From: Kushneria indalinina DSM 14324
GTDB taxonomy: Bacteria > Pseudomonadota > Gammaproteobacteria > Pseudomonadales > Halomonadaceae
Direction: 5' to 3'
Assembly (NCBI RefSeq): GCF_003385845.1
Contig: NZ_QRDJ01000009.1
Coordinates: 248,001 to 312,000, forward strand
Length of the DNA stretch: 64,000 nucleotides
The position numbers were made by a program, and so were the translations under genes. The notes under the pieces were generated by a model that was not told the DNA's origin, searched no databases, and saw only the letters and a program-made list of their open reading frames with translations. The number at the start of each line of letters is the position of its first letter. The first letter of the stretch is position 1. Positions 1-64,000 of the stretch are shown one piece after another.

Positions 1-2785
1 ATATGACTTCATCTGAAATTATATTTCTCTCAGGGCGCCCTAAATAATAACCTTGCGCATAAGTAACCCCATATGAATCCAATATACTAAGCATATCTTT
101 ATTATCGACAAACTCTGCAATAACTAACTTTCCAAAACCATGAGCAATATCAGCAATTGATTTGACGATCAACCGATCCTTATCGTCACGCAACATATTT
201 TGAACGAATGACCCGTCAATTTTTATATAATTTGATGGCAATTGATCGAGATAATGAAAACTGCTGAAACCTACCCCAAAGTCATCCAGTGCTATTTGAC
301 AGCCCAGTTCACTAATCTCCTGAAGCACATTCCTTGCGGCAGCCAGATCGGCAACTGCCGCTGTCTCCGTAATTTCGACAATAATGCGAGAAGGGCAAAC
401 GCCATTATTTTTTATCTCGTTTTCGAGAAAGTGTTTAATGGATTCGTCATGCAGGGATTGACCTGAAAGATTAATAGCAAGACTAATTTGCTTATCTTTG
501 AAAACGCTCAGCAAGGTAATGGCCTCCCTGACAACCCAGCGATCTATCTCGACAATCAATCCAAAACGCTCTGCCACGGGTATAAAGGCACCCGGCATAT
601 GAAGCGTACCATTCTCATCCTGCATTCTTAGCAGAACTTCATAATGTTTCACGCTGAAGTCATCGATACGAACAATTGGCTGAAACATCAGCATGAACCG
701 GTCGGCAGCCAGTGAGGAACGGATAAGCTCGACCCAGTAGGCCCTTTCCTGCAGCTGTTCTCTGGATTCATGTATAGAGGAAAGCAGATGCCATTTTTGC
801 GTACTCTTTTCCTTGGCCTTGTACATGGCAAGATCAGCACTGGCCATCAGGTCCGTCTCGTTATCCCCATGCTCGGGATACAGTGCAATGCCGATACTCG
901 CCATGGCTCGATGATGACGCCCGCCTTCCGAAAACAGGATCCCTTCAAGCCTCTCATGAACTTTTTCTGCGACGCCCACAGCCTCCTGCGCACCAGCCGC
1001 TTCCAGAAGAATGGAAAATTCGTCCCCCCCCTGGCGGGCCACGATGCACTCTCCGGCAAGCTCACTACTCAGGGCATCTGCCACCAGACGTAACAGCTGA
1101 TCACCGGCATGATGGCCTCCCAGCTCATTAACCATTTTGAATTGATCAAGGTCCAGATACAGCACGGCGCCGTAAGCACCCCGTCCGATAACAGCTTCGA
1201 GCGATTGCTGGAAAAAACGTCGGTTATAAAGAGAGGTTAATGGATCACGATGTGCCAGCCATTCCAGCTGCTGCTCGGCTTTCTTGCGCGCCGAGATATC
1301 AAGACCGACGGAGATGCGTTGAGCGGTTCTATCGTTGCCACCCATGGCCGTGTGGACCCAGGTAATGATCTTTTCTTCATGTCGTGCCCCTCTAACAACA
1401 CTTTCATGCTGTCCGGTCGAGTGATTTAACGTTCGAGCATGATGATGAAAGATATCCCTGAATCGTTGCCCGACAAGCTGGTCCTTTTCCATACCCAGCA
1501 CTTCAAGCGCATATTGATTTACCAGCGTAATACGCCCATCGCTGTCCTGAGTAAAAATAAGCACATGGGCCGTATTCAAAAGACCGGTGATGAAGTCTCT
1601 TTCATGAGAGAGCTCTACAAGCCTTTCATTCAGCTGCCTGCCCTTTAGATCGACTTCTCCTTCGAGTATTTCCAGCTGATTGGCCAGTTTCTGAGTCGTC
1701 TGCCCCAACACATCGATTTCATCGTGCCATAATCCATTTTTCGTGTTCGCATGCTGACGAATCTTTTCAAAGCCGCCCTGAGCCAATACTGGCAACAGGT
1801 ACGTAAGACGCCTTAGCCTCGCCATGGGACGCCACATGATTCCAAAAAGTAAAATTTCAGCGATTAACCATCCACTCAGTGCAATCAACAATGTATAGCT
1901 CGTTGTGCGGTTGATATTGCTGATCTGGTCACTAACATCCGAGGTTAATATAAAATAACCCTTGCTACTTTCTTCTTCGGCCTCGATGGGCATGGCCAAT
2001 AGCTCGTAGAAGCGATCATCATGTTTGATGATTCGGGGGTCCCCCAAAAGATCATCAAAAGGAAACTTGTTTACTGCTGATTTTAAAAGCGCCAGAGTAG
2101 ACTGCTCTCTGGTAATGGCGGTCACCGTCATTGACCAGTCAAAGAGATAATGGTCGTCTACCGTATTTTTTTCATCGTTGTTCAGCACAAGCGCGATATT
2201 GCCGCCGGCATTTTGCAATGTATAAAGAGCGATATCGGCAAGCGGCCTTGCCACCATGACAATGCCCACACTTTCCCCATCCAGAAGGATGGGGACAATG
2301 GCATACTGCCTGCAGGACTGGCGACAAAACACCTTGTTTTCAGGTATTTCATTATCGCCGACATTCTTTATCCACCGGGCAACAATATCGTCATTAATAT
2401 CCGGCTGGGCTTGCCCCATGTGCAGGAAAACGCTCCCATCGGTATTGAATACCGTCACTTCTTCAAGGCCACTTCCCAATTGCAGGGTAGGCCATTGAGA
2501 TTCAAGAACTTCTTCGCCGGCTGCGACGTTCTGGCTGACCAGCGAATCACCCAGGCTTTCTGAGGCGGCCACAATACTGGCAAGTTGTCGCAGGTCGTTG
2601 CTGTCGCGTTCGATCGACACATCAATTTCTTTGATCTGTCGCTCATAGTTATTGTTCTGCATGACCTGAAACTGACGGGTCATATTAAGATGGCTGACAA
2701 AGGTAAAGACAGAAGACAGTCCCAATAACACCAGACTGGTCAAAAATATGGCGCGCCATTTAAGACTGAAAAACTTCTGCTTCAT
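1..2785 (-). CDS. Membrane-bound sensor diguanylate cyclase/phosphodiesterase (PAS-GGDEF-EAL), 3' end missing
   Basis: The reading frame is open from an ATG at 2785 to the window edge (928 codons seen). It starts with a transmembrane helix (about residues 9-31), followed by a periplasmic sensor region resembling CHASE4 with a C-R-Q-S-C motif. A second helix lies near residue 297, then a HAMP-like linker and a PAS domain (about 395-510). The GGDEF motif is intact at residues 586-590, so cyclic-di-GMP synthesis is plausible. The EAL domain carries EVL at residues 716-718, but keeps the metal and catalytic signatures (N-L-S, E-I-T-E-T, D-D-F-G, K-I-D, A-E), so phosphodiesterase activity is also plausible. 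It lies 36 bp behind the porin gene and is probably the last gene of that operon. The region is less GC-rich than the rest of the window. Confidence 0.9.
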   Translation of the reverse strand, partial: MKQKFFSLKWRAIFLTSLVLLGLSSVFTFVSHLNMTRQFQVMQNNNYERQIKEIDVSIERDSNDLRQLASIVAASESLGDSLVSQNVAAGEEVLESQWPTLQLGSGLEEVTVFNTDGSVFLHMGQAQPDINDDIVARWIKNVGDNEIPENKVFCRQSCRQYAIVPILLDGESVGIVMVARPLADIALYTLQNAGGNIALVLNNDEKNTVDDHYLFDWSMTVTAITREQSTLALLKSAVNKFPFDDLLGDPRIIKHDDRFYELLAMPIEAEEESSKGYFILTSDVSDQISNINRTTSYTLLIALSGWLIAEILLFGIMWRPMARLRRLTYLLPVLAQGGFEKIRQHANTKNGLWHDEIDVLGQTTQKLANQLEILEGEVDLKGRQLNERLVELSHERDFITGLLNTAHVLIFTQDSDGRITLVNQYALEVLGMEKDQLVGQRFRDIFHHHARTLNHSTGQHESVVRGARHEEKIITWVHTAMGGNDRTAQRISVGLDISARKKAEQQLEWLAHRDPLTSLYNRRFFQQSLEAVIGRGAYGAVLYLDLDQFKMVNELGGHHAGDQLLRLVADALSSELAGECIVARQGGDEFSILLEAAGAQEAVGVAEKVHERLEGILFSEGGRHHRAMASIGIALYPEHGDNETDLMASADLAMYKAKEKSTQKWHLLSSIHESREQLQERAYWVELIRSSLAADRFMLMFQPIVRIDDFSVKHYEVLLRMQDENGTLHMPGAFIPVAERFGLIVEIDRWVVREAITLLSVFKDKQISLAINLSGQSLHDESIKHFLENEIKNNGVCPSRIIVEITETAAVADLAAARNVLQEISELGCQIALDDFGVGFSSFHYLDQLPSNYIKIDGSFVQNMLRDDKDRLIVKSIADIAHGFGKLVIAEFVDNKDMLSILDSYGVTYAQGYYLGRPERNIISDEVI

Positions 2786-2821
2786 GTCTGCGATCCGGCC
2801 TCTTTTGAAATATTTCAGCAA

Positions 2822-4051
2822 CTAGAATAAAAAAGAAGCCTGAAACATCAGCATATCCCAATGTCTTTCGAGATCTTCACTTTTGTTATCCGAAGGCGGG
2901 ATCCAGCCTGTTCCATCAATATTGTGATATTCAGCAGATAACAGAAGACTGGGCCGCGGCTGCCATTTGAGCCCCAGTGTCAGGTCCCTGGCAAACCTTG
3001 AGTGGGCAGGACCTCGATTATCATTTTCGTATTGTTTTCCGCTACGGTCATGCCAGTCATTGGCCATGACGTCGTAGCGTACCAACCAACGCCAATCCGC
3101 GAACAACCGGCGGTCATATTGTAGATACCAGCTATCTCCAATCACGCTTTGATTTAAATCGGCTATATCAAGCCCGCTGATTTTTCTCTTCCTAAGCGCA
3201 TACTCTGCCGTCAGGCTCCAGTCCGCACTATTATATTGCGCTGACAAGGCAATCGGTTGAAATTTGAATTTTCCATCACCAACCTCATCGACGCCAGAGT
3301 TGAAGTTTGCATTTACATCAGCAGCACTAAATGCAAAAACCATTCTTCCGCCATCATGCTCGTATCGAATCTGAGCTAATGTGGAAAATCTTCCATTCAT
3401 TGATACCGATAGATCATTACTGGGAAGACTCAAAGCGGATTCTGCATCACCATTTAAATTTGGTTTCCCACCTTCTATGGCAAAATAAACAATACCATTT
3501 CTTAACCTTTCTTCGTTATAGAAGAGGACACCATCGGATGCCAAACCAAAAGATCTGGTTCTATCAAAGTAAATGGACTGGGGAAGTAATATACTGGGGC
3601 GCGTAAATGCAATATCCCTGGTTTGGTTATATATGCCAAACGGATGCTTTATTCTTCCGACCTGAATTCCGGAAACTCGAGAGTCATTGGCAAACAACTG
3701 ATAATCCAGCAGGCCATAATCAAGACGCGGCTCATAGCTGCTGTTGTCGTCGCCGGCGCGACGGCTCAGCACCTGGGCTGAGACCAGCAGATTATTGGTC
3801 GGGCGCATGGACACGTTGGCCCCGATTTCCGTGTACTCAAGGCTGCCGGCATCCCGGCTGCTGGGACCGAAAAAGTCGTTGTGCCGGCTGATGATCAGCG
3901 CCTGGCTCAGAAAACCATGGGCCTGCACGGTATCGAAAACATCGGCATGAGCAGGCGTCACGCTGCCGGACATCGTGACGACCGACAGTGCTGCGATATA
4001 CAGGTAACGCCTGGGCTGATTACTCCACTGCGAAAACGCTGACGCTATCAT
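2822..4051 (-). CDS. Outer-membrane beta-barrel porin-like protein
   Basis: The protein has about 409 residues, a Sec signal peptide ending near A-H-A-D, and then alternating amphipathic strands typical of an outer-membrane barrel. It ends in Phe (F-Q-A-S-F-L-F), as expected of a BAM substrate. I chose the ATG at 4051 because AAAAGGAG stands just upstream and it gives a signal peptide; the frame stays open further upstream but that part encodes no such sequence. The gene overlaps the end of the upstream PstS-like gene by 32 bp, so the two are probably translationally coupled. The substrate is unknown. The N-terminal third (3715-4051) is clearly more GC-rich than the remainder. Confidence 0.8.
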   Translation of the reverse strand: MIASAFSQWSNQPRRYLYIAALSVVTMSGSVTPAHADVFDTVQAHGFLSQALIISRHNDFFGPSSRDAGSLEYTEIGANVSMRPTNNLLVSAQVLSRRAGDDNSSYEPRLDYGLLDYQLFANDSRVSGIQVGRIKHPFGIYNQTRDIAFTRPSILLPQSIYFDRTRSFGLASDGVLFYNEERLRNGIVYFAIEGGKPNLNGDAESALSLPSNDLSVSMNGRFSTLAQIRYEHDGGRMVFAFSAADVNANFNSGVDEVGDGKFKFQPIALSAQYNSADWSLTAEYALRKRKISGLDIADLNQSVIGDSWYLQYDRRLFADWRWLVRYDVMANDWHDRSGKQYENDNRGPAHSRFARDLTLGLKWQPRPSLLLSAEYHNIDGTGWIPPSDNKSEDLERHWDMLMFQASFLF

Positions 4052-4454
4052 CCACGGCTCCTTTTTCCAGATAGCCCAGCCCGCCCGGTGTACTGGCCAC
4101 ACGTTGTCGCATCTCTTCAATCGAACCAACTTCATTGGGTGCCTGTCCCGTGCCGGAAAACACCAGCCGGTCCCAGGAAAGGCGCAGCTGATGGGGGTAA
4201 ACGCCAAGAATTTCCTTGGTAAAGCGCTCATGCAAAGGGTGTTTGTCCGGCAACACGAAGACATGAGCGGCCTCGCCATTGGGCAGCGTACGCTGGCGCA
4301 TGGCAAAGATGGCGCGCACGGTTTCCCGGGTCATGTTGCCAGGATTCGCCGATGGGTTGGCGATCAGCACCACTGACTCATGGGCATGCGCCGCCTGGCC
4401 GCCCCAGAGCAGCAGCATGACGATCGATACAAGTACCTTCATGCCTCTCGGCAT
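4020..4454 (-). CDS. Short PstS-like periplasmic phosphate-binding-type protein
   Basis: The protein has 144 residues with a signal peptide (M-K-V-L-V-S-I-V to A-H-A). The mature part resembles half of a PstS/PBP-like domain: V-V-L-I-A-N-P-S near the start, T-R-E-T-V-R-A-I-F-A, R-L-S-W-D-R-L-V-F-S-G-T-G, and a closing G-G-L-G-Y-L-E. Full PstS proteins are about twice as long, so this belongs to the short stand-alone class. It is the first gene of an operon with a porin and a GGDEF/EAL sensor. I infer that it supplies ligand information to the sensor or porin; phosphate as the ligand is suggested by the family only. Confidence 0.75.
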   Translation of the reverse strand: MPRGMKVLVSIVMLLLWGGQAAHAHESVVLIANPSANPGNMTRETVRAIFAMRQRTLPNGEAAHVFVLPDKHPLHERFTKEILGVYPHQLRLSWDRLVFSGTGQAPNEVGSIEEMRQRVASTPGGLGYLEKGAVDDSVSVFAVE

Positions 4455-5006
4455 TCTTCAGGCTCCCTGCCCCTGCCAGAAAAAAGCCACTTTCAGCTAC
4501 CTGCGGCAGCATGAGTCGGCGCGTCTCGTCAGCGGTGTCTGACAAAAGACGACCATCATGCCTGCACCCCGGCAGCATCAAATGCTCAAGAAGCAACTAT
4601 TCATCCGTGCATATCATCATCAAACCGACTTTCAACCGATCAACCTGCCGTCAGGACGGATAAAAGAACGATCGCGTCGGCCCGCCCTGTATTGATGCCT
4701 TTTCATTATTCTTTTACGAGATAGTACCGCTTACATTAGAAAGATATATGTGCAGATTGGGTGATTGGTACCGTACTTTTCACCTAATCCCCAAAAAGTT
4801 AATTATGATTAGTCTTTAATCTTTTTATTATCAATGGTTCAGCTTTCATCATTGATTGGTCTGACCGGTAAACTATCGGCCATCGCCGGGAAAGCGTTCG
4901 AGTAACGAGCAGGAAATAGTGAGGGGGGATAAAAAAATCGCCCCGGGCAGGGGGCGATTTTTAGACTGGGCAGGTGCGATAACCCGACATCGGTAGCGGG
5001 CAATCC
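4455..5006. other. Intergenic region upstream of the PstS-like/porin/GGDEF-EAL operon
   Basis: No gene is supported in this 550-bp stretch. It carries an AT-rich core at about 4690-4860, where the promoter of the leftward operon is expected. One candidate on the minus strand is TTGATA followed 17 nt later by TAATCA, but the match is poor. At its right end it contains the dksA terminator hairpin. Confidence 0.5.
4932..4962 (-). terminator. Rho-independent terminator of the dksA-like gene
   Basis: The stem AAAATCGCCCC pairs with GGGGCGATTTT around a short GGGCA-type loop. It is flanked by A and T tracts and lies 45 bp beyond the dksA stop codon. Because both sides carry a tract, it could act in either direction. 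Confidence 0.85.
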
Positions 5007-5432
5007 TTAACGGCGACGTGCGTAATGGTTTTCCTGCTGCTCCTGACGCTGCTTGGCCTCAATGGTCAGCGTGGCCGTCGGGCGCAGCAGCAGGCGCTTG
5101 AGCCCGATGGGCTCACCGGTCTCTTCACAAAAGCCATAATCGCCTTCATCAATGCGATCGAGCGTAGCGTTGATCTTGCGCCACAGGCGCGTTTCACGAT
5201 CAGCCTGACGCAGGGTATAGCGCAGCTCCTCTTCACTGGCGGCGCGGTCGCTGTCATCACCGCTGCTTTCTGCCATGCCGATGCTGCCGCGCATCTCTTC
5301 GAGCGTCTCTTCAACTTCCTTGCGCTCTTTCAGCAGCAGCTGCCGGAAATATTCCAGCTGCGCATCGTTCATGTAGTCCTCAGCCGGCATGGCAAGAAGC
5401 TCTTGTTCGTTGGCAGGGGTATTGACTGTCAT
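5007..5432 (-). CDS. dksA: DksA-family RNA polymerase-binding transcription factor with a reduced zinc finger
   Basis: The protein has 141 residues and the DksA layout: an N-terminal helix, a long coiled coil, and a C-terminal finger/helix. The coiled-coil tip keeps the D-x-x-D-x-A motif (D-D-S-D-R-A), which is needed for acting on the RNA polymerase secondary channel with ppGpp. The finger reads C-E-E-T and T-I-E-A where canonical DksA has C-x-x-C twice, so only one of four zinc ligands remains. This resembles the zinc-independent DksA2 type known from Pseudomonas. I chose the ATG at 5432 (M-T-V-N), which has GAGG upstream; an in-frame ATG at 5456 lacks a ribosome binding site. Confidence 0.9.
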   Translation of the reverse strand: MTVNTPANEQELLAMPAEDYMNDAQLEYFRQLLLKERKEVEETLEEMRGSIGMAESSGDDSDRAASEEELRYTLRQADRETRLWRKINATLDRIDEGDYGFCEETGEPIGLKRLLLRPTATLTIEAKQRQEQQENHYARRR

Positions 5433-5586
5433 GATGCTTCGCCTCACTGAGTCCATTCAAAAAAGCGTTCTAACATAGCAGAAAACCGACACATCAGTGC
5501 AAGTATGGCCTGTTGTTCAAATTCAACCCAGTCCGCCGCCGTCGTCGGGTACCCTGTCCATCACGCCCTCACCCACAGGAGAAGAC

Positions 5587-6243
5587 ATGACCACCATGGA
5601 TGATATCAGCGCCGCATCAAAGGACCCTCGCCATTACAGCCCGGCGGCGCAGCGCAATCGGGGGCCGCTGCTGGAAGTGCTGAAGGCGCATCTTGTGAGG
5701 GACTCGCGCGTACTGGAAATTGCCAGCGGCAGCGGCGAACACATCGTGCACTTTGCGCGCCACATGCCCGAACACGAATTCACCCCCAGCGATGCGCACC
5801 CCGCTGCGCTGGCCTCGATCAAGGCCTGGCGAGACGTGCTCCTTCATGAGGCGCCTGACGCCCGGCTGCATGCACCGCTGGCACTGGATGTCGGCCAGCA
5901 CCCCTGGCCGCTGGCGGCTCAGAGCGTCGATGCCCTGCTCTGCTTCAACATGATCCATATCTCGCCATGGCAGGCCACGCTGGATCTGTTCGACGGCGCC
6001 GCACGGCATCTGACCCCGCAGGGGTGGCTGCTGCTATACGGCCCGTTCAGCCGCAACGGCGTGCATTACGCCGAAAGCAACGCCGCCTTTCATCAAAGCC
6101 TCAAGGCGCGCGATTGCCGTTGGGGCGTGCGGGATCTGGAACAGGAAGTGCTGCCGGCCGCCCGGGAAGCGGGGCTGGTACCGGCCGACATTATCGACAT
6201 GCCGGCCAACAATCTTTGCATCCGGCTTTCCCGAGTGAAATAA
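5587..6243 (+). CDS. DUF938 family SAM-dependent methyltransferase-like protein
   Basis: The protein has 218 residues and starts at the ATG at 5587, which follows AGGAGA closely. The sequence V-L-E-I-A-S-G-S-G-E-H is a class I methyltransferase motif I (SAM-binding loop), followed by an acidic motif II region (P-S-D-A) and L-C-F-N-M-I-H-I-S as motif IV. Length and sequence fit the DUF938 family, whose substrate is not known to me. It faces away from dksA and converges on the App1-type gene. Confidence 0.85.
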   Translation: MTTMDDISAASKDPRHYSPAAQRNRGPLLEVLKAHLVRDSRVLEIASGSGEHIVHFARHMPEHEFTPSDAHPAALASIKAWRDVLLHEAPDARLHAPLALDVGQHPWPLAAQSVDALLCFNMIHISPWQATLDLFDGAARHLTPQGWLLLYGPFSRNGVHYAESNAAFHQSLKARDCRWGVRDLEQEVLPAAREAGLVPADIIDMPANNLCIRLSRVK

Positions 6244-6251
6244 CGCAGATT

Positions 6252-6296
6252 GGTCTATTGCGATCTGTTCTATCGCGACCCGGTCTATTGCGACTC
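6252..6296. repeat. Three degenerate 15-bp tandem repeats behind a stop codon
   Basis: The three units are GGTCTATTGCGATCT, GTTCTATCGCGACCC and GGTCTATTGCGACTC. They begin 9 bp after the DUF938 stop and run into the last codons of the convergent App1-type gene. Confidence 0.85.
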
Positions 6297-7451
6297 GCGC
6301 ACCCGCTCAAGGGCATCACTGGAGATATAGCCGTGCTCATGGGCGTGTTCGGCCATGGTCAGACTGTCGGAGGCCAGCACCAGCGAGCACTCGTGGTTCT
6401 GTTCCTTGTCGATCTGGGCCGACAGGGCCTCAATGGCCTGCTGACGGTCGGCATCGTTGCTGACATCACGGATGTAGACCGTGCGAATGCGACCGGGATA
6501 GTCACGCACGATATCGGTATAGACCTCGGGGTCGTGCTGGCCACTGTCGCCGATCAACACAAAGGGCAGCGGATCATAGAGCTCGAGCATGGTCTCGATC
6601 AGCTCGCGCTTGTGATCTTCCGCCTTGCGCGGCAGCGGATGCTGAACCGTCAGCCCCCATTCGCGCAGAAACAGGATCGGCCCGACCGGAATGCGATTGA
6701 GCCGGAAAAACGCCTCCAGCATCTCATAGATGCTCCAGGGCGCCCGCGAGACGTACAAAAGCGGACGCTGGCAGTGCTGATCACCGTCGCCGACGTGAAA
6801 CCCGCGATAGAGCGCCGCCACGCCGGGAAAGGCCATGCGCTGCTCGGCGCGCGCAATGAAGAGGTGATACATCATCTTCAGCTTGTTGGCGACACCGGTA
6901 TACATCACCGTATCGTCGATATCGCTGATGACGGCAAAATCGATATCGGCCGGCGGAATGTAGATATCCGCGACGGCCTCACCCCCTGCACCGTCGTTGG
7001 CACGTGAACTCTTGTGATCCTTGCTTGGCGACAGAATGCGCAGATGCGCCTCATGCCAGATGCGATCCCCCGGCAGGGGCGTTTCGAGCTGAATATGGGC
7101 GTTGAAATAACCATCCCGGTCGGTGGTCACCGTGATTGTCTGATCACCCAGCTGGATCTGGACATCGATATACTTGATGCCCCAGCGCACGGTACGTCGC
7201 ACGATATCAGCCAGATCACGGCGCCATGACCCTTCGGGGAGGTCCAGATTAAAGCCGGGCTGGCGAAAGACCCGGCCCATCAAGAACACTTCCCGATGGG
7301 TGCCGTAGCCGCGGTAGGTATGAATCAGCCTGCCGCCATGGACCTTTTCCGACTTGGCCGGGCGCGCCACAACGTGAAGCAGCTTCTTGAGTCCCTTGAG
7401 CAGGGCAGCGATGGAGCGACGTGGCATTGAGCTTGACCCGGTAAAAGACAT
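6285..7451 (-). CDS. App1/DUF2183-type phosphatidate phosphatase-like protein
   Basis: The protein has about 388 residues. An N-terminal beta-rich region precedes a HAD-like phosphatase domain with D-I-D-D-T (in A-V-I-S-D-I-D-D-T-V), then Y-V-S-R-A-P-W and I-G-D-S-G-Q-H-D-P-E. These are the DxDxT and later motifs of the LNS2/App1 family, which dephosphorylates phosphatidic acid in yeast. No signal peptide is evident. The ATG at 7451 is taken as the start; a TTG 12 bp upstream is the alternative. The bacterial role is not established and may concern membrane lipids. Confidence 0.8.
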   Translation of the reverse strand: MSFTGSSSMPRRSIAALLKGLKKLLHVVARPAKSEKVHGGRLIHTYRGYGTHREVFLMGRVFRQPGFNLDLPEGSWRRDLADIVRRTVRWGIKYIDVQIQLGDQTITVTTDRDGYFNAHIQLETPLPGDRIWHEAHLRILSPSKDHKSSRANDGAGGEAVADIYIPPADIDFAVISDIDDTVMYTGVANKLKMMYHLFIARAEQRMAFPGVAALYRGFHVGDGDQHCQRPLLYVSRAPWSIYEMLEAFFRLNRIPVGPILFLREWGLTVQHPLPRKAEDHKRELIETMLELYDPLPFVLIGDSGQHDPEVYTDIVRDYPGRIRTVYIRDVSNDADRQQAIEALSAQIDKEQNHECSLVLASDSLTMAEHAHEHGYISSDALERVRESQ

Positions 7452-7572
7452 CGTTTCCCACAAATGGCGAGATGAAAAAGCCGTTTTGTTGCGTAATGCT
7501 TAAGAGTAGTCGCACCGCCTGCCCCTGTCGCCCGCGCCATGACAGGTACCGGCCCGCCGCCGGCCATCTCTG

Positions 7573-8886
7573 TCATCCTTCCCGGTCAGCGCGGTGGCGT
7601 TGAATACTCATCACCCCCAGCGCCGAAAGCCCACAGCCACAGGCCAGATAGACCGCCACCGGCAGCCAGCTGCCGCCCGCCATGTTCACCAGCGCCGCGG
7701 CAATGAACGGCGTAAAGCCACCGCCCACCACGCTTGCCACCTGATAGCCCACGCCGGCGCCGCTGTAGCGATAGGCCGTGCCGAACAGTTCGGCAAACAT
7801 GGGCTGCTGCACACTGACTACCATATCGTGCGCCATGTTGGCCAGCATCACGGCAAAGAACACGATCCAGACAATCGAGCGTGCCTCCAGCGCCATGAAA
7901 AAGGGAAAGGCACACAGCACGCCGATAAGAGCACCCACCATATACACCCGACGCCGGCCGAAGCTGTCCGCCAGAATCGCAAACAGCGGAATGGTGACAC
8001 AGCTGATGGCGCCGACCAGCAGGCCGATATTGAGAAAGAGCTCGCGGGAAAGCCCCAGATGACTGGTGGAATAGCTCAACGCAAAGGTGGTCACGATATA
8101 CATCGTGAAAAGCTCGGCCAGACGCAGCGCAATGATCTGTAAAAACGCCTTCGGATGCCGGCTCAACGCCTCGAGCACCGGCAGGCGCGCCGGCGCCTGC
8201 GCCCTGTGCTCGACGGCCTCCTTGAACTCGGGCGACTCCTCAAGCCCCGCGCGCACCCAGAAGGCAATCGCCACCAGCAGGATCGAGAACACGAACGGCA
8301 ACCGCCAGCCCCAGCTCTGAAAGGCAGCATCGTCCAGATAGTGGCTTAGAAGCGACACGCTGCCGGTGGCCAGAATCAGCCCGACACCGTAGCCCACCTG
8401 CACGCCACTGCTGTAAAACGCTCGCCGGTGGCGTGGAGCACTCTCGACGGCCATCAACGCGGCACCGCCCCACTCGCCGCCCACGGCAAAGCCCTGCAGC
8501 GCGCGCAGGATGACCAGCAGTATCGGCGCCCAGACGCCAATGCTGGCATAGGTCGGCAGCAGCCCGATCAGTGCCGTGGAGACCCCCATCAGCATCACGG
8601 TGAGCACCAGCATGCGCTTGCGCCCCAGCCGATCGCCGAAATGACCGAACACGATGCCGCCGAGCGGGCGAAACAGAAACCCCACCCCGAAGGTGGCCAG
8701 CGCCGCCAGCGTGCCGGCGGCCGGGCTGACGTTGGGAAAAAACTGCGAATTGAAGACCAGCGCCGCCACGATCCCGTAGAGCAGAAAGTCGTACCAGTCG
8801 ACCACTGCTCCGACAAAACTGCCCAGCGCTGCCCGCCGCGCCTGCTGCTCATGGGTCAGCATTCCCGAATGCCGCTCTGCACGCAT
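7573..8886 (-). CDS. MFS transporter, metabolite:H+ symporter (MHS/ShiA-like) family
   Basis: The protein has about 437 residues with twelve predicted membrane helices. The opening G-S-F-V-G-A-V-V-D-W-Y-D-F-L-L-Y-G and the loop motif G-H-F-G-D-R-L-G-R-K-R are hallmarks of the MHS branch (ShiA, KgtP, ProP relatives), which imports organic acids, betaines or shikimate with protons. The ATG at 8886 follows AGAGG at 7-bp spacing; a GTG lies six bases upstream. The gene stands alone between App1 and RhlE genes, so the substrate cannot be assigned from context. Confidence 0.85.
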   Translation of the reverse strand: MRAERHSGMLTHEQQARRAALGSFVGAVVDWYDFLLYGIVAALVFNSQFFPNVSPAAGTLAALATFGVGFLFRPLGGIVFGHFGDRLGRKRMLVLTVMLMGVSTALIGLLPTYASIGVWAPILLVILRALQGFAVGGEWGGAALMAVESAPRHRRAFYSSGVQVGYGVGLILATGSVSLLSHYLDDAAFQSWGWRLPFVFSILLVAIAFWVRAGLEESPEFKEAVEHRAQAPARLPVLEALSRHPKAFLQIIALRLAELFTMYIVTTFALSYSTSHLGLSRELFLNIGLLVGAISCVTIPLFAILADSFGRRRVYMVGALIGVLCAFPFFMALEARSIVWIVFFAVMLANMAHDMVVSVQQPMFAELFGTAYRYSGAGVGYQVASVVGGGFTPFIAAALVNMAGGSWLPVAVYLACGCGLSALGVMSIQRHRADREG

Positions 8887-8970
8887 GCTCACGCCTCTTT
8901 TATTGGTCGCTCAATGAAGGTCAGCGACAATGCCACTGCCGACCAGGAGCGTCCACCGCTGCGTGGGCAT

Positions 8971-9003
8971 AAAAAAACCGCCTGCCGGAGCAGACGGTCT
9001 TTT
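8971..9003 (-). terminator. Rho-independent terminator of rhlE
   Basis: On the minus strand ACCGTCTGC pairs with GCAGGCGGT (one mismatch) and is followed by seven T residues. It lies 28 bp after the rhlE stop codon. Confidence 0.85.
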
Positions 9004-9030
9004 ACATCGCGAACGCGGTATGACGGACGA

Positions 9031-10422
9031 TCAGCGGTTGCCGCTGTTGTCCGCCGAGCCGGCACCGCTGCTGCGACGACGGCGACGCGCCGGGCGTGCC
9101 TGCTCGTTGCTACCAGTGCTGCCGGTACTGCCACCGCTGCGCGAGCGATTGTTTGATCCACTGCGACCGTTACCGCCGCCGTTGCGCGCGCCACCGCCGT
9201 TGTTGCGCGCCTGGCCGCTGCCCTGACGACGCTGACCGCCGCCCGGGCGCTGCTCCCGCTCATCCGGCGTTTCCGGCACCGCACGCGTAAAGTCAAAGCC
9301 CTCGGCACTGGCCTGCGGAATGGTGCGACCGATCAGCTTCTCGATCTGCTTGAGCTGACCGCGCTCATCGGGCATGACCAGCGACACCGCCTGCCCGCTG
9401 GCGCCGGCACGGCCGGTACGACCGATGCGGTGGACATAGTCGGACGGCGTCTTGGGCAGCTCGAAGTTGACCACATTGGGCAGCTCGGAGATGTCGATGC
9501 CGCGCGCGGCCACATCGGTGGCCACCATCACCTGTACTTCCCCGTTTTTGAAGCCGGACAGCGCTGCGGTACGAGCGTTCTGGCTCTTGTTGCCATGAAT
9601 GGCCGCCGCCGTGATGCCGGCCTTTTGCAGGTGCTGGGTCACCCGGTTGGCCATGTGCTTGGTAGCCGTAAAGACCAGCGCCTGGGACCACTGATGATGG
9701 GTGATCAGATGGGTCAAAAGCGCCATGCGCTGAGGCTTTTCAACCATGTAGACCGACTGATCGACGCTCTCGGCCGCCGTATTGCGCGGTGCCACGTCGA
9801 TGCTGACCGGGTTGTTCAAAAGCGTCCCGGCCAGCTCGCGAATCTCTTTTGAAAAGGTCGCGGAGAACAGCAGGTTCTGACGCTGTCTGGGCATCAGACG
9901 CAGGATTTTCTTGATGTCGTGAATAAAGCCCATGTCCAGCATGCGGTCGGCTTCATCCAGCACCAGGGTCTCGACCTGATCCAGACGTACGGCCTTTTGA
10001 CCGACCAGATCCAGCAGGCGGCCCGGGCAGGCGACGAGAATATCCACCCCGTCACGCAGTCGCGTGATCTGCGGATTGACCTTGACGCCGCCGTAGACCA
10101 CATCGCTTTTCAGACGCGGGTTGAGGTGGACGCCGTACTTCTCGACCGACTCCCCGATCTGGGCGGCCAGCTCGCGGGTCGGGGTCAGGATCAGGGCGCG
10201 CACCGGGCGCTTGTGGCCCTGAGGCTCGCGCGACAATCGCTCCAGAATCGGCAGGGTAAAGCCTGCGGTCTTGCCGGTACCGGTCTGGGCCGCCGCCAGC
10301 ACATCGCGACCCTCCAGACACGCCGGAATGGCCTTGGACTGAATGGGAGAAGGTGTCTGGTAGCCAGCATCTTCAAGAGCACGCAAAAGCTCGGGCGACA
10401 GCCCAAGTTGGGAAAATGACAT
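9031..10422 (-). CDS. rhlE: DEAD-box ATP-dependent RNA helicase, RhlE type
   Basis: The protein has 463 residues. The motifs appear in order: Q motif (F-x-x-L-G-L-S-P-E, P-S-P-I-Q), Walker [32 protein letters not shown] and H-R-I-G-R-T-G-R. The tail after residue 385 is low-complexity and rich in Arg, Gly, Asn and Ser, as usual for RhlE proteins and probably used for RNA contact. It probably acts in ribosome assembly and mRNA turnover. The gene has its own terminator. Confidence 0.95.
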
Positions 10423-10515
10423 CGACAGGTTGTCTCATGGCGCTATCGGATACTGGCGTCTTCTTCGCGAGAGCGACAGCGCCGTGACAGCGCAGGGGGA
10501 ATTTCAAATGACGGA

Positions 10516-10534
10516 GGCAGGCCAACGGCCTGCC
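10516..10534. terminator. Perfect hairpin between nhaC-family gene and rhlE
   Basis: GGCAGGCC and GGCCTGCC pair perfectly around AAC. It lies between the stop of the NhaC-family gene and the start of rhlE. No good T tract follows, so it may be a weak terminator or a leader structure of rhlE. Confidence 0.5.
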
Positions 10535-10606
10535 CGTGCGAAGAGGAGCGCCAACATAGGGGATTTGCGCCCCGATTGCCAGCGTTATCGTGATTCCCCC
10601 GTGTCG

Positions 10607-12079
10607 TTACCGGGTCCTTCTGGCCCGTGCAAGCTCCTCGGCGGTCTCAAAACGCAGCCCCCAGCCGGTGGCGGCAGCAAACAGCATGATCACCAGCAAA
10701 AACCAGCCGTGGAAGACAAACGGGAAGACCTCGGTGGGTGCCACGACCGGCAGCCATTCATACTGGCCCTGCATCGCCGTGATCGTGCCCCAGCCCAGCA
10801 GCACCGGCGCGCCCCACGGGAAGATATAGCCCAGCGCCGAGGTCACGGCATCGAGCATGTTGGCCCGACGATAGCGATGAATGCGGTACTTCTCGCCCAG
10901 CTCACGCACGAAAGGCGCTGCGGCAATCTCGGCCGCCGTATTGATGGTGATCGCCGAGTTCAAAAGCGCCACGATCCCCCAGATGGCAAGCTCCGCGCGG
11001 CGCACGGAGTCTCCGATCCAGCGCATCAGGGCTTTCGTGACAGCGCTCATGGTGCCGCCGAGCCTGAGCAGATGCGCCGTGGCAACGATGAGAAGAATCA
11101 AAATCGCCATGTTGACGTAGCCGCTGACGCCATCCACCAGCGCCCCGGTCACCACGGTGTCGCTGTCCGGATCAAAGGCCATGATCTCGCCCGGGGCGGC
11201 CAGACCTGCCGCCACGATCATGATGGATGCCGCCACGATCCCCCAGGTTAATGAGGTGATCAGGTGATGACCGCGCAGGGCCAGCACCAGCACCAGTGCA
11301 AAGGGAATCAGCATCAACAGGCCGGTCGGGTCGGTCTGTTCCATCATCGCGTTCAGCGCGTCCTGGTTGCCGGTCGCGTCACTGCTGGCGTTGCCCAGCA
11401 GCACAAACAGCACCAGTGAGGGCACGGCCGCCATGATCGAGTACTTGAAGCGGCTTTTCACCACGCCCGGCACATCCGCGTCCTGGGTGGTGGCGGAAAC
11501 AATGGTGGTGTCCGATACCGGGGCGAGGTTATCGCCAAAGATGGCACCGGCCAGAATGGCGCCGAACAGCACCACCGGATCACAGCCCAGCGCCACGCCG
11601 GCGGGGTACATCAGCGTACTAAAGGCCACCGTGGTGCCATAGCCGGTCCCCACGGCGGTAGAAAACACCGCGGCCAGCACGAAGGTGATTCCCACAAAGG
11701 CGCCGCCACTGGCTCCCGAAATGCCGCCCAGCCAGACCAGACCTTCCACCAGACCGCCGGTCTGCAGCACCTGGGCGAGCATGCCGGCATAGAACCAGGC
11801 CACCACGGCGACCACCCCGATGGGCTGGGCCATGCCGCTGAAAAGCCCCTGGGCATACGCCTCCCAGCGGCTCTTGCAAAACAAAAGGCCCAGCGTCAAA
11901 CCAAACAGACAGCCCATGACCAGGCCGATTTCGGAGGAGAGCCCCAGCACGCTGGTGATAATCGCCCAGCCGACAAAAAAGATCAGCGGTATGGCAGCGC
12001 CCAGCGCGCCAAGGCGAAAATTCAGGGTCGGTTCTTCCGGGGAGGAGGTCGTTGTGCGGTTATCCGGTATGTCGGTCAT
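10607..12079 (-). CDS. NhaC-family Na+/H+ antiporter-like membrane protein
   Basis: The protein has 490 residues and about eleven to twelve hydrophobic helices. The segment A-G-A-I-F-G-D-N-L-A-P-V-S-D-T-T is the conserved core of the NhaC superfamily, and a second conserved stretch is L-N-S-A-I-T-I-N-T-A-A-E. Family members exchange Na+ for H+, or an organic anion pair. In a halophile a sodium-export role is plausible but not shown. The gene lies upstream of rhlE on the same strand with a 184-bp gap. Confidence 0.85.
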   Translation of the reverse strand: MTDIPDNRTTTSSPEEPTLNFRLGALGAAIPLIFFVGWAIITSVLGLSSEIGLVMGCLFGLTLGLLFCKSRWEAYAQGLFSGMAQPIGVVAVVAWFYAGMLAQVLQTGGLVEGLVWLGGISGASGGAFVGITFVLAAVFSTAVGTGYGTTVAFSTLMYPAGVALGCDPVVLFGAILAGAIFGDNLAPVSDTTIVSATTQDADVPGVVKSRFKYSIMAAVPSLVLFVLLGNASSDATGNQDALNAMMEQTDPTGLLMLIPFALVLVLALRGHHLITSLTWGIVAASIMIVAAGLAAPGEIMAFDPDSDTVVTGALVDGVSGYVNMAILILLIVATAHLLRLGGTMSAVTKALMRWIGDSVRRAELAIWGIVALLNSAITINTAAEIAAAPFVRELGEKYRIHRYRRANMLDAVTSALGYIFPWGAPVLLGWGTITAMQGQYEWLPVVAPTEVFPFVFHGWFLLVIMLFAAATGWGLRFETAEELARARRTR

Positions 12080-12322
12080 GCCGTCTCTTCTATCGTCGTC
12101 TGAAAACGTAGGGGCGCAGAGTATTCATCGCCTCCGAACGCCGGGCGCCCGGCAGCAGCCCGACGGGATCATCCTGTTTCCGGAGGCGTTGTGTGATCAC
12201 CGGAAGTGTGACCGGATCAAACAGACGGGACAACCGCCCTGGACCAATGGGTGGGGGATGCACGCACAGGCGTGCGCTGCGCTAAGCTCTCGACAGGCCA
12301 TTTCACAAGGGAGCACCCTCGA

Positions 12323-13603
12323 TTGACCCTGCCACACCACAACCGACGCCGCATCGCCACGCTCTGTTTGATCGGCGCACTGATGTTGTACGTCGTCAGC
12401 GCCTGGTATCAGGCCCGCTTCCCGGCGCTTGAGTACGTTTCGGCCTTTGCCGAGGCGGCCATGATCGGCGGCATCGCCGACTGGTTCGCCGTGACCGCGC
12501 TCTTTCGCCATCCACTGGGGCTGAAAATCCCCCATACGGCGATCATTCCACGTAACCGGGCTCGGCTGGGCAGGAGCCTGTCGGGGTTTATCCGCGAGAA
12601 CTTTCTGTCTGAAGCCTACGTGCGCGACAGCGTCCGGCGCTTTGACGTGGCCGGCGCGCTGGTGAGCTGGCTGTCACGCCCCGAGCGGCGCGCCATGGTC
12701 GCCGAGCGACTGACCCAGGCCATGAGCACATCGCTGTCGGCGGTGCGCCAGAGTGCGGCGCGGGATTTTCTCACCCGCACTTTGCGCCACCATCTGGGCC
12801 GCATCAATACGGCCCGGCTGATGGGCAGCGCCCTGAACGTGCTGGCCGCCGAAGGGCGCCATCAGGTGGTGCTGGATGATGCACTGGCCCGGCTTTCGCG
12901 CTGGCTGGAGGTCGAAGACAATCAGGAACGGGTCAAGTATTTCATTACCGGCACCGTCTTCAAGCTCTTCAACCCGCGGGTAATGGGGCGCGAGATCAGC
13001 ATGCACCGTCTGGCCGGCTGGATGATCAACGAGCGCGTTGTCGAGCAGACTTCGCGATTGATCAGTGAGGTCAGCGAGGACCCCGACCACCCGCTGCGTC
13101 ACCATCTGGATCGACAGTTCGCCGACTTCATCAAGCGCGTTCGCCATGACCCGACCTTTTCACAGCGGCTTGACCGGTTGCGCGACGACCTGCTCGATAA
13201 TGATCGTCTCAGCGACTATGTCACCGGCGTCTGGGAAGAACTCATGGACTGGCTGGCGCACGACCTGGAAGCCAGTGATTCGCAGTCACGGGCCTGGATT
13301 GAGCATTTCATCGAGTATTACGCCCGCACGCTCGAACAGGACGCCCCGGCACGCGAGTGGCTCAACGACCAGGCCGTGACGCTGCTGCCCGCGCTGGTCG
13401 AACGCAACGGCCCGCGCGTCGATGCCTATATCCAGCGCTACCTGGACAGCCTGGACAGTGACGAGATCGTCGCCCAGATCGAGAAGAACGTCGGCAACGA
13501 CCTGCAATTCATCCGCATCAACGGCACGCTGGTCGGCGGGCTGATCGGACTGGTCATTCACGCCCTGACCCAGCTGGTGCTGACGCTCCAGGTCGGGGCG
13601 TAA
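12323..13603 (+). CDS. DUF445 domain membrane protein
   Basis: The protein has about 426 residues. An N-terminal helix (I-A-T-L-C-L-I-G-A-L-M-L) precedes the DUF445 core with A-A-M-I-G-G-I-A-D-W-F-A-V-T-A-L-F-R-H-P and I-P-H-T-A-I-I-P-R-N. A long helical body follows, with a C-terminal membrane segment (G-T-L-V-G-G-L-I-G-L-V-I-H). I prefer the TTG at 12323 because AAGGGAG lies 9 bp upstream; the frame is open from 12251 but without a ribosome binding site. The function of the family is unknown to me. It converges on the cupin gene with only 13 bp between stops. Confidence 0.85.
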   Translation: MTLPHHNRRRIATLCLIGALMLYVVSAWYQARFPALEYVSAFAEAAMIGGIADWFAVTALFRHPLGLKIPHTAIIPRNRARLGRSLSGFIRENFLSEAYVRDSVRRFDVAGALVSWLSRPERRAMVAERLTQAMSTSLSAVRQSAARDFLTRTLRHHLGRINTARLMGSALNVLAAEGRHQVVLDDALARLSRWLEVEDNQERVKYFITGTVFKLFNPRVMGREISMHRLAGWMINERVVEQTSRLISEVSEDPDHPLRHHLDRQFADFIKRVRHDPTFSQRLDRLRDDLLDNDRLSDYVTGVWEELMDWLAHDLEASDSQSRAWIEHFIEYYARTLEQDAPAREWLNDQAVTLLPALVERNGPRVDAYIQRYLDSLDSDEIVAQIEKNVGNDLQFIRINGTLVGGLIGLVIHALTQLVLTLQVGA

Positions 13604-13616
13604 AACGCCGGACACA

Positions 13617-13919
13617 CTATTCGAGCGTAACAAACACCGAGCGACGCGGCTGGCCATTTACGGCGCGGCTCACATGGCCGCGCCCGGTGGTGTCCTCGCA
13701 CAGCAGGATATCGCCGGTGCTCAGGCGCCTTGTTTCACCACTGCTCACGGTGACGTCCACGCTACCGTCCAGCATCAGGATGTACTGGCGTTGCGGCGCG
13801 TTGTGCCAGTCGTGGGCATAATCCGGAGCCGTTTCACGAAACACCAGGCCGGTCTCGGCAGGCGAACCTGTGCCGTTCATGCCTGAAGGTGTGTCATGAC
13901 CTGCGACTTTCAGCATCAT
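13617..13919 (-). CDS. Small cupin-domain protein
   Basis: The protein has 100 residues starting M-M-L-K-V. The single cupin fold shows H-D-W-H-N-A-P-Q-R-Q-Y as motif 1 and G-D-I-L-L-C-E-D-T-T-G-R-G-H as motif 2, so a metal site is likely. The frame is open further upstream to a TTG at 13967, but that stretch is only the translation of the parS palindrome, so the ATG at 13919 is preferred. No function can be assigned. Confidence 0.7.
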   Translation of the reverse strand: MMLKVAGHDTPSGMNGTGSPAETGLVFRETAPDYAHDWHNAPQRQYILMLDGSVDVTVSSGETRRLSTGDILLCEDTTGRGHVSRAVNGQPRRSVFVTLE

Positions 13920-13947
13920 TACGGTGCTGGCCTGTCGCTGCCGTAGA

Positions 13948-13963
13948 TGTTTCACGTGAAACA
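13948..13963. promoter_or_regulatory. parS: parS site (perfect ParB-binding palindrome)
   Basis: TGTTTCACGTGAAACA is identical to the perfect form of the bacterial chromosomal parS consensus. It lies in the gap between the divergent cupin and catalase genes, 29 bp upstream of the preferred cupin start. ParB binds such sites, spreads and loads SMC, and chromosomal copies cluster near the replication origin. Confidence 0.92.
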
Positions 13964-14014
13964 CCAATGTCGCGGGGCGACCGTTGCTTTTCCATGAACG
14001 GCATATGACCTGTC

Positions 14015-14052
14015 ATAGTTTTGATCTCTACTCTGCGATAGGACTAAACCAT
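14015..14052 (+). promoter_or_regulatory. OxyR-box-like sequence upstream of catalase
   Basis: The pattern is ATAG-7 nt-CTCT-8 nt-ATAG-7 nt-CCAT. The OxyR consensus is ATAG-7-CTAT-7-ATAG-7-CTAT, so two bases and one spacer position differ. It lies about 90 bp upstream of the catalase start, a sensible position for peroxide induction. Confidence 0.4.
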
Positions 14053-14141
14053 GAGGATACCGTGGTACCTTTCGCATCCGGGGCCGCTCGTGGCCGGCGC
14101 CTGATACGACCCGGACAGGATGTCAAAAAGAGGAGAAAGGC

Positions 14142-15794
14142 ATGTCAGATAGAGATAACGAACTGACCAATCGACAGGGTCATCCTGTCACCAACAATCA
14201 GTCCCAGCGCACGGTCGGCAGCCGCGGACCGGCGACGCTTGAAAACTATCAGTTTCTGGAAAAGATCAGCCATTTTGACCGTGAGCGTATCCCCGAGCGT
14301 GTCGTACACGCCCGTGGCTTTCTCGCTTACGGTGAGTTCGAAGCCACCGGCATGATCGGTGATGAGCCAGCATCAAAGTACACCCGCGCGAAACTCTTTC
14401 AGGATGCCGGCAAGAAAACCGATCTGGCGCTGCGCTTTTCCACCGTCATCGGTGGCCGTGACTCCTCGGAAGCCGCTCGCGACCCGCGTGGCTTTGCCGT
14501 GAAGTTCTATACCGAAGACGGCAACTGGGACCTGGTCGGCAACAACCTGCCGGTGTTCTTTATCCGTGATGCGATCAAGTTCCCGGACGTGATCCACTCG
14601 CTCAAGCCCGACCCGGTGACCTTTCGTCAGGAGCCCAACCGCATCTTCGACTTCATGAGCCAGACGCCTGAAGCGATGCACATGCTGACGCACCTGTTCA
14701 GCCCGCGCGGTATTCCGGCCTCCTATCGTCATCAGGAAGGCTTCGGGGTCAACACCTACAAGATGGTCAACGCCCGGGGCGAGACCTGCCTGGTCAAGTA
14801 CCACTTCCACCCGCAGTGCGGCGTGGCCAGCCTGACCGCGGCTGAAGCCGCGAAGGTGCAGGGTCAGGATCTGGGCTCGGCATCGAAGGATCTGTATGAG
14901 GCCATCGAGCGCGGCGACTACCCGAAGTGGGACGTCTTCGTTCAGATCATGGAAGACCACGATCATCCCGAGCTCGACTGGGACCCGCTGGACGACACCA
15001 AGATCTGGCCGGAAGATCAGTTCCCGCTGCGCAGGATCGGCGTCATGACGCTCAACCGCAACGTCGAGAACTTCTTTGCCGAAAACGATCAGATCGCCAT
15101 GGGTACCGGCGTGCTGGTCGACGGTCTGGATTTCTCCGACGACAAGATGCTGGTCGGTCGTACGTTCTCCTACTCCGATACCCAGCGCTATCGCATCGGG
15201 CCCAACTACCTGCAGCTGCCGGTCAACCAGCCGAAGAACGCGCGTGTTGCCACCAACCAGCGCGACGGTCAGATGGCCTACGAGCAGGGTGTGGCTCAGG
15301 GTCAGAACCCGCACATCAACTTCGAGCCGTCGATCCACAACGGCCTGCAGGAGTCCGATCGCGACGAGCCCAACCATCCGCCGGAAGTCCGCGGGGCGTT
15401 GACGCGCAGCGTCATCGAGCGTCGCAACGACTACGTGCAGGCACGCGGTCGCTACAACACCATGCAGGACTGGGAGCGCGATGACCTGACCGGCAACATG
15501 GTCGAGCTGCTGGGTCTTTGCGAGCGCGACGTGCAGGCGCGCATGCTGTGGCACTTCTGGATGGTCCATGACGACTACGGCAACCGCGTGGCCGACAAGC
15601 TCGGCATGAGCCTCCAGGATGTGAAGCATCTCCAGCCGCTGGCCAAACAGGTCCTCACCGACGACGACAAGAAGCGTCTCGAGAACCTGGGCAACAATGG
15701 CGACAACGTCAGTGCCGAAGGCTGGGGCCAGTGGACCAGCTCGGTCGAAAACCGTCAGGTCACCGCGGAAGAAGTCCTCAGCGGCAAGCTCTGA
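14142..15794 (+). CDS. Monofunctional heme catalase
   Basis: The protein has 550 residues and breaks down hydrogen peroxide to water and oxygen. The distal His lies in [11 protein letters not shown], the distal Asn in [13 protein letters not shown], and the proximal heme Tyr in [12 protein letters not shown]. Length and the absence of a large C-terminal domain place it with the smaller KatA/KatB-type enzymes. It has no signal peptide. A near-consensus Shine-Dalgarno (AGAGGAGAAAGG) precedes the ATG. It is monocistronic, with an OxyR-like box upstream and a strong terminator downstream. Confidence 0.97.
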
Positions 15795-15843
15795 TCGGTT
15801 GAATCATTCGGGGCTATCCCTGACTGATTCCCGGCCATAAAAG

Positions 15844-15872
15844 AAACCGGCGCCCCTGGGCGCCGGTTTTTT
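15844..15872 (+). terminator. Strong rho-independent terminator of the catalase gene
   Basis: A 12-bp stem AAACCGGCGCCC/GGGCGCCGGTTT with a 2-base centre is followed by T residues. It begins 50 bp after the catalase stop. Flanking A and T tracts mean it could also serve the convergent SEC-C gene. Confidence 0.9.
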
Positions 15873-15942
15873 CATGAGTGGTGTGGATGCTTTCTGACCG
15901 GGTTCCGGTCTAAAAAGTCGCCGGGCAGACACGAGACAGTGC

Positions 15943-16125
15943 CTAGCCGCCGTGGCACTTCTTGAACTTCTTCTGGCTACCACAGGGACACGGGTCATTG
16001 CGTCCGACATCCTTCATGGCATTGCGGGCGGGCTTTTGAACACCATGGCTGCAGTTCGGGCCATGGACGTGTTCATGATCGTGGTCGTGCTGGCAGTTCG
16101 GGCCGTGAACGTGGGGCTGATTCAT
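15943..16125 (-). CDS. Small His-rich SEC-C metal-binding protein
   Basis: The protein has 60 residues. The C-terminus [18 protein letters not shown] is the SEC-C zinc motif known from the SecA tail. The N-terminal half repeats H-V-H-G-P-N-C twice around an H-D-H-D-H-E-H run, which suggests further metal binding. Similar small proteins are common in gammaproteobacteria. The function is unknown; zinc binding is inferred from the motif. Confidence 0.85.
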
Positions 16126-16263
16126 GTCGTTTTCTCAATGGACGTGATGGCGTGATTATCGACTTCCGGCGTCAAAAGAAAAGTCCCGATACGACGATAC
16201 CCATGCCATTTCCCCCGCTCTGGTAGTGTTGTCAGGTACAGGGCAGCCCTCAGCGCCGGCCTC

Positions 16264-16938
16264 TCATCCTCCGGACGCCACCTGACGCTCCCAGGCCGCC
16301 AGCACAACCCGCTCGGACTGCGCCAGGTACTGCTCCAGAAGTGCCACGGCCGCTTTGGTATCGCCGCCTTCAAAGGTGTCCAGTACCTGCTGGTTCATCT
16401 CGACATACGGCCCGTGCAGCCACTCCTTGTCAGCCATCAACCCGAAGGCGAGACGCAGTTCGGCCAGAATCTGGCTAAAGAAGGCGTCAAGGCGCGGGCT
16501 GTCCGCCAGTGCCACGATAGCACCGTGAAAGGCCATGTTGGCCGTGCCGACCGCCAGCCAGTCCTTCTGCTCACGGCGCTCACGGGCGTTTTCGACCGCC
16601 GCGCGCATCTCTTTCACCGCCGGGTGGCTGGGCCAGGCCTCACTCAACGCGCGACACTCGATAAAGCGCCGCAACCGGTAGATCTCGACGATGGAGCCGG
16701 GACCGGGGCGGGTCACGAACACGCCGCGATGGGGCTGATGCGTGACAAGCCCTTCATGGGCGAGCGTGCGAAAGGCCTCCCTGAGCGTATTGCGTGACAC
16801 CCCCAGCCGCTCACACAGCGCCATTTCCGACAGCTGCTGCCCCGGGGCGAACGCCCCCTCTACCAGCAGCCGTCGAATGCCGGACGTGACGGTCTCACCC
16901 AGCGATCTGCTCCTGTCTTCCAGAGCCTGCTTTTTCAT
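16264..16938 (-). CDS. GntR-family (FCD) transcriptional regulator of the pxp/carboxylase operon
   Basis: The protein has 224 residues starting M-K-K-Q-A-L-E-D. The N-terminal winged helix contains L-C-E-R-L-G-V-S-R-N-T-L-R-E-A-F-R and the C-terminal part is a helical FCD ligand domain, with likely metal/ligand His residues in F-H-G-A-I-V. It diverges from the NRAMP-pxpA-pxpBC-carboxylase operon, and the shared 270-bp gap holds a perfect ATTGTT-G-AACAAT repeat, so control of that operon is the natural inference. An upstream extension of the frame to 17109 lacks domain similarity. Confidence 0.85.
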   Translation of the reverse strand: MKKQALEDRSRSLGETVTSGIRRLLVEGAFAPGQQLSEMALCERLGVSRNTLREAFRTLAHEGLVTHQPHRGVFVTRPGPGSIVEIYRLRRFIECRALSEAWPSHPAVKEMRAAVENARERREQKDWLAVGTANMAFHGAIVALADSPRLDAFFSQILAELRLAFGLMADKEWLHGPYVEMNQQVLDTFEGGDTKAAVALLEQYLAQSERVVLAAWERQVASGG

Positions 16939-17097
16939 TAAAGCGCCATTGTGGTCGTGACGTTTACACAGTCCACAGTGTTCCCGATAAGGGCCTGTGC
17001 CGACAAGCACCGCGATTGCACCAAAAGCGGGCGAAAGGAGATCCTGGTGCGCCAGAATGGAACACAAGTCGAATATCCCCCCGCCAGCGTCACGAGT

Positions 17098-17110
17098 ATT
17101 GTTGAACAAT
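17098..17110. promoter_or_regulatory. Candidate GntR operator ATTGTTGAACAAT
   Basis: This is a perfect 6-1-6 inverted repeat in the gap between the divergent GntR gene and the NRAMP-like gene. The symmetry and the TTGT/ACAA arms fit FCD-type GntR sites. Confidence 0.55.
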
Positions 17111-17208
17111 CAAAGCCGATAAAACCTACAAAAACCGGCCACTCTACCGATTGTGGCACGCCAATTGCTGGTAGTGCCTGTCCCCCTTCCCTGCTCGGAG
17201 CCCATGAC

Positions 17209-18450
17209 ATGGCAGCTGCTACCCCTGACGTCGGGTTCACCCGCTCCCGACGCGCCTCACTGATCGGTGCCGTCTTTTTAATGGCCACCTCGGCCGTGGG
17301 CCCCGGCTTCATCACCCAGACGGCCACCTTTACCGCCACCATGGGTGCCGCCTTTGCCTTTGGCATTCTGGCCTCGATCCTCATCGATCTGGTGGTGCAG
17401 CTCAACATCTGGCGGGTGGTGACCGTCACCGGCATGCGTGCACCCGAGGTGGCCAACGCTGCGCTGCCCGGCAGCGGTTATCTGCTGGCCGTTTTGATCA
17501 TCATTGGCGGACTGACCTTCAACGTCGGCAACATCGCCGGCGCCGGCCTGGGGCTCAACGCGCTGATGGGGCTGGACACCACCTGGGGCGGGCTGGTCAG
17601 CGCCGTCATTGCCGCCGGCATCTTTTTGTCAAAGCGGGCCGGCGTGGCCATCGACCGCATCATCATCGTACTGGGCGTTTTGATGATGGCGATGACCGTA
17701 TTTGTGGCCATCGCTTCCAACCCGCCCGTGGGCGAAGCGCTGCGCCAGACCGTCATGCCCGACACCATCAACTTTGCCACCATCACCACCATCGTCGGCG
17801 GCACCGTCGGCGGCTATATCACCTACGCCGGCGCCCACCGCCTGCTGGACCGCGGCCTGGGTGGCGTCGAGAACGTTGATACCGTCTCGAAGGCTGCCCT
17901 GCGCGGCATTCTGGTGACCGGGCTGATGCGCTATATCCTGTTTCTGGCCATTCTGGGCGTGGTCGCCAGCGGCGTGGTCATCGACACTTCCAGTCAGAGC
18001 GCCAACCCGGCCGCCCAGGCCTTTCAGGCCGCCGCCGGCGAACTGGGCCTGCGCGCCTTTGGCCTGATTCTCTGGGCCGCCGGCATTACCAGCATCATTG
18101 GTGCGGCCTACACCTCCATGACCTTTTTAAGCGCGTTTCGCCCCGGCATCAGCGAGGGCGTACGTAACCGCGCCACGCTGGTATTCATCGCCCTCTCGCT
18201 GATCGCCTTCCTGTCGATCGGTACCCCGCCGGCGGCGCTTTTGGTGTTCGTGGGCGGCTTCAACGGGCTGATCCTGCCGGTGGGGCTGACGCTGTTCATT
18301 TATGTCGCCTGGCGGCGAGCCGATCTGATGAACGGGCATCGCTATCCGCGCTGGCTATTGATCTCGGGCGCAGTGGTCTGCGCGCTGACCTGGTATATGG
18401 GCTATAACGCCATCGGTCCGATTTTTGCCTTTCTGACACCCTCTGCCTGA
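17209..18450 (+). CDS. NRAMP-like transporter without the canonical metal-site motif
   Basis: The protein has about 413 residues and eleven predicted membrane helices. It matches the NRAMP-like proteins that accompany pxpA/kipI/kipA genes, such as YcsG of Bacillus subtilis. Canonical NRAMP metal transporters have D-P-G-N in helix 1 and M-P-H in helix 6. Here helix 1 reads G-P-G-F-I-T-Q and the helix 6 region reads I-T-Y-A-G-A-H, so classical Mn2+/Fe2+ transport is doubtful. As the first gene of the operon it may import the operon's substrate. The ATG at 17209 follows CGGAG at 8-bp spacing. Confidence 0.85.
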
Positions 18451-18464
18451 ACCGGGAGCCCTGC

Positions 18465-19235
18465 ATGTCTTCTATCGATTTAAACAGCGATCTGGGTGAA
18501 AGCTTCGGTCAGTGGCGCATGGGCGATGACGCCACCATGCTCGGCATCGTCACCAGCGCCAACGTCGCCTGCGGCTTTCACGCCGGGGACCCGGCCGGCA
18601 TATCGCGCACGCTGCAGGCCGCCGCCGAACACGGCGTTACCGTGGGTGCCCATGTCAGCTATCCGGATCTGGTGGGCTTTGGTCGACGCTACATGGATAT
18701 CGCCAGTGATGAGCTGTACGCCGATGTCATCTACCAGATCGGCGCGCTCCAGGGCCTGGCCCGCGCCGCCGGCACGCAGGTGCGCTACGTCAAGCCGCAC
18801 GGCGCGCTCTACAACACCATCGCCCATGACCGGCGCCAGGCCGAGGCCGTGATCGAGGCAATCCGGGACGTGGATGCCTCACTGTTGCTGATGACGCTGG
18901 CAGGCACCCCGCTGGTGGGATGGGCACGCGAGGCCGGTCTGAATACCGCTGCCGAGGCGTTCGCTGATCGTGCCTACAACGCCGATGGCAGCCTGGTGTC
19001 TCGCCGGGAAGCAGGCGCAGTGCTCCATGACGCCGACCGGTGCGCCGAGCGGATGGATCGTCTGGTGCATGAAGGGGTAATCGAGTGCATCGACGGTCAT
19101 GATATCGCCCTCCATGCCGACTCCATCTGCGTCCACGGCGACAGCCCCGGTGCCGTGGCGCTGGCCGAGGCCGTGCGTGCTCGCCTGACCCGGAGCGGCG
19201 TGACGCTCAAGGCCTTTGCAGGCACGCCGTCATGA
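18465..19235 (+). CDS. pxpA: 5-oxoprolinase subunit A (LamB/YcsF family)
   Basis: The protein has 256 residues, the usual size for PxpA. Family signatures are [11 protein letters not shown] at the start, [20 protein letters not shown] and [10 protein letters not shown]. PxpA acts with PxpB and PxpC to hydrolyse 5-oxoproline to glutamate with ATP. It lies 14 bp after the NRAMP-like gene and 40 bp before pxpBC. The adjacent biotin enzyme leaves open that the true substrate is a different lactam or amide. Confidence 0.92.
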
Positions 19236-19275
19236 GCGCTGCCATGAATGCCCTGCCACGCGGTAAGGAGTTCCC

Positions 19276-20880
19276 GTGAGAGTACTTCCCGTCAACCTGA
19301 GCACCCTGCTGGTCGAGCTCGAGGATCTGTCGCAGGCGCTGGGGCTTTTCGATCAGCTCCAGCGCGAGCCGATCGACGGCGTCACCACCATCATCCCGGC
19401 GGCGCGCACCCTGCTGGTCCATTTCATCCCCGCCCGCATCAGCGCCGCGCAGCTTTCCCGGGCGCTCAGGGCCCGCCCGGTCAGCGGCGGCGGCCACCAG
19501 CTCGGCGAGCTGATCGAGATTCCCGTGTGCTACAACGGCGAGGACCTCGACGAGGTGGCCCGACATCTCGACATGAGCACCGATGAGGTCATCCGCCGCC
19601 ACAGCAAACACGAGTATCAGGTCGCCTTTTGCGGCTTTGCGCCGGGATTTGCCTATCTGGCCGGCGGGGCGGGTTTTGACGTGCCCCGGCGCACCTCGCC
19701 GCGCACCCGCATTCCGGCCGGTTCCGTGGCACTGGCCGGTACCTTCAGCGGCATCTACCCCACCGACAGCCCCGGCGGCTGGCAGCTGATCGGCACCACG
19801 CCGCTCGAGATGTGGGACATCCATCGCGAGCCGGCCGCACTGCTCCAGCCCGGCATGCGGGTACGCTTTACTGCCAGCGACGCTTCACCAGAGCGCGTTA
19901 GCGCCAGTGTGCCCATCGATACCACCCGACCCGCAGCGGCTGATGCCACACCCTGTCTGGAAATTCGTCAGCCCGGTCTTCAGAGTCTCTTTCAGGATCT
20001 CGGTCGCGACGGCCAGACCGGCCAGGGCGTCTCCGGCGCCGGCGCGATGGACAAGGGCGCGCTGAGAAGTGCCAACCGAATCGTGGGCAACCCGTCCGAT
20101 GCTGCCGCCATCGAGATCGCCCAGGGCGGGCTGTCGCTGGTCTGCCACCGGCCCGCCATTGTGGCCGTGACCGGCGCCGAGGCCGACGTATCGATCACCA
20201 CTGCCGAGGGCGCGCGCCGCGACGCCGCGCTCTGGTGGCCCATCGAGCTGGCCAAAGGCGACACGCTGCGTCTGGGGACCACCACGGCGGGCGTGCGCGG
20301 CTATCTGGCCCTGCGCGGCGGCTTTGATGTCACACCCGTATTGGGCAGCTGCGCCACCGACACGCTGGCAAAACTCGGCCCGGCGCCGTTACAGCCCGGC
20401 GACACCCTGAGCCCGGCCGGACTGGCGGTCACGGCGCTGTCGCTCAGTGAGTCCGGCGAATTCGATCTGCCCCGCGCCGGCGAGTGCGTCACGCTCGATA
20501 TCGTCATGGGCCCGCGCAGTGACTGGTTCACCGACGAGGCGCTGACCCTTTTGTGTGATCAAAACTGGCAGGTGACGCCGCGCTCCGACCGGGTCGGCAT
20601 TCGACTGGAAGGTGAGCACTCGCTTGCCAGAGCACACCACGGCGAGCTGCCCAGCGAAGGCACGGTCACCGGCGCCCTGCAGGTGCCGGCCAACGGCCAG
20701 CCGGTGCTGTTTCTGGCCGATCATCCGCTGACCGGGGGCTACCCGGTGATCGCCTGCGTGGCCGATCACCATCTGGACCTGGCCGGACAGATTCCGCCCG
20801 GCGCCACCGTTCGCTTCAATCCGATTACCCGTTTCGCACCGCTTGCCGGTGACGACAGCCTGACCGAGGTCACGTCATGA
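19276..20880 (+). CDS. Fused 5-oxoprolinase subunits B and C (KipI-KipA; AHS1-AHS2)
   Basis: The protein has 534 residues. Residues 1 to about 215 form the KipI/PxpB (AHS1) part, with [16 protein letters not shown] and [15 protein letters not shown]. Residues from about 228 form the KipA/PxpC (AHS2) part, with L-F-Q-D-L-G-R-D-G and G-Y-L-A-L-R-G-G-F. Most bacteria encode these separately. The GTG start at 19276 follows TAAGGAG at 6 bp. The same two domains build the carboxyltransferase half of urea carboxylase, which matters because the next gene, overlapping by ATGA, is a biotin carboxylase. Confidence 0.92.
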
Positions 20881-22643
20881 ACGCACCCGACGCTCCCAAC
20901 GCCCCGCACCCGCTGAAAAAGGTGCTGATCGCCAACCGCGGCGAGATCGCGGTGCGCATCATTCATGCCTGTCGCGATTACGGCGTCACCTCGGTGGCGG
21001 TCTACGCCGAGGGCGATCTCGACGCCCTGCATGTCCAGCTGGCCGATGAGGCCTTCGCGCTGGGCGGCGAGCGCCCGGCGGAGAGCTACCTGTCGATCGA
21101 CAGGATTCTGGACGTTGCCCGTCGCGCCGGCGCCGATGCCATTCACCCGGGCTACGGCTTTCTCTCCGAGCGCGCCGATTTCGCCCGCGCCGTGCAACAG
21201 GCGGGCCTGACCTGGATCGGCCCGAGTCCGGACACCATCGACGTGCTGGGTGACAAGGTTCAGGCGCGGCGACTGGCACTCGAAGTGGGCGCCCCACTGG
21301 CCCGCGGCACCGAAGACCCGGTCACCACCGCCGAGGAGGTCGTGGCCTTTGCCGAGGAAGTGGGATTGCCGATCGCCATCAAGGCAGCGTTTGGCGGCGG
21401 TGGACGCGGGCTGCGGGTGGCCTGGCGCATGGATGAGGTCACCGAGAGCTACCACGCCGCGGTGCGCGAGGCCGAGGCCGCCTTCGGCCGCGGCGAGTGC
21501 TTTGTCGAGCAGTATCTCGACCAGCCGCGCCATATCGAAGCCCAGATCATGGGCGATCATCACGGTAACGTGGTGGTGGTCGGCACCCGGGACTGCTCGC
21601 TGCAGCGACGCAACCAGAAGCTCGTCGAGGAGGCCCCGGCCCCGTTTTTAAGCGACGAACAGCGCCAGAGAATCCATCAGGCCGCCCACGATATCGGCAC
21701 CCGGGCCGGCTATGTCAGCGCCGGTACGGTCGAGTTTCTGCTCGGGCGCGACGACACCCTTTCGTTTCTGGAGGTCAACACGCGACTGCAGGTCGAACAC
21801 CCGGTCACCGAGGAGACGGCCGGGGTGGATCTGGTCATCGAGCAGCTGCGCATCGCTGAAGGCCAGCCGCTCTCCTTTACGAAGACGCCGGCGCCCCGCG
21901 GCCACAGCTTCGAATTTCGCATCAACGCCGAAGACGCTGCCAAGGGCTTTCTCCCCACGCCGGGCCCGGTCGAGGCGTTCAGACCGCCCACCGGCGCCGG
22001 CGTGCGCCTGGACACCGGCGTGGAAAGCGGCGGGCGCGTCTCCGGCCATTTCGACTCATTAATGGCCAAGCTGATCGTCACCGGGGCCACGCGCGCCCAG
22101 GCCATTGCCCGGGCGTGCCGGGCCCTTGAGCACTTCGAGATTGACGGCGTGGCCTCCGTTTTGCCCTTTCACCGCGCGGTCATGGCGCACCCGGACTTCA
22201 CCGGTGAGGCAAGGTTTGATGTGCATACCCGCTGGATCGAGACCGTCTTTGATGCCGATGCGCTTGAATGGGGCGCACGTCAACGCCCGAGTACCGAGCC
22301 CGGCATGCTGCACGCCATGATCGACATCGACGGCAAGCGCCACCGTGTCGGTCTGCCCACGGCCCTGCTGCAGCAGCTGGCCCCGAACGGCGCCACCGCC
22401 GCTGTTGAAGAGCCCACTGACGCAAACGCGGGCAGCGTCACCGCCCCCATCAGCGGCACGCTGCTGGCCTGGCAGGTCGAGGACGGCGCCCGGGTCAACG
22501 AGGGCGATGTCATCGCCATCATGGAGGCGATGAAGATGGAAACGCAGATCACGGCCGAGACTGCGGGTACGGTGGCGCTTCGGGCCGAGACGGGGGAAAC
22601 GCTCGAGGCAGGGCATGTGATGGCGCAGATCACCCCGGAGTGA
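20877..22643 (+). CDS. Biotin carboxylase with C-terminal biotin carrier domain
   Basis: The protein has 588 residues. The N-terminal 450 form a biotin carboxylase: [12 protein letters not shown], the ATP-grasp Gly loop A-F-G-G-G-G-R-G, the catalytic [14 protein letters not shown]. The last 75 residues form a biotinyl carrier with the lysine in E-A-M-K-M-E-T. It resembles alpha subunits of acyl-CoA carboxylases but has no acyl-CoA carboxyltransferase partner here. The start codon overlaps the pxpBC stop (ATGA). With the KipI-KipA fusion it has all the parts of a split urea-carboxylase-like enzyme. Confidence 0.9.
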
Positions 22644-22665
22644 TCAATGCGGTCTTCACGGCTTC

Positions 22666-22692
22666 AAGGGGCGCTGCGGCGCCCCTTTTTTA
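22666..22692 (+). terminator. Rho-independent terminator of the pxp/carboxylase operon
   Basis: The stem AAGGGGCGC/GCGCCCCTT closes on TGCG and is followed by a T run. It starts 23 bp after the last stop codon and marks the operon end. Confidence 0.92.
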
Positions 22693-22918
22693 TGGACGGG
22701 CGTTAACCTCAAAACAAGAAAAGTGCCAAAAACGACGCCATATGGTCGTAAAAGCATAATAAATGCTGTGATGTATCTTATTCACACCAAAGATAACACG
22801 AAAGGATTCGCTAACGGCCCCCAACCTGCCAGAGTAAAGAGTGTCCCTGCCTTGTCCTGCATCATTCGGGTCTTAACAGGTGGCTGTCATTTCATGAACC
22901 CTGCGGGAGCTAAAGCAC

Positions 22919-23320
22919 ATGACGAAAGATTCAGCGCCCTCCGACAAGGAGAAGATCCTTCCCCTGCTTGAGGAAACGCTCGATGTCTCTCGTCGTGAGG
23001 TCACCACCGGCAGGGTCAGGGTCAGTACCGAGACGCATGAGCGCACGGAAAGCATCGATGAGATGCTCTCGCAGGCGCGTGTCGAGGTCGACCACGTCGA
23101 GATCAATGAGTATGTCGATGAGATGCCCGACACGCGCCAGGAGGGTGACACCACCATTATTCCTGTCGTCGAGGAAGTCCTGGTGGTGGAGCGGCGCCTG
23201 CGACTGAAGGAAGAAGTGCACGTGCGCCGCGTTCATGATCAGACGCCCTGGCATGAAGAGGTGACGCTGCGCGAGCAGCGCGCCGTGGTAACCCGTCAGG
23301 ACGACGACGTTACCGAGTAG
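22919..23320 (+). CDS. Small DUF2382 (YsnF/AvaK-type) stress protein
   Basis: The protein has 133 residues and is highly charged. It shows the DUF2382 pattern L-P-L-L-E-E-T-L-D-V-S-R-R-E-V-T-T-G-R-V and ends with E-V-T-L-R-E-Q-R-A-V-V-T-R. The mix of acidic and basic residues on beta strands is typical. Such proteins are linked to general stress in other bacteria; no enzymatic function is known. It is followed after 47 bp by a larger paralogue and probably shares its transcript. The 275-bp gap upstream is AT-rich and contains a TATCTT-10-AAGATA inverted repeat. Confidence 0.85.
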   Translation: MTKDSAPSDKEKILPLLEETLDVSRREVTTGRVRVSTETHERTESIDEMLSQARVEVDHVEINEYVDEMPDTRQEGDTTIIPVVEEVLVVERRLRLKEEVHVRRVHDQTPWHEEVTLREQRAVVTRQDDDVTE

Positions 23321-23367
23321 GTTTCACCGGCCCAGGCCGATTCAAGCACGATAAAGGAGTGTATTTC

Positions 23368-24276
23368 ATGGATGAACAACTCGTTGTTGCCGTATACGAC
23401 ACCGAAGCACGCGCCGATGAAGCCATGCAGGACCTGCGTGATTCCGGCATTCCCGAAGAGACCATCAATCGTCATGCTCAGCAGGGTGAAGTGTCCCACG
23501 AGCATCATGAAGAAAAGGAAAAGCCGAGCTTCTGGCAGCGCCTGTTCGGCAAGAGTGACGAAGACACCAGCGATTACGACCGCAACGTTGAACAGGGGGC
23601 GACCGTCATCGCCGTACGCGCACCGATCGCCGACATCGATCGCATCGAAGAGATTCTGGAACGCCACGACCCGGTCGACATCGACGAACAAAGTGGCCAT
23701 CGCCCCGACAATACGCCGGGCACTGCCGGCGCCATGGGTGCAGGTACGGCCGGCGCCATGGGTGCAGGTACGGCCGGCGCCATGGGTGCAGGCACTGCTC
23801 CTGGCGTAGCCCCCGGCGGCGCGGATACCGGCGTTGCCGAACGCGACACTGCTCATACCGATCAGGAAGAGACACTGCCGCTGTCGGAAGAAGAGCTCCG
23901 GGTCGGCAAGCGTGACGTCGAGCGTGGCACCACCCGCGTACGTCGTCACGTGGTCAGCACGCCGGTCGAGGAAGATGTACACCTGCGTGATGAATCGGTC
24001 TCCGTCGAGCGCCGCCCGGTCACCGGTGACCGTCCGGTCAGCGATGCCGACTTCACCGACAAGTCGGTCGAAATGACCGAGACCGATGAAGAAGCCGTGG
24101 TCAGCAAGGAAGCGCACGTGCGCGAGGAAGTGGCCGTTCGCAAGGACGTCGGTGAGCACACCGAGCACGTCAGCGACGAAGTCCGCCATCACGAAGTCGA
24201 TATCGACGATACCGACGGCACGCATCGTGATGACCCGGCCCATCATGACGACACGCTGGACCCCAAAAAGCGCTGA
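23368..24276 (+). CDS. YsnF-type stress protein with general-stress N-domain and DUF2382 C-domain
   Basis: The protein has 302 residues. The N-terminal 110 residues resemble the general-stress-protein-17M/YflT-like fold (V-A-V-Y-D-T-E-A-R-A-D-E-A, V-I-A-V-R-A-P). A Gly/Ala/Met linker of three direct repeats follows, then the DUF2382 domain (L-P-L-S-E-E-E-L-R-V-G-K-R) and a very acidic, His-rich tail. The ATG at 23368 follows AAAGGAG. The strong charge fits a soluble protein of a salt-adapted cell. Function unknown; stress association is by family. Confidence 0.85.
   Translation: MDEQLVVAVYDTEARADEAMQDLRDSGIPEETINRHAQQGEVSHEHHEEKEKPSFWQRLFGKSDEDTSDYDRNVEQGATVIAVRAPIADIDRIEEILERHDPVDIDEQSGHRPDNTPGTAGAMGAGTAGAMGAGTAGAMGAGTAPGVAPGGADTGVAERDTAHTDQEETLPLSEEELRVGKRDVERGTTRVRRHVVSTPVEEDVHLRDESVSVERRPVTGDRPVSDADFTDKSVEMTETDEEAVVSKEAHVREEVAVRKDVGEHTEHVSDEVRHHEVDIDDTDGTHRDDPAHHDDTLDPKKR
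23719..23790 (+). repeat. Three 24-bp in-frame direct repeats (G-T-A-G-A-M-G-A linker)
   Basis: The unit GGTACGGCCGGCGCCATGGG plus TGCA is repeated three times, units 2 and 3 being identical. It encodes an 8-residue Gly/Ala/Met linker between the two domains of the DUF2382 protein. A copy-number change would shift linker length by eight residues without breaking the frame. Confidence 0.9.
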
Positions 24277-24314
24277 TCCTGTTTTTGCGTTATCCAGGAC
24301 GCCTCGGCGTCATC

Positions 24315-24346
24315 AAAACCCCGGTGGCAGGCCACCGGGGTTTTTT
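24315..24346 (+). terminator. Rho-independent terminator after the DUF2382 pair
   Basis: A 13-bp stem AAAACCCCGGTGG/CCACCGGGGTTTT around CAGG is followed by more T residues. It may work in both directions, since the convergent Lrp gene ends 36 bp downstream. Confidence 0.93.
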
Positions 24347-24381
24347 GTGTCTGCCTGTTTTTAATGACGGCATGATCGGCC

Positions 24382-24885
24382 TCAGGAATTGCCCGCGGCG
24401 TCCCCCAGCAGCGTGCGCAGCGGCAGCTGCTCCTTGACGATGGGAGACTTGATTACGATGTAACTGAAGTACTTTTCAATGCCGATCTCGCGCTCGATCA
24501 GCGCCTCCATCACGCTTTGATAGTGGGTAATACTGCGCGCGATAAAGCGCAGCAGATAGTCATAGCCACCGCTGATCAGATGACACTCCATCAGCTCATC
24601 AATCTCGCGAACGCTCTGCTCAAAGCGCAGAAAATCCTCACGTCGGTGATCCGACAGCGTCACCTCGGTAAAGACGGTCACGCTCTCCATCATTCTGGCC
24701 AGATCAAGGCGCGCCTGAAACGAGGTGATATAGCCGGCGGCCTCCAGACGCTTGACCCGCTGCAGGCAGGGGCTGGGAGAGAGGCCGACGGCGTCGGCCA
24801 GGTGCACGTTGGTCATGCGACCATCGTTTTGCAGCTGCACCAGGATATTGATATCGATGCGATCGAGTCGAACGGAACCCACCAT
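24382..24885 (-). CDS. Lrp/AsnC-family transcriptional regulator
   Basis: The protein has 167 residues. The N-terminal helix-turn-helix reads L-D-R-I-D-I-N-I-L-V-Q-L-Q-N-D-G-R and L-A-D-A-V-G-L-S-P-S-P-C-L-Q-R-V-K-R-L-E. The C-terminal RAM/AsnC ligand domain contains C-H-L-I-S-G-G-Y-D-Y-L-L-R. Such regulators form octamers and respond to amino acids. The gene is 71 bp from the same-strand HAD-like gene upstream, but no clear target can be named. Confidence 0.92.
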   Translation of the reverse strand: MVGSVRLDRIDINILVQLQNDGRMTNVHLADAVGLSPSPCLQRVKRLEAAGYITSFQARLDLARMMESVTVFTEVTLSDHRREDFLRFEQSVREIDELMECHLISGGYDYLLRFIARSITHYQSVMEALIEREIGIEKYFSYIVIKSPIVKEQLPLRTLLGDAAGNS

Positions 24886-24956
24886 GAAGCGCCCTTTTTG
24901 TTGTGCATTCGGGCCCGCCTGCTGCTGCCAGAGTGCGGGGGTGTCGCTTCACCTGT

Positions 24957-25613
24957 CTAAAGGATTTCACGACGCAGGGCAAGCTGGTGGGCGCCAATGA
25001 AATCGCTCAACGACGCAAACTGCCACGCTGTCTCCGTTTTCAGAGGCGAGCGCGCAGGCATCGAGCGCACGATGCGACAATAACCCGCACGACACGACAC
25101 CGGAGGTGATCCGGCGCTCAGCAAGAGCACTTCCGGATCCCTGGCGATGTCATGAATGGCCGCCCTGGATGCCACAAAACTGCCGCAGGCCTGTTGCTCA
25201 TGAGTGGCCAGTCCGATGCGCGCGTCCAGGGCGGCAAACTCACGCTCATTGAGCGAGCTCACCACGGTGAGCCGATAGAACTTGCGCAGATAATGAATCG
25301 CCCCCGGGGCATCTTCATACAGCGTGCCGGCATCCACCGTCCCGGCAAAGGCGATACCGGCCTGCCAGTCCCCCTCGACCTCCCATCGATCGGCCAGCGC
25401 ACAGTAGGCAATGCAGTGGGCCGACACCGTGTTCATGTCGGCATCGGTCAGCGCATGCAGGGCGTGAAAATACTCGGTCAGCACCGTCTCCGGCGCGGGC
25501 GGCTCGCGCATCTGTGCCAGCAGTGGCGACAGCCCCTCGACAATCCTGCTGTCGCGGTCCATCAACACGCCGTGTGCGGCAATGCACAGTCTCGGGTAAT
25601 CGGTCAGCTGCAT
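24957..25613 (-). CDS. HAD-like protein related to type II haloacid dehalogenases, lacking the catalytic Asp
   Basis: The protein has 218 residues and aligns by eye with type II HAD hydrolases such as the one at 35086-35760. The motif I position reads I-A-A-H-G-V-L where active relatives have F-D-C-Y-G-T-L, so the nucleophilic Asp is Ala. Motif II keeps a Ser (V-V-S-S-L-N-E-R-E). The protein therefore looks catalytically dead or changed in function. It lies upstream of the Lrp gene on the same strand. A ligand-binding or regulatory role is possible but not shown. Confidence 0.65.
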   Translation of the reverse strand: MQLTDYPRLCIAAHGVLMDRDSRIVEGLSPLLAQMREPPAPETVLTEYFHALHALTDADMNTVSAHCIAYCALADRWEVEGDWQAGIAFAGTVDAGTLYEDAPGAIHYLRKFYRLTVVSSLNEREFAALDARIGLATHEQQACGSFVASRAAIHDIARDPEVLLLSAGSPPVSCRAGYCRIVRSMPARSPLKTETAWQFASLSDFIGAHQLALRREIL

Positions 25614-25922
25614 CCCTTGATGCTCCTCTTCACCTGGTCGGTCGCGTGCCCGTCATGGGCGGGCCTCTCTGTCATGCCCTCCAGCCTACGCCGCCTGCAA
25701 CCTCAGGTGACGCGCGTATTTCGCCCTGTCGCCGCCGATCGCGCCGAATCCGATGGGCTGCACGGCATGATCCACTGGCAGCTTTAGTGACAGCGCAATC
25801 TGCGCTCAATCCCCCGCAATTCGCACCATTTACGCCGCCGATAGCGCCACAACGATATCGCGTGCGCCGCGATCCGGGGCACGATAGGGACCCCACCAAT
25901 GACGACTGCGAGGCATCCTGTC
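25614..25922. other. Gap between the divergent HAD-like and GhrA-type genes
   Basis: No gene or convincing promoter pair is visible. The only structure noted is GCCC-GTCAT-GGGC near 25647, which is too short to interpret. Confidence 0.4.
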
Positions 25923-26849
25923 ATGGCACTGCTGTATAAATCCGACCCCGAGCGCGGCCGGCGCTGGCAGGCGCTGTTTGCCGAGCACGCCCCGGATATC
26001 GAGTTTCGCCAGTGGCCCAATATCGGCAACCCCGATGAGATCCGCCACCTGCTGGCCTGGCAGCCGCCGGAGGATATTGCCGCCCTGCTGCCCAACCTCG
26101 AGGTGCTCTTTGCCACCTCCGCCGGTATCGATCAGTTCGACACATCAATACTGCCCGAAGCACTGCCCGTGGTGCGCATGCTCGACCCCGCCATCGAACA
26201 GGGCATGATCGAGTACGCCACCTTTGCCACGCTGTGGCTGCATCGCCACATGGCCGACTACGTACGTCAGCAGCGCCAGCATCAGTGGCAGGCCCACATG
26301 ATCACGCCCGCCGGCGAACGGCGCCTCGGCATTCTGGGGCTGGGCCAGCTCGGCGGCGCGATCGCGCAACATCTGAAGGAATACGGCTTTCAGGTCAGCG
26401 GCTGGTCGCGCACATCGCGCGAACTCCCCGGAATCACCACTTATGCCGGCGCCGAGCAACTGAAAGCGTTTCTGGGAGAATGCGACATTCTGATCTGTGT
26501 GCTGCCACTGACCGATGAGACCCGCGGCATGCTCGCTCAAACATTGTTTGAGCATCTGCCGCCGGGTGCGGCGCTGATCAACATGGGCCGCGGCGATCAT
26601 CTGGTGGAGGCCGACCTGACGGCAGCACTGGCGACAGGGCAGCTCTCCGGCGCAGTGCTGGATGTACTGCGCGAGGAGCCACCGGCAGAAGATCATCCCT
26701 TCTGGCAGAACCCGTGCATTCTCATGACGCCCCATGTCGGCGCCATGACCCAGCCCGAGACCGCCTTCCCGGTGCTTCTGGACAATCTGCGGCGTCATCA
26801 GCGTGGTGAAATGATGCTCGGACGCGTGGATCGACAGCGCGGCTACTGA
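25923..26849 (+). CDS. ghrA: Glyoxylate/hydroxypyruvate reductase A-type 2-hydroxyacid dehydrogenase
   Basis: The protein has 308 residues from the preferred ATG at 25923 (GAGG 9 bp upstream); an in-frame ATG at 25899 would add eight residues. The NAD(P) loop is G-I-L-G-L-G-Q-L-G-G-A-I-A, followed by V-L-P-L-T-D-E-T-R-G, N-M-G-R-G-D-H-L-V-E and the catalytic His region T-P-H-V-G-A-M-T-Q-P. This is the GhrA branch of D-2-hydroxyacid dehydrogenases, which reduces glyoxylate and hydroxypyruvate. It converges on the aldehyde dehydrogenase gene. Confidence 0.88.
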   Translation: MALLYKSDPERGRRWQALFAEHAPDIEFRQWPNIGNPDEIRHLLAWQPPEDIAALLPNLEVLFATSAGIDQFDTSILPEALPVVRMLDPAIEQGMIEYATFATLWLHRHMADYVRQQRQHQWQAHMITPAGERRLGILGLGQLGGAIAQHLKEYGFQVSGWSRTSRELPGITTYAGAEQLKAFLGECDILICVLPLTDETRGMLAQTLFEHLPPGAALINMGRGDHLVEADLTAALATGQLSGAVLDVLREEPPAEDHPFWQNPCILMTPHVGAMTQPETAFPVLLDNLRRHQRGEMMLGRVDRQRGY

Positions 26850-26890
26850 GGCCGCGACCGGCCCGGCAGGCACCGGGCCGATCGATAGCG

Positions 26891-28351
26891 TTACACCAGC
26901 CCGCCCATGTGGAAGGCTTTCTCCTCGAAGTACTCGTCAAGCCCCTGGCGGGCGCCCTCGCGCCCCAGACCCGACTGTTTGACGCCGCCAAAGGGGGCGA
27001 CCTCCATCGAGATCGCGCCGGTGTTGAGCCCGACCATGCCGAACTCCAGCGCCTCCCCCACCCGCCAGGCACGGCGCATGCTTTCGGTAAAGAAATAGGC
27101 CGCCAGCCCGAACGGCGTGGCGTTGGCGATGCGCAGCGCCTCGTCTTCGCTGTCAAAGCGCATGATCGGCGCCACCGGCCCGAAGGTTTCCTCGCGGGTA
27201 ATGCGCATGGCCTCGGTCACGCCGGTCAAAAGGGTCGGCACCACCTGTCGATGACCACCCTCCGGCACGCCGCCGCATACCAGGGTCGCACCGTGACCCA
27301 GCGCGTCATCGATATGGTCGGCGACCTTCTCGACGGCCTGATCGTTGATCAACGCCCCGATGGTCACGCCCTCATCCAAGCCGTTGCCGCACTTGAGCGC
27401 GCCCATCGCCTCTTCAAGACGCGCGACAAAGCGGTCGTGAATGCCGGCCTGTACCAGAATGCGGTTGGCGCATACGCAGGTCTGACCGGCATTGCGAAAC
27501 TTGCTCGCCATGGCGCCGGCCACCGCCAGCTCGAGATCGGCATCATCAAAGACGATCAGGGGCGCATTGCCGCCAAGCTCCAGGCTCAGACGCTTGATCT
27601 CTTCGCTGCACTGACGCATCAAAAGCCGCCCGACCCGGGTCGAACCGGTAAAGGAGAGCTTGCGCACCGTCGGGTTGGCGGTCAGCTCGCCGCCGATGGC
27701 CTCGGGCAGCCCGGTCACGATGTTGATCACCCCGGGCGGGAATCCGGCGCGCTCGGCCAGCACCGCCAGCGCCAGCGCCGACAGCGGCGTGAGCTCCGAG
27801 GGCTTGATCACGATCGGACAGCCCGCGGCCAGCGCCGGGGCGCACTTGCGCGTGATCATGGCGTTGGGGAAGTTCCACGGCGTGATCGCTCCGCACACGC
27901 CCACCGGCTGCTTGAGTACCAGAATGCGCCGATCCGCCGTCGGCGCCGGGATGGTCTCGCCGTAGGCGCGGCGGGCTTCTTCGGCAAACCACTTCACAAA
28001 GCTGGCCCCGTAGCGAATCTCGCCGCGGGACTCCGCCAGTGGCTTGCCCTGCTCACGGGTCATGATCAGCGCCAGATCTTCGAGGTTATCGAGCATCAGA
28101 TCGTGCCAGCGCATCAAGAGTTCGGCCCGCTCGGCCGCCGGTCGGGCGCGCCATTCGGGCCAGGCGGCATCGGCGGCCTCAATGGCACGCCGGGTTTCAT
28201 CAGCGCCCATGGCGGGTACCGCGGCCAGTGTCTCGCCGCTGGCCGGGTCGATGACACCGAGGGTTTTGCCATCATCGCCCTGACACCACTGACCGTTGAT
28301 AAAGCCGGCATCCTGCCAGAGCGCGGAGTCGTTCAGCGCCGGTGTGCTCAT
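26891..28351 (-). CDS. NAD(P)-dependent succinate-semialdehyde dehydrogenase-type enzyme
   Basis: The protein has 486 residues. It shows the aldehyde dehydrogenase core: I-T-P-W-N-F-P-N-A-M-I, F-T-G-S-T-R-V-G, the general base E-L-G-G-N-A-P, and the catalytic Cys in N-A-G-Q-T-C-V-C-A-N-R. The two flanking Cys and the overall sequence fit GabD-like succinate-semialdehyde dehydrogenases. The ATG at 28351 follows GGAGA. It lies 29 bp behind the peptide-type ABC transporter ATPase on the same strand, so it probably finishes breakdown of the imported compound to succinate or a similar acid. Confidence 0.88.
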   Translation of the reverse strand: MSTPALNDSALWQDAGFINGQWCQGDDGKTLGVIDPASGETLAAVPAMGADETRRAIEAADAAWPEWRARPAAERAELLMRWHDLMLDNLEDLALIMTREQGKPLAESRGEIRYGASFVKWFAEEARRAYGETIPAPTADRRILVLKQPVGVCGAITPWNFPNAMITRKCAPALAAGCPIVIKPSELTPLSALALAVLAERAGFPPGVINIVTGLPEAIGGELTANPTVRKLSFTGSTRVGRLLMRQCSEEIKRLSLELGGNAPLIVFDDADLELAVAGAMASKFRNAGQTCVCANRILVQAGIHDRFVARLEEAMGALKCGNGLDEGVTIGALINDQAVEKVADHIDDALGHGATLVCGGVPEGGHRQVVPTLLTGVTEAMRITREETFGPVAPIMRFDSEDEALRIANATPFGLAAYFFTESMRRAWRVGEALEFGMVGLNTGAISMEVAPFGGVKQSGLGREGARQGLDEYFEEKAFHMGGLV

Positions 28352-28380
28352 GTTGTTTTCTCCTGCGTTGTTGTCATCAC

Positions 28381-30033
28381 TCATGTCACGGGGGCGGCCG
28401 TTTCGTTGCGCGTCGGGCGGCTTTCAAGCCAGCCCTGACGCAGCTCCGGTACCGAGCCGATCAGCCGGCGCGTGTAGTCATGGCGCGGCGTCTCCAGCAC
28501 CTGCTGGCACGGCCCGCTCTCCACGCACTCGCCCTGATAGAGCACCATCACGTCGTCGCACAGCGAGCGCACGGTGGAGATGTCGTGGCTGATAAACAGA
28601 TAGGCCACGCCCAGCTCACGGCGCAGTTCGACCAGCAGCTCCAGAATGGCGGCGCCGACCACCGTATCGAGCGCCGAGGTCACCTCGTCGCACAAAATCA
28701 GATCCGGTTTGGCCGCCAGTGCCCGGGCCAGATTGACGCGCTGTTTCTGACCGCCGGAAAGCTCGCCGGGTTTTCGATCCAGCAGGTCGCGCGGCAGCTT
28801 CACCAGATCCATCAGCTCTTCGACGCGGGCCCGGCGCTCGCGACGGCTGAGGCTGAAGTAGGTCTCCAGCGGCCGGTTGAGCAGGCGCTGCACGCTGTGG
28901 GCGGGATTGAGCGCATTGTCGGCGCTTTGAAAGACCATCTGGATGCGGCGAAACTGATCCGGCGTGCGCCCGCGCAGCGTGGTGGAGAGCTCGCGCCGGT
29001 CGAACTGCACCGCCCCGTGGGACGGCGCCACCAGCCCGGCCACCGCGCGGGCCAGCGTCGACTTGCCCGACCCCGACTCGCCGATCACCCCCAGTGCCTG
29101 ACCGCGCACCAGATGCAGATTGATGTGTTCGAGCACCACGTTCTCGGGCCGGCCCTGACCATCGCGCGAACCGTAGCCGACCTGCAGGTCGTGGATATCG
29201 AGAAGCTCGCCCCCGTGGCGGCCTTCAACGGGTGAGAGGTGATCCTGCGGGCGGGCCGCGGCCAAAAGGCTGCGGGTATACTCATGCGCCGGCTGTTCGA
29301 GAATTCGGGCGGTGGTGTTGTGCTCCTGGGTTTCGCCGTTTTGCAGTACCAGCACCTGATCGGCCATCTGCGCGACCACGGCCAGATCATGCGACACATA
29401 GATGGCGGTGGTGCCGCGCTCGCGCATGACCTGCTTGAAGGCGCGCAGCACCTCGATCTGGGTGGTGACATCGAGTGCCGTGGTCGGCTCATCAAGAATG
29501 ACCAGCGCCGGATCGGTGATCAGCGCCATCGCCGCCATCACGCGCTGGAGCTGGCCGCCGGAGATCTGGTGCGGGTAGCGCTCGCCGATGTGCTCCGGGT
29601 CGGGCAGGGCCAGGTCATGAAACAGCGACACGGCCTTTTGTCGGGCCTCCTGGCGGCTCATGACGTCATGGATCAGCGCGCCTTCGATGACCTGATCCAT
29701 CAAGGTCCGTGAGGGGTTGAACGCCGCCGCGGCACTCTGGGCCACATAGGCCACCCGGTGGCCGCGCAGAGCGCGGGTCTGGGTGGCGTTGAGCGACAGG
29801 ATATCGGTGTCGCCAAGCTGCACGCTGCCGCCGGCAATGCGACAGCCGCTGCGGGCATAGCCGAGCATGGCCAGGGCAATCGTGGTCTTGCCCGAGCCCG
29901 ACTCGCCGATCAGCGCCAGCACTTCTCCCGGCGCCAGTTCAAAGCCGATGTCGTTGACGATGATGCGTTCCTCACCGCCCGGCGGGGTGGCGCAGATCCT
30001 GAGATCGCGCACCGTGAGTGATTCACCCAGCAT
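28381..30033 (-). CDS. Fused double ATPase of a peptide/nickel-type ABC importer (DppD-DppF fusion)
   Basis: The protein has 550 residues with two complete ABC domains. Walker A is G-E-S-G-S-G-K-T-T in the first and G-E-S-G-S-G-K-S-T in the second; signatures are I-S-G-G-Q-L-Q-R-V and L-S-G-G-Q-K-Q-R-V; Walker B is V-I-L-D-E-P-T and L-I-L-C-D-E-V-T. It powers import by the DppB/DppC-like permeases encoded just upstream. Its ATG follows AGGAG and starts 4 bp after the permease stop, so coupling is tight. Confidence 0.92.
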
Positions 30034-30037
30034 ATGG

Positions 30038-30964
30038 TCACTCCTTTTGCGTGTCGCGGCTTTTGGAAAGGCTGTCGATCAGCAGGTTGGCGCCGATGGT
30101 CAGCGTGCCGATGGCCAGTGCCGGAGCGATCACCGCCAGCGCCCCCTGGCTCAGCCCGCCGATGTTTTCACGTACCAGCGAGCCCAGATCCGCCGCCGGC
30201 GGCTGAACCCCGAGCCCCAGAAAGCTCATGCCGCTGAGCAGCAGCACGATAAAGACAAAGCGCATGCCCATGTCGGTGAGCACCGACTGGATCATGTTGG
30301 GCATGATCTCGACGGCGGCGATGTAGAAACGCCCTTCCCCGCGGGTTTTCGCCACCTGCACGTACTCAAGCGTGGCCAGATTGGTCGCCAGACTGTGCGA
30401 GATGCGAAACGCGCCGGGGGCATAGCTCAGTACCGCGGCCAGGATCAGAAGCGGGATGGAGGTGCCAAAGGCCGACACCATGACCAGTGCCATCATCTTG
30501 CTGGGAATGGAGATCAGGGTATCGAAGATGCGGCGCACGCCCTCTTCCAGCCAGCGCGGCAGCAGCACGGTCAGCATGCCGAACCCCGCGCCCACCAGCG
30601 TCGAGAGAAGCGCTGCCACAACGGCCAGTCCCACCGTATAGCGCGCCCCGGTCAGCATGCGGCTGAGCATGTCGCGGCCCATGTAGTCGGTGCCCAGCCA
30701 GTGGGCCGCACTCATGCCGCCATAGATCTCATCGGCAACGAAGGCCCCCATCGGATAGGGCGCCAGCAAGGGGCCAAACAGCGCCACCAGCACCCAGAAA
30801 CCAAACAGGGTCAGCCCGATCCAGCGCAGCAGTTTCAGGCGCGGTTTGTTGCGGCGGGCCGGTGCGGAGATCGGCAGGCGGCTGCCGTCGACCATGCGCC
30901 GGGCGGATGCTCGGCGCTGTGACGCGCCTTGACGACGATGTGGCATGGCATGGGTCTCACTCAT
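30038..30964 (-). CDS. Peptide/opine-type ABC transporter permease (DppC-like)
   Basis: The protein has 308 residues, with a basic cytoplasmic N-terminus and about six helices. The subfamily start L-F-G-P-L-L-A-P-Y-P and the L-G-T-D-Y-M-G-R-D-M-L-S-R motif are typical of DppC/OppC. The EAA-like coupling loop lies near A-K-T-R-G-E-G-R-F-Y. The ATG at 30964 overlaps the dppB stop as ATGA; the frame is open further upstream but that part is inside dppB. Confidence 0.92.
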   Translation of the reverse strand: MSETHAMPHRRQGASQRRASARRMVDGSRLPISAPARRNKPRLKLLRWIGLTLFGFWVLVALFGPLLAPYPMGAFVADEIYGGMSAAHWLGTDYMGRDMLSRMLTGARYTVGLAVVAALLSTLVGAGFGMLTVLLPRWLEEGVRRIFDTLISIPSKMMALVMVSAFGTSIPLLILAAVLSYAPGAFRISHSLATNLATLEYVQVAKTRGEGRFYIAAVEIMPNMIQSVLTDMGMRFVFIVLLLSGMSFLGLGVQPPAADLGSLVRENIGGLSQGALAVIAPALAIGTLTIGANLLIDSLSKSRDTQKE

Positions 30965-31917
30965 CGGTTTCGCAGCCTCGGGTTGGAGAGGATCGCGCAC
31001 AAGTCGGCCACCATCACCAGAATCAGGTAGGCGCCGCAAAAGAGCATGGCGCAGGCCTGAACCAGGGCGAGATCCCGGTTGGACACGGCATCCACCATCA
31101 GACTGGCGATACCCGGATAGTTGAAAATCGTCTCGACGATGATGACCCCGCCCAGCAGATAGGACAGGCTCAGCGCCACGGCGTTGGCGATCGGGCCGAC
31201 CGCGTTGGGCAGGGCGTGACGCAGCACTCGCCGCACCGGCGGGACCCCCTTGAGTCGGGCCATTTCGATATAGGCGCTGTCGAGCTGGTCGATCAGCGCC
31301 GCCCGGGTCATGCGCGCCATCTGGGCGATCAGCACGCAGCACAGCGTCAGCACCGGCATGGCATAGATCCGCACGAAATCGCCAACGCTCTCGACGGTCG
31401 AGACGTAGGACAGCGCCGGCAGCCAGCCCAGGTGCACGGCAAAGATCAGCACCGCAAGCGTTGCGACCAGAAACTCCGGCACCGCCACCATCGACAGCGT
31501 GACCACGTTCAGCGCCCGGTCGATGTTGCCGCCGCGGCGCATGGCGGCCACCAGCCCCATGGTCAGGGCAATGGGCACCGAAATGGCCGTGGTAATGGCC
31601 GCCAGCAGCAGCGAGTTGGGCAGACGATCATTCATCAACTGCGCCACCGGCATGCCGTTGCTGGCCGACATGCCCAGATCACCGGTGGCAAAGCCGGTCA
31701 GCCAGTGCCAGTAGCGCACCAGCGGCGATTGATTGAGCCCGAGCTCCTCTCGCAGGGCCGCGACCTGCTCGGGCGTGGCGAACTGACCCAGAATCTGCTG
31801 GGCGGTGTCACCCGGCAGCAGGGAGGTAATGGCAAAAATGACCAGCGACACCAGAAACAGCGTCAAAAGACTTGAGGACAGACGTCCCAGCACCAGTTTG
31901 GGCATGGCGTTGCGCAT
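30961..31917 (-). CDS. Peptide/opine-type ABC transporter permease (DppB-like)
   Basis: The protein has 318 residues and six predicted helices. Family signs are L-P-G-D-T-A at the first periplasmic loop, the E-E-L-G-L-N-Q-S-P-L stretch, and the coupling loop Y-I-E-M-A-R-L-K-G-V-P. It forms the channel with the DppC-like partner. I chose the ATG at 31917 (M-R-N-A-M-P-K-L), which has GGAGG at 6 bp. Confidence 0.92.
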   Translation of the reverse strand: MRNAMPKLVLGRLSSSLLTLFLVSLVIFAITSLLPGDTAQQILGQFATPEQVAALREELGLNQSPLVRYWHWLTGFATGDLGMSASNGMPVAQLMNDRLPNSLLLAAITTAISVPIALTMGLVAAMRRGGNIDRALNVVTLSMVAVPEFLVATLAVLIFAVHLGWLPALSYVSTVESVGDFVRIYAMPVLTLCCVLIAQMARMTRAALIDQLDSAYIEMARLKGVPPVRRVLRHALPNAVGPIANAVALSLSYLLGGVIIVETIFNYPGIASLMVDAVSNRDLALVQACAMLFCGAYLILVMVADLCAILSNPRLRNR

Positions 31918-32017
31918 CTCTTGCCTCCGGGGTGGGGGCCGACCGGCACGCAGGCGCCCTTTCGGCAACCCTGCGCGCCGCGGCCGGCATCAGTGACAGG
32001 AAGGGGTGACACGCCCG

Positions 32018-33661
32018 TTACGCATTCCACCAGATGTATTCGGCGAACATGTAGCCCATGAAACTGCCCAGCGGCACAGTGCGGTCCATGCCGCCGATGC
32101 GGGCGTCATAGCCTTCGACATCGCTCAAAAAAACCGGGATGCCGATGCCGCTTTCGTTGTGAATCAACGTCTGCATGTCGGCATACATCTGCCGGCGGGC
32201 GGCATCATCGGCCTCGCTTCGCGAGGCCACCAGAAGTTGATCGAACTGCTCGTTTTTCCAGCCCGACTCGTTCCAGGGCGCACTGGAGGCAAAAAACTGC
32301 GACAGAAGAATGTTGGCGGTGGGTCGCGGATTAACGTTGCCAAAGCCCAGCGGGTGCTTCATCCAGTGGTTGGACCAGTAGCCATCGCCCGGCACCCGAT
32401 TGAGATTGATATTGAGCCCGGCCTGAGCGGCCGACTGCTGCAACAGCTGCCCCATCTCCTCGGAGTAGTTGGCTGCCGGCGATACCACGACCGGAACGCG
32501 GGCACCGGCCACACCGGCCTTTTTCAACAGCGCCGCGGCCCGCTCGGGGTCGTATTCACGCTGAGGCAGACCGTCGAAATAGTAGGGCGAGGACGGCGCG
32601 ATCGGCTGGTCGTTGGCTATCTGACCATAGCCGCGCAGGGCCACCCGCTTGATCTGCTCGCGATCAAAGAGATATTTCATCGCCTCGACGAACTCGGGGC
32701 GGCTGCCGGGCTGCTGGTCGACGCGCATGACCAGGTCGGTGTAGTTGCCCGAATTGGTGGCCTTGACCCGGCTGCCCTCGGTCTGCTTGACCCGATCGGC
32801 GTTGCGCCCGGAAAGGTTGTTGATCATGTGGACATCGCCGGAGAGCAGCGCGTTGACGCGCGCCGACTCGTCGCTGATGCCCACGGTCTCGATGGCATCG
32901 AGATAGGGGTAACCCTCGCGCCAGTAGTTCTCGTTACGCACCGCCACCGAGCGCACGCCGGGGCTGAACTCCTCGCATGTGAACGGCCCGGTACCGATGC
33001 CCTTTGAAAAGTCGGTGGTGCCATCGGGCACGATCACCAGGTGCATGACGGCAAGAATCGCGGGCAGTTCGATATTGGGTGCGGAGAGATTGAACTCGAC
33101 GCGTCGGTCGTCGAGTGCGGTGACGCTGTCGATCTGATCGACCATCGACAGCACCTTGGATCCGACAGCCGGGTCCTTGTGACGCATGATCGAATAGATG
33201 ACGTCCTGAGGCGTGAGCGCCTTGCCATCGTGGAATGTCACCCCCTGTCGGAGGGTAAACACCCAGTGGCCGCCGTTATCACTGCTCTCGAATGTCTCGG
33301 CCAGCGCCGGCTGCGGCTCGAGCTGTTCGTTGAACTGGGTCAGGCCGCTGTAAAAGGTGTAGGCGCGCACATAGTCAATCGCTGTGGAGCCCTTGGCCGG
33401 GTCCAGCGATTCAGCGGATGAGGACGAATGAGCTGCCACGCGAATGCGACCGCCTCGTTTCGGAGTACCCTGCCCGTCGGCATCTGCGGCCCAGCCCATC
33501 GACATACCGGGCAGCATGCCACTGCCGGCGGCCGCAATCCCGGCCACGCCGAGCATTTTCAGTGCCTGACGGCGTGACAGCCCGGCCTGCATGGCGCGAT
33601 AGACCTGCAGACTCTGCTCCGGGGAGACCAGCGTGTCATCACCGCGTTTATTGTGTGTCAT
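32018..33661 (-). CDS. Tat-exported substrate-binding protein of the peptide/opine ABC importer (SBP family 5)
   Basis: The protein has 547 residues. A twin-arginine signal (S-R-R-Q-A-L-K-M-L-G) precedes a hydrophobic stretch. The mature protein has the family 5 fold with L-D-P-A-K-G, F-T-L-R-Q-G-V-T-F-H-D-G-K and D-V-I-Y-S-I. Family members bind peptides, opines, nickel or heme; the neighbouring amine oxidase-like and amide-hydrolysing enzymes favour an amino-acid-derived compound. It is the first transporter gene, with 100 bp before dppB, a usual arrangement for high expression of the binding protein. Confidence 0.92.
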   Translation of the reverse strand: MTHNKRGDDTLVSPEQSLQVYRAMQAGLSRRQALKMLGVAGIAAAGSGMLPGMSMGWAADADGQGTPKRGGRIRVAAHSSSSAESLDPAKGSTAIDYVRAYTFYSGLTQFNEQLEPQPALAETFESSDNGGHWVFTLRQGVTFHDGKALTPQDVIYSIMRHKDPAVGSKVLSMVDQIDSVTALDDRRVEFNLSAPNIELPAILAVMHLVIVPDGTTDFSKGIGTGPFTCEEFSPGVRSVAVRNENYWREGYPYLDAIETVGISDESARVNALLSGDVHMINNLSGRNADRVKQTEGSRVKATNSGNYTDLVMRVDQQPGSRPEFVEAMKYLFDREQIKRVALRGYGQIANDQPIAPSSPYYFDGLPQREYDPERAAALLKKAGVAGARVPVVVSPAANYSEEMGQLLQQSAAQAGLNINLNRVPGDGYWSNHWMKHPLGFGNVNPRPTANILLSQFFASSAPWNESGWKNEQFDQLLVASRSEADDAARRQMYADMQTLIHNESGIGIPVFLSDVEGYDARIGGMDRTVPLGSFMGYMFAEYIWWNA

Positions 33662-33761
33662 GAGCCTTCTCCTTCTGCCTGAAATTGTTATTGCATTCGG
33701 ATACAGCGCTGCATCACTGACAGCCTCGGGCTGTCGCGTTTCTGTTCTTGTTATTGGCCGG

Positions 33762-35036
33762 CTAGTGCAGCCGGTCCTGCAGGCGGTACCAGCCGCCCAC
33801 CAGGGGTAAAAACCAGGGCTTGCCGAAGTTGCCGGGGATGGCCGGCCAGTTGTCGCCTTGCCACGGATAGTCCTTGCGCTGGCCCAGCATCATCTCGGCC
33901 AGCATCCGACCCATGTGCACCGACATCTGCACGCCATGGCCGCTAAAGCCCATTACGTAGTACATGCCCTCATGGCGTCCGGCGTGGGGCAGGCGGTCGC
34001 GACTCATGTCCACCAGCCCGCCCCAGCAGTGTGACAGCGGCGTCTCGGCCAGCTGCGGAAAGGTGTCACGAAGGCCGCGGCGCAGAATCTCGCCGCTTTT
34101 GGCATCGGATTTGCCGCCGGACATGGCAAAGCGGGCGCGCCCGCCAAACAGCAGGCGGTCATCCGGGGTCAGGCGGAAGTAGTGGCCGATGATGCGGCTG
34201 GTCACGCAGGCGCGACGGTTGGGAATGAGCTGCGCGCACTGCTCGCTGGACAACGGCTCGGTGACCACGATGAAACTGCCCACCGGCGCCAGCCGACGAC
34301 GAAACCAGTTCAGCGGACCGACCTGAGAGGCACCGGTCGCCAGCAGTACGTTGTTGGCGTAAAAATCGCCATGCGGGGTGGTCAGGCGATAGCGCTCGCC
34401 TTCACGCTCAACGCCGGTCATGGGGGTGTGTTCAAAAAGATGGGCGCCGTGACGCACGGCGGCCTCGGCAAGCCCGGTACCAAAGCGGCCCATGTGCATC
34501 TGGCCGCCGTTTTTCTGCCAGAGCCCGCCGTAAAAGGCCGGCGAATCGACCTCACGGCGCGCCTCTTCCTTTGAGAGCAGCGCCACATCCGGGTCGACAT
34601 CGCGGCGAATCGCCTCGCAGGTGCGCCCCAGCTTGTCATAGTGCTCGGGCTTGGCAGCCAGCTTGAGCTTGCCGCGGCGCAGGTAATCACACTCGATCCC
34701 CTCCTCCTCGATCACCTGCTCGATCGAGGCCACCGCCTCGCTGTAACTGCGGTAATGCAGTATCGCCTGGTCGCGGCCGAGCTGGTCGACCATGCCGACG
34801 TAATCCTGGGCCACGCCGGTGTTGCACTGCCCGCCGTTGCGCCCGGAGGCCTCGCCGATCACGCGGCCGGCCTCTACAAGCGCCACGCGGGCGCCGCCGC
34901 GGGCCAGGGTGCGCGCCGCCGACAGCCCGGTCAGGCCGCCGCCGACCACGGCCACATCATAGTGGCCCTCGGGGGGATGGGACCTGGCACCGGTAAACGC
35001 CGGGGCCGTATCCAGCCAGTAGGACTCGAACTTCAT
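33762..35036 (-). CDS. FAD-dependent amine/amino acid oxidoreductase (DAO family, PuuB-like)
   Basis: The protein has 424 residues. The FAD-binding motif is V-A-V-V-G-G-G-L-T-G-L-S-A-A, followed by E-A-S-G-R-N-G-G-Q. The C-terminal FAD segment is Y-Y-V-M-G-F-S-G-H-G-V-Q. It resembles gamma-glutamylputrescine oxidase and related enzymes that oxidise a C-N bond to an imine or aldehyde. The protein ends G-K-P-W-F-L-P-L-V-G-G-W-Y, closely like the third FAD enzyme at 44176-45513, so the two are paralogues. It sits between the binding protein and the HAD hydrolase gene on the same strand. Confidence 0.88.
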   Translation of the reverse strand: MKFESYWLDTAPAFTGARSHPPEGHYDVAVVGGGLTGLSAARTLARGGARVALVEAGRVIGEASGRNGGQCNTGVAQDYVGMVDQLGRDQAILHYRSYSEAVASIEQVIEEEGIECDYLRRGKLKLAAKPEHYDKLGRTCEAIRRDVDPDVALLSKEEARREVDSPAFYGGLWQKNGGQMHMGRFGTGLAEAAVRHGAHLFEHTPMTGVEREGERYRLTTPHGDFYANNVLLATGASQVGPLNWFRRRLAPVGSFIVVTEPLSSEQCAQLIPNRRACVTSRIIGHYFRLTPDDRLLFGGRARFAMSGGKSDAKSGEILRRGLRDTFPQLAETPLSHCWGGLVDMSRDRLPHAGRHEGMYYVMGFSGHGVQMSVHMGRMLAEMMLGQRKDYPWQGDNWPAIPGNFGKPWFLPLVGGWYRLQDRLH

Positions 35037-35085
35037 GAACGCTCTCCCAAAAGGGGTCGCAGTGACGATTCACAGACCGACCAGC

Positions 35086-35760
35086 TCAGAGGCCGACAAG
35101 CGCCGGCAGGCCGCGAATATCGGCAATCTCGGTGGCCCCGTAACCCTCACAGAAGCCTTCATGATTGCGCGCCACGAACGCCTTGTTTTTAATGCCCATG
35201 AAGTGCGCCGACATCAGGTCGTAGCGAAAGCTCGACGACACGTGCAACAGCTCATCGGGCTGACAGTCCAGGGTATCGATCATGGCTTCAAAGGCGGCCA
35301 GACGCGGCTTGTAGACCTGGAACATTTCTGCCGTGAAGACCTTGTGAAACGGCACTTCCAGCTTTTTGACGTTGTCCATGATCTGGCTGTCATCGGCGTT
35401 GGAGTAGATCACCAGCGGGATTTTATCGGCGATTTTTGAAAGCCCCTCGATCACGTCCGGGTGGGGTCCCCAGGTCGGTACCGCCTCGAAGTAGCGCATG
35501 CCTTCATTGTCGCGGTAGTCGACGCCCCAGCGCTTGCAGGTGCGCTCAAGCGCCGTGCAGATGACTTGCGAATAGGGCTTCCAGGGGCCGAGCACTTCAT
35601 CAAAGCGGTAAGCCCCGAAGGATTTGACGAAGGCGTCCATCTGATCGGCCTGCGGGAGGCGGTCGGCAAAGATCTCCCGGGTCATGGTGGCCATCTGAAA
35701 GTTGGTCAGCGTGCCGTAGCAGTCAAAGGTAATGTACTTCGGGCGCATGATGTCGCTCAT
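35086..35760 (-). CDS. Type II haloacid dehalogenase-like hydrolase
   Basis: The protein has 224 residues. Motif I is I-T-F-D-C-Y-G-T-L with the Asp nucleophile, motif II is I-Y-S-N-A-D-D-S, the Lys is in Q-V-Y-K-P-R, and the last motif is L-L-H-V-S-S-S-F-R-Y-D. This is the layout of (S)-2-haloacid dehalogenases, but many such proteins in catabolic loci act on other substrates. The start at 35760 (M-S-D-I-M-R-P) matches family length; an upstream extension is not supported. It is 49 bp ahead of the FAD oxidoreductase gene, on the same strand. Confidence 0.88.
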   Translation of the reverse strand: MSDIMRPKYITFDCYGTLTNFQMATMTREIFADRLPQADQMDAFVKSFGAYRFDEVLGPWKPYSQVICTALERTCKRWGVDYRDNEGMRYFEAVPTWGPHPDVIEGLSKIADKIPLVIYSNADDSQIMDNVKKLEVPFHKVFTAEMFQVYKPRLAAFEAMIDTLDCQPDELLHVSSSFRYDLMSAHFMGIKNKAFVARNHEGFCEGYGATEIADIRGLPALVGL

Positions 35761-35943
35761 GGTGTGTCGTCCTGTGTTGTCGTGCCGTAACGGCGATGAT
35801 TGTTGTGGACGTTGGCCTCCCGCCGGGGGCCATGACTCCATTACAGCACTCCCTGACCATCGCAGGACGCTGAAAGCCCGGGGGCTGTCGGTACAAAACC
35901 TCCTTTTTGCGTGGTTGCACAGCACAGCCTGCGGCAGACGGGG

Positions 35944-37275
35944 TTACATCATCTCGGGCTGGCGGATGCGACTGCCCCGGGCAAACCGGTCAAGATGATA
36001 GGGGGTCGGGTCGACCACGGGTGTGGCGCCGGTGACCAGATCCGCTGCCAGCTGCCCGCCGCCGGGGCCGATGCCGAAGCCGTGGCCGCTAAAGCCCGAG
36101 GCGACGATAAAGCCCGGGATGGCCTCGACCGGCGAGATGACCGGCACCATGTCCGGGGTGGTATCGATCATGCCGCCCCAGACGCGGGCAATATGCACCC
36201 CCTTGAGGGCAGGATACTCCGCGTGCAGCCCGGCCAGCGCGGCGCGCGCCTGCGCCATGTCGGGCACGGGGTCCAGCACGCGCGTTTGTTCAAACGGCGA
36301 GACCTGGTCGAATTCCCAGCTGCCGGCGGCTTCGGGGCCGCGAAAAAACGATCGCCCGATGCGCACCTGCAGCTTCTTGGCCAGCTTGCTGCGATAGGCG
36401 CCATAGAATTTCGTGGCGTAGCGAAGCCCCTGCGGGCTGATCTCGACCCGGCCAAACCCGGGCATGGCCAGCGTGTAGCCCCCGTCGAGGCGCCGTCGCA
36501 GGGCAATTTTCGGCGTGGTCAGACAGCCCGGCGTGACCTGATCACCCGGCGTGGTCTGAAGCGTGGTGCCCATGATATTGGCCGCCGGCAGCTCGACCCC
36601 GTGGCGGCGACAAAAGCGCGAACTCCAGGCGCCGCCGGCACAGACCACGCTTGAGGCGCGAATCAGACCGCGCTCGGTCCACACACCGCCCACGCGCCCA
36701 CCGGTAAGCTCCAGCCCGCGTACGGCGCAGTTTTGATGGACATACGCCCCGCGTTCGCGGGCGCCAAAAGCAATCGCCGGACAGGCCATGGCGGGCTCGG
36801 CGTGGCCGTCGGTGGGAGAAAAGACGCCGCCGAGCCATTTCGATGTGGTGCCGGGCGCCTTTTCATGGGCCTGTTCGGCCGTGAGTTGTTGACTGACAAA
36901 ACCGTGCTCGCGCGCCTTCTCGCCCCAGGCCTCCCATTTGGCCAGGCTTTCGGGGTTGTCGGTGGTGTAGACGATGCCGCTGCGGCGAAAGCCCACGTCG
37001 CGCCCGATCTCGCCGGACATCGCCTCCCAGCGGTTCAGGCTGTGCATCGCCAGCGGCAGCTCGAACATGTCGCGGTTTTGCTGGCGCACCCAGCCCCAGT
37101 TGCGACTCGACTGCTCACAGCCGATCAGCCCCTTCTCCAGCAGCGCCACCGACACGCCCCGACAGGCCAGCTCGTAGGCCGTGGTGGTGCCCACGATGCC
37201 GCCGCCGATGACCACGACATCAACCTGCTCGGGAAAGTCGGGACTGTCGTGCACGGTATCCACATTAACGAACAT
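35944..37275 (-). CDS. FAD-dependent oxidoreductase (DadA/opine-oxidase-beta-like)
   Basis: The protein has 443 residues. It opens with V-D-V-V-V-I-G-G-G-I-V-G-T-T-T-A-Y-E-L-A, the FAD-binding fold of the DAO family, then G-C-E-Q-S-S-R-N-W-G-W-V-R-Q. The C-terminus has P-G-F-I-V-A-S-G-F-S-G-H-G-F-G-I-G-P. It belongs to a different branch from the other two FAD enzymes of the island and is closer to D-amino-acid dehydrogenase and opine oxidase beta subunits. Its exact substrate is not evident. Confidence 0.87.
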   Translation of the reverse strand: MFVNVDTVHDSPDFPEQVDVVVIGGGIVGTTTAYELACRGVSVALLEKGLIGCEQSSRNWGWVRQQNRDMFELPLAMHSLNRWEAMSGEIGRDVGFRRSGIVYTTDNPESLAKWEAWGEKAREHGFVSQQLTAEQAHEKAPGTTSKWLGGVFSPTDGHAEPAMACPAIAFGARERGAYVHQNCAVRGLELTGGRVGGVWTERGLIRASSVVCAGGAWSSRFCRRHGVELPAANIMGTTLQTTPGDQVTPGCLTTPKIALRRRLDGGYTLAMPGFGRVEISPQGLRYATKFYGAYRSKLAKKLQVRIGRSFFRGPEAAGSWEFDQVSPFEQTRVLDPVPDMAQARAALAGLHAEYPALKGVHIARVWGGMIDTTPDMVPVISPVEAIPGFIVASGFSGHGFGIGPGGGQLAADLVTGATPVVDPTPYHLDRFARGSRIRQPEMM

Positions 37276-37377
37276 GTTCGAAACCCTCTTGTCTTGTTGT
37301 TGGCATCTCTCATACCGGACGCTTCACTCAGGCGCTGGATTATGACATGGCCTCCGACGTCACGATGGCGCCTCGCC

Positions 37378-38853
37378 TCAGGGGTTCAGGTCGATCAGCA
37401 CGCTTTTGTGATGCAGATTGGCCTCAAAGGCGGCGCGCCCCAGATCGCGCCCGATGCCGGAGCGCTTGTAGCCACCGGTGGGCAGAATGTAGTCATTGCT
37501 GCGCCCGTAGCGATTGACCCAGACCGTGCCGGCGCTGAGATGGCGTACCGCGCGCAGGGCGCGCCCGAGATCGGCCGTGTGCACCCCGGCGGCCAGGCCG
37601 TACACCTCGTGTTCGGCCAGCGCCAGGGCCTCCTCTTCACTGTCAAAGGCCTGAACGGTGAGCACCGGGCCGAAGATCTCCTCATGAACGGCCGGATTAT
37701 CGCTGTCATCGACCTGCAGGATCGTGGGGCGATAAAAGCAGCCGCCGAACTCCGTTTCAAAGCGTGCCCCGCCGGTGATCAGCTCGGCACCGGCCTCACG
37801 GGCGCGGCGGATGATCGACTCGAGACGCCCGGTCTGGGTTTCGGAAATGATCGGGGAAAAGCGTGTGCCGGCCTGCCAGGTCAGTCCCGGCGCGAGATCA
37901 TCAAACCGGGCGCTCAGCCGTTCGATCATGGGCTCGAGCAATGAGCGCTCGATCAGAAGACGCGAGCCCGCCACGCACACCTGGCCGGCATTGCCGGTAA
38001 TCGCCGCGGCCAGCGTTTTAGCGGTGCGGTCGAGATCCGGGATATCACCAAAGACCAGCTGCGGGCTCTTGCCGCCCAGCTCCAGCGTCACCGGTTTCGG
38101 CCCGGTCTCGGCGCAGGCGCCCATGATGGCGCGACCGGTCACCGTGGAGCCGGTAAATGTGATTTTCGCCACGTCGGGATGGCGACACAACGCGTCCCCC
38201 GTGGTGGGGCCATCGCCCTGAATCACGTTGAAAACGCCCGGCGGCATGCCGGCCTCGATGGCAAGCTCGGCCAGCCGCACCGCCGTAAACGGCGTCATTT
38301 CGGAAGGCTTTAATACCACGGTGTTGCCCGCCGCCAGCGCCGGGGCCACCTTCCAGCAGGTCATGCTCAGCGGAAAATTCCAGGGGGCGATGGCCCCGAC
38401 CACGCCCAGCGGTTCGGCAATCTGCATCCCCAGGCTATCGTGGGCGGTGGCGGCCACCTCGCCGCCGTGCTTGTCGGAGAATTCGGCAAAAAAGCGGATG
38501 CCTTCGGCGGTATAGGGCACATCCCAGGCGCGCGCCTGATCGATCGGCCGGGTCGAGCCCAGCGCCTCGAGCGCGGCCAGATAGTCGATATCGGCCTCGA
38601 TCAGATCCGCCCAGCGGCGCATGATGCGAGCGCGCTCGCGCGGGGCACACCGCGCCCAGTTGGCGCGCCTGAAGGCCTGACGCGCGCTGATGACCGCCTC
38701 ATCAACACGCTCGGCATCGGCGAGCGGCAGTCCGGCATAGGCCTGTCCATCGGCCGGTCGACGCACTTCAAGCGCCGCGTCATCGCACACCTGACGACCA
38801 TGCAGGAAGTGGGCACAGGGAATCGTGATACGAGCGGGGTCGAAACTGGACAT
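37378..38853 (-). CDS. NAD-dependent aldehyde dehydrogenase
   Basis: The protein has 491 residues. Core motifs are I-A-P-W-N-F-P-L-S-M, F-T-G-S-T-V-T-G-R, the base in E-L-G-G-K-S-P, and the catalytic Cys in N-A-G-Q-V-C-V-A-G-S-R. It differs from the GabD-like gene of the island and is nearer to the gamma-aminobutyraldehyde or betaine-aldehyde group. It probably oxidises the aldehyde made by the neighbouring FAD enzymes. The ATG at 38853 (M-S-S-F-D-P) is preferred over a non-ATG start ten codons upstream. Confidence 0.87.
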   Translation of the reverse strand: MSSFDPARITIPCAHFLHGRQVCDDAALEVRRPADGQAYAGLPLADAERVDEAVISARQAFRRANWARCAPRERARIMRRWADLIEADIDYLAALEALGSTRPIDQARAWDVPYTAEGIRFFAEFSDKHGGEVAATAHDSLGMQIAEPLGVVGAIAPWNFPLSMTCWKVAPALAAGNTVVLKPSEMTPFTAVRLAELAIEAGMPPGVFNVIQGDGPTTGDALCRHPDVAKITFTGSTVTGRAIMGACAETGPKPVTLELGGKSPQLVFGDIPDLDRTAKTLAAAITGNAGQVCVAGSRLLIERSLLEPMIERLSARFDDLAPGLTWQAGTRFSPIISETQTGRLESIIRRAREAGAELITGGARFETEFGGCFYRPTILQVDDSDNPAVHEEIFGPVLTVQAFDSEEEALALAEHEVYGLAAGVHTADLGRALRAVRHLSAGTVWVNRYGRSNDYILPTGGYKRSGIGRDLGRAAFEANLHHKSVLIDLNP

Positions 38854-39106
38854 GACAGGCTCTCTCGGGCAGGGAAGGAACACGCCCGGTACTCGGGGCG
38901 AGACGCTCCCTTCATGCTACGACCAATGGCCCGGCACGGGGTGCCGAGTGTGATCGCGCCCGGCGCAGTTGATGCGCCAAAGCCGCCCCCATTCGGTCAG
39001 ATCTGCCGAATTGTGCCGCCCGGTCCTCAATGATGTGGCACGCACGCCGGGTGCATGCGACAGTCCTGCCACCACACGCTGACACCTTCAACGGGAGCCT
39101 GCCGTC

Positions 39107-39961
39107 ATGTCTTCACTATCCTCGCTGCCTTCATCCGACGCCGCCCTGAGCGATCTGTACTGGCGCCCACTGCACGACACCGACCTGGCCCCGGCCCATG
39201 TACTGTCGCAGGGTCTGGGCTGGCCCCATCGCATCGAGGACTGGGCCATGATGCTCGAGCTGGGCGAGGGGGTAGCGCTGGAGGATCCCGAGGGCACGCT
39301 GATCGGCACGGGATTTTGCCTGCCGCAGGGTCAGGCGGCCACGCTGGGACTGGTCATCGTTGATGATGCCTGGCAGGGCAAGGGGCTGGGGCGCGCCATG
39401 ATGACTCGCCTGATGGCGCTGGCCGGGGATCGCACCCAGTTTCTGGTCGCCACCGTTGCCGGCGCGCCGCTGTATCAAAAACTCGGTTTCACGCCGTGCA
39501 ACACGGTCTGCCAGTACCAGGGCGTCGTCACGACCGCCGTGCAGGTGCCGGACACCGACGGGCTGCGCGCCGTGACCGACGAGGACCTTGAATCCGTCAT
39601 GGCGCTGGCGCCCGACAACGCTGTTCACCGCAAGGCCGTGGATCAGGCCACGGAGGGCGCCGTCATCGAACGCGACGGCCAACTGGTCGGTATGGCCCTG
39701 CGCCGCCCCTTCGGTCGCGGCGAGCAGATCGGCCCCGTGCTGGCCGAAACGCCAGAGCAGGCCCGCGCGCTAATGGCCTCGCTGCTGGCACGCGCCGAGG
39801 GCGCCTTCGTGCGGCTGGATCTGGTGGATCCGGAAGATGATCAATGGCTGGTCGATACGGGGCTTGCCTGCGTGGATCGGGTGGTGCGCATGCGCCGCGG
39901 CCCCGACAGCGACGCGGCAGCGCTGGTGCGGTTCGGCCTGATCACTCAGGCGATGGGCTGA
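39107..39961 (+). CDS. GNAT-family acetyltransferase
   Basis: The protein has 284 residues. The N-terminal half carries the acetyl-CoA pyrophosphate loop V-D-D-A-W-Q-G-K-G-L-G-R-A-M-M-T-R and A-P-L-Y-Q-K-L-G-F. The C-terminal half resembles a second, YdaF-like acetyltransferase fold (DUF1817/Acetyltransf_18 type) without a clear loop. It is the only plus-strand gene within the catabolic island, and converges on hyuB. A role in acetylating an amine intermediate is possible but not shown. Confidence 0.85.
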   Translation: MSSLSSLPSSDAALSDLYWRPLHDTDLAPAHVLSQGLGWPHRIEDWAMMLELGEGVALEDPEGTLIGTGFCLPQGQAATLGLVIVDDAWQGKGLGRAMMTRLMALAGDRTQFLVATVAGAPLYQKLGFTPCNTVCQYQGVVTTAVQVPDTDGLRAVTDEDLESVMALAPDNAVHRKAVDQATEGAVIERDGQLVGMALRRPFGRGEQIGPVLAETPEQARALMASLLARAEGAFVRLDLVDPEDDQWLVDTGLACVDRVVRMRRGPDSDAAALVRFGLITQAMG

Positions 39962-40010
39962 TCGTTGAGGCCGGATGACAGACATCCGGCCTCGATCGTG
40001 CCGAGCGGGT

Positions 40011-42020
40011 CTACGCCGAGTCACGCTGCGGTGACAGGGCCGGATAGCGTTTCATAAGCTGTTCGAACAGCTCATGAATCACCGCGGCACCCTCGACCAC
40101 CTCTCCTTTGTCGTAACGCGCCGCCAGGCCATCAAAAAGCTGGTGCTTGATGAAAAATCGCCACGCCACCGGAAGGCTGGCCAGAATATCGGTCAGCGCC
40201 GCGTAGCGCTCGCGCGTCCAGCGCGTTTCGAACGCATCGCGGTACGGGCCATAGGCGAAGGGCGCATCGGGCAGCACGCGCGACTGATCACGCATTGACC
40301 GGCGCAGCGCCTGCGTCTTTTCCTCGCTGACCCGATCATGATCAAGCACCACGCCGTAGTCGGTTCGGGCCCGCTCGGGCGAGACGTAACCACACCGCAC
40401 ATCCCTGAGCACCTCTTCCGACAGCCGGTCCAGCGGATCGCCGTAGCCACCCGCACCACAGCCCACCAGCCGGATCACGTCACCGGGCTGGCAATGCACG
40501 ATGTCGGTATTGCCGAGCGCCTCGGCATGGTCGGCCTCCGGATTGCGGGTAAAGCGCGCCGTGGCACCGGCCTGACCGCCCAGAATCCCCCAGGAGGCGA
40601 AATGCGTGCGGTCGCGGTTGCGCGCCGTGACCATGGTACCCGGGGAGAACACCTGAAACTCCATGCAAAGCCCCAGCCCACCGCGATAGCGACCCGGCCC
40701 GCCGGAGTCCGGTACCAGGCAGTAGCGGTGCATCAGGATGGGCACTTCGGCCTCGTTGATCTCGACCGGCGTATTGCGCAAAAAGGCCACGTTGGCTCCG
40801 GAACCGTCGCTGCCGTCACCAAAGGGCATGCCGCCGGCGCCGCCGCCGACCGGACCCAGCGAGGCCATCAGCGTGCGTCCGTCACTGTCCATGGTCTTGA
40901 CGCTCATGATGGCAAGACCGGCCGCGGCGCAGGCCGGCAGCCGCTCGGGAATTGCTCGGGAGAAGGCCCCGAAGGTCAAAACGTGGGTGAGCTTGCAGGT
41001 CAGACTTCGCATACCCACGGCCGCCGGCGCCACGGCGTTGACCACACTGCCCTCGGGCAAAACACAGCGCACCGGCCGGTCCAGACCGGCGTTGAGCAAA
41101 ATGTCGTCCTGCAGGGTGTAGAGCACATAGTGATAGCCCACCAGCGCCAGAGCGTGGCGCACCATGCCGCCGGTGGGCATGTTGAGCGAGGAGGCCAGCT
41201 GCGGATCGCTGCCGGTGTAATCGAGAATGGCCTCCTCGCCGCGAATCTGCAGATTAAGCGCCAGCCGCATCGGCTTGCCCGCCACGCTGTCCTCGTCGGC
41301 GTATTCGGCGAAGAAATAGTCCCCGTCGGGGACGGTAGCGATCACCTGGCGGGCCTGGCGTTCAGCGTAATCAAGCAGCGCATCCATGCCGGTACAAAAA
41401 TCCGCCGTCCCGAAGCGCTCGATGATCTCCAGCACCCGCTTTTCGCCGTTGTGCAGCATCGCGATCTGGGCCATGAGATCGCCCCGGTTCTGCTTTGGCA
41501 CGCGCACGTTGGCGGCCATGATGTCGAGCAGCGACTCATCAAGCACACCCTCGCGCACGATTTTGACCGGTGGAAAGCGAATGCCCTCCTGCTCGATTTC
41601 GGTGAGCGTGCGCGACAGCGAGGCCGGCACGGCGCCGCCCATGTCGGTGTTATGAATGTGGCCGCCGACAAAACAGATCAGCATGCCCTGATAAAAGACC
41701 GGCTTCCACATCACGATATCCGGAGTGTGGGTGGCCACGCTGCCGCTGTAGGGGTCGTTGGTCATGGCGATATCGCCGGGGCGATAGTCCTCAATCCGTG
41801 ACAGCACAGGTCCATAGTCGAGCCCGATATACCAGGTCGCCCCCAGCGTGCGCGGGGAAGCAAAGGCCAGACCCTCGGGTGTGATCAGCGCACACGAGAA
41901 GTCTTCGGTTTCCTTGATAAAGGTCGAGTGCGCCGTACGTACCAGGGTGTAGGCCATGCTTTCGGCCGCTGCCACACAGTAGTTGGCAAAGATCTGCACA
42001 ACGGTGTTGTCAAAGGCCAT
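40011..42020 (-). CDS. hyuB: Hydantoinase B/oxoprolinase family protein
   Basis: The protein has 669 residues. Family signatures include A-H-S-T-F-I-K-E-T-E-D-F-S-C-A, M-T-N-D-P-Y-S-G-S and G-G-H-I-H-N-T-D-M-G-G, whose Asp and His residues are likely metal ligands. HyuB works with HyuA to open five-membered cyclic imides or lactams with ATP, as in N-methylhydantoinase, 5-oxoprolinase and acetophenone-type carboxylases. The ATG follows GGGGAGA and lies inside the end of hyuA (11-bp overlap), so both subunits are made together. Confidence 0.9.
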   Translation of the reverse strand: MAFDNTVVQIFANYCVAAAESMAYTLVRTAHSTFIKETEDFSCALITPEGLAFASPRTLGATWYIGLDYGPVLSRIEDYRPGDIAMTNDPYSGSVATHTPDIVMWKPVFYQGMLICFVGGHIHNTDMGGAVPASLSRTLTEIEQEGIRFPPVKIVREGVLDESLLDIMAANVRVPKQNRGDLMAQIAMLHNGEKRVLEIIERFGTADFCTGMDALLDYAERQARQVIATVPDGDYFFAEYADEDSVAGKPMRLALNLQIRGEEAILDYTGSDPQLASSLNMPTGGMVRHALALVGYHYVLYTLQDDILLNAGLDRPVRCVLPEGSVVNAVAPAAVGMRSLTCKLTHVLTFGAFSRAIPERLPACAAAGLAIMSVKTMDSDGRTLMASLGPVGGGAGGMPFGDGSDGSGANVAFLRNTPVEINEAEVPILMHRYCLVPDSGGPGRYRGGLGLCMEFQVFSPGTMVTARNRDRTHFASWGILGGQAGATARFTRNPEADHAEALGNTDIVHCQPGDVIRLVGCGAGGYGDPLDRLSEEVLRDVRCGYVSPERARTDYGVVLDHDRVSEEKTQALRRSMRDQSRVLPDAPFAYGPYRDAFETRWTRERYAALTDILASLPVAWRFFIKHQLFDGLAARYDKGEVVEGAAVIHELFEQLMKRYPALSPQRDSA

Positions 42021-44079
42021 CGCGGTTCTCCCCGTTCGTTACGGCGTTATTGATCAGATGCAGATTGCCCCAGCCGTCAACGCTGACGGAAAAGCCCGGC
42101 AGCACGCTGGTGGTGGTGTCGTCCTGGGCCACGATAGCCGGCCCCTCAAAGCGGTGCCCCGATCTCAGATCGGACCTGCGATACAGCGCCACCCGACGAT
42201 GGGCGCCGTCCATCCAGGCCTGCACGTGATCACAGGGGCGTGCCGGTTCCCGAGCGGTTTCGATGGTTTTCAGAGTAGGCTTGGGAGTGGGCACGGTGGC
42301 GATCAGGCGCAGCGATACCACCTGAATGTCGGCCCCTTCGTCGCGATAGTGATAAAGGCGCTCGTGCTCGCGATGAAAGGCGTCGCGCAGCGCCGACAGC
42401 TTCCCGTGGCGAACATCCTCAACGGTCAGGGGCGTTTCGATCTCGAACGACTGGCCCTTGTAGCGCATTTCGGCGGAGAGCGTGAGCTCGGGGGCGGCGT
42501 CGCCGGCCTCCTCGACGATCCAGTCGCGTGCTTCGCGCTCCAGCGCTGCCCGGTCCTGATCCAGCCGCTCAAGCGTGGCCTGAGTCAGGTCATACCAGGT
42601 GATGCGCACGAAGTCGTTGCGGGTGTCCGCGATCAGACCGCCCAGAGCGCTGAGCACGCCGGGCGTAGTGGGCACGGCAATGGTCTGCATGTGTAGCGTA
42701 CGCGCCAGATAGCAGGCCAGCATCGGCCCGGCCCCGCCAAAAGGCATCAGCGAAAACTGGCGCGGGTCGATCCCGAAGCGCGATACCAGCCGGCTGATGC
42801 CGGCATACATGCCCGAAATCGCCACGTTGACGATGGCCTCGGCCGTGGCTTCCACCGGCTGGCCCAGTGTCTCGGCCAGCTGCCCTACCGCCCGGCGCGA
42901 TGCGGCAATATCAAGGTTGACCGTGTCGTAGCCCAGCGGTGACTGGCCCAGGATGCCCATGACGGCAAAGGCATCGGTGATGGTGGGCGCCGTGCCGCCG
43001 CGCCCGTAGCACACCGGTCCGGGCGTCGAGCCGGCACTTTCGGGGCCGACCTTGAGCACGCCGAGCGTGTCGACACTGGCAATCGAGCCGCCGCCGTCAC
43101 CGATCGAGGTCACCGACACCGACGGAATATGAATCTGATAGTCGCCGATATATTCACCGGTGGCGTAGCGCGGCGCGCCGCCCACGATCAGGGCCACATC
43201 CGCGGTGGTGCCACCGATGTCCAGACTCATCACGTTGTCGATACCGCAAAGCCTGGCCATCCAGGCCGCGCCGATCACCCCCGAGGCCGTGCCGGACAAG
43301 ATCATCTGCACGCAGTCGGTCTTGCCCCGCTCGGCACTCATGATGCCGCCGTTGGATTTCGTCACCTGCAGCGGCGCGGTCACGCCAGTCTCGATCAGGG
43401 CCTTTTGCAGCGAGCCCAGATAGTGCGAAACCCGGGGCTGAACGTAGCCGCCGATCACGGCGGTCACGGTGCGCTCGTATTCGCGAATGGTCGGCCAGAC
43501 ATCGCTGGCGCAGGAGACAAAAAACCCCGGCATCGCCGCCTCGATCAGGTCGCGCACGCGGTGCTCGTGCACCGGGTTGCGGTAGGCGTGCAAAAGCGAG
43601 ATCACCACACCCTCGCAGCCGGTGCGCTCAAGCCCTTTGATGGTCTCGGCGATGCCGCTCTCATCCAGCGGCGCGATCTCCTCGCCCTGGGCGTTGAGGC
43701 GCCCGTCGATGCCAAAGGTGCAGTGTCGGTCGATCAGAGGCGCCGGGCGCACGGACATCAGGTGGTACATGTCCGGCGTCTTGAGACGCGCGATGTTGAG
43801 TACGTCCTCGAAGTGGCGATTGGTGATCAGCCCCAGCCGAATGCCGCGACGCTGGACCACGGCGTTAACCCCAACGGTCGTGCCGTGAGTGAAGTGCACC
43901 ACCTCGGCCGGGTCGATGCCATAGCGCCGTGACAACGTCTCCATGCCGGTGATGACCTCACTGCCGGGGCTATCGGGCCGGGAAAAGACCTTGAGGCTTT
44001 CAAGCACGCCGGTCGCGTCATCCAGTACGGCGAAATCCGTAAAGGACCCGCCAATATCCACTCCAATGCGAAGGCCCAT
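42010..44079 (-). CDS. hyuA: Hydantoinase A/oxoprolinase family protein
   Basis: The protein has 689 residues. The N-terminal actin-like ATPase motif is G-V-D-I-G-G-S-F-T-D-F-A-V and the second phosphate loop is S-L-D-I-G-G-T-T-A-D-V-A-L. H-F-T-H-G-T-T-V-G-V-N-A is also diagnostic. It supplies ATP-dependent activation of the ring substrate to HyuB. AGGAG lies 10 bp before the ATG. The gene follows the third FAD oxidoreductase gene after a 96-bp gap on the same strand. Confidence 0.92.
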   Translation of the reverse strand: MGLRIGVDIGGSFTDFAVLDDATGVLESLKVFSRPDSPGSEVITGMETLSRRYGIDPAEVVHFTHGTTVGVNAVVQRRGIRLGLITNRHFEDVLNIARLKTPDMYHLMSVRPAPLIDRHCTFGIDGRLNAQGEEIAPLDESGIAETIKGLERTGCEGVVISLLHAYRNPVHEHRVRDLIEAAMPGFFVSCASDVWPTIREYERTVTAVIGGYVQPRVSHYLGSLQKALIETGVTAPLQVTKSNGGIMSAERGKTDCVQMILSGTASGVIGAAWMARLCGIDNVMSLDIGGTTADVALIVGGAPRYATGEYIGDYQIHIPSVSVTSIGDGGGSIASVDTLGVLKVGPESAGSTPGPVCYGRGGTAPTITDAFAVMGILGQSPLGYDTVNLDIAASRRAVGQLAETLGQPVEATAEAIVNVAISGMYAGISRLVSRFGIDPRQFSLMPFGGAGPMLACYLARTLHMQTIAVPTTPGVLSALGGLIADTRNDFVRITWYDLTQATLERLDQDRAALEREARDWIVEEAGDAAPELTLSAEMRYKGQSFEIETPLTVEDVRHGKLSALRDAFHREHERLYHYRDEGADIQVVSLRLIATVPTPKPTLKTIETAREPARPCDHVQAWMDGAHRRVALYRRSDLRSGHRFEGPAIVAQDDTTTSVLPGFSVSVDGWGNLHLINNAVTNGENRDGL

Positions 44080-44175
44080 GGGCGGCGTACTCCTGTCGTT
44101 TGTGGGTCATTGTTTTAAGTGATGCATCGCTGGAAAGGCGCTCAACGCCTGTGCCACGGGCCTGGAGGCGCCGCG

Positions 44176-45513
44176 TCACGGCCGGCGTGTGCGCTCCTCC
44201 TGGCGTCGATCGAGACGGTCGCGCCACTGGTAGTAGCTGCCCAGCACCGGCATGAACCATGGCCTGCCGTGATAGAGCGGATGCCCGGGCAGCGGTGTGC
44301 CAAAGGCACTGTTTTCGAGCGGTTCCCCCTCGATGAGATGCCGGGCAAGGCGATGGCCCAGCCAGCTCATGGTCGTAATGCCGCTGCCATTGCAGCCCAG
44401 GGCGTAATAGCATTCCGACGCCGTCCGGCCGATATGGGGCAGCGCGTCCAGCGTGACCGCCACGCGCCCGCCCCAGCTGAAACTCACCGACACGTCACGC
44501 AGCTGAGGAAAACGCGCCACCATCTGCTGATGCAGCATGCCGGCACTCTGGCGCCGGTTGAGCGGATAAAAGCGCGCCCGGCCGCCGAACAGGAATCGCT
44601 TTCCGTCCGGCGAATAGCGGTAGTAGGTCGTCACGCGCCCGGTATCAGCCACGCTGCGTTTTCCGGGAATCAGCGCATGTTGCAACGCCTCGGGCAGGAT
44701 CTGCGTAGCGATCTGATGGGAGGTGACCGGCACGATGCCGCGGCGAAGCGCCGGTGACAGCGCCCCGGTGTAGCCGTTGGTCGCGATGATCACGCGCGCC
44801 GCGTTCAGCCGGCCCTGTGGGGTGGTGAGTCGGTAGTGCGCCCCTTCACGTGTGATATCGGTCACCGGCGTCTGGCTGCACAGCCGAACGCCAGCGGCCT
44901 GGGCGGCCGAGAGCAGCCCGGCGTAGTACTTTGCCGGATGAAGCTGGCCGGCCCCGTTGATCAACACCCCACCCACGTAGGCGTCGGTGGCCAGCTCCTC
45001 TCTTAACGCCTCGCGTGAGAGCACCTGCACATCGCTGTCGGTCAGCGCGTTGAGTCGTTCGATTCGGGCCTGCCATTTCTCGAGGTGCGCCCGGGTCCAG
45101 GCCGGCGCCAGACGGCCCGAGCGGCGGTAGTCGCAGTCGATGTCTTCTCGCTTGATCAGGGATTCCAGAAACCGATAGCCGGCCGCGGCTTCCGTGAGCC
45201 TTGCCTCGACGCGTGCCGGATCAAGCGCCGCCCTGCCCGTCATGCTCTTGCCAACGTTGACGCCGCCGGTTACCTGACCACCGCTGAGCGTACTGGCGCC
45301 GGCACCCAGCAGACCAGCCTCCAGCACGGTCACCGTCTCGCCATGGCGTGCCAATTCGAGCGCGCAGCAAAGACCTGCATAGCCGGCGCCGACAATTGCC
45401 GTGTGTGTTTCACGTGAAACATCCCTCGTTCCACTGTCGTGAGGCTGCCACACCTCCCACCAGTAGGGGGTCTCGCGAAAATCATCGGCCAGAAAGGACT
45501 GTGCTGGTGCCAT
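44176..45513 (-). CDS. FAD-dependent oxidoreductase (DAO family, PuuB-like), carrying an internal parS
   Basis: The protein has 445 residues. FAD motifs are A-I-V-G-A-G-Y-A-G-L-C-C-A-L-E-L and S-T-L-S-G-G-Q-V-T-G, and the C-terminus has Y-A-L-G-C-N-G-S-G-I-T-T-M. It is a paralogue of the enzyme at 33762-35036 and shares its closing P-W-F-M-P-V-L-G-S-Y-Y. Codons 31-36, just before the FAD fold, form a perfect parS site and read V-S-R-E-T. It is first in the leftward hyu group and diverges from the IclR regulator. Confidence 0.88.
   Translation of the reverse strand: MAPAQSFLADDFRETPYWWEVWQPHDSGTRDVSRETHTAIVGAGYAGLCCALELARHGETVTVLEAGLLGAGASTLSGGQVTGGVNVGKSMTGRAALDPARVEARLTEAAAGYRFLESLIKREDIDCDYRRSGRLAPAWTRAHLEKWQARIERLNALTDSDVQVLSREALREELATDAYVGGVLINGAGQLHPAKYYAGLLSAAQAAGVRLCSQTPVTDITREGAHYRLTTPQGRLNAARVIIATNGYTGALSPALRRGIVPVTSHQIATQILPEALQHALIPGKRSVADTGRVTTYYRYSPDGKRFLFGGRARFYPLNRRQSAGMLHQQMVARFPQLRDVSVSFSWGGRVAVTLDALPHIGRTASECYYALGCNGSGITTMSWLGHRLARHLIEGEPLENSAFGTPLPGHPLYHGRPWFMPVLGSYYQWRDRLDRRQEERTRRP
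45406..45421. promoter_or_regulatory. parS: parS site (perfect) inside the FAD oxidoreductase gene
   Basis: TGTTTCACGTGAAACA is identical to the copy at 13948-13963, 31.5 kb away. It occupies codons 31-36 of the gene, in a variable linker upstream of the FAD fold. Chromosomal parS sites are often found inside genes. Confidence 0.92.
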
Positions 45514-45571
45514 CTCCTGCTCCCGAATGCCCCCTCGATCAACGAGTGGGGAAAGCGCGCCTCACGTCGTG

Positions 45572-45582
45572 CCATATTATGG
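45572..45582. promoter_or_regulatory. CCATATTATGG palindrome in the FAD oxidase/IclR divergent promoter region
   Basis: A perfect 5-1-5 repeat is followed by related CCAT and CCATATATAAA segments up to 45602. The TATATA and TATTAT runs could be -10 boxes. It is a candidate site for the IclR regulator. Confidence 0.4.
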
Positions 45583-45715
45583 AACGCCATGCCATATATA
45601 AACGCTACACGCCCGAACCCGCTGCTGGCAACTTCTTTTGCATGTGCGAGTCGGGGTGGGACGAGCGCAGAGCAAGCCGATACACTGTGGCTCTGCACCG
45701 AGACATGAGCCGCCA

Positions 45716-46468
45716 ATGAAGAGTCTTTTGAAAAGCCTGGAAATACTGGAGGCGGTCGCCGAACACCAGCCGGTCAGCGTGGGTGAGCTGGCCAAACGAC
45801 TGTCACTGCCCAAATCAACGGTGCAGCGGGTGCTGCTGACCTTTCACGAGGCGGGCTGGCTGCGCCAGCGTCGTGGTGATATGACCCGCTGGGAGGTAGG
45901 GGCGCGGATACTGGGCGTGCGCCCGCCCGAACTCAACGGGGGCAGGCTCTATGCAGCGGCTCGCGAGCCCATGCGTGAACTGCGCGATGCCACCAATGAG
46001 ACCGTTCATCTATCGATCCCTGACGGGCTCAACAGCGTGGTACTGATCGACCGCGCCGACTGCCAGCAAAACGTGCGCACCTTCAGCCCACTGGGCGATG
46101 CGGCCCCCTTTCACGCCACCGCCAACGGCATGGCGATCATGGCGTGGTTGAGTGATCAGGAGATCGACGACATCATTGCCCGCGGTCTGCCCGCCTTTAC
46201 CGAACAGACCATTACCCGGCCCGACAGGCTGCGCGAGGAGCTCGCGGCCATTCGCCAGCGCGGCTACTCGCTGAACATGTCGAACTACCGACCGGCCATC
46301 TGCGCCATCGGCGCCGCCATCATGGATGCCGACAACCGTCCCGTAGGCAGCCTGTGCATCTCCATGCCTCAATCGCGCTATGACCCGGCAAGGCTGTCGC
46401 AGTGGGGGCAGCAGGTCGTCGAAGCCGCACGTCGGATCAGCCTGATGCAGCCTGCCGACCCGATCTGA
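45716..46468 (+). CDS. IclR-family transcriptional regulator
   Basis: The protein has 250 residues. The N-terminal winged helix reads S-L-E-I-L-E-A-V-A-E-H-Q-P-V-S-V-G-E-L-A and L-P-K-S-T-V-Q-R-V-L. The C-terminal effector domain has L-S-I-P-D-G and A-P-F-H-A-T-A-N-G-M-A and ends with A-I-C-A-I-G-A-A-I-M-D. It diverges from the FAD oxidase-hyuA-hyuB group and is the likely regulator of the catabolic island. Its start has no strong ribosome binding site, so upstream codons cannot be fully excluded. Confidence 0.88.
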   Translation: MKSLLKSLEILEAVAEHQPVSVGELAKRLSLPKSTVQRVLLTFHEAGWLRQRRGDMTRWEVGARILGVRPPELNGGRLYAAAREPMRELRDATNETVHLSIPDGLNSVVLIDRADCQQNVRTFSPLGDAAPFHATANGMAIMAWLSDQEIDDIIARGLPAFTEQTITRPDRLREELAAIRQRGYSLNMSNYRPAICAIGAAIMDADNRPVGSLCISMPQSRYDPARLSQWGQQVVEAARRISLMQPADPI

Positions 46469-46488
46469 CAGGCCGGCAGGTCACGACA

Positions 46489-47622
46489 TCAGCCCGGTAC
46501 GGGCGCGTCACTCTCGATCAACCCTTCCGATTTCAGCGCGTCCCAGAACTCCGCCGGAATATCGACGGTCATCGAGGCCTGATTTTCGCGGGCATGCTCG
46601 GCCGTGCGAGCGCCGGGAATGGTGGCGCCAACCACGTCGGGTGCGGCGGTGAACTGCAGCGCCGCGGTGCGCAGGTTGGTGCCGTGCTCGCGGGCAATGG
46701 CGCTGATGCGATCGCGCTGCTCTGCAAAACCATCGGGAATGTCGGTGCTATACATCCAGTGGTTGCTGCCGGCCAGAAAGCCCGAACCCAGCGGCGCGCC
46801 GATCACCAGCGACACGTCGCGCTTGCGGCAGGCCGGAAACAGCCGGTCCAGCGCGTCGCGATGGTTGAGCAGGGTGTACTGCGTGGCCTGCAAAATGACA
46901 TCGGGGTTACCGGCGTCCATGGCGGCCAGGCTCGGCTCAATCTCGTTGACGCCCATGCCCCAGCCGCCAATGATGCCTTCATCACGCAGGCGCTCGAGTT
47001 CGGGGATGGCGCCCTTGCGGGCGATTTCGAAATACTCTTTCCACTGCGACCCCATGTCCTCGTTGTCCGGCGACAGATCATGGATATAGGCCAGATCGAT
47101 CTTGGACACGCCCATGCGCTGCAGACTGTCCTCGATCGAGCGACGCACGCCGTCGGCGGAGTAGTCATAGCGGTAGTCAGTGCGAAGGTTGCCCTTCCAC
47201 ATGCCCACGCTTCCCACCGAAGCATCCGGGGTCAACAGCCGCCCGACCTTGGTCGAGAGCAGATATTCGCTCGGGTCCCTGTCGGACAGGAAATGGCCCA
47301 TGCGTCGCTCGGAAAGCCCCAGTCCGTACCAGGGGGAGGTATCGAAATAGCGCGTACCGCTCTCCCAGGCCGCCGCCAGCATGGCGCGCGCCTCTTCATT
47401 GGAGGTGACCCGGTACATGTTACCCATCTGGGTGCCGCCCACCCCGTACTTGTGCTCGGGGGGAAAGCGGTCCATGGCCAGCGGCGGATTGTTCGGCAGT
47501 GCCTCGTCGCGCCGGCCCTGTTCGTTGTCGCCGCCCTTCTCTGCCGCCATGAGTCGCGGTGCGGCCACGCCTGCGGCGGCGGCCACGGCACTCAGGGCCA
47601 GAAAATCGCGTCTTGATGCCAT
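46489..47622 (-). CDS. Tat-exported aldo/keto reductase
   Basis: The protein has 377 residues. It begins with a twin-arginine signal, S-R-R-D-F-L-A-L-S-A-V-A, cleaved near M-A-A-E. The barrel shows R-Y-F-D-T-S-P-W-Y-G with the catalytic Asp and Tyr, the Lys in L-S-T-K-V-G-R, and Y-I-H-D-L. It resembles D-threo-aldose (L-fucose) 1-dehydrogenases. Export of an NAD(P)-dependent enzyme is unusual, because the cofactor is not free in the periplasm. The ATG follows AGGAGA. It may begin oxidation of a sugar that the downstream genes process. Confidence 0.87.
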   Translation of the reverse strand: MASRRDFLALSAVAAAAGVAAPRLMAAEKGGDNEQGRRDEALPNNPPLAMDRFPPEHKYGVGGTQMGNMYRVTSNEEARAMLAAAWESGTRYFDTSPWYGLGLSERRMGHFLSDRDPSEYLLSTKVGRLLTPDASVGSVGMWKGNLRTDYRYDYSADGVRRSIEDSLQRMGVSKIDLAYIHDLSPDNEDMGSQWKEYFEIARKGAIPELERLRDEGIIGGWGMGVNEIEPSLAAMDAGNPDVILQATQYTLLNHRDALDRLFPACRKRDVSLVIGAPLGSGFLAGSNHWMYSTDIPDGFAEQRDRISAIAREHGTNLRTAALQFTAAPDVVGATIPGARTAEHARENQASMTVDIPAEFWDALKSEGLIESDAPVPG

Positions 47623-47734
47623 AGCGATGTCTCCTGTCGTGACAAATGATGGGGAAAGCCTGGAACAGCATCACCCTGCCAGCCAGTCCCGCCCGGTTAT
47701 CACGGATCTTCTCTGTGGGGACGCAGGATAAAAA

Positions 47735-47763
47735 ACGCCCGCCCGGCAATGCCGGACGGGCGT
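47735..47763 (-). terminator. Rho-independent terminator of the 3-hydroxyacid dehydrogenase/GntP operon
   Basis: On the minus strand ACGCCCG-x-CCGGC pairs with GCCGG-x-CGGGCGT around ATT (one mismatch), followed by six T residues. It lies about 48 bp after the stop of the gene at 47811. Confidence 0.85.
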
Positions 47764-47810
47764 CCTGTGGCTACCTGCTCATTCCCTGATGAGTCGGGGC
47801 ATCCCGCCGG

Positions 47811-48761
47811 TTATTTCATGGGCGGCGGCCCGAGCTCCTTCATCAGCTCCGAAAGCTTCACGTAGGCCCGGTTGCGCCAGGCGATCAGATCCGGGATGCG
47901 CTCGGCCGGCACGTCGGTAAAGCCACCGCCGCTCTTGGTGCCCATCTTGCCCTGCTCGATCAGCGAGCTGAGCGCCTCGGGGGTGGCAAAGCGCTCGGGA
48001 AAGTCGGTCTGCAGCGACTGATAGCAGAAGTTGTAGACATCCAGCCCCGCCATGTCGGCGATCGCGAACGGGCCGAAAAACGGCAGTCGGAAGCCGAACG
48101 TCGTACGCACCAGGGTATCGATGTCCTCGGCGCTGGCCACACCCTCTTCCAGCAGCTGGGTCGCCTCGTGGAACAGCGCGTACTGCAACCGGTTGAGCAC
48201 AAAGCCGGTCACGTCCTTGACCGTGGCCGTCTCCTTGCCGGTCTCGTGGACAATGGCGCAGGCCTTTTCGACGATATCGGAAGCCGTGCCTTCATGCGGG
48301 ATGATCTCCACGCCCGGCACAAACGGCGACGGGTTGGAGAAGTGCACGCCCAGAAACCGCTCCGGATGCGTCACGGCCTCGGACAGTTTGGCAATCGAGA
48401 TGGTCGAGGTGTTGGTGGCGATGATCGCATCGGGGCGCGCTGCGGCGCTGACGCGACGAAAGATCTCGTGTTTGATATCGATCTTTTCCGGCACCGCCTC
48501 TTCGATGAAGTCGGCATCGCGCACGGCGTCCTCGATCGACTCGGCCACCTTCACCTGACGTTCGATGCGCTCAACGGCGTCGCTCGGAAACAGGCCGTCG
48601 GCGACGAACTTGCGGGTTTCCTCGATCAGGCGTTCACGGTTGGCCTGCGTCACCTCAAGCGACACATCACTGATCAATACGTCAGCACCGGCCAGCGCCA
48701 TGACCTGGGCGATACCGCCGCCCATGTAGCCCGAGCCGACAATGGCAATTTTACGTGTCAT
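47811..48761 (-). CDS. 3-hydroxyacyl-CoA dehydrogenase-family NAD-dependent dehydrogenase
   Basis: The protein has 316 residues. The NAD loop is I-A-I-V-G-S-G-Y-M-G-G-G-I-A-Q. The catalytic His lies in F-L-G-V-H-F-S-N-P and the C-terminal domain has G-F-V-L-N-R-L-Q-Y-A-L. The size fits the stand-alone group that includes L-gulonate 3-dehydrogenase and carnitine dehydrogenase. Next to a GntP permease and a sugar isomerase, a 3-hydroxy sugar-acid substrate is more likely than a fatty acyl-CoA. The ATG at 48761 follows AAAGGA. Confidence 0.87.
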   Translation of the reverse strand: MTRKIAIVGSGYMGGGIAQVMALAGADVLISDVSLEVTQANRERLIEETRKFVADGLFPSDAVERIERQVKVAESIEDAVRDADFIEEAVPEKIDIKHEIFRRVSAAARPDAIIATNTSTISIAKLSEAVTHPERFLGVHFSNPSPFVPGVEIIPHEGTASDIVEKACAIVHETGKETATVKDVTGFVLNRLQYALFHEATQLLEEGVASAEDIDTLVRTTFGFRLPFFGPFAIADMAGLDVYNFCYQSLQTDFPERFATPEALSSLIEQGKMGTKSGGGFTDVPAERIPDLIAWRNRAYVKLSELMKELGPPPMK

Positions 48762-48814
48762 GAATCCTTTACTCCCTGTACTCATGGTGTCGTCATATCG
48801 CGGTCAGAGGCTGA

Positions 48815-49783
48815 TCAGCCCTGGCGCACCTGGCTTTTACCGAGGGCGTAATCGGCGCTGCGCGGCAGAATCTTCTCGCGCAGATAGCGCTGATTGCTGC
48901 TGGACACGCTCAGACCATCGCCACCGTAGTGCTCGGTGCAGATGATGCCCTGGAAGCCGTTGGCGAGCGCAATTTCAAACGCCTTGCGGTAGCTGATCAG
49001 CCCCGATTCCAGCGGCGCGGGCATGGCCACGTAGTAGTCGCGCGCCACGTCCTCGTCGCGGATGTAGTTCTTCACATGCCAGTAGTTGGCATACGGCATG
49101 GTCTTTTCCATGATCTCGAGCCAGGGCTCGATCGGGCGATGCAGACGGATCAGGTTGCCCACGTCCGGGTTGATGCCGACGTTGTCCAGGCCGATGTCCT
49201 TGACCAGCGCCACGGACGAGTCCGCCGTGCCCAGATAGGTGTCTTCATACATCTCCAGCGACATCAGAAGACCCAGCTCATCAGCATGTCGGCCCAGCTC
49301 CTGCAGACGCTTCACGGCCAGATTCCACATGTCGCGATCGGCCTTCGGGTCCTTGTGGCCCTCCACGGTCCAGAACCACAGCTGCTTTTGCTGCTCCGGG
49401 GTCAGCGCCTGGTGCAGGCCGAAGGAGACCACCCGGCAGCCCAGCGCCGCGGCCGATTCCAGCGTGCGGTGGCTGTAGGCCAGGTTGTCCTCGCCGTGTT
49501 CGGTATCGATGACGCTGCGGCGAATGGCCGAGACCGACGGCAGGCCGATGCCCACCTCCTTCGCAGCGCCGCCGAGCGCCTCCAGCCGGTCGCGGGAGAG
49601 ATCGCCGGGCTTGATCCAGCTGTCGAACAGATCGGCGTTGTCAAAGCCGGCATCGCGAACTTCTTCAAACACGCTGCGCCAGTGCGCGGGGTCGGCATCG
49701 TTGACGGCGCGCCCCTGGGCATCAACACCGGAGAACTGCAGCAGGGCGGCCGTGATCGGCCAGTCATCAGCGGTATAAGGCAT
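48815..49783 (-). CDS. Sugar phosphate isomerase/epimerase (xylose isomerase-like TIM barrel)
   Basis: The protein has 322 residues. It has the AP-endonuclease family 2 pattern: F-G-L-H-Q-A at one strand, M-S-L-E-M-Y-E-D-T with a metal Glu, N-V-G-I-N-P-D-V-G-N, Y-W-H-V-K-N-Y and G-I-I-C-T-E-H-Y-G at the end. These supply Glu, Asp and His ligands for a divalent metal. AAGGAG lies 8 bp before the ATG. It lies between the GntP permease and the dehydrogenase in one operon and probably isomerises an oxidised sugar-acid intermediate. Confidence 0.85.
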   Translation of the reverse strand: MPYTADDWPITAALLQFSGVDAQGRAVNDADPAHWRSVFEEVRDAGFDNADLFDSWIKPGDLSRDRLEALGGAAKEVGIGLPSVSAIRRSVIDTEHGEDNLAYSHRTLESAAALGCRVVSFGLHQALTPEQQKQLWFWTVEGHKDPKADRDMWNLAVKRLQELGRHADELGLLMSLEMYEDTYLGTADSSVALVKDIGLDNVGINPDVGNLIRLHRPIEPWLEIMEKTMPYANYWHVKNYIRDEDVARDYYVAMPAPLESGLISYRKAFEIALANGFQGIICTEHYGGDGLSVSSSNQRYLREKILPRSADYALGKSQVRQG

Positions 49784-49869
49784 GGGTATATCTCCTTGTG
49801 AGAGGCTTTCACGGGGTTTGGATCAGGGCCCGGGACGTGCCGCGGGCCCAGGGGCAAGGAAACGGCGCG

Positions 49870-51261
49870 CTACGTGACCAGAACGAACAGCGCCCAGGCC
49901 AGAGCAAAGGCCATCAGGGAAATACCGGTCGACATCACACTCCAGGTGCGCAGCATGGTGCGGGTCTCGACCTGCAGAAACCGCCCGACCAGCCAGAAGC
50001 CTGAATCGTTGACGTGGGAGTAGCCGATGGCGCCGGCCACGATCGCGGTCGTGATACAGGCCGCCGGCATGCCGGCCAGTGCCGGTTCGGCCAGCACGGC
50101 GGGCGCCATGATGCCGGCGGCGGTCGTGCCGGCAACGGTGGCCGAACCCTGAGCGATACGGATCACCGAGGCGATGAGATAGCCGGCCAGGATCAGCGGC
50201 ATACCGATCGCATCCAGGCTTTCCGCCAGAGCGTTACCGATACCGCTGGCGGTGAGCACCCCGCCGAACATGCCGCCGGCCCCGGTAATCAGGATGATGG
50301 TGCACACCGGCGCCAGCGCCTTCTCGATGATGTCGTTGACGGCCTCCATCGGCTCCTTGAGCCCGCGCCGAAACACCAGCAGCCACATCGCCACGCAGGT
50401 GCTGATCAACAGTGCGATCGGGGTCTCGCCGATCACGACGAAGGCATCGAGCAGGGCATTGTCATCCGGCAGGGTGCCGGCCGAGATCAGCGTCGAGATG
50501 CCGGTGTTCATGAAGATCAGCACCAGCGGCAGCAGCAGAACCAGCAGCACGGTGCCAAAGGCCGGGCGCGGCCCGCCGTCGTCTTCTTCGCCCCCCATCA
50601 CATCGGGCACCGACTGAAACGGCGTCTTGTTGGCCAGCCATACTGCCAGGCGATAGCCCATCACATACCAGGTGGGCAGGCCGACCAGCAGACCGACGAA
50701 CAGCACCAGACCGATATCGGCCTCCAGAAAGACCGCCGCCGCGACCGGCCCGGGATGTGGCGGCATCAGGGCGTGCATGACCAGCGCCGAGCCCGCCACC
50801 GGCAGCCCGTAGAGCAAAAGCGAGCCCTTGAGCTCGCGCGCCACCGCAAAGATGATCGGCAGCATCACCACATAGGCGGCGTCGAGAAAGATCGGAAAGC
50901 AGAACAGAAGTGCGGCGATCGACAGCCCCAGCGGCGCCCGATCGCGTCCGCAGATGCGAATCAGGGTGTCGGAGAGCACCCGGGCACCGCCGGAGACGGC
51001 AACGATCCGCCCGAGCACGGCACCGAAGCCGATCAGCATGGCCACGTTGCCCAGCGTTTGGCCAAAGCCGCCGGTCAGGGTTTCGATGAGGTTGCCGACC
51101 CCGATGCCGGTGGCCAGTGCCGTGCCGATACTGACGATGACCAGGGCGAAGAAGGGGTGCAGGCGGATACGGATGATCAATACCAGCAAAATGGCGATCG
51201 CCATTGCTGAAATCGACAGCAGAAGAGGTGTCGACAATGCAGCTTCGGGGGCGTTGGGCAT
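49870..51261 (-). CDS. GntP-family gluconate/sugar-acid permease
   Basis: The protein has 463 residues and about twelve to fourteen helices. Family motifs include G-F-G-A-V-L-G-R-I-V-A-V-S-G-G-A, H-A-L-M-P-P-H-P-G-P-V-A and Y-S-H-V-N-D-S-G-F-W. GntP members carry gluconate and similar hydroxy acids with protons. The ATG at 51261 (M-P-N-A-P-E) follows GGAG. It is the first gene of the leftward operon and diverges from the LysR regulator, with a nested repeat between them. Confidence 0.92.
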   Translation of the reverse strand: MPNAPEAALSTPLLLSISAMAIAILLVLIIRIRLHPFFALVIVSIGTALATGIGVGNLIETLTGGFGQTLGNVAMLIGFGAVLGRIVAVSGGARVLSDTLIRICGRDRAPLGLSIAALLFCFPIFLDAAYVVMLPIIFAVARELKGSLLLYGLPVAGSALVMHALMPPHPGPVAAAVFLEADIGLVLFVGLLVGLPTWYVMGYRLAVWLANKTPFQSVPDVMGGEEDDGGPRPAFGTVLLVLLLPLVLIFMNTGISTLISAGTLPDDNALLDAFVVIGETPIALLISTCVAMWLLVFRRGLKEPMEAVNDIIEKALAPVCTIILITGAGGMFGGVLTASGIGNALAESLDAIGMPLILAGYLIASVIRIAQGSATVAGTTAAGIMAPAVLAEPALAGMPAACITTAIVAGAIGYSHVNDSGFWLVGRFLQVETRTMLRTWSVMSTGISLMAFALAWALFVLVT

Positions 51262-51305
51262 AACCGGCTCCGGGACAGACCATGACGCTCGAAGCGCTTC
51301 GATGC

Positions 51306-51349
51306 GCCATTGGTCGCAAAATGCCTTACATCGCTGTAAGTCCAATGGC
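51306..51349. promoter_or_regulatory. Nested inverted repeats, candidate LysR operator
   Basis: The outer arms are GCCATTGG (51306-51313) and CCAATGGC (51342-51349). The inner arms are CTTACA-TCGC-TGTAAG (51325-51340), which contains TTAC-6-GTAA as in LysR-type boxes. It lies between the divergent gntP-like and lysR genes. Confidence 0.6.
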
Positions 51350-51444
51350 ACAGACGATATCTTTCCCGGGCAATACCGACCAATGCCGGTCATGCCGCAA
51401 GATGATGACCATTTTGATATCACTTTGATAACGAGCCGCACGTC

Positions 51445-52389
51445 ATGGGGACTCTGCCGGAAGACTGGTTTTTCCGATCACGACTAAAGTTGCGTCATCT
51501 GCAGCTGTTTGTGGCCCTTGGGGAGCAGGGCAACCTGCATCGCAGCGCCGAAGTGCTGGGCATCAGCCAGCCGGCGGCCTCAAGGCTTCTGATTGAACTC
51601 GAGGAGCGCCTGGGCACGACCCTGTTCGAGCGCCACGGCCGTGGGCTCTCGCCCAACCTGTATGGCGAGCTGATGATTCGCCGCGCCCGCACCATCATCG
51701 ATGAGCTCGAACGCGCCGGCGAGGAGTTCAACGCCATTCAGGCAGGACACGCCGGGCTGGTCCGGGTCGGCACGGTGATGGAACCGGCCGTGGCACTGCT
51801 CACCCGCGCCATCGAGCAGATGCACAGCGAGCGCCCCGGGCTTCGCATCAACGTGCACGTCGATGTCAGTCGCGCCCTGATCTCCGGACTGCTCGACGGT
51901 CATTACAATTTTGTAATCTCTCGTGTCCCGGCCGGTTTTTCCGGCGAGCACTTCGTGTTCGAGGAGATCGGCGAGGAGGAGATCTGCTTTATCTGCAGTC
52001 GCTCGCATCCGCTGGCCGAACAGCCGGTGCCGGATCTCGCCGCCATGGTCGACTACCCCTGGGCCCTGCAGCCGCCCGGCACCCTGATGCGCCAGCGCGT
52101 CGATGATCTGGTGCGCCATCGCGGCCTCGAACCGCCCCACTGGATCGTGGACACCTCGGACCTGACCACCTCGCTGGCACTGGTGAACGCCTCGTCATTT
52201 CTGACGGTCGCCACCCGGGGCGTGGCAGAGCTTTTGTGCGACCCGCAGCGCTTTCGCATCATCGCCCTGTCCAAACGCCTGAGCGTGCAACCCTATGGAC
52301 TGGTCAGCCTGCGCCGCCAGCAGCTGCCCCCGGGCGTTGCCGCCATGATGCGCCTGTTGCGTCATCTGATCCGCCAGCCCCTGAGCTGA
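51445..52389 (+). CDS. LysR-family transcriptional regulator of the sugar-acid operon
   Basis: The protein has 314 residues. The helix-turn-helix is L-R-H-L-Q-L-F-V-A-L-G-E-Q-G-N-L-H-R-S-A-E-V with I-S-Q-P-A-A-S-R-L. The C-terminal part is a periplasmic-binding-like effector domain typical of the GbpR/CbbR branch of sugar and sugar-acid regulators. It diverges from the gntP operon. It probably acts on the nested repeat in the shared gap. Confidence 0.9.
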   Translation: MGTLPEDWFFRSRLKLRHLQLFVALGEQGNLHRSAEVLGISQPAASRLLIELEERLGTTLFERHGRGLSPNLYGELMIRRARTIIDELERAGEEFNAIQAGHAGLVRVGTVMEPAVALLTRAIEQMHSERPGLRINVHVDVSRALISGLLDGHYNFVISRVPAGFSGEHFVFEEIGEEEICFICSRSHPLAEQPVPDLAAMVDYPWALQPPGTLMRQRVDDLVRHRGLEPPHWIVDTSDLTTSLALVNASSFLTVATRGVAELLCDPQRFRIIALSKRLSVQPYGLVSLRRQQLPPGVAAMMRLLRHLIRQPLS

Positions 52390-52477
52390 GGTCAGTGCCG
52401 CTTCGGCGGGCGCGTGGCCGCGCTTGATCAAAGCCGCTACTCTGGGGCACATCCCCCTGCTGACCGGAAGGTTGATC

Positions 52478-53704
52478 ATGACCACGCTTGCCCGCCGTCT
52501 GAGTACGATAGCCCCCTCGGCCACCATTGAAATCTCGCGCCGCGCCGCCGACATGCGCCGCCAGGGGCTGGATATCATCTCCCTGTCACAGGGCGAGCCC
52601 GATTTCGACACGCCCGCCCACATCGCTCAGGCCGGCAAGCGCGCCATCGACGACGGCCAGACCCGCTATACCGATGTCGATGGCACCCCCGAGCTCAAGC
52701 AGGCGGTCGCGGCCAAATTCGAACGCGACAACGGTCTGCACTACGCGACCGACCAGATCTCGGTGGGCACCGGCGGCAAGCAGGTCATCTTCAACGCCCT
52801 GTTTGCCCTGATCGACCCCGAAGACGAGGTCATCATCCCGGCGCCCTACTGGGTCTCCTACCCGGACATGGTGCGTCTGGCCGGCGGCATGCCGGTCTGC
52901 GTCGAATGCGATGGGACACAGGGTTTCAAGCTCACCCCCGAGCAGCTCGAAACCGCGATCACGCCACAGACGAAATGCCTGATCCTCAACTCGCCCGGCA
53001 ACCCGACCGGGGCCGGCTATCACCGCGAGGAGCTCATCGCGCTGGGCGAGGTGTTAAAGCGCCACCCGCAGGTGTTCGTGATCAGCGATGACATCTATGA
53101 ATATCTCGCCTACGACGACTGGGCCTTTACCACCCTCGCCGCTGTCGTACCCGAGCTTTTCGAGCGCACCCTGACCGTCAACGGCGTCTCCAAGGGCTAC
53201 GCCATGACCGGCTGGCGCATCGGCTTTGGCGGCGGCCCGAAGGATCTGATCCGCGCCATGGCGATGCTGCAGGGGCAGATGACCACCAATCCCAGCGCCA
53301 TCTCCCAGGCCGCGGCCGTGGAGGCGCTCAACGGCTCCCGGGAGTTTCTGGAAGAGCACCTCGAGATCTTTCGCCAGCGCCGCGACATGTGCACGGCCGC
53401 CTTCAATGCCATCGACGGGCTGTCGTGTCGCGCCCCGGAAGGCGCGTTCTATCTCTTCATCAGCTGTCAGGGACTGATCGGTCGCAAAACGCCGGAAGGC
53501 GAGGTGCTCGAGCGCGATGTCGACGTGGCCCGTTTTCTGCTGGATGCCGCCCACGTGGCCGTGGTGCCGGGCACGGCCTTTGGCCTGGGGCCCTGGTTTC
53601 GCATCTCCTTTGCCGCTGCCACCGAACGCCTGGGCGAGGCGTGCGAGCGCATTGCGCACGCCTGCGAGACACTGACGGATGCGTCCATGACCGAGCGGCC
53701 CTGA
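52478..53704 (+). CDS. Class I pyridoxal-phosphate aminotransferase (aspartate aminotransferase type)
   Basis: The protein has 408 residues. It begins S-A-T-I-E-I-S-R-R-A-A-D-M-R-R, followed by L-S-Q-G-E-P-D-F-D-T-P. The nucleotide site N-S-P-G-N-P-T-G is present, and the pyridoxal Lys lies in V-S-K-G-Y-A-M-T-G-W-R-I-G. The carboxylate-binding Arg is in W-F-R-I-S-F-A. It is the subgroup I aspartate aminotransferase type, transferring the amino group between aspartate and 2-oxoglutarate. The ATG at 52478 follows GGAAGG. It appears monocistronic. Confidence 0.9.
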   Translation: MTTLARRLSTIAPSATIEISRRAADMRRQGLDIISLSQGEPDFDTPAHIAQAGKRAIDDGQTRYTDVDGTPELKQAVAAKFERDNGLHYATDQISVGTGGKQVIFNALFALIDPEDEVIIPAPYWVSYPDMVRLAGGMPVCVECDGTQGFKLTPEQLETAITPQTKCLILNSPGNPTGAGYHREELIALGEVLKRHPQVFVISDDIYEYLAYDDWAFTTLAAVVPELFERTLTVNGVSKGYAMTGWRIGFGGGPKDLIRAMAMLQGQMTTNPSAISQAAAVEALNGSREFLEEHLEIFRQRRDMCTAAFNAIDGLSCRAPEGAFYLFISCQGLIGRKTPEGEVLERDVDVARFLLDAAHVAVVPGTAFGLGPWFRISFAAATERLGEACERIAHACETLTDASMTERP

Positions 53705-53715
53705 ACGACCCGACC

Positions 53716-53771
53716 ACTTCTGCCCGGTTACTTCTGCCCGGCCACTTCTGCCCGGCCACTTCTGCCCGGCC
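53716..53771. repeat. Four 14-bp tandem repeats behind a stop codon
   Basis: The unit ACTTCTGCCCGGCC occurs four times head to tail; only the first copy differs, at its last two bases. The array starts 12 bp after the aminotransferase stop codon. Confidence 0.93.
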
Positions 53772-53876
53772 GCCCCCCCGGTGGGTGCGGCCCGGCGGCT
53801 GCGCGTTGATAATGCATCTCACTTCGCCATAATGGCGGACTCATTTCACCGACGGTTATTCAGGCGACAACGTTTC

Positions 53877-55076
53877 ATGGCATCCAGAACCCCCTCACAT
53901 TTTCCGCTGGCCGTGGTGCTGGCGCTGACGGCCGCCATCGGCCCCTTCTCGCTTGACGCCTATCTGCCCGCCTTTCCTGCCATGGCCGAATCGCTGGGCG
54001 TGTCCATCAGCGATGTCGCCCTGAGCGTGTCGGTCTATATCTTCACGATGTCGATCGGTCAGCTCATCGGTGGGCCACTGTCCGATCAGCTCGGACGCCA
54101 GAAGATCATGTTCTCGGGACTGATCATTTACAGCGTGGCCAGCCTTCTGATCTGGCAGAGCGAGCAGCTCGAGAGCGTGCTGGCCTTTCGCGCCCTGCAG
54201 GCCTTCGGCGCCGGCTGGACGCTGGTGTCGGTGCCGGCACTGGTGCGCGACCGCGTTCAGGGGGTGGAAGCGGCGCGGCTTTTCAGCCTGATCGGGCTGA
54301 TCATGGTCGTGGCGCCGGGCATCGCACCCACCGTGGGCGGGGCGCTGCTGACCCTGGGCGGCTGGCCGTTCATCTTTTTGTTTCTCGCGCTCTATGCCCT
54401 GCTGGTCATTCCGCTGTTGAAAATGATCGCATTCAAGGACACCGGCAAGGCCGCGCCGAGCGCGCCGCCGGGGCCGAAGGTGAGCATCTTCAAGCGCTAC
54501 GCCCAGGTGCTGGCCACCCGCCAGGCGCTGCCCTTTCTGTTCTGGCAGGCCGCCTCGTTTTCGGTGCTGATGATCTTTGTCACCCACGCTTCCTTCGTTT
54601 ATCAGACGCATTTCGGTGCCAATGAGCACACCTTCGGGCTGCTGTTCGGCGCCAACGTCATCGTCATGCTGATCGCGAATCTGACCAACCGCTCGCTGCT
54701 GGAGCGCTTCGGCTCACGGCGCATTCTGCGCGGGGCGACCTGCATTCAGGCCGGCGCCATTGTCGTGCTGCTGCTGGCCAGCGTCTTCGATGCGGGGCTT
54801 TATGTCTTCCTGCCGGCGATGATGGTGAGCATCGGCATGGTCGGGGCCATCGCCCCCAACATCCAGGCCTCGTTTATCGAATACTTCGGCGTCAACAGCG
54901 GCACGGCCGCCGCACTGCTGGGGGCCTCGCAGTTCGGCATTGCCGGCGTGGTCAGCGCGCTCTCCTCGCGCCTGCCGCTGTCGGTCACGGCCGTGGTACT
55001 GGCGATGGCGGCCTGCTCGGCGGTCACGCTCTGGATGCTGGTGCTGTCACTGCGCCAGGAGCGCGCCCGGACCTGA
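53877..55076 (+). CDS. Bcr/CflA-family multidrug efflux MFS transporter
   Basis: The protein has 399 residues and twelve helices. It opens with the family pattern P-F-S-L-D-A-Y-L-P-A-F-P, followed by S-I-G-Q-L-I-G-G-P-L-S-D-Q-L-G-R-Q and the motif C region G-I-A-P-T-V-G-G-A-L-L. Members export bicyclomycin, chloramphenicol and similar compounds in exchange for protons. The ATG at 53877 is chosen because the helices start there; the ribosome binding site is weak. Confidence 0.9.
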   Translation: MASRTPSHFPLAVVLALTAAIGPFSLDAYLPAFPAMAESLGVSISDVALSVSVYIFTMSIGQLIGGPLSDQLGRQKIMFSGLIIYSVASLLIWQSEQLESVLAFRALQAFGAGWTLVSVPALVRDRVQGVEAARLFSLIGLIMVVAPGIAPTVGGALLTLGGWPFIFLFLALYALLVIPLLKMIAFKDTGKAAPSAPPGPKVSIFKRYAQVLATRQALPFLFWQAASFSVLMIFVTHASFVYQTHFGANEHTFGLLFGANVIVMLIANLTNRSLLERFGSRRILRGATCIQAGAIVVLLLASVFDAGLYVFLPAMMVSIGMVGAIAPNIQASFIEYFGVNSGTAAALLGASQFGIAGVVSALSSRLPLSVTAVVLAMAACSAVTLWMLVLSLRQERART

Positions 55077-55215
55077 GCCTCATGTTCTGAACAACAGGGC
55101 CTGACCGCCTGCATGAATGCCGTGCCATACCCGACTGAATCCTGCTCGCTTTTGTCGATCCGGTTCGTCGGGTATGTTCACGGCTCGATCCACCGCCTGT
55201 TCACCGGACCCCCTG

Positions 55216-56277
55216 ATGCCTTCTGCCCTTCTGCGCCCTGCTGTTCTCCTGCTGCTGCTCATGGCGCCCGCTCTTCAGGCGCAGGCCGCCAATGCCGATG
55301 ACCACTATCCGGTCACGCTGGACAACTGCGGCATGCAGGTCACCGTTGACGCCCCGCCACAGCGGGCGGTCAGCATCGGCCAGAACACTACCGAGATTCT
55401 GCTTTCGCTGGGGCTGGCCGATCGCATGGCCGCCAGCGCCGTCTGGATCGGTGAGGTGCCGCAGGATCTTGAGGCCGATAACGCCCGTGTACCCCGGTTA
55501 TCGAGCGGCATTCCGGGCTTTGAGAGCGTGCTGGGGCAAAACCCCGATCTGGTGGCGGCGCAGTTTGAAAACGATGTCGGCCCCCAGGGGCGTGTTGCCC
55601 GCCGCGAGCAGTTTGCCGCACTCGGCGTGCCCACCTATCTCTCCCCCACCGACTGCGTCGGACGGGTGTACGGTGGCGACACCAATCCTGATGGCGCCCG
55701 CACCCGAGCGTTCGACATGTCGCTGGTATATCGGGAAATTCAACAACTGGCGGAGATTTTCAACGTCCCGGCGCGCGGTGTTGATCTGGTCGACTCGCTG
55801 CGCGCGCGTGAGGCCCGCGCCGCAGCGGCCGGTGCCGGTGCCAACATGCCCGGGAATCTCTCCATGGTGTGGTGGTTTTCCAGCGCCGAACTTGCAGGCG
55901 ATGCGTGGGTGGCCGGAGAGCTGGGTGCGCCAGGCTACATCATGAAAAAACTGGGTGTGCACAACATTATCAAAAGCCGGGAGGAGTGGCCGGCGGTGAG
56001 CTGGGAGCGCATCGCGGCGGCCGACCCGGACGTGATCGTGCTGGGCGAGATGGCACGGCGCAACTTCCCGGCCGATGACGTGGCCCAAAAGATCGATTTT
56101 CTCGAGCATGACCCGGTCACCCGCGAGATGCGCGCGGTGCGAGAGCGCCACTTCATCGTGCTCGACGCTCAGGCGATGAACCCGACCCTGCGCACCCTCG
56201 AGGGTCTCGAGATCGTGGCCAACGACCTGAGCAGGCTGAGGCTGACCGGTACCTCCACGCCGGATGAGACGCCATGA
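55216..56277 (+). CDS. Substrate-binding protein of an iron-siderophore/cobalamin-type ABC importer
   Basis: The protein has 353 residues. A signal peptide (L-L-R-P-A-V-L-L-L-L-L-M-A-P to Q-A-A) precedes a FecB/BtuF-type domain with R-A-V-S-I-G-Q-N-T-T-E-I-L-L-S-L-G-L and D-P-D-V-I-V-L-G. The ligand cannot be told from the sequence, and no TonB receptor is nearby. The start at 55216 gives a normal signal peptide; the frame is open to 55117. The stop overlaps the permease start (ATGA). Confidence 0.88.
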   Translation: MPSALLRPAVLLLLLMAPALQAQAANADDHYPVTLDNCGMQVTVDAPPQRAVSIGQNTTEILLSLGLADRMAASAVWIGEVPQDLEADNARVPRLSSGIPGFESVLGQNPDLVAAQFENDVGPQGRVARREQFAALGVPTYLSPTDCVGRVYGGDTNPDGARTRAFDMSLVYREIQQLAEIFNVPARGVDLVDSLRAREARAAAAGAGANMPGNLSMVWWFSSAELAGDAWVAGELGAPGYIMKKLGVHNIIKSREEWPAVSWERIAAADPDVIVLGEMARRNFPADDVAQKIDFLEHDPVTREMRAVRERHFIVLDAQAMNPTLRTLEGLEIVANDLSRLRLTGTSTPDETP

Positions 56278-57326
56278 GTCCGATGCAGGATCACCTTCCC
56301 CGCATCCGACATCGTCAGGGCCTGCATCTGGGGCTGATCGTACTGGCACTGGCGGTGCTGGTGCTGGCGATGGCACTGGCCGTGTCGATCGGCGAGATTC
56401 ATATTCCGCTGGCCACGACCTTCAAGGCGCTGAGCAATGCGCTGGGTATGAGTGAGTACTCACTTGACCGCATTCATGAAAGCATCATCCGCGAGTATCG
56501 CCTCAGCAGGACGCTGGTGGCGGCCTGCTGCGGGGCCGGGTTGGCCCTGTGCGGCGCCATTTTGCAGGCGCTGTTGCGCAATCCGCTGGCCGAGCCCTAC
56601 GTGCTGGGCATCTCGGCGGGCGCCTCGACCGGGGCGGTGTGCATCATGGTGCTAGGCATCGGCGGCGGCGCGGTGGGTCTATCGCTTGGGGCCTTTCTGG
56701 GCGCGCTGGGCGCCTTCGCGGTCGTGCTGGCACTCTCCCGCGGCGCCTCGAGCAGCCCTAACCGCATTATTCTGGCCGGCGTTGCCGGCTCTCAGCTTTT
56801 TAACGCGCTGACGGCCTGGGTGATCAGCACCTCGGCGAGCGCCGAGCAGGTGCGCGGCATCATGTTCTGGCTTTTGGGCAATCTGGGCGGGGTGCGCTGG
56901 CCGGATGTCACCCTGGCGCTGGCGGTCGTGCTGCCGGGCTTTGTGATCTGTCTGCTGTTTGCCCGGGCGCTGGACGCCTTTACCTTCGGTCAGGACGCCG
57001 CCGCCGCGCTGGGCATTCCGGTCGGCGCCGTGCGACTGATCCTGTTTGCCATCACGGCGCTGATGACCGCCACCATGGTCAGCATGGTCGGTGCCATCGG
57101 CTTTGTCGGGCTGGTGATTCCTCACGCCGCGCGCTTTATCGTTGGCACGGCACACGTGCGCCTGCTGCCGGCCTCACTTTTGATCGGGGCGATTTTCATG
57201 GTGCTGGCCGATATCGTCTCACGGGTGATCCTGCCGCATCAGAGCCTGCCCATTGGCGTGGTGACGGCGCTGGTGGGGGCACCAGTCTTTGCCATGATCC
57301 TGTATCGCGCCAGACCCCCGCTATGA
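56274..57326 (+). CDS. FecCD-family ABC transporter permease
   Basis: The protein has 350 residues and about ten helices. Typical signatures are R-L-S-R-T-L-V-A-A, A-L-L-R-N-P-L-A-E-P-Y-V-L-G-I-S-A-G-A, and G-F-V-G-L-V-I-P-H-A-A-R. It forms a homodimeric channel for iron chelates, heme or cobalamin with the ATPase encoded 69 bp downstream. Confidence 0.93.
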   Translation: MSPMQDHLPRIRHRQGLHLGLIVLALAVLVLAMALAVSIGEIHIPLATTFKALSNALGMSEYSLDRIHESIIREYRLSRTLVAACCGAGLALCGAILQALLRNPLAEPYVLGISAGASTGAVCIMVLGIGGGAVGLSLGAFLGALGAFAVVLALSRGASSSPNRIILAGVAGSQLFNALTAWVISTSASAEQVRGIMFWLLGNLGGVRWPDVTLALAVVLPGFVICLLFARALDAFTFGQDAAAALGIPVGAVRLILFAITALMTATMVSMVGAIGFVGLVIPHAARFIVGTAHVRLLPASLLIGAIFMVLADIVSRVILPHQSLPIGVVTALVGAPVFAMILYRARPPL

Positions 57327-57335
57327 GCGAAGTGA

Positions 57336-57382
57336 AGACTTGCTTACCCAAAACCTGCTTACCCAGCACCACCTACTTGCCC
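57336..57382. repeat. Degenerate tandem repeat behind the FecCD permease stop
   Basis: The copies ACTTGCTTACCCAAA and ACCTGCTTACCCAGC are followed by a shortened ACTTGCCCGG. They begin about 10 bp after the stop codon and fill the gap to the ATPase ribosome binding site. Confidence 0.6.
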
Positions 57383-57395
57383 GGGGAGGCATAAG

Positions 57396-58199
57396 ATGTC
57401 GATTCAGGCTCATGGGGTGAGCTGGTCCACGGCCGGCCGCCTGATTGTCGATAACGTCAGCCTTGCCATCACCCCCGGCGAGACCGTCGGACTGCTCGGC
57501 CCCAACGGCTCGGGGAAGTCGTCGCTGCTGCGGCTTTTGTGCGGTCTACGCCGCGTCACCGACGGGGTCGTAACCTTTGATGACGCGCCGCTTGCGCAGC
57601 TGAGTCGTCGGGAGGTGGCCCGGCGGCTGGCGCTGGTGGAGCAAAGTGCCACCACCGATGCCGATGTTACCGTTCTGGATGTGGTACGCCTTGGCCGCAC
57701 GCCGTGGCGCTCGATGCTTGCCGGCTGGCGCGAGGAGGACAGCGCCGCCGTCGAGCAGGCACTTGCTCAGGTCGGCATGACCACAAGGCGCCATCAGAGC
57801 TGGCATACGCTCTCCGGCGGCGAGCGCCAGCGTGTCCACATCGCTCGGGCGCTCGCCCAGCGCCCGCAGGAACTGCTGCTCGACGAGCCCACCAACCATC
57901 TGGACATTCAGCACCAGCTGGAGATTCTTGCGCTGGTCCGGCGGCTGTCCACCACCTGCGTGATGGCACTGCACGATCTCAATCTGGCAGCCATGTTCTG
58001 TGATCAGCTGGTGCTTTTAAAGCAGGGCCGCGTGGCCGCTGCCGGCACGCCGGAGTCAGTACTGACGTCGCAGCGTATTTTCGAGGTTTATGGCGTGGAC
58101 ACCGTTATCGAGCGCTCGCCGCATCACGGCTGCCTGCACGTGCACTATCTGCCGCGCCAGGGCATGAGCACGCAGGCATCTCTCACACCATATGTCTGA
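57396..58199 (+). CDS. ATPase of the FecCD-type ABC importer
   Basis: The protein has 267 residues. Walker A is G-L-L-G-P-N-G-S-G-K-S-S-L, the signature L-S-G-G-E-R-Q-R-V-H, Walker B L-L-L-D-E-P-T-N-H-L-D, and the H-loop M-A-L-H-D-L-N-L. This is the FepC/BtuD/HmuV branch, which drives iron-chelate, heme or vitamin B12 uptake. GGGGAGG precedes the ATG. The last 17 bp overlap the convergent GntR gene. Confidence 0.93.
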   Translation: MSIQAHGVSWSTAGRLIVDNVSLAITPGETVGLLGPNGSGKSSLLRLLCGLRRVTDGVVTFDDAPLAQLSRREVARRLALVEQSATTDADVTVLDVVRLGRTPWRSMLAGWREEDSAAVEQALAQVGMTTRRHQSWHTLSGGERQRVHIARALAQRPQELLLDEPTNHLDIQHQLEILALVRRLSTTCVMALHDLNLAAMFCDQLVLLKQGRVAAAGTPESVLTSQRIFEVYGVDTVIERSPHHGCLHVHYLPRQGMSTQASLTPYV

Positions 58200-58857
58200 C
58201 CCGCCGCCAGGCATAGCCCAGGTGCTCTCCCAATGCGGTTACCAGCGCTTCGGTGTTGCGCTGCTCAAGTGCAGTCATGATGTGCTCATGCTCATCCACC
58301 GCCGCGGCCCACTTGTCGGCGCCCGAGTGGCCGATAAAGCGAATGCGCTTGAGCTTTGACTGCAGGGAGGCATGCATCTGTACCAGCGGTTCATTGTGGG
58401 ACAGCGCCACGATGGCCGTATGAATCTGTTGATTGGTCTTGTAATAGTCGAGTCGATTGCCTGCCTGATAGTAATCGACCATCTGATCGTGCAATTGACG
58501 TACCTCGGCCACCTCGTCATCAGTGGCCCGCTCGCAGGCCAGCCTTGCCGCCAGTTCCTCCAGCGAGCGAATCAACACCAGCATGTCCTCGATATCGCGG
58601 GCTGAAAACTGACGCACGCGGGCTCCGCGCTGCGGCACCAGCTCCACCAGCCCTTCACTGGCCAGAAAACGAAGCGCCTCACGAAGCGGCGTGCGTGATA
58701 CGCCCAGCGTTTCGCACAGCGGTCCTTCATAAATTCGCGCGCCCTGCTCCAGCTCGCCTTCAATAATCATGTCGCGCAGACGGCTGGTGATCGCATCGTG
58801 CAGCGAATGCCGGGAGATGGCTCCGGTCGTGTCACGTGCGCTCTGTGACTTCGTCAT
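58183..58857 (-). CDS. GntR-family (FCD) regulator of the pdxA2-tct operon
   Basis: The protein has 224 residues. The winged helix contains L-C-E-T-L-G-V-S-R-T-P-L-R-E-A-L-R-F-L-A and the FCD domain has a likely metal/ligand set around T-N-Q-Q-I-H-T-A-I. It diverges from the pdxA2-tctCBA operon. A perfect ATAATGTATACATTAT palindrome lies in the 253-bp gap, so repression of that operon, relieved by its substrate, is the likely role. Confidence 0.9.
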   Translation of the reverse strand: MTKSQSARDTTGAISRHSLHDAITSRLRDMIIEGELEQGARIYEGPLCETLGVSRTPLREALRFLASEGLVELVPQRGARVRQFSARDIEDMLVLIRSLEELAARLACERATDDEVAEVRQLHDQMVDYYQAGNRLDYYKTNQQIHTAIVALSHNEPLVQMHASLQSKLKRIRFIGHSGADKWAAAVDEHEHIMTALEQRNTEALVTALGEHLGYAWRRVRHMV

Positions 58858-59033
58858 TTCATATCCTCATTGCCCGGGGCTGCACCAGTGTGGCCCGGAT
58901 CACTTCATGTCGCCTGGCAGAGTGTTCCCGCACGGGCGTGTTCTCTGGCCACTCGAAGCATCATTTCAGGGCGGCATGTAAAACGATCCAGGACTTATGG
59001 CCAGGATCAAAAGGGCCCATTCGGGACCATCGT

Positions 59034-59049
59034 ATAATGTATACATTAT
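59034..59049. promoter_or_regulatory. Perfect 16-bp palindrome ATAATGTATACATTAT over a -10 box
   Basis: The palindrome overlaps TATAAT at 59033-59038, oriented toward the pdxA2 gene. Symmetry and position are those of a repressor operator for the divergent FCD-GntR protein. The -35 element is weak. Confidence 0.7.
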
Positions 59050-59110
59050 TTATTAAGGCGCAGGCTCATCGTCAAGCGGTACTTTCTGTTCACGACCGAT
59101 GAGAGATGAC

Positions 59111-60148
59111 ATGACCCAGACTACTTCTTCCGGCGCAGACCGCCCCCTGATTGCCCTGGCCATGGGAGATCCTGCCGGTATCAGCCCGGAGCTGACGGCC
59201 CGCCTGGCTGCCGACCCGCAGGTCAATGCCGCCGCCAGACTGGTCATCATCGGGGATCGACGCGTATTTGATGAAGGCGCCCGTGCGGCAGGGCTTTCCC
59301 CCGAACTGGTCGACACCACTCTTGAGGCACTGAAAACCAGCGCACCGGATCAGGTCGCCTTTGTGGATCTTGGCCACCTGTCGCCTGAAGAGATCGAGCA
59401 GGGCGTTCCCTCGCTGGCCGGCGGCACGTTCTGCTCACGCAATTTCAACGAGGCGCTGGCGCTGGCCGGCGACGGCCACGTCGAAGCGGTCTGCTTTACG
59501 CCGTTCAACAAGCAGGCGATGCGCTACGCCAACCCCGACTACGACGACGAGATTCGCTTTGTGGCTCGTGCCATCGGCTTCGAGGGCAAGGCACGTGAAT
59601 TCAACATACTGGACAACATCTGGAATGCGCGCGTGACCTCGCATATCCCGCTGGCAAAAGTGGCCGAATCGCTGAGTTCGGGCGCCATCCTCGAGGAGCT
59701 GGCCCTGACCGATCAGTGTCTGCGCCAGTCGGGGATCGAGTCGCCGCGCATCGCGGTGGCGGGGCTTAACCCTCACGCCGGTGACGGCGGCAATTTCGGC
59801 AGCGAGGAAGAGGAGATCATTGCTCCCGCCGTTGAACAGGCCGCCGAACGCGGCATCGAGGCCGTCGGCCCCTTTCCTGCCGATACGGTCTTTTTGCGCG
59901 CGCCGCGCGAGGGCTATCACGCGGTGCTGACCATGTACCACGACCAGGGTCAGATCGCGATGAAACTGATGGGCTTTGACAGCGGCGTGACCATGCTGGG
60001 TGGCTTTCCGTTCCCGGTCTGTACGCCGGCTCACGGCACCGCCTATGACATTGCCGGTCGCGGTATCGCCGATATCGGCGCCTCACGTCAGGCCCTGCTG
60101 CTGGCTGCAAAAATGGCCTCACGCCTTCAGCAACAAGCGATCGCCTGA
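59111..60148 (+). CDS. pdxA2: PdxA-family dehydrogenase (PdxA2/TphB-like)
   Basis: The protein has 345 residues. PdxA features are A-M-G-D-P-A-G-I-S-P-E-L and three likely metal-binding His in T-S-H-I-P-L, L-N-P-H-A-G-D-G-G and M-Y-H-D-Q-G. The later P-A-H-G-T-A differs from the S-V-D-H-G-T-A usual in vitamin B6 enzymes. Its place in front of a tripartite tricarboxylate transporter points to catabolism: either a sugar-acid phosphate dehydrogenase (PdxA2) or a diol dehydrogenase like TphB. No DUF1537 kinase is present. The ATG at 59111 is preferred over one at 59099. Confidence 0.85.
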   Translation: MTQTTSSGADRPLIALAMGDPAGISPELTARLAADPQVNAAARLVIIGDRRVFDEGARAAGLSPELVDTTLEALKTSAPDQVAFVDLGHLSPEEIEQGVPSLAGGTFCSRNFNEALALAGDGHVEAVCFTPFNKQAMRYANPDYDDEIRFVARAIGFEGKAREFNILDNIWNARVTSHIPLAKVAESLSSGAILEELALTDQCLRQSGIESPRIAVAGLNPHAGDGGNFGSEEEEIIAPAVEQAAERGIEAVGPFPADTVFLRAPREGYHAVLTMYHDQGQIAMKLMGFDSGVTMLGGFPFPVCTPAHGTAYDIAGRGIADIGASRQALLLAAKMASRLQQQAIA

Positions 60149-60247
60149 AAGGGATCATTCACGTTTCAAGCACTGCGCTGTCCTGATCAGACCACGGCCG
60201 ATACAGGCAGCGCCCGATAATGCAGTGACGCTCACCGGGAGAAGCAC

Positions 60248-61201
60248 ATGAAAGTTTCCGTACTGGCGGCCGGCATGGTCGCACTGGGTCTGGCAGCACA
60301 TGGACAGGCCTCGGAATTCCCAAGCGATACGATCGAAGTGGTCACCCACTCCGGTGCCGGCGGCGGCACCGACCTGACGGCGCGTGCCATGATGCGCTCG
60401 GTTGAACCGCTGATGGACACCGACATGGTCATCGTCAACAAGCCCGGCGGCGCAGGTGATGCGTCACTGAAATATCTCGGTCAGCGCCCGGCAGATGGCT
60501 ATACCGTGCTTACCTGGACCACCGGCCACGCCGTGCGTCAGGCCAAGAATGGCGAGACCGAGGCCACCGGACTGATCCCGATTGCCCGTGCCACCAACGA
60601 CCCTCAGGTGCTGATGACCAAATGCGGCGCCTATGAAGACGCCGAATCGTTTATCGATGCCCAGAAGGACAAGGCGCTGCGCTATGGCGTGACCCATGTG
60701 GCCAACATTGACGATGTCTCTGCCTTCATGTTCGGCAGAGCGGCCGATATTGCCCAGCCCAATATCGTCTCCTTCAAGGGGGGTGGCGAGCTGCAGACCA
60801 ACCTGGTCGGCGGCAATATCGACGTGGCGGTCATGAACTACGGCGAAGCCTCGTCACAGATCGAGGCCGGTACCATCTGCCCGATGGTGGTCATGTCCGA
60901 CGAGCCGCTGGCAGAAGCCCCGGATGTGGCCACCACCGAGCAGCTGGGCATCGATGCCAATTACTCGACCGTGCGCGGTTTCGCGGTACGTGAGGGCACC
61001 CCCGACGCCGTGGTCGACAAACTGCGCGCCGTCATGATGGAAGGCATGCAGGGCGAGGCGTTCGGTAAATTCCTGACCAATACCATGGGGCTGGATCCGA
61101 AGACGTCCGTCGCCGGCGCTGACGCTTGGGGAGAACAAATGGACAGTTCCGTGGCCCGGATGAATCAGGCGCTGATCGAGCTGGGGTACATCAAGCCCTG
61201 A
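60248..61201 (+). CDS. tctC: Tripartite tricarboxylate transporter substrate-binding protein
   Basis: The protein has 317 residues with a signal peptide ending near H-G-Q-A-S-E. The mature start F-P-S-D-T-I-E-V-V-T-H-S-G-A-G-G-G-T-D is the Bug/TctC signature, followed by N-K-P-G-G-A-G and D-V-A-V-M-N-Y-G-E-A. It binds a carboxylate in the periplasm and hands it to TctAB. It lies 99 bp after pdxA2 and well ahead of tctB, with a stable hairpin between. Confidence 0.93.
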   Translation: MKVSVLAAGMVALGLAAHGQASEFPSDTIEVVTHSGAGGGTDLTARAMMRSVEPLMDTDMVIVNKPGGAGDASLKYLGQRPADGYTVLTWTTGHAVRQAKNGETEATGLIPIARATNDPQVLMTKCGAYEDAESFIDAQKDKALRYGVTHVANIDDVSAFMFGRAADIAQPNIVSFKGGGELQTNLVGGNIDVAVMNYGEASSQIEAGTICPMVVMSDEPLAEAPDVATTEQLGIDANYSTVRGFAVREGTPDAVVDKLRAVMMEGMQGEAFGKFLTNTMGLDPKTSVAGADAWGEQMDSSVARMNQALIELGYIKP

Positions 61202-61226
61202 GGCATGCAGTAGATGACAGGCAGGA

Positions 61227-61255
61227 GGACAGGTGGTCGTGCCGATCACCTGTCC
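61227..61255 (+). promoter_or_regulatory. Stable hairpin between tctC and tctB
   Basis: GGACAGGTGGTC pairs with GATCACCTGTCC (12 bp, one G-U pair) around GTGCC. No T tract follows. It may protect the upstream mRNA end and keep binding-protein levels above the membrane subunits. Confidence 0.65.
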
Positions 61256-61290
61256 ATTACTGACATCCCTTTCATGTGATCGAGGTCTTC

Positions 61291-61764
61291 ATGCGAAGCA
61301 CCTTTACCCTGCGCGCTGCCATTCCGCTGGCGGTTGTCACGCTGGTGGCACTGCTGGCCGTGCTGCGCGCCTTCAGCTTTGACGAGGTGCCGGCCATTCT
61401 GGCACGCGGCATGCAGCCGGCCACCTTCCCACAGCTGGTCGCCGGTCTGGTCGTGGTACTGGCCGGGGTCGCCTTTTTGCAGGATCTACGTCGCCCGCCA
61501 GCGCCGCAAACCGCACTGCCACGCATCTACTATCTCACCGTGCTTTTGATGGCGCTGTTTGCCGCCCTGCTGGTGCTCAATCTTTTTCTGGTTGCGCTGG
61601 TCGTTGTCACGCCTGGAGCCGCCCTGATGTGGGGCGAACGTCGGCCGCTGATGCTGATCATCATGGCGCTGGCGCCTCTGGCGGCGATCGTGCTGTTCGA
61701 TATGGTCTTCGAGGTTCGCTTCCCGCGCAGTCCGCTCATGAACCTTTATTATCAATGGAGCTGA
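61291..61764 (+). CDS. tctB: Tripartite tricarboxylate transporter small membrane subunit
   Basis: The protein has 157 residues and four predicted helices. The R-G-M-Q-P-A-T-F-P-Q-L-V stretch is typical of TctB. The ATG at 61291 follows GAGG at 5 bp, while a GTG at 61276 is the alternative. It ends 3 bp before tctA. Confidence 0.85.
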   Translation: MRSTFTLRAAIPLAVVTLVALLAVLRAFSFDEVPAILARGMQPATFPQLVAGLVVVLAGVAFLQDLRRPPAPQTALPRIYYLTVLLMALFAALLVLNLFLVALVVVTPGAALMWGERRPLMLIIMALAPLAAIVLFDMVFEVRFPRSPLMNLYYQWS

Positions 61765-61767
61765 GCC

Positions 61768-63279
61768 ATGGACCTGATTCTCTCCGGATTTGGCGCGCTG
61801 GCCAATCCCGATCTGCTCATGCTGATCGTGATCACTACCCTGGTGGGGACCGTGATCGGCGTACTGCCGGGGCTCAGCGGCACCACCGGCGCGGCGCTGG
61901 TATTGCCCTTCACTCTGACCATGGACCCCATTTCGGCGGTCGTGGTGCTGGCCACCATTTATGGCTCTTCAACGTTTGCCGGCTGTATCACGGCAATACT
62001 GATCAATACCCCCGGAACCTCCGCCTCGGCCACCACCTGCCTGGACGGCTATCCACTGGCCCGCAGGGGTGAAGCAGGCCGGGCCATCGGCATTGCAACA
62101 CTGTCCTCAAGTTTCGGGGGCGTGATCAGCGTGCTCTTTCTGCTGTTTGCTGCCCCGCTGCTGGCAGGCATCGCCTATCAGTTTGGTCCGCCCGAGTACT
62201 TTGCGCTGACCATCTTTGGGCTGTCGATGCTGGCCACCATCGGGGGCGGATCACCGGCCAAGAACCTGATCGCCGGTGCGATGGGCGTGCTGATCGCAAC
62301 GGTCGGGGTCCATCTGGCCACGGGCATCGAACGCTACACCTTTAGCAGCGACGCGCTCTATGACGGCATCGGTTTCGTACCGGTCATGATCGGCCTGTTC
62401 GGCATTGCGGAATTTCTGCGCCAGTCCACCGAGCTGGGCCTCAAGCGCGAAGTCATCGGCATGAAGGCAACACGACTGCCGTGCTGGGCGGACATTCGAC
62501 GCATCAGAAATACCGTACTGCGTTCTACCGGCATCGGTACCTTTATCGGCGTACTGCCGGCCGAAGGCGCCACCATCGCCTCGATGATCAGTTACAACGA
62601 AGCGCGGCGCACCTCCAAAAACAGGGAGGAGTTCGGTCACGGATCCATCGAAGGGGTGGCGGCCTCCGAAGCGGCCAACAACTCGGCCGTTGGCGGCTCA
62701 CTGGTTCCCACTCTGGCGCTTGGCATTCCCGGCAGCCCTACCGCCGCCATCATTCTTGCCGGCCTGCTGGCCCAGGGCGTCCAGCCGGGGCCTACCCTTT
62801 TTACCGAGCAGACCAATCTTTTAAGCGCGCTTTTTGCCGCGCTGTTGCTGGGCAACATCCTGTTCATCGGCGTAGGGCTGGGAGGTGCGAAGATCTATGC
62901 CCGCATCACTCAGATGCCGGTGCCGATCCTGTGGCCGCTGGTGTTCATGTTCTCGGTACTCGGCGCCTACGCCATTCGCCAGTCGGTGTTTGATATCTAC
63001 ATTACGCTGGCCTTCGGGCTGGTCGGCTTTCTGATGCAGCGCTACGGCTTTTCGGTGGTATCGCTGGCCATCGGCCTGGTACTGGGCGCCATGGTGGAAC
63101 AGCGGCTGGATCAGAGCGTGGCCATGTATGACGGCAACTGGCTGTTGATGTTCACCCGCCCCATTGCTCTGGCATTTTTTGCCCTGACGCTTCTGACCCT
63201 TTGTGCCCCGATGCTTGCCCGATGGCGACAGAAAAGAAAAGCCACCCGTAATGGCTCCGGTCAAGGCACGCGTTTTTAA
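61768..63279 (+). CDS. tctA: Tripartite tricarboxylate transporter large membrane subunit
   Basis: The protein has 503 residues and about eleven to twelve helices. TctA motifs are G-V-L-P-G-L-S-G-T-T-G-A-A, Y-G-S-S-T-F-A-G-C-I-T-A-I-L-I-N-T-P-G, and a second related loop G-V-L-P-A-E-G-A-T-I. It forms the carboxylate/cation channel with TctB. It is the last gene of the operon and is followed by a terminator. Confidence 0.95.
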   Translation: MDLILSGFGALANPDLLMLIVITTLVGTVIGVLPGLSGTTGAALVLPFTLTMDPISAVVVLATIYGSSTFAGCITAILINTPGTSASATTCLDGYPLARRGEAGRAIGIATLSSSFGGVISVLFLLFAAPLLAGIAYQFGPPEYFALTIFGLSMLATIGGGSPAKNLIAGAMGVLIATVGVHLATGIERYTFSSDALYDGIGFVPVMIGLFGIAEFLRQSTELGLKREVIGMKATRLPCWADIRRIRNTVLRSTGIGTFIGVLPAEGATIASMISYNEARRTSKNREEFGHGSIEGVAASEAANNSAVGGSLVPTLALGIPGSPTAAIILAGLLAQGVQPGPTLFTEQTNLLSALFAALLLGNILFIGVGLGGAKIYARITQMPVPILWPLVFMFSVLGAYAIRQSVFDIYITLAFGLVGFLMQRYGFSVVSLAIGLVLGAMVEQRLDQSVAMYDGNWLLMFTRPIALAFFALTLLTLCAPMLARWRQKRKATRNGSGQGTRF

Positions 63280-63308
63280 GGCCTATCTGTCGATCACGCC
63301 CTTTCACC

Positions 63309-63333
63309 ACCCGACGCTTGCCGTCGGGTTTTC
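63309..63333 (+). terminator. Rho-independent terminator of the pdxA2-tctCBA operon
   Basis: ACCCGACG pairs with CGTCGGGT around CTTGC, followed by TTTTC. It lies 30 bp beyond the tctA stop. Confidence 0.8.
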
Positions 63334-63581
63334 ATGTCTACACCACGGACGTCCTCACGAATCGATTCACGACAAACCACTCACCCGATAACAAACAAGG
63401 CAAATCACCTGCACGAGGCCCGCCCACCAGCTTTCCGGAACAGCTCTTCAGGCCATCTTAAGCCGAAGCCATGTTTTTTCCAGCAAGGTTATCGATAAAA
63501 GAAATACATCCCATGACATCAACAAGAACCAACCAGCGAGGACGAAACCTTTCTCCTCCTGACATCAAGGGAGCGTGAGGC
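63334..63581. other. AT-richer spacer ahead of the TupA-like gene
   Basis: Nothing coding is supported between the tct terminator and the ATG at 63582. The lower GC content suggests it holds the promoter of the next gene and marks a change to a surface-polysaccharide locus. Confidence 0.4.
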
Positions 63582-64000
63582 ATGAGGAGAGCATCGCTCG
63601 ATAACAAGGAACAACCCGCAGAGCAGCAGCCGGGGACCACCGGGGTCAAATACCGGGCGCTGGTCCGCAAGGCGCGCAGGACCCTCACATCGCGTATCAA
63701 CGACAGGTTGTATGTCACGTTTGTCTATCGGCGCGAGTTTGGCAGATTTCCGGATCTGACCCATCCGCAGACCTTCAATGAAAAGATCTGCCGCCGGCGT
63801 TTTGACCCCGAGCCGGTCTATACGATACTGAGCGACAAGTACGCGGTACGCGACTACGTGGCGGCCACCGTCGGTGACGAGTATCTGATTCCCTGCCATG
63901 GCCAGACCCGGGAAATGACGCCGGCCATCTACGGACAGCTGCCGGAAAGCTTTGTCATGAAGGGCAACCATGGTTCCGGATTCAACCTGCTGGTAAAGGA
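63582..64000 (+). CDS. TupA-like ATP-grasp protein (polysaccharide-associated), 3' end missing
   Basis: 139 codons are visible before the window edge. T-F-N-E-K-I-C-R-R-R, L-S-D-K-Y-A-V-R-D-Y-V and L-P-E-S-F-V-M-K-G-N-H-G-S-G-F-N are the opening motifs of the TupA-like ATP-grasp family. Such proteins are found in capsule, O-antigen and teichuronopeptide gene clusters, where they probably form amide bonds on sugars. AAGGGAG precedes the ATG. What follows is outside the window. Confidence 0.8.
   Translation, partial: MRRASLDNKEQPAEQQPGTTGVKYRALVRKARRTLTSRINDRLYVTFVYRREFGRFPDLTHPQTFNEKICRRRFDPEPVYTILSDKYAVRDYVAATVGDEYLIPCHGQTREMTPAIYGQLPESFVMKGNHGSGFNLLVK

Follow-up and report, generated by a model that had tools for sequence, protein, structure and literature searches.

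A predicted biotin- and bicarbonate-dependent 5-oxoprolinase operon in Kushneria indalinina

Introduction

The 5-oxoprolinase PxpABC is known from Bacillus subtilis, Escherichia coli and Corynebacterium glutamicum. In C. glutamicum, where pxpR and pxpT are divergently arranged, the pxpTABC genes were reported to support growth on 5-oxoproline, a carboxylase being unmentioned (PMC13274462); we counted this growth against a biotin-dependent reading of the operon described below. The closest characterised operon, mumTLUHC of Acinetobacter baumannii, was published as a urea carboxylase (PMC5050338). In Staphylococcus aureus, the operon pxpBCA-accB-accC likewise unites Pxp genes with genes for a biotin carboxylase (BC) and a biotin carrier (BCCP), the latter two being separate, unlike in the present operon (PMC11315280). 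The gene set is widespread and, with A. baumannii mum and S. aureus pxp-accBC, already in print; such clusters usually carry the annotation of a common ATP-driven enzyme for opening the 5-oxoproline ring. Novelty would lie in the mechanism. No description of a biotin-dependent 5-oxoprolinase was found in the literature that we searched.

Organisation of the operon

The window, that is the whole stretch of 64,000 nucleotides that was analysed, contains the following features.

16264–17109, minus strand: divergent GntR/FCD regulator gene (Pfam GntR and FCD), a candidate PxpR-like sensor of 5-oxoproline
17098–17110, no strand assigned: putative operator site, ATTGTTGAACAAT, which on the opposite strand reads as the 13-bp core of the PxpR operator from C. 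glutamicum
17209–18450, plus strand: NRAMP-family transporter gene, PxpT/YcsG/MumT-like (Pfam Nramp)
18465–19235, plus strand: gene for PxpA (LamB/YcsF; LamB_YcsF E 3.4e-103), predicted hydrolase of the activated ring
19276–20880, plus strand: gene for a fused PxpB-PxpC, predicted carboxyltransferase, with CT_C_D (PxpB-like) followed by CT_A_B (PxpC-like) in a single ORF
20877–22643, plus strand: gene for a biotin carboxylase with a biotin carrier domain (BC-BCCP), 588 aa, AccA3-like (Biotin_carb_N, CPSase_L_D2, Biotin_carb_C, Biotin_lipoyl)

The likely ATG start of the regulator gene, read by eye, is at 16938. Position 17209, from which the original prediction counted, is the start of the NRAMP-family gene, which its title omitted; for NRAMP relatives, uptake of 5-oxoproline or Mn2+ has been reported (PMC13274462, PMC10448178, PMC5050338). 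The Pfam domains confirmed the predicted set of PxpA, a fused PxpB-PxpC and a BC with its own biotin domain, and the ATGA overlap of the last two genes is present as tcATGAacg at the fusion stop and the BC-BCCP start. PxpA scored 344.9 bits with LamB_YcsF and 383.7 bits with NF003814, above the cut-off of 226. The fusion stayed below the cut-offs of the PxpB equivalog TIGR00370 (133 of 145.55 bits) and the PxpC equivalog NF045499 (184.1 of 500 bits), and exceeded that of the broader TIGR00724 (252.9 over 230.2). BC-BCCP carries GGGGRG at residue 173, a ten-residue motif at 299 and the biotin motif AMKM with Lys553; it has the BC domain, the ATP-grasp motifs and the biotinylation motif that are general to biotin-dependent carboxylases.

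The operon shares the PxpA, PxpB and PxpC domains with the PxpABC systems, and with C. glutamicum also the NRAMP-type transporter, the same divergent layout of regulator (GntR) and transporter genes and the operator core. It differs from them by the B-C fusion, by its own biotin carboxylase and carrier, and by F-P-V at three positions where the others have Gln-Gln-Lys/Arg. The fusion is common but not strict in the window-type group, as a congener carries this operon with separate frames for B and C. With the mum operon, as seen in Acinetobacter sp. WC-141, it has the NRAMP, PxpA, PxpBC fusion and BC-BCCP genes in the same order in common. Against the order NRAMP-LamB-MumU-MumH-MumC, four of the five genes are in order, with a GntR regulator instead of the LysR-type MumR; both the LysR regulator and the D-glutamate cyclase that stands at the MumU place are absent from the operon, and no PF07286 was found in the genome.

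Linkage of the biotin carboxylase to the PxpBC fusion

In a scan of named genomes, loci of the best 80 of 578 confirmed relatives were fetched using the fusion alone, and their phyla were taken from the record names. A BC adjoined the fusion in 74 of these 80 loci, comprising 61 of 61 proteobacterial and 13 of 19 actinobacterial ones, and its domain started a median of 5.5 nt past the fusion stop (n = 74). The carrier domain lay in the same frame in at least 71 of the 74, a lower bound because phmmer can overlook domains as short as BCCP. Since so many loci from this best-80 set, fetched with the fusion only, have an adjoining carboxylase, the operon arrangement is not due to chance.

Further loci were drawn from 85 rows among the strongest matches listed, restricted by frame length to non-urea-carboxylases and excluding our own row, and from a second, separate listing of 85 rows, of which 35 were taken, with fused-looking frames first and the rest spread. 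As these samples were selected, their class frequencies are not population estimates. Some additional copies in genomes with more than one were missed. In the Pseudomonadota sample, BC was linked in 12 of 12 window-type loci. An even actinobacterial sample (27 of 119 genomes with CT_C_D, 31 rows, 20 of them fetched) gave a different result: BC was adjacent in 1 of 13 clade loci, where absence means none inside the fetched stretch, which for one locus (L206) ends about 100 nt past the fusion. Strict linkage over the whole clade was hence rejected for the Actinobacteria, and the constant co-occurrence that the original prediction had proposed to check holds for the Proteobacteria of the best-80 scan but not for this sample. 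Consequently, our confidence in a biotin-dependent 5-oxoprolinase was lowered slightly. All 18 unlinked genomes encode a full-length BC-BCCP elsewhere (48–61% identical), which adds little weight because Actinobacteria in general may have an AccA3-like protein.

Clade tree and signature residues

In the tree, the window-type clade comprised 93 tips with a support of 1.0. Adding 20 actinobacterial loci gave 106 tips (support 0.997), 87 of them BC-linked, with every unlinked tip actinobacterial. Two tips, L079 and L166, are one locus, so that 93 tips stand for 92 loci, 86 BC-linked tips for 85, and every tip count holding both is one too high. Over these 86 tips (85 loci), the distances of BC and fusion correlated with r 0.80, a value obtained without a control protein for comparison.

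The clade is marked in the fusion by F157, R347, R414, W417, P484 and V491. Residues R414, W417 and P484 lie in the pocket and replace those usual for other PxpC, and the Gln-Gln-Lys/Arg common to other PxpBC are replaced in all 93 tips. R138 aligns with Lys1605, the general base of urea carboxylase; Arg occupies this position in 93 of 93 clade tips and also in 86 of 86 relatives without a BC in the fetched stretch, and Lys occurs only in another BC-linked group (type 2, 18 of 18). The signature residues are not equivalent to BC linkage, because seven loci with a BC nearby (L017, L039, L055, L119 and L225–L227) keep an ordinary Gln-type PxpB. We rejected the idea that the loss of Gln-Gln-Lys/Arg always signals biotin coupling: L017, L119 and L225–L227 keep the ordinary residues near a BC, and L131 and L135 have an aromatic residue without one.

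Structure and carboxylase partners

An AlphaFold model of the fusion based on 54 sequences reached a mean pLDDT of 92.9 and replaced an earlier one from 9 sequences that was too poor (54.6). The model matches TTHA0988, 3MML, 5DUD and urea carboxylase structures; in a viral structure library it had no match at E ≤ 0.001.

The original prediction had stated that no acyl-CoA carboxyltransferase is present. This is correct for the operon; the whole genome has just two Carboxyl_trans matches, in frames of 322 and 324 aa that we take to be the size of AccD and AccA. Apart from these two frames, the genome offered no carboxyltransferase for the biotin protein, and a partner Carboxyl_trans beta subunit, as expected for an acyl-CoA carboxylase alpha subunit, was not found in the genome. 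BC-BCCP falls among AccA3-type proteins, apart from the AccC encoded in its own genome.

The title of PDB entry 9YX5 reads 'long chain acyl-CoA carboxylase complex from M. smegmatis with MSMEG_0435-MSMEG_0436 bound', and AccA3 is among its chain sequences. In our tree, MSMEG_0435-0436 falls in the window PxpBC clade. Going by title and chain sequences, the pair resembles our operon in having an AccA3-type BC-BCCP partner, and differs in that B and C are unfused and that this partner is part of an acyl-CoA carboxylase rather than being dedicated; the association could also be one of storage or inhibition.

These data bear on the possibility that the operon encodes an ordinary ATP-dependent 5-oxoprolinase, with BC-BCCP as a regulating neighbour or a spare acetyl-CoA carboxylase subunit. 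The Arg where urea carboxylase has its Lys, found likewise in PxpB that lack a linked BC, would fit this explanation, as would the AccA/AccD-sized carboxyltransferases and the loss of linkage in most sampled Actinobacteria. However, we consider it unlikely in view of the complete proteobacterial linkage among the best 80 of 578 relatives, the AccA3-type BC, the replacement of Gln-Gln-Lys/Arg throughout the clade (92 loci) and the binding of a clade member to an AccA3-containing complex, as given by the title and chain sequences of 9YX5. The modular logic of a biotin-dependent carboxylase, which the original prediction put forward, is strengthened by the co-occurrence, by the AccA/AccD-sized frames being the only alternatives and by the solved AccA3 complex.

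Substrate of the predicted enzyme

The PxpR operator core matched once in the window and in none of 100 shuffles. The site has 6-bp arms and was spotted by eye; no inverted repeat with arms of at least 8 bp was found in the promoter region. Within one mismatch, the core was present in 60 of the 80 window-type loci (best 80 of 578 relatives), lying no more than 300 nt upstream of whichever of NRAMP or pxpA comes first in 45 of them and farther away in 15, and was absent from 20. In the even actinobacterial sample it occurred only in the single clade locus, of 13, with an adjacent BC. D-glutamate cyclase genes were found in 34 of the same best 80 loci; elsewhere they turned up in 9 of 109 pxp loci (window-type: 4 of 12). 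Judged from sequence, the operator core, the D-glutamate cyclase neighbours and the retained PxpA point to 5-oxoproline as the probable substrate.

It is unlikely that a biotin-dependent carboxylase of the same design acts on another amide or lactam, be it 5-oxo-D-proline only, hydantoin, or urea as for MumC. The clade-specific pocket changes R414, W417 and P484 would be compatible with another substrate, but the operator and the D-glutamate cyclase neighbours favour 5-oxoproline itself, making the undescribed lactam or amide degradation of the original prediction unnecessary.

Concerning urea, the operon resembles urea carboxylase and urea amidolyase in its BC, BCCP and carboxyltransferase (CT) fold, and in that an amide would be carboxylated before hydrolysis. 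It differs in being divided between two chains, in the opposite order of the CT halves, in having Arg for Lys1605, and in encoding PxpA instead of allophanate hydrolase. Against a full-length TIGR02712 cut-off of 1303.85, the fusion scored 173.5 and the BC 521.2 bits, whereas a separate urea carboxylase in the same genome, a further difference from mum, scored 1847.9 bits and is accompanied by allophanate hydrolase. Because the genome has this complete pair, urea is an unlikely job for the operon, and at least one Acinetobacter (WC-141) likewise has a urea carboxylase of 1201 aa, some 10 kb away from the mum-like operon. We rejected urea carboxylase as the function of the operon on the Lys1605 residue, the TIGR02712 model and the genome's own urea carboxylase.

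In the A. baumannii study, mumC was reported to be needed for urea as sole nitrogen source, although deletion of mumH, the PxpBC gene by order and homology, left growth on urea intact (PMC5050338). The published urea phenotype of mum stands against the rejection of a urea carboxylase function.

Proposed mechanism

The genes of the operon, their order, the proteobacterial linkage and the operator are observed directly; the substrate, the N-carboxylation and the order of steps are what we infer. With reasonable though not high confidence, we predict a biotin- and bicarbonate-dependent 5-oxoprolinase. In this scheme, ATP would drive the carboxylation of biotin by the BC domain, on the carrier domain of BC-BCCP itself, and the carrier would deliver CO2 to the fused PxpBC, where the amide of 5-oxoproline would be carboxylated. 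The activated ring would then be hydrolysed by PxpA, and the resulting N-carboxyglutamate would shed CO2, leaving glutamate. Overall, the reaction would equal that of an ordinary ATP-dependent 5-oxoprolinase, the ring being activated via carboxylation and not phosphorylation. That the same PxpBC combines classic PxpABC activity with a second, carboxylating one, both ATP routes operating, is very improbable: PxpBC sets with ordinary residues do occur beside a BC (L017, L119, L225–L227), but the window clade has lost these residues. As a whole, the original prediction is partly supported.

A broader view, which we hold with little more than even confidence, is that one fold serves two activation chemistries for the same ring. 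Ordinary PxpBC would phosphorylate 5-oxoproline, and the window clade would carboxylate it via carboxybiotin, with bicarbonate as a recycled catalyst. For this step, many Actinobacteria would borrow AccA3, the biotin subunit of acyl-CoA carboxylases, which would couple the salvage of 5-oxoproline to lipid synthesis and to the supply of biotin. Acinetobacter MumC would be one of the carboxylating enzymes, and the family would have acquired BC coupling more than once, indeed several times.

If the predicted biotin-dependent 5-oxoprolinase is real, a biotin- and bicarbonate-dependent lactam hydrolase would be widespread in Pseudomonas, Acinetobacter, rhizobia, Burkholderiales and Actinobacteria, its proteins being misnamed as acetyl-CoA carboxylase, allophanate hydrolase or members of the urea amidolyase family. 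This would settle what Lombard and Moreira (2011) had left open, namely whether separate urea-carboxylase-like CT genes and biotin carboxylases cooperate, and the mum operon would need to be re-read. It would also provide a function for the MSMEG_0435-0436 proteins on the mycobacterial carboxylase.

The pxp operon and its proposed reaction

The operon comprises four genes, with a divergent gene for a GntR/FCD regulator upstream of them:

17209-18450, + strand, NRAMP-family transporter gene
18465-19235, + strand, PxpA gene
19276-20880, + strand, PxpB-like and PxpC-like carboxyltransferase halves in one open reading frame (PxpBC)
20877-22643, + strand, 588-aa biotin carboxylase (BC) with a C-terminal biotin carrier domain (BCCP)

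As originally predicted, a fused B/C protein and an overlapping (ATGA) BC with its own biotin domain lie beside PxpA (18465-22643). Residue 553 of the BC is the biotin lysine, and the protein also keeps the glycine-rich loop and a 10-residue motif. The fusion was modelled with AlphaFold from 54 sequences (mean pLDDT 92.9), and the model matched the structures of Thermus TTHA0988 and of M. smegmatis and E. coli PxpBC, and more loosely that of K. lactis urea carboxylase.

On balance, we favor the view that the operon encodes a biotin-dependent 5-oxoprolinase, all chemical steps of which are proposed. BC-BCCP would make carboxybiotin, which on PxpBC would carboxylate 5-oxoproline at its amide nitrogen; PxpA would open the activated ring, and CO2 would be lost from the resulting N-carboxyglutamate, giving the net reaction of 5-oxoprolinase.

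Elsewhere in the window, two neighboring DUF2382 proteins are encoded at 22919-24276 (+), the second containing 2.8 perfect tandem copies of a 24-bp unit (23725-23792). A 14-bp tandem repeat, CCCGGCCACTTCTG, occupies 53709-53771 (4.5 copies, 89% matches). Positions 1-4000 have a GC content of 0.47-0.48, versus 0.57-0.69 in the remaining 2-kb blocks, and one long ORF (2822-4306).

Possible users of carboxybiotin in the genome

The CPSase_L_D2 domain was found at eight places in the host genome (3.75 Mb, 14 contigs), with five strong and three weak matches. The strong ones were the window operon, a 456-aa frame (presumably AccC, from its size), an 1120-aa frame matched twice, which by size we take to be carbamoyl-phosphate synthase, and a 1224-aa frame identified by TIGR02712 as a true urea carboxylase (1848 bits versus a cut-off of 1304). 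An allophanate hydrolase adjoins the latter (808 bits versus 511), so that urea is already served. Carboxyl_trans gave two matches only, one in a 322-aa and one in a 324-aa frame, and the only two CT_A_B proteins are the urea carboxylase and the fusion. Judged from this inventory, the fused PxpBC would be the obvious partner of BC-BCCP.

Linkage of BC to PxpBC

Among 397 Pseudomonadota genomes searched for CT_A_B, 200 contained it; 80 weaker genomes were listed a second time. With urea carboxylases excluded by frame length, 120 loci were fetched (121 with the window's own). Of these, 88 had no BC within the fetched stretch (one with a fused PxpBC), 21 had a separate BC and 12 a BC-BCCP polypeptide. 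All 12 BC-BCCP loci were of the window type, that is, the PxpBC group of the window fusion, with PxpBC fused in 11; B and C are apart in the window-type locus of a congener (L100).

Named genomes were then scanned with nine window-type fusions, BC being absent from the query. The best 80 of 578 confirmed relatives span Gamma-, Beta- and Alphaproteobacteria and Actinobacteria. Among these 80, BC was directly downstream of the fusion in 74, with a median distance of 5.5 nt between the stop of the fusion and the BC domain; by the phylum named in the record, 61/61 proteobacterial and 13/19 actinobacterial loci were linked. BC was missing from L187, L206 (whose contig ends early), L207, L211, L212 and L213. 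The constant company of biotin protein and fusion, proposed earlier as a check, was borne out for the proteobacteria in this set.

In a tree of 203 concatenated PxpB and PxpC sequences, rooted with the genome's urea carboxylase, the window clade comprised 93 tips with support 1.0. Of these, 86 are linked to BC and stand for 85 loci, L079 and L166 being one; the others are six unlinked actinobacterial tips and M. smegmatis MSMEG_0435-0436. Pairwise distances of BC and PxpBC correlated across the 86 tips (r = 0.80, for this protein pair alone).

Since the named-genome scan favors close relatives, Actinobacteria were also sampled evenly: CT_C_D was present in 27 of 119 genomes, and 20 of 31 places were fetched. 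Adding these 20 loci enlarged the window clade to 106 tips (support 0.997), made up of 87 linked and 18 unlinked tips plus M. smegmatis. Thirteen of the 20 fell within it, and among these 13 BC was adjacent in L241 only, so constant co-occurrence did not hold in Actinobacteria. Where the clade member is unlinked (6 + 12 genomes), each of the 18 genomes encodes a full-length BC-BCCP at another place; these proteins occupy frames of 590-744 aa and are 48-61% identical to the window's. This would fit borrowing of AccA3, short of proof because an AccA3-like BC-BCCP may be general in Actinobacteria, the comparison covering the 18 clade-bearing genomes only.

Among PDB chains, mycobacterial AccA3 is the closest to the BC-BCCP of the window, and one of the entries with this chain, 9YX5, also contains M. 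smegmatis PxpB and PxpC. It was released on 2025-11-26 as 'Structure of the long chain acyl-CoA carboxylase complex from Mycobacterium smegmatis with MSMEG_0435-MSMEG_0436 bound'; our literature searches found no paper on this complex. Its title and aligned chain sequences show that a window-clade member binds an AccA3-containing complex, which is binding, not catalysis. The unlinked actinobacterial loci speak for an ordinary enzyme with a non-catalytic BC-BCCP neighbor; given the proteobacterial linkage and this complex, we consider that reading unlikely.

Indications of the substrate

Between the GntR and transporter genes, at 17098-17110, lies ATTGTTGAACAAT, the other-strand core of the operator agATTGTTCAACAATct of PxpR, the C. 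glutamicum 5-oxoproline repressor. Mutation or deletion of this operator raised expression 6.5-fold, and PxpR binds 5-oxoproline according to the paper's introduction (PMC13274462). The core matched once in the window and in none of 100 shuffles. Allowing at most one mismatch and a free central base, we found the operator in 60 of the best 80 of 578 scan loci (43 exact), compared with 4 and 0 when the loci were shuffled once in blocks of two bases; in 45 it preceded NRAMP or pxpA, whichever came first, by at most 300 nt, in 15 it was elsewhere, and in 20 it was not found. In L146, the only elsewhere-sited case inspected, it precedes an MFS transporter gene. In the Pseudomonadota sample it occurred in 10/12 window-type versus 7/109 other loci, and among the 13 actinobacterial clade loci of the even sample in L241 only. 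Because TTGT...ACAA sites are frequent among FCD-type regulators, the operator would be a strong hint to 5-oxoproline, short of proof.

A D-glutamate cyclase gene (PF07286) lies between PxpA and PxpBC in L181 of Acinetobacter sp. WC-141 (7153-7968) and L137 of Pseudomonas (7185-7991). The product of D-glutamate cyclases is 5-oxo-D-proline. Relatives were present in 34 of the best 80 of 578 scan loci and in 4/12 window-type and 9/109 other Pseudomonadota loci, and therefore accompany pxp genes of other types too; the window genome, searched for PF07286, had none.

The gene order of L181 (LysR, NRAMP, PxpA, D-glutamate cyclase, PxpBC, BC-BCCP) is that of mumR-mumTLUHC, an Acinetobacter operon published as urea carboxylase (PMC5050338). 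That paper presents MumH as homologous to allophanate hydrolase and MumC as a urea carboxylase, finds mumC needed and mumH dispensable for growth on urea, and gives no predicted function for mumU, at the place of the cyclase. By order, MumH would be the PxpBC fusion, a carboxyltransferase. A true urea carboxylase lies ~10 kb from the mum-like operon in WC-141. The mum phenotype could favor the same biotin-dependent machine acting on a different substrate; in view of the operator, we hold this to be improbable. That both routes operate, the biotin-dependent and the ordinary, seems very remote.

The window is predicted to encode one more ATP-dependent hydrolase of lactams or amides, a HyuA/HyuB-type pair at 40011-44079 (-). 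The pair is most like caprolactamase CapA/CapB, although its 456 and 243 bits are far under the cut-offs of 1000. It adjoins an FAD protein resembling L-pipecolate oxidase and a regulator of the IclR type.

Residues and separate BC-linked lineages

Lys1605 is the general base of urea carboxylase (PMC5770610). Through the 5I8I/3VA7 alignment, with a numbering offset derived here, it falls in the genome's urea carboxylase on the Lys within SSKYNPART. This position is Lys in 18/18 PxpB of type 2, another BC-linked group, and Arg in 93/93 window-clade tips and in 86/86 relatives without BC in the fetched stretch (including Thermus TTHA0988, taken without its neighborhood). The Arg speaks against the mechanism of urea carboxylase having simply been copied. 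Three further positions, one in PxpB and two in PxpC, separate the groups: the 86 relatives have Gln (69), Gln (77) and Lys/Arg (80), the window clade Phe/Tyr/Trp/His, Pro and Val/Ile in 93/93 tips, urea carboxylase Tyr, Pro and Cys, and type 2 Phe, Val and Met/Thr. Arg347, Arg414 and Trp417 occur in all 93 tips, and Arg414 and Trp417 in 13 and 12 of the 13 extra actinobacterial members. As L017, L039, L055, L119 and L225-L227 have Gln despite a nearby BC, and L131 and L135 an aromatic residue without one, this signature is an imperfect mark of BC.

L225-L227 are actinobacterial pxpB-pxpC-BC-pxpA clusters with ordinary Gln-type PxpB, a further BC-linked lineage. Type 2 forms a separate clade (support 1.0), with BC in 16/18 and the usual order pxpA-BCCP-BC-pxpB-pxpC. 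These operons (L042, L043, L046 and 13 others), with unfused pxpB/pxpC and the catalytic Lys, are perhaps split amide carboxylases in their own right. The S. aureus operon includes pxpB, pxpC, pxpA, accB and accC (PMC11315280). For separate urea-carboxylase-like carboxyltransferase genes, Lombard and Moreira (2011; PMC3199775) raised pairing with other BCs as a question and did not decide it. A tree of the BCs places the 86 window-type tips together with seven AccA3-like proteins of Actinobacteria (0.86) and the 16 type 2 BCs in a group by themselves (0.999); the AccC of the genome groups with the BCs of L039, L055 and L119. Given these several separate groups, BC coupling was probably acquired more than once.
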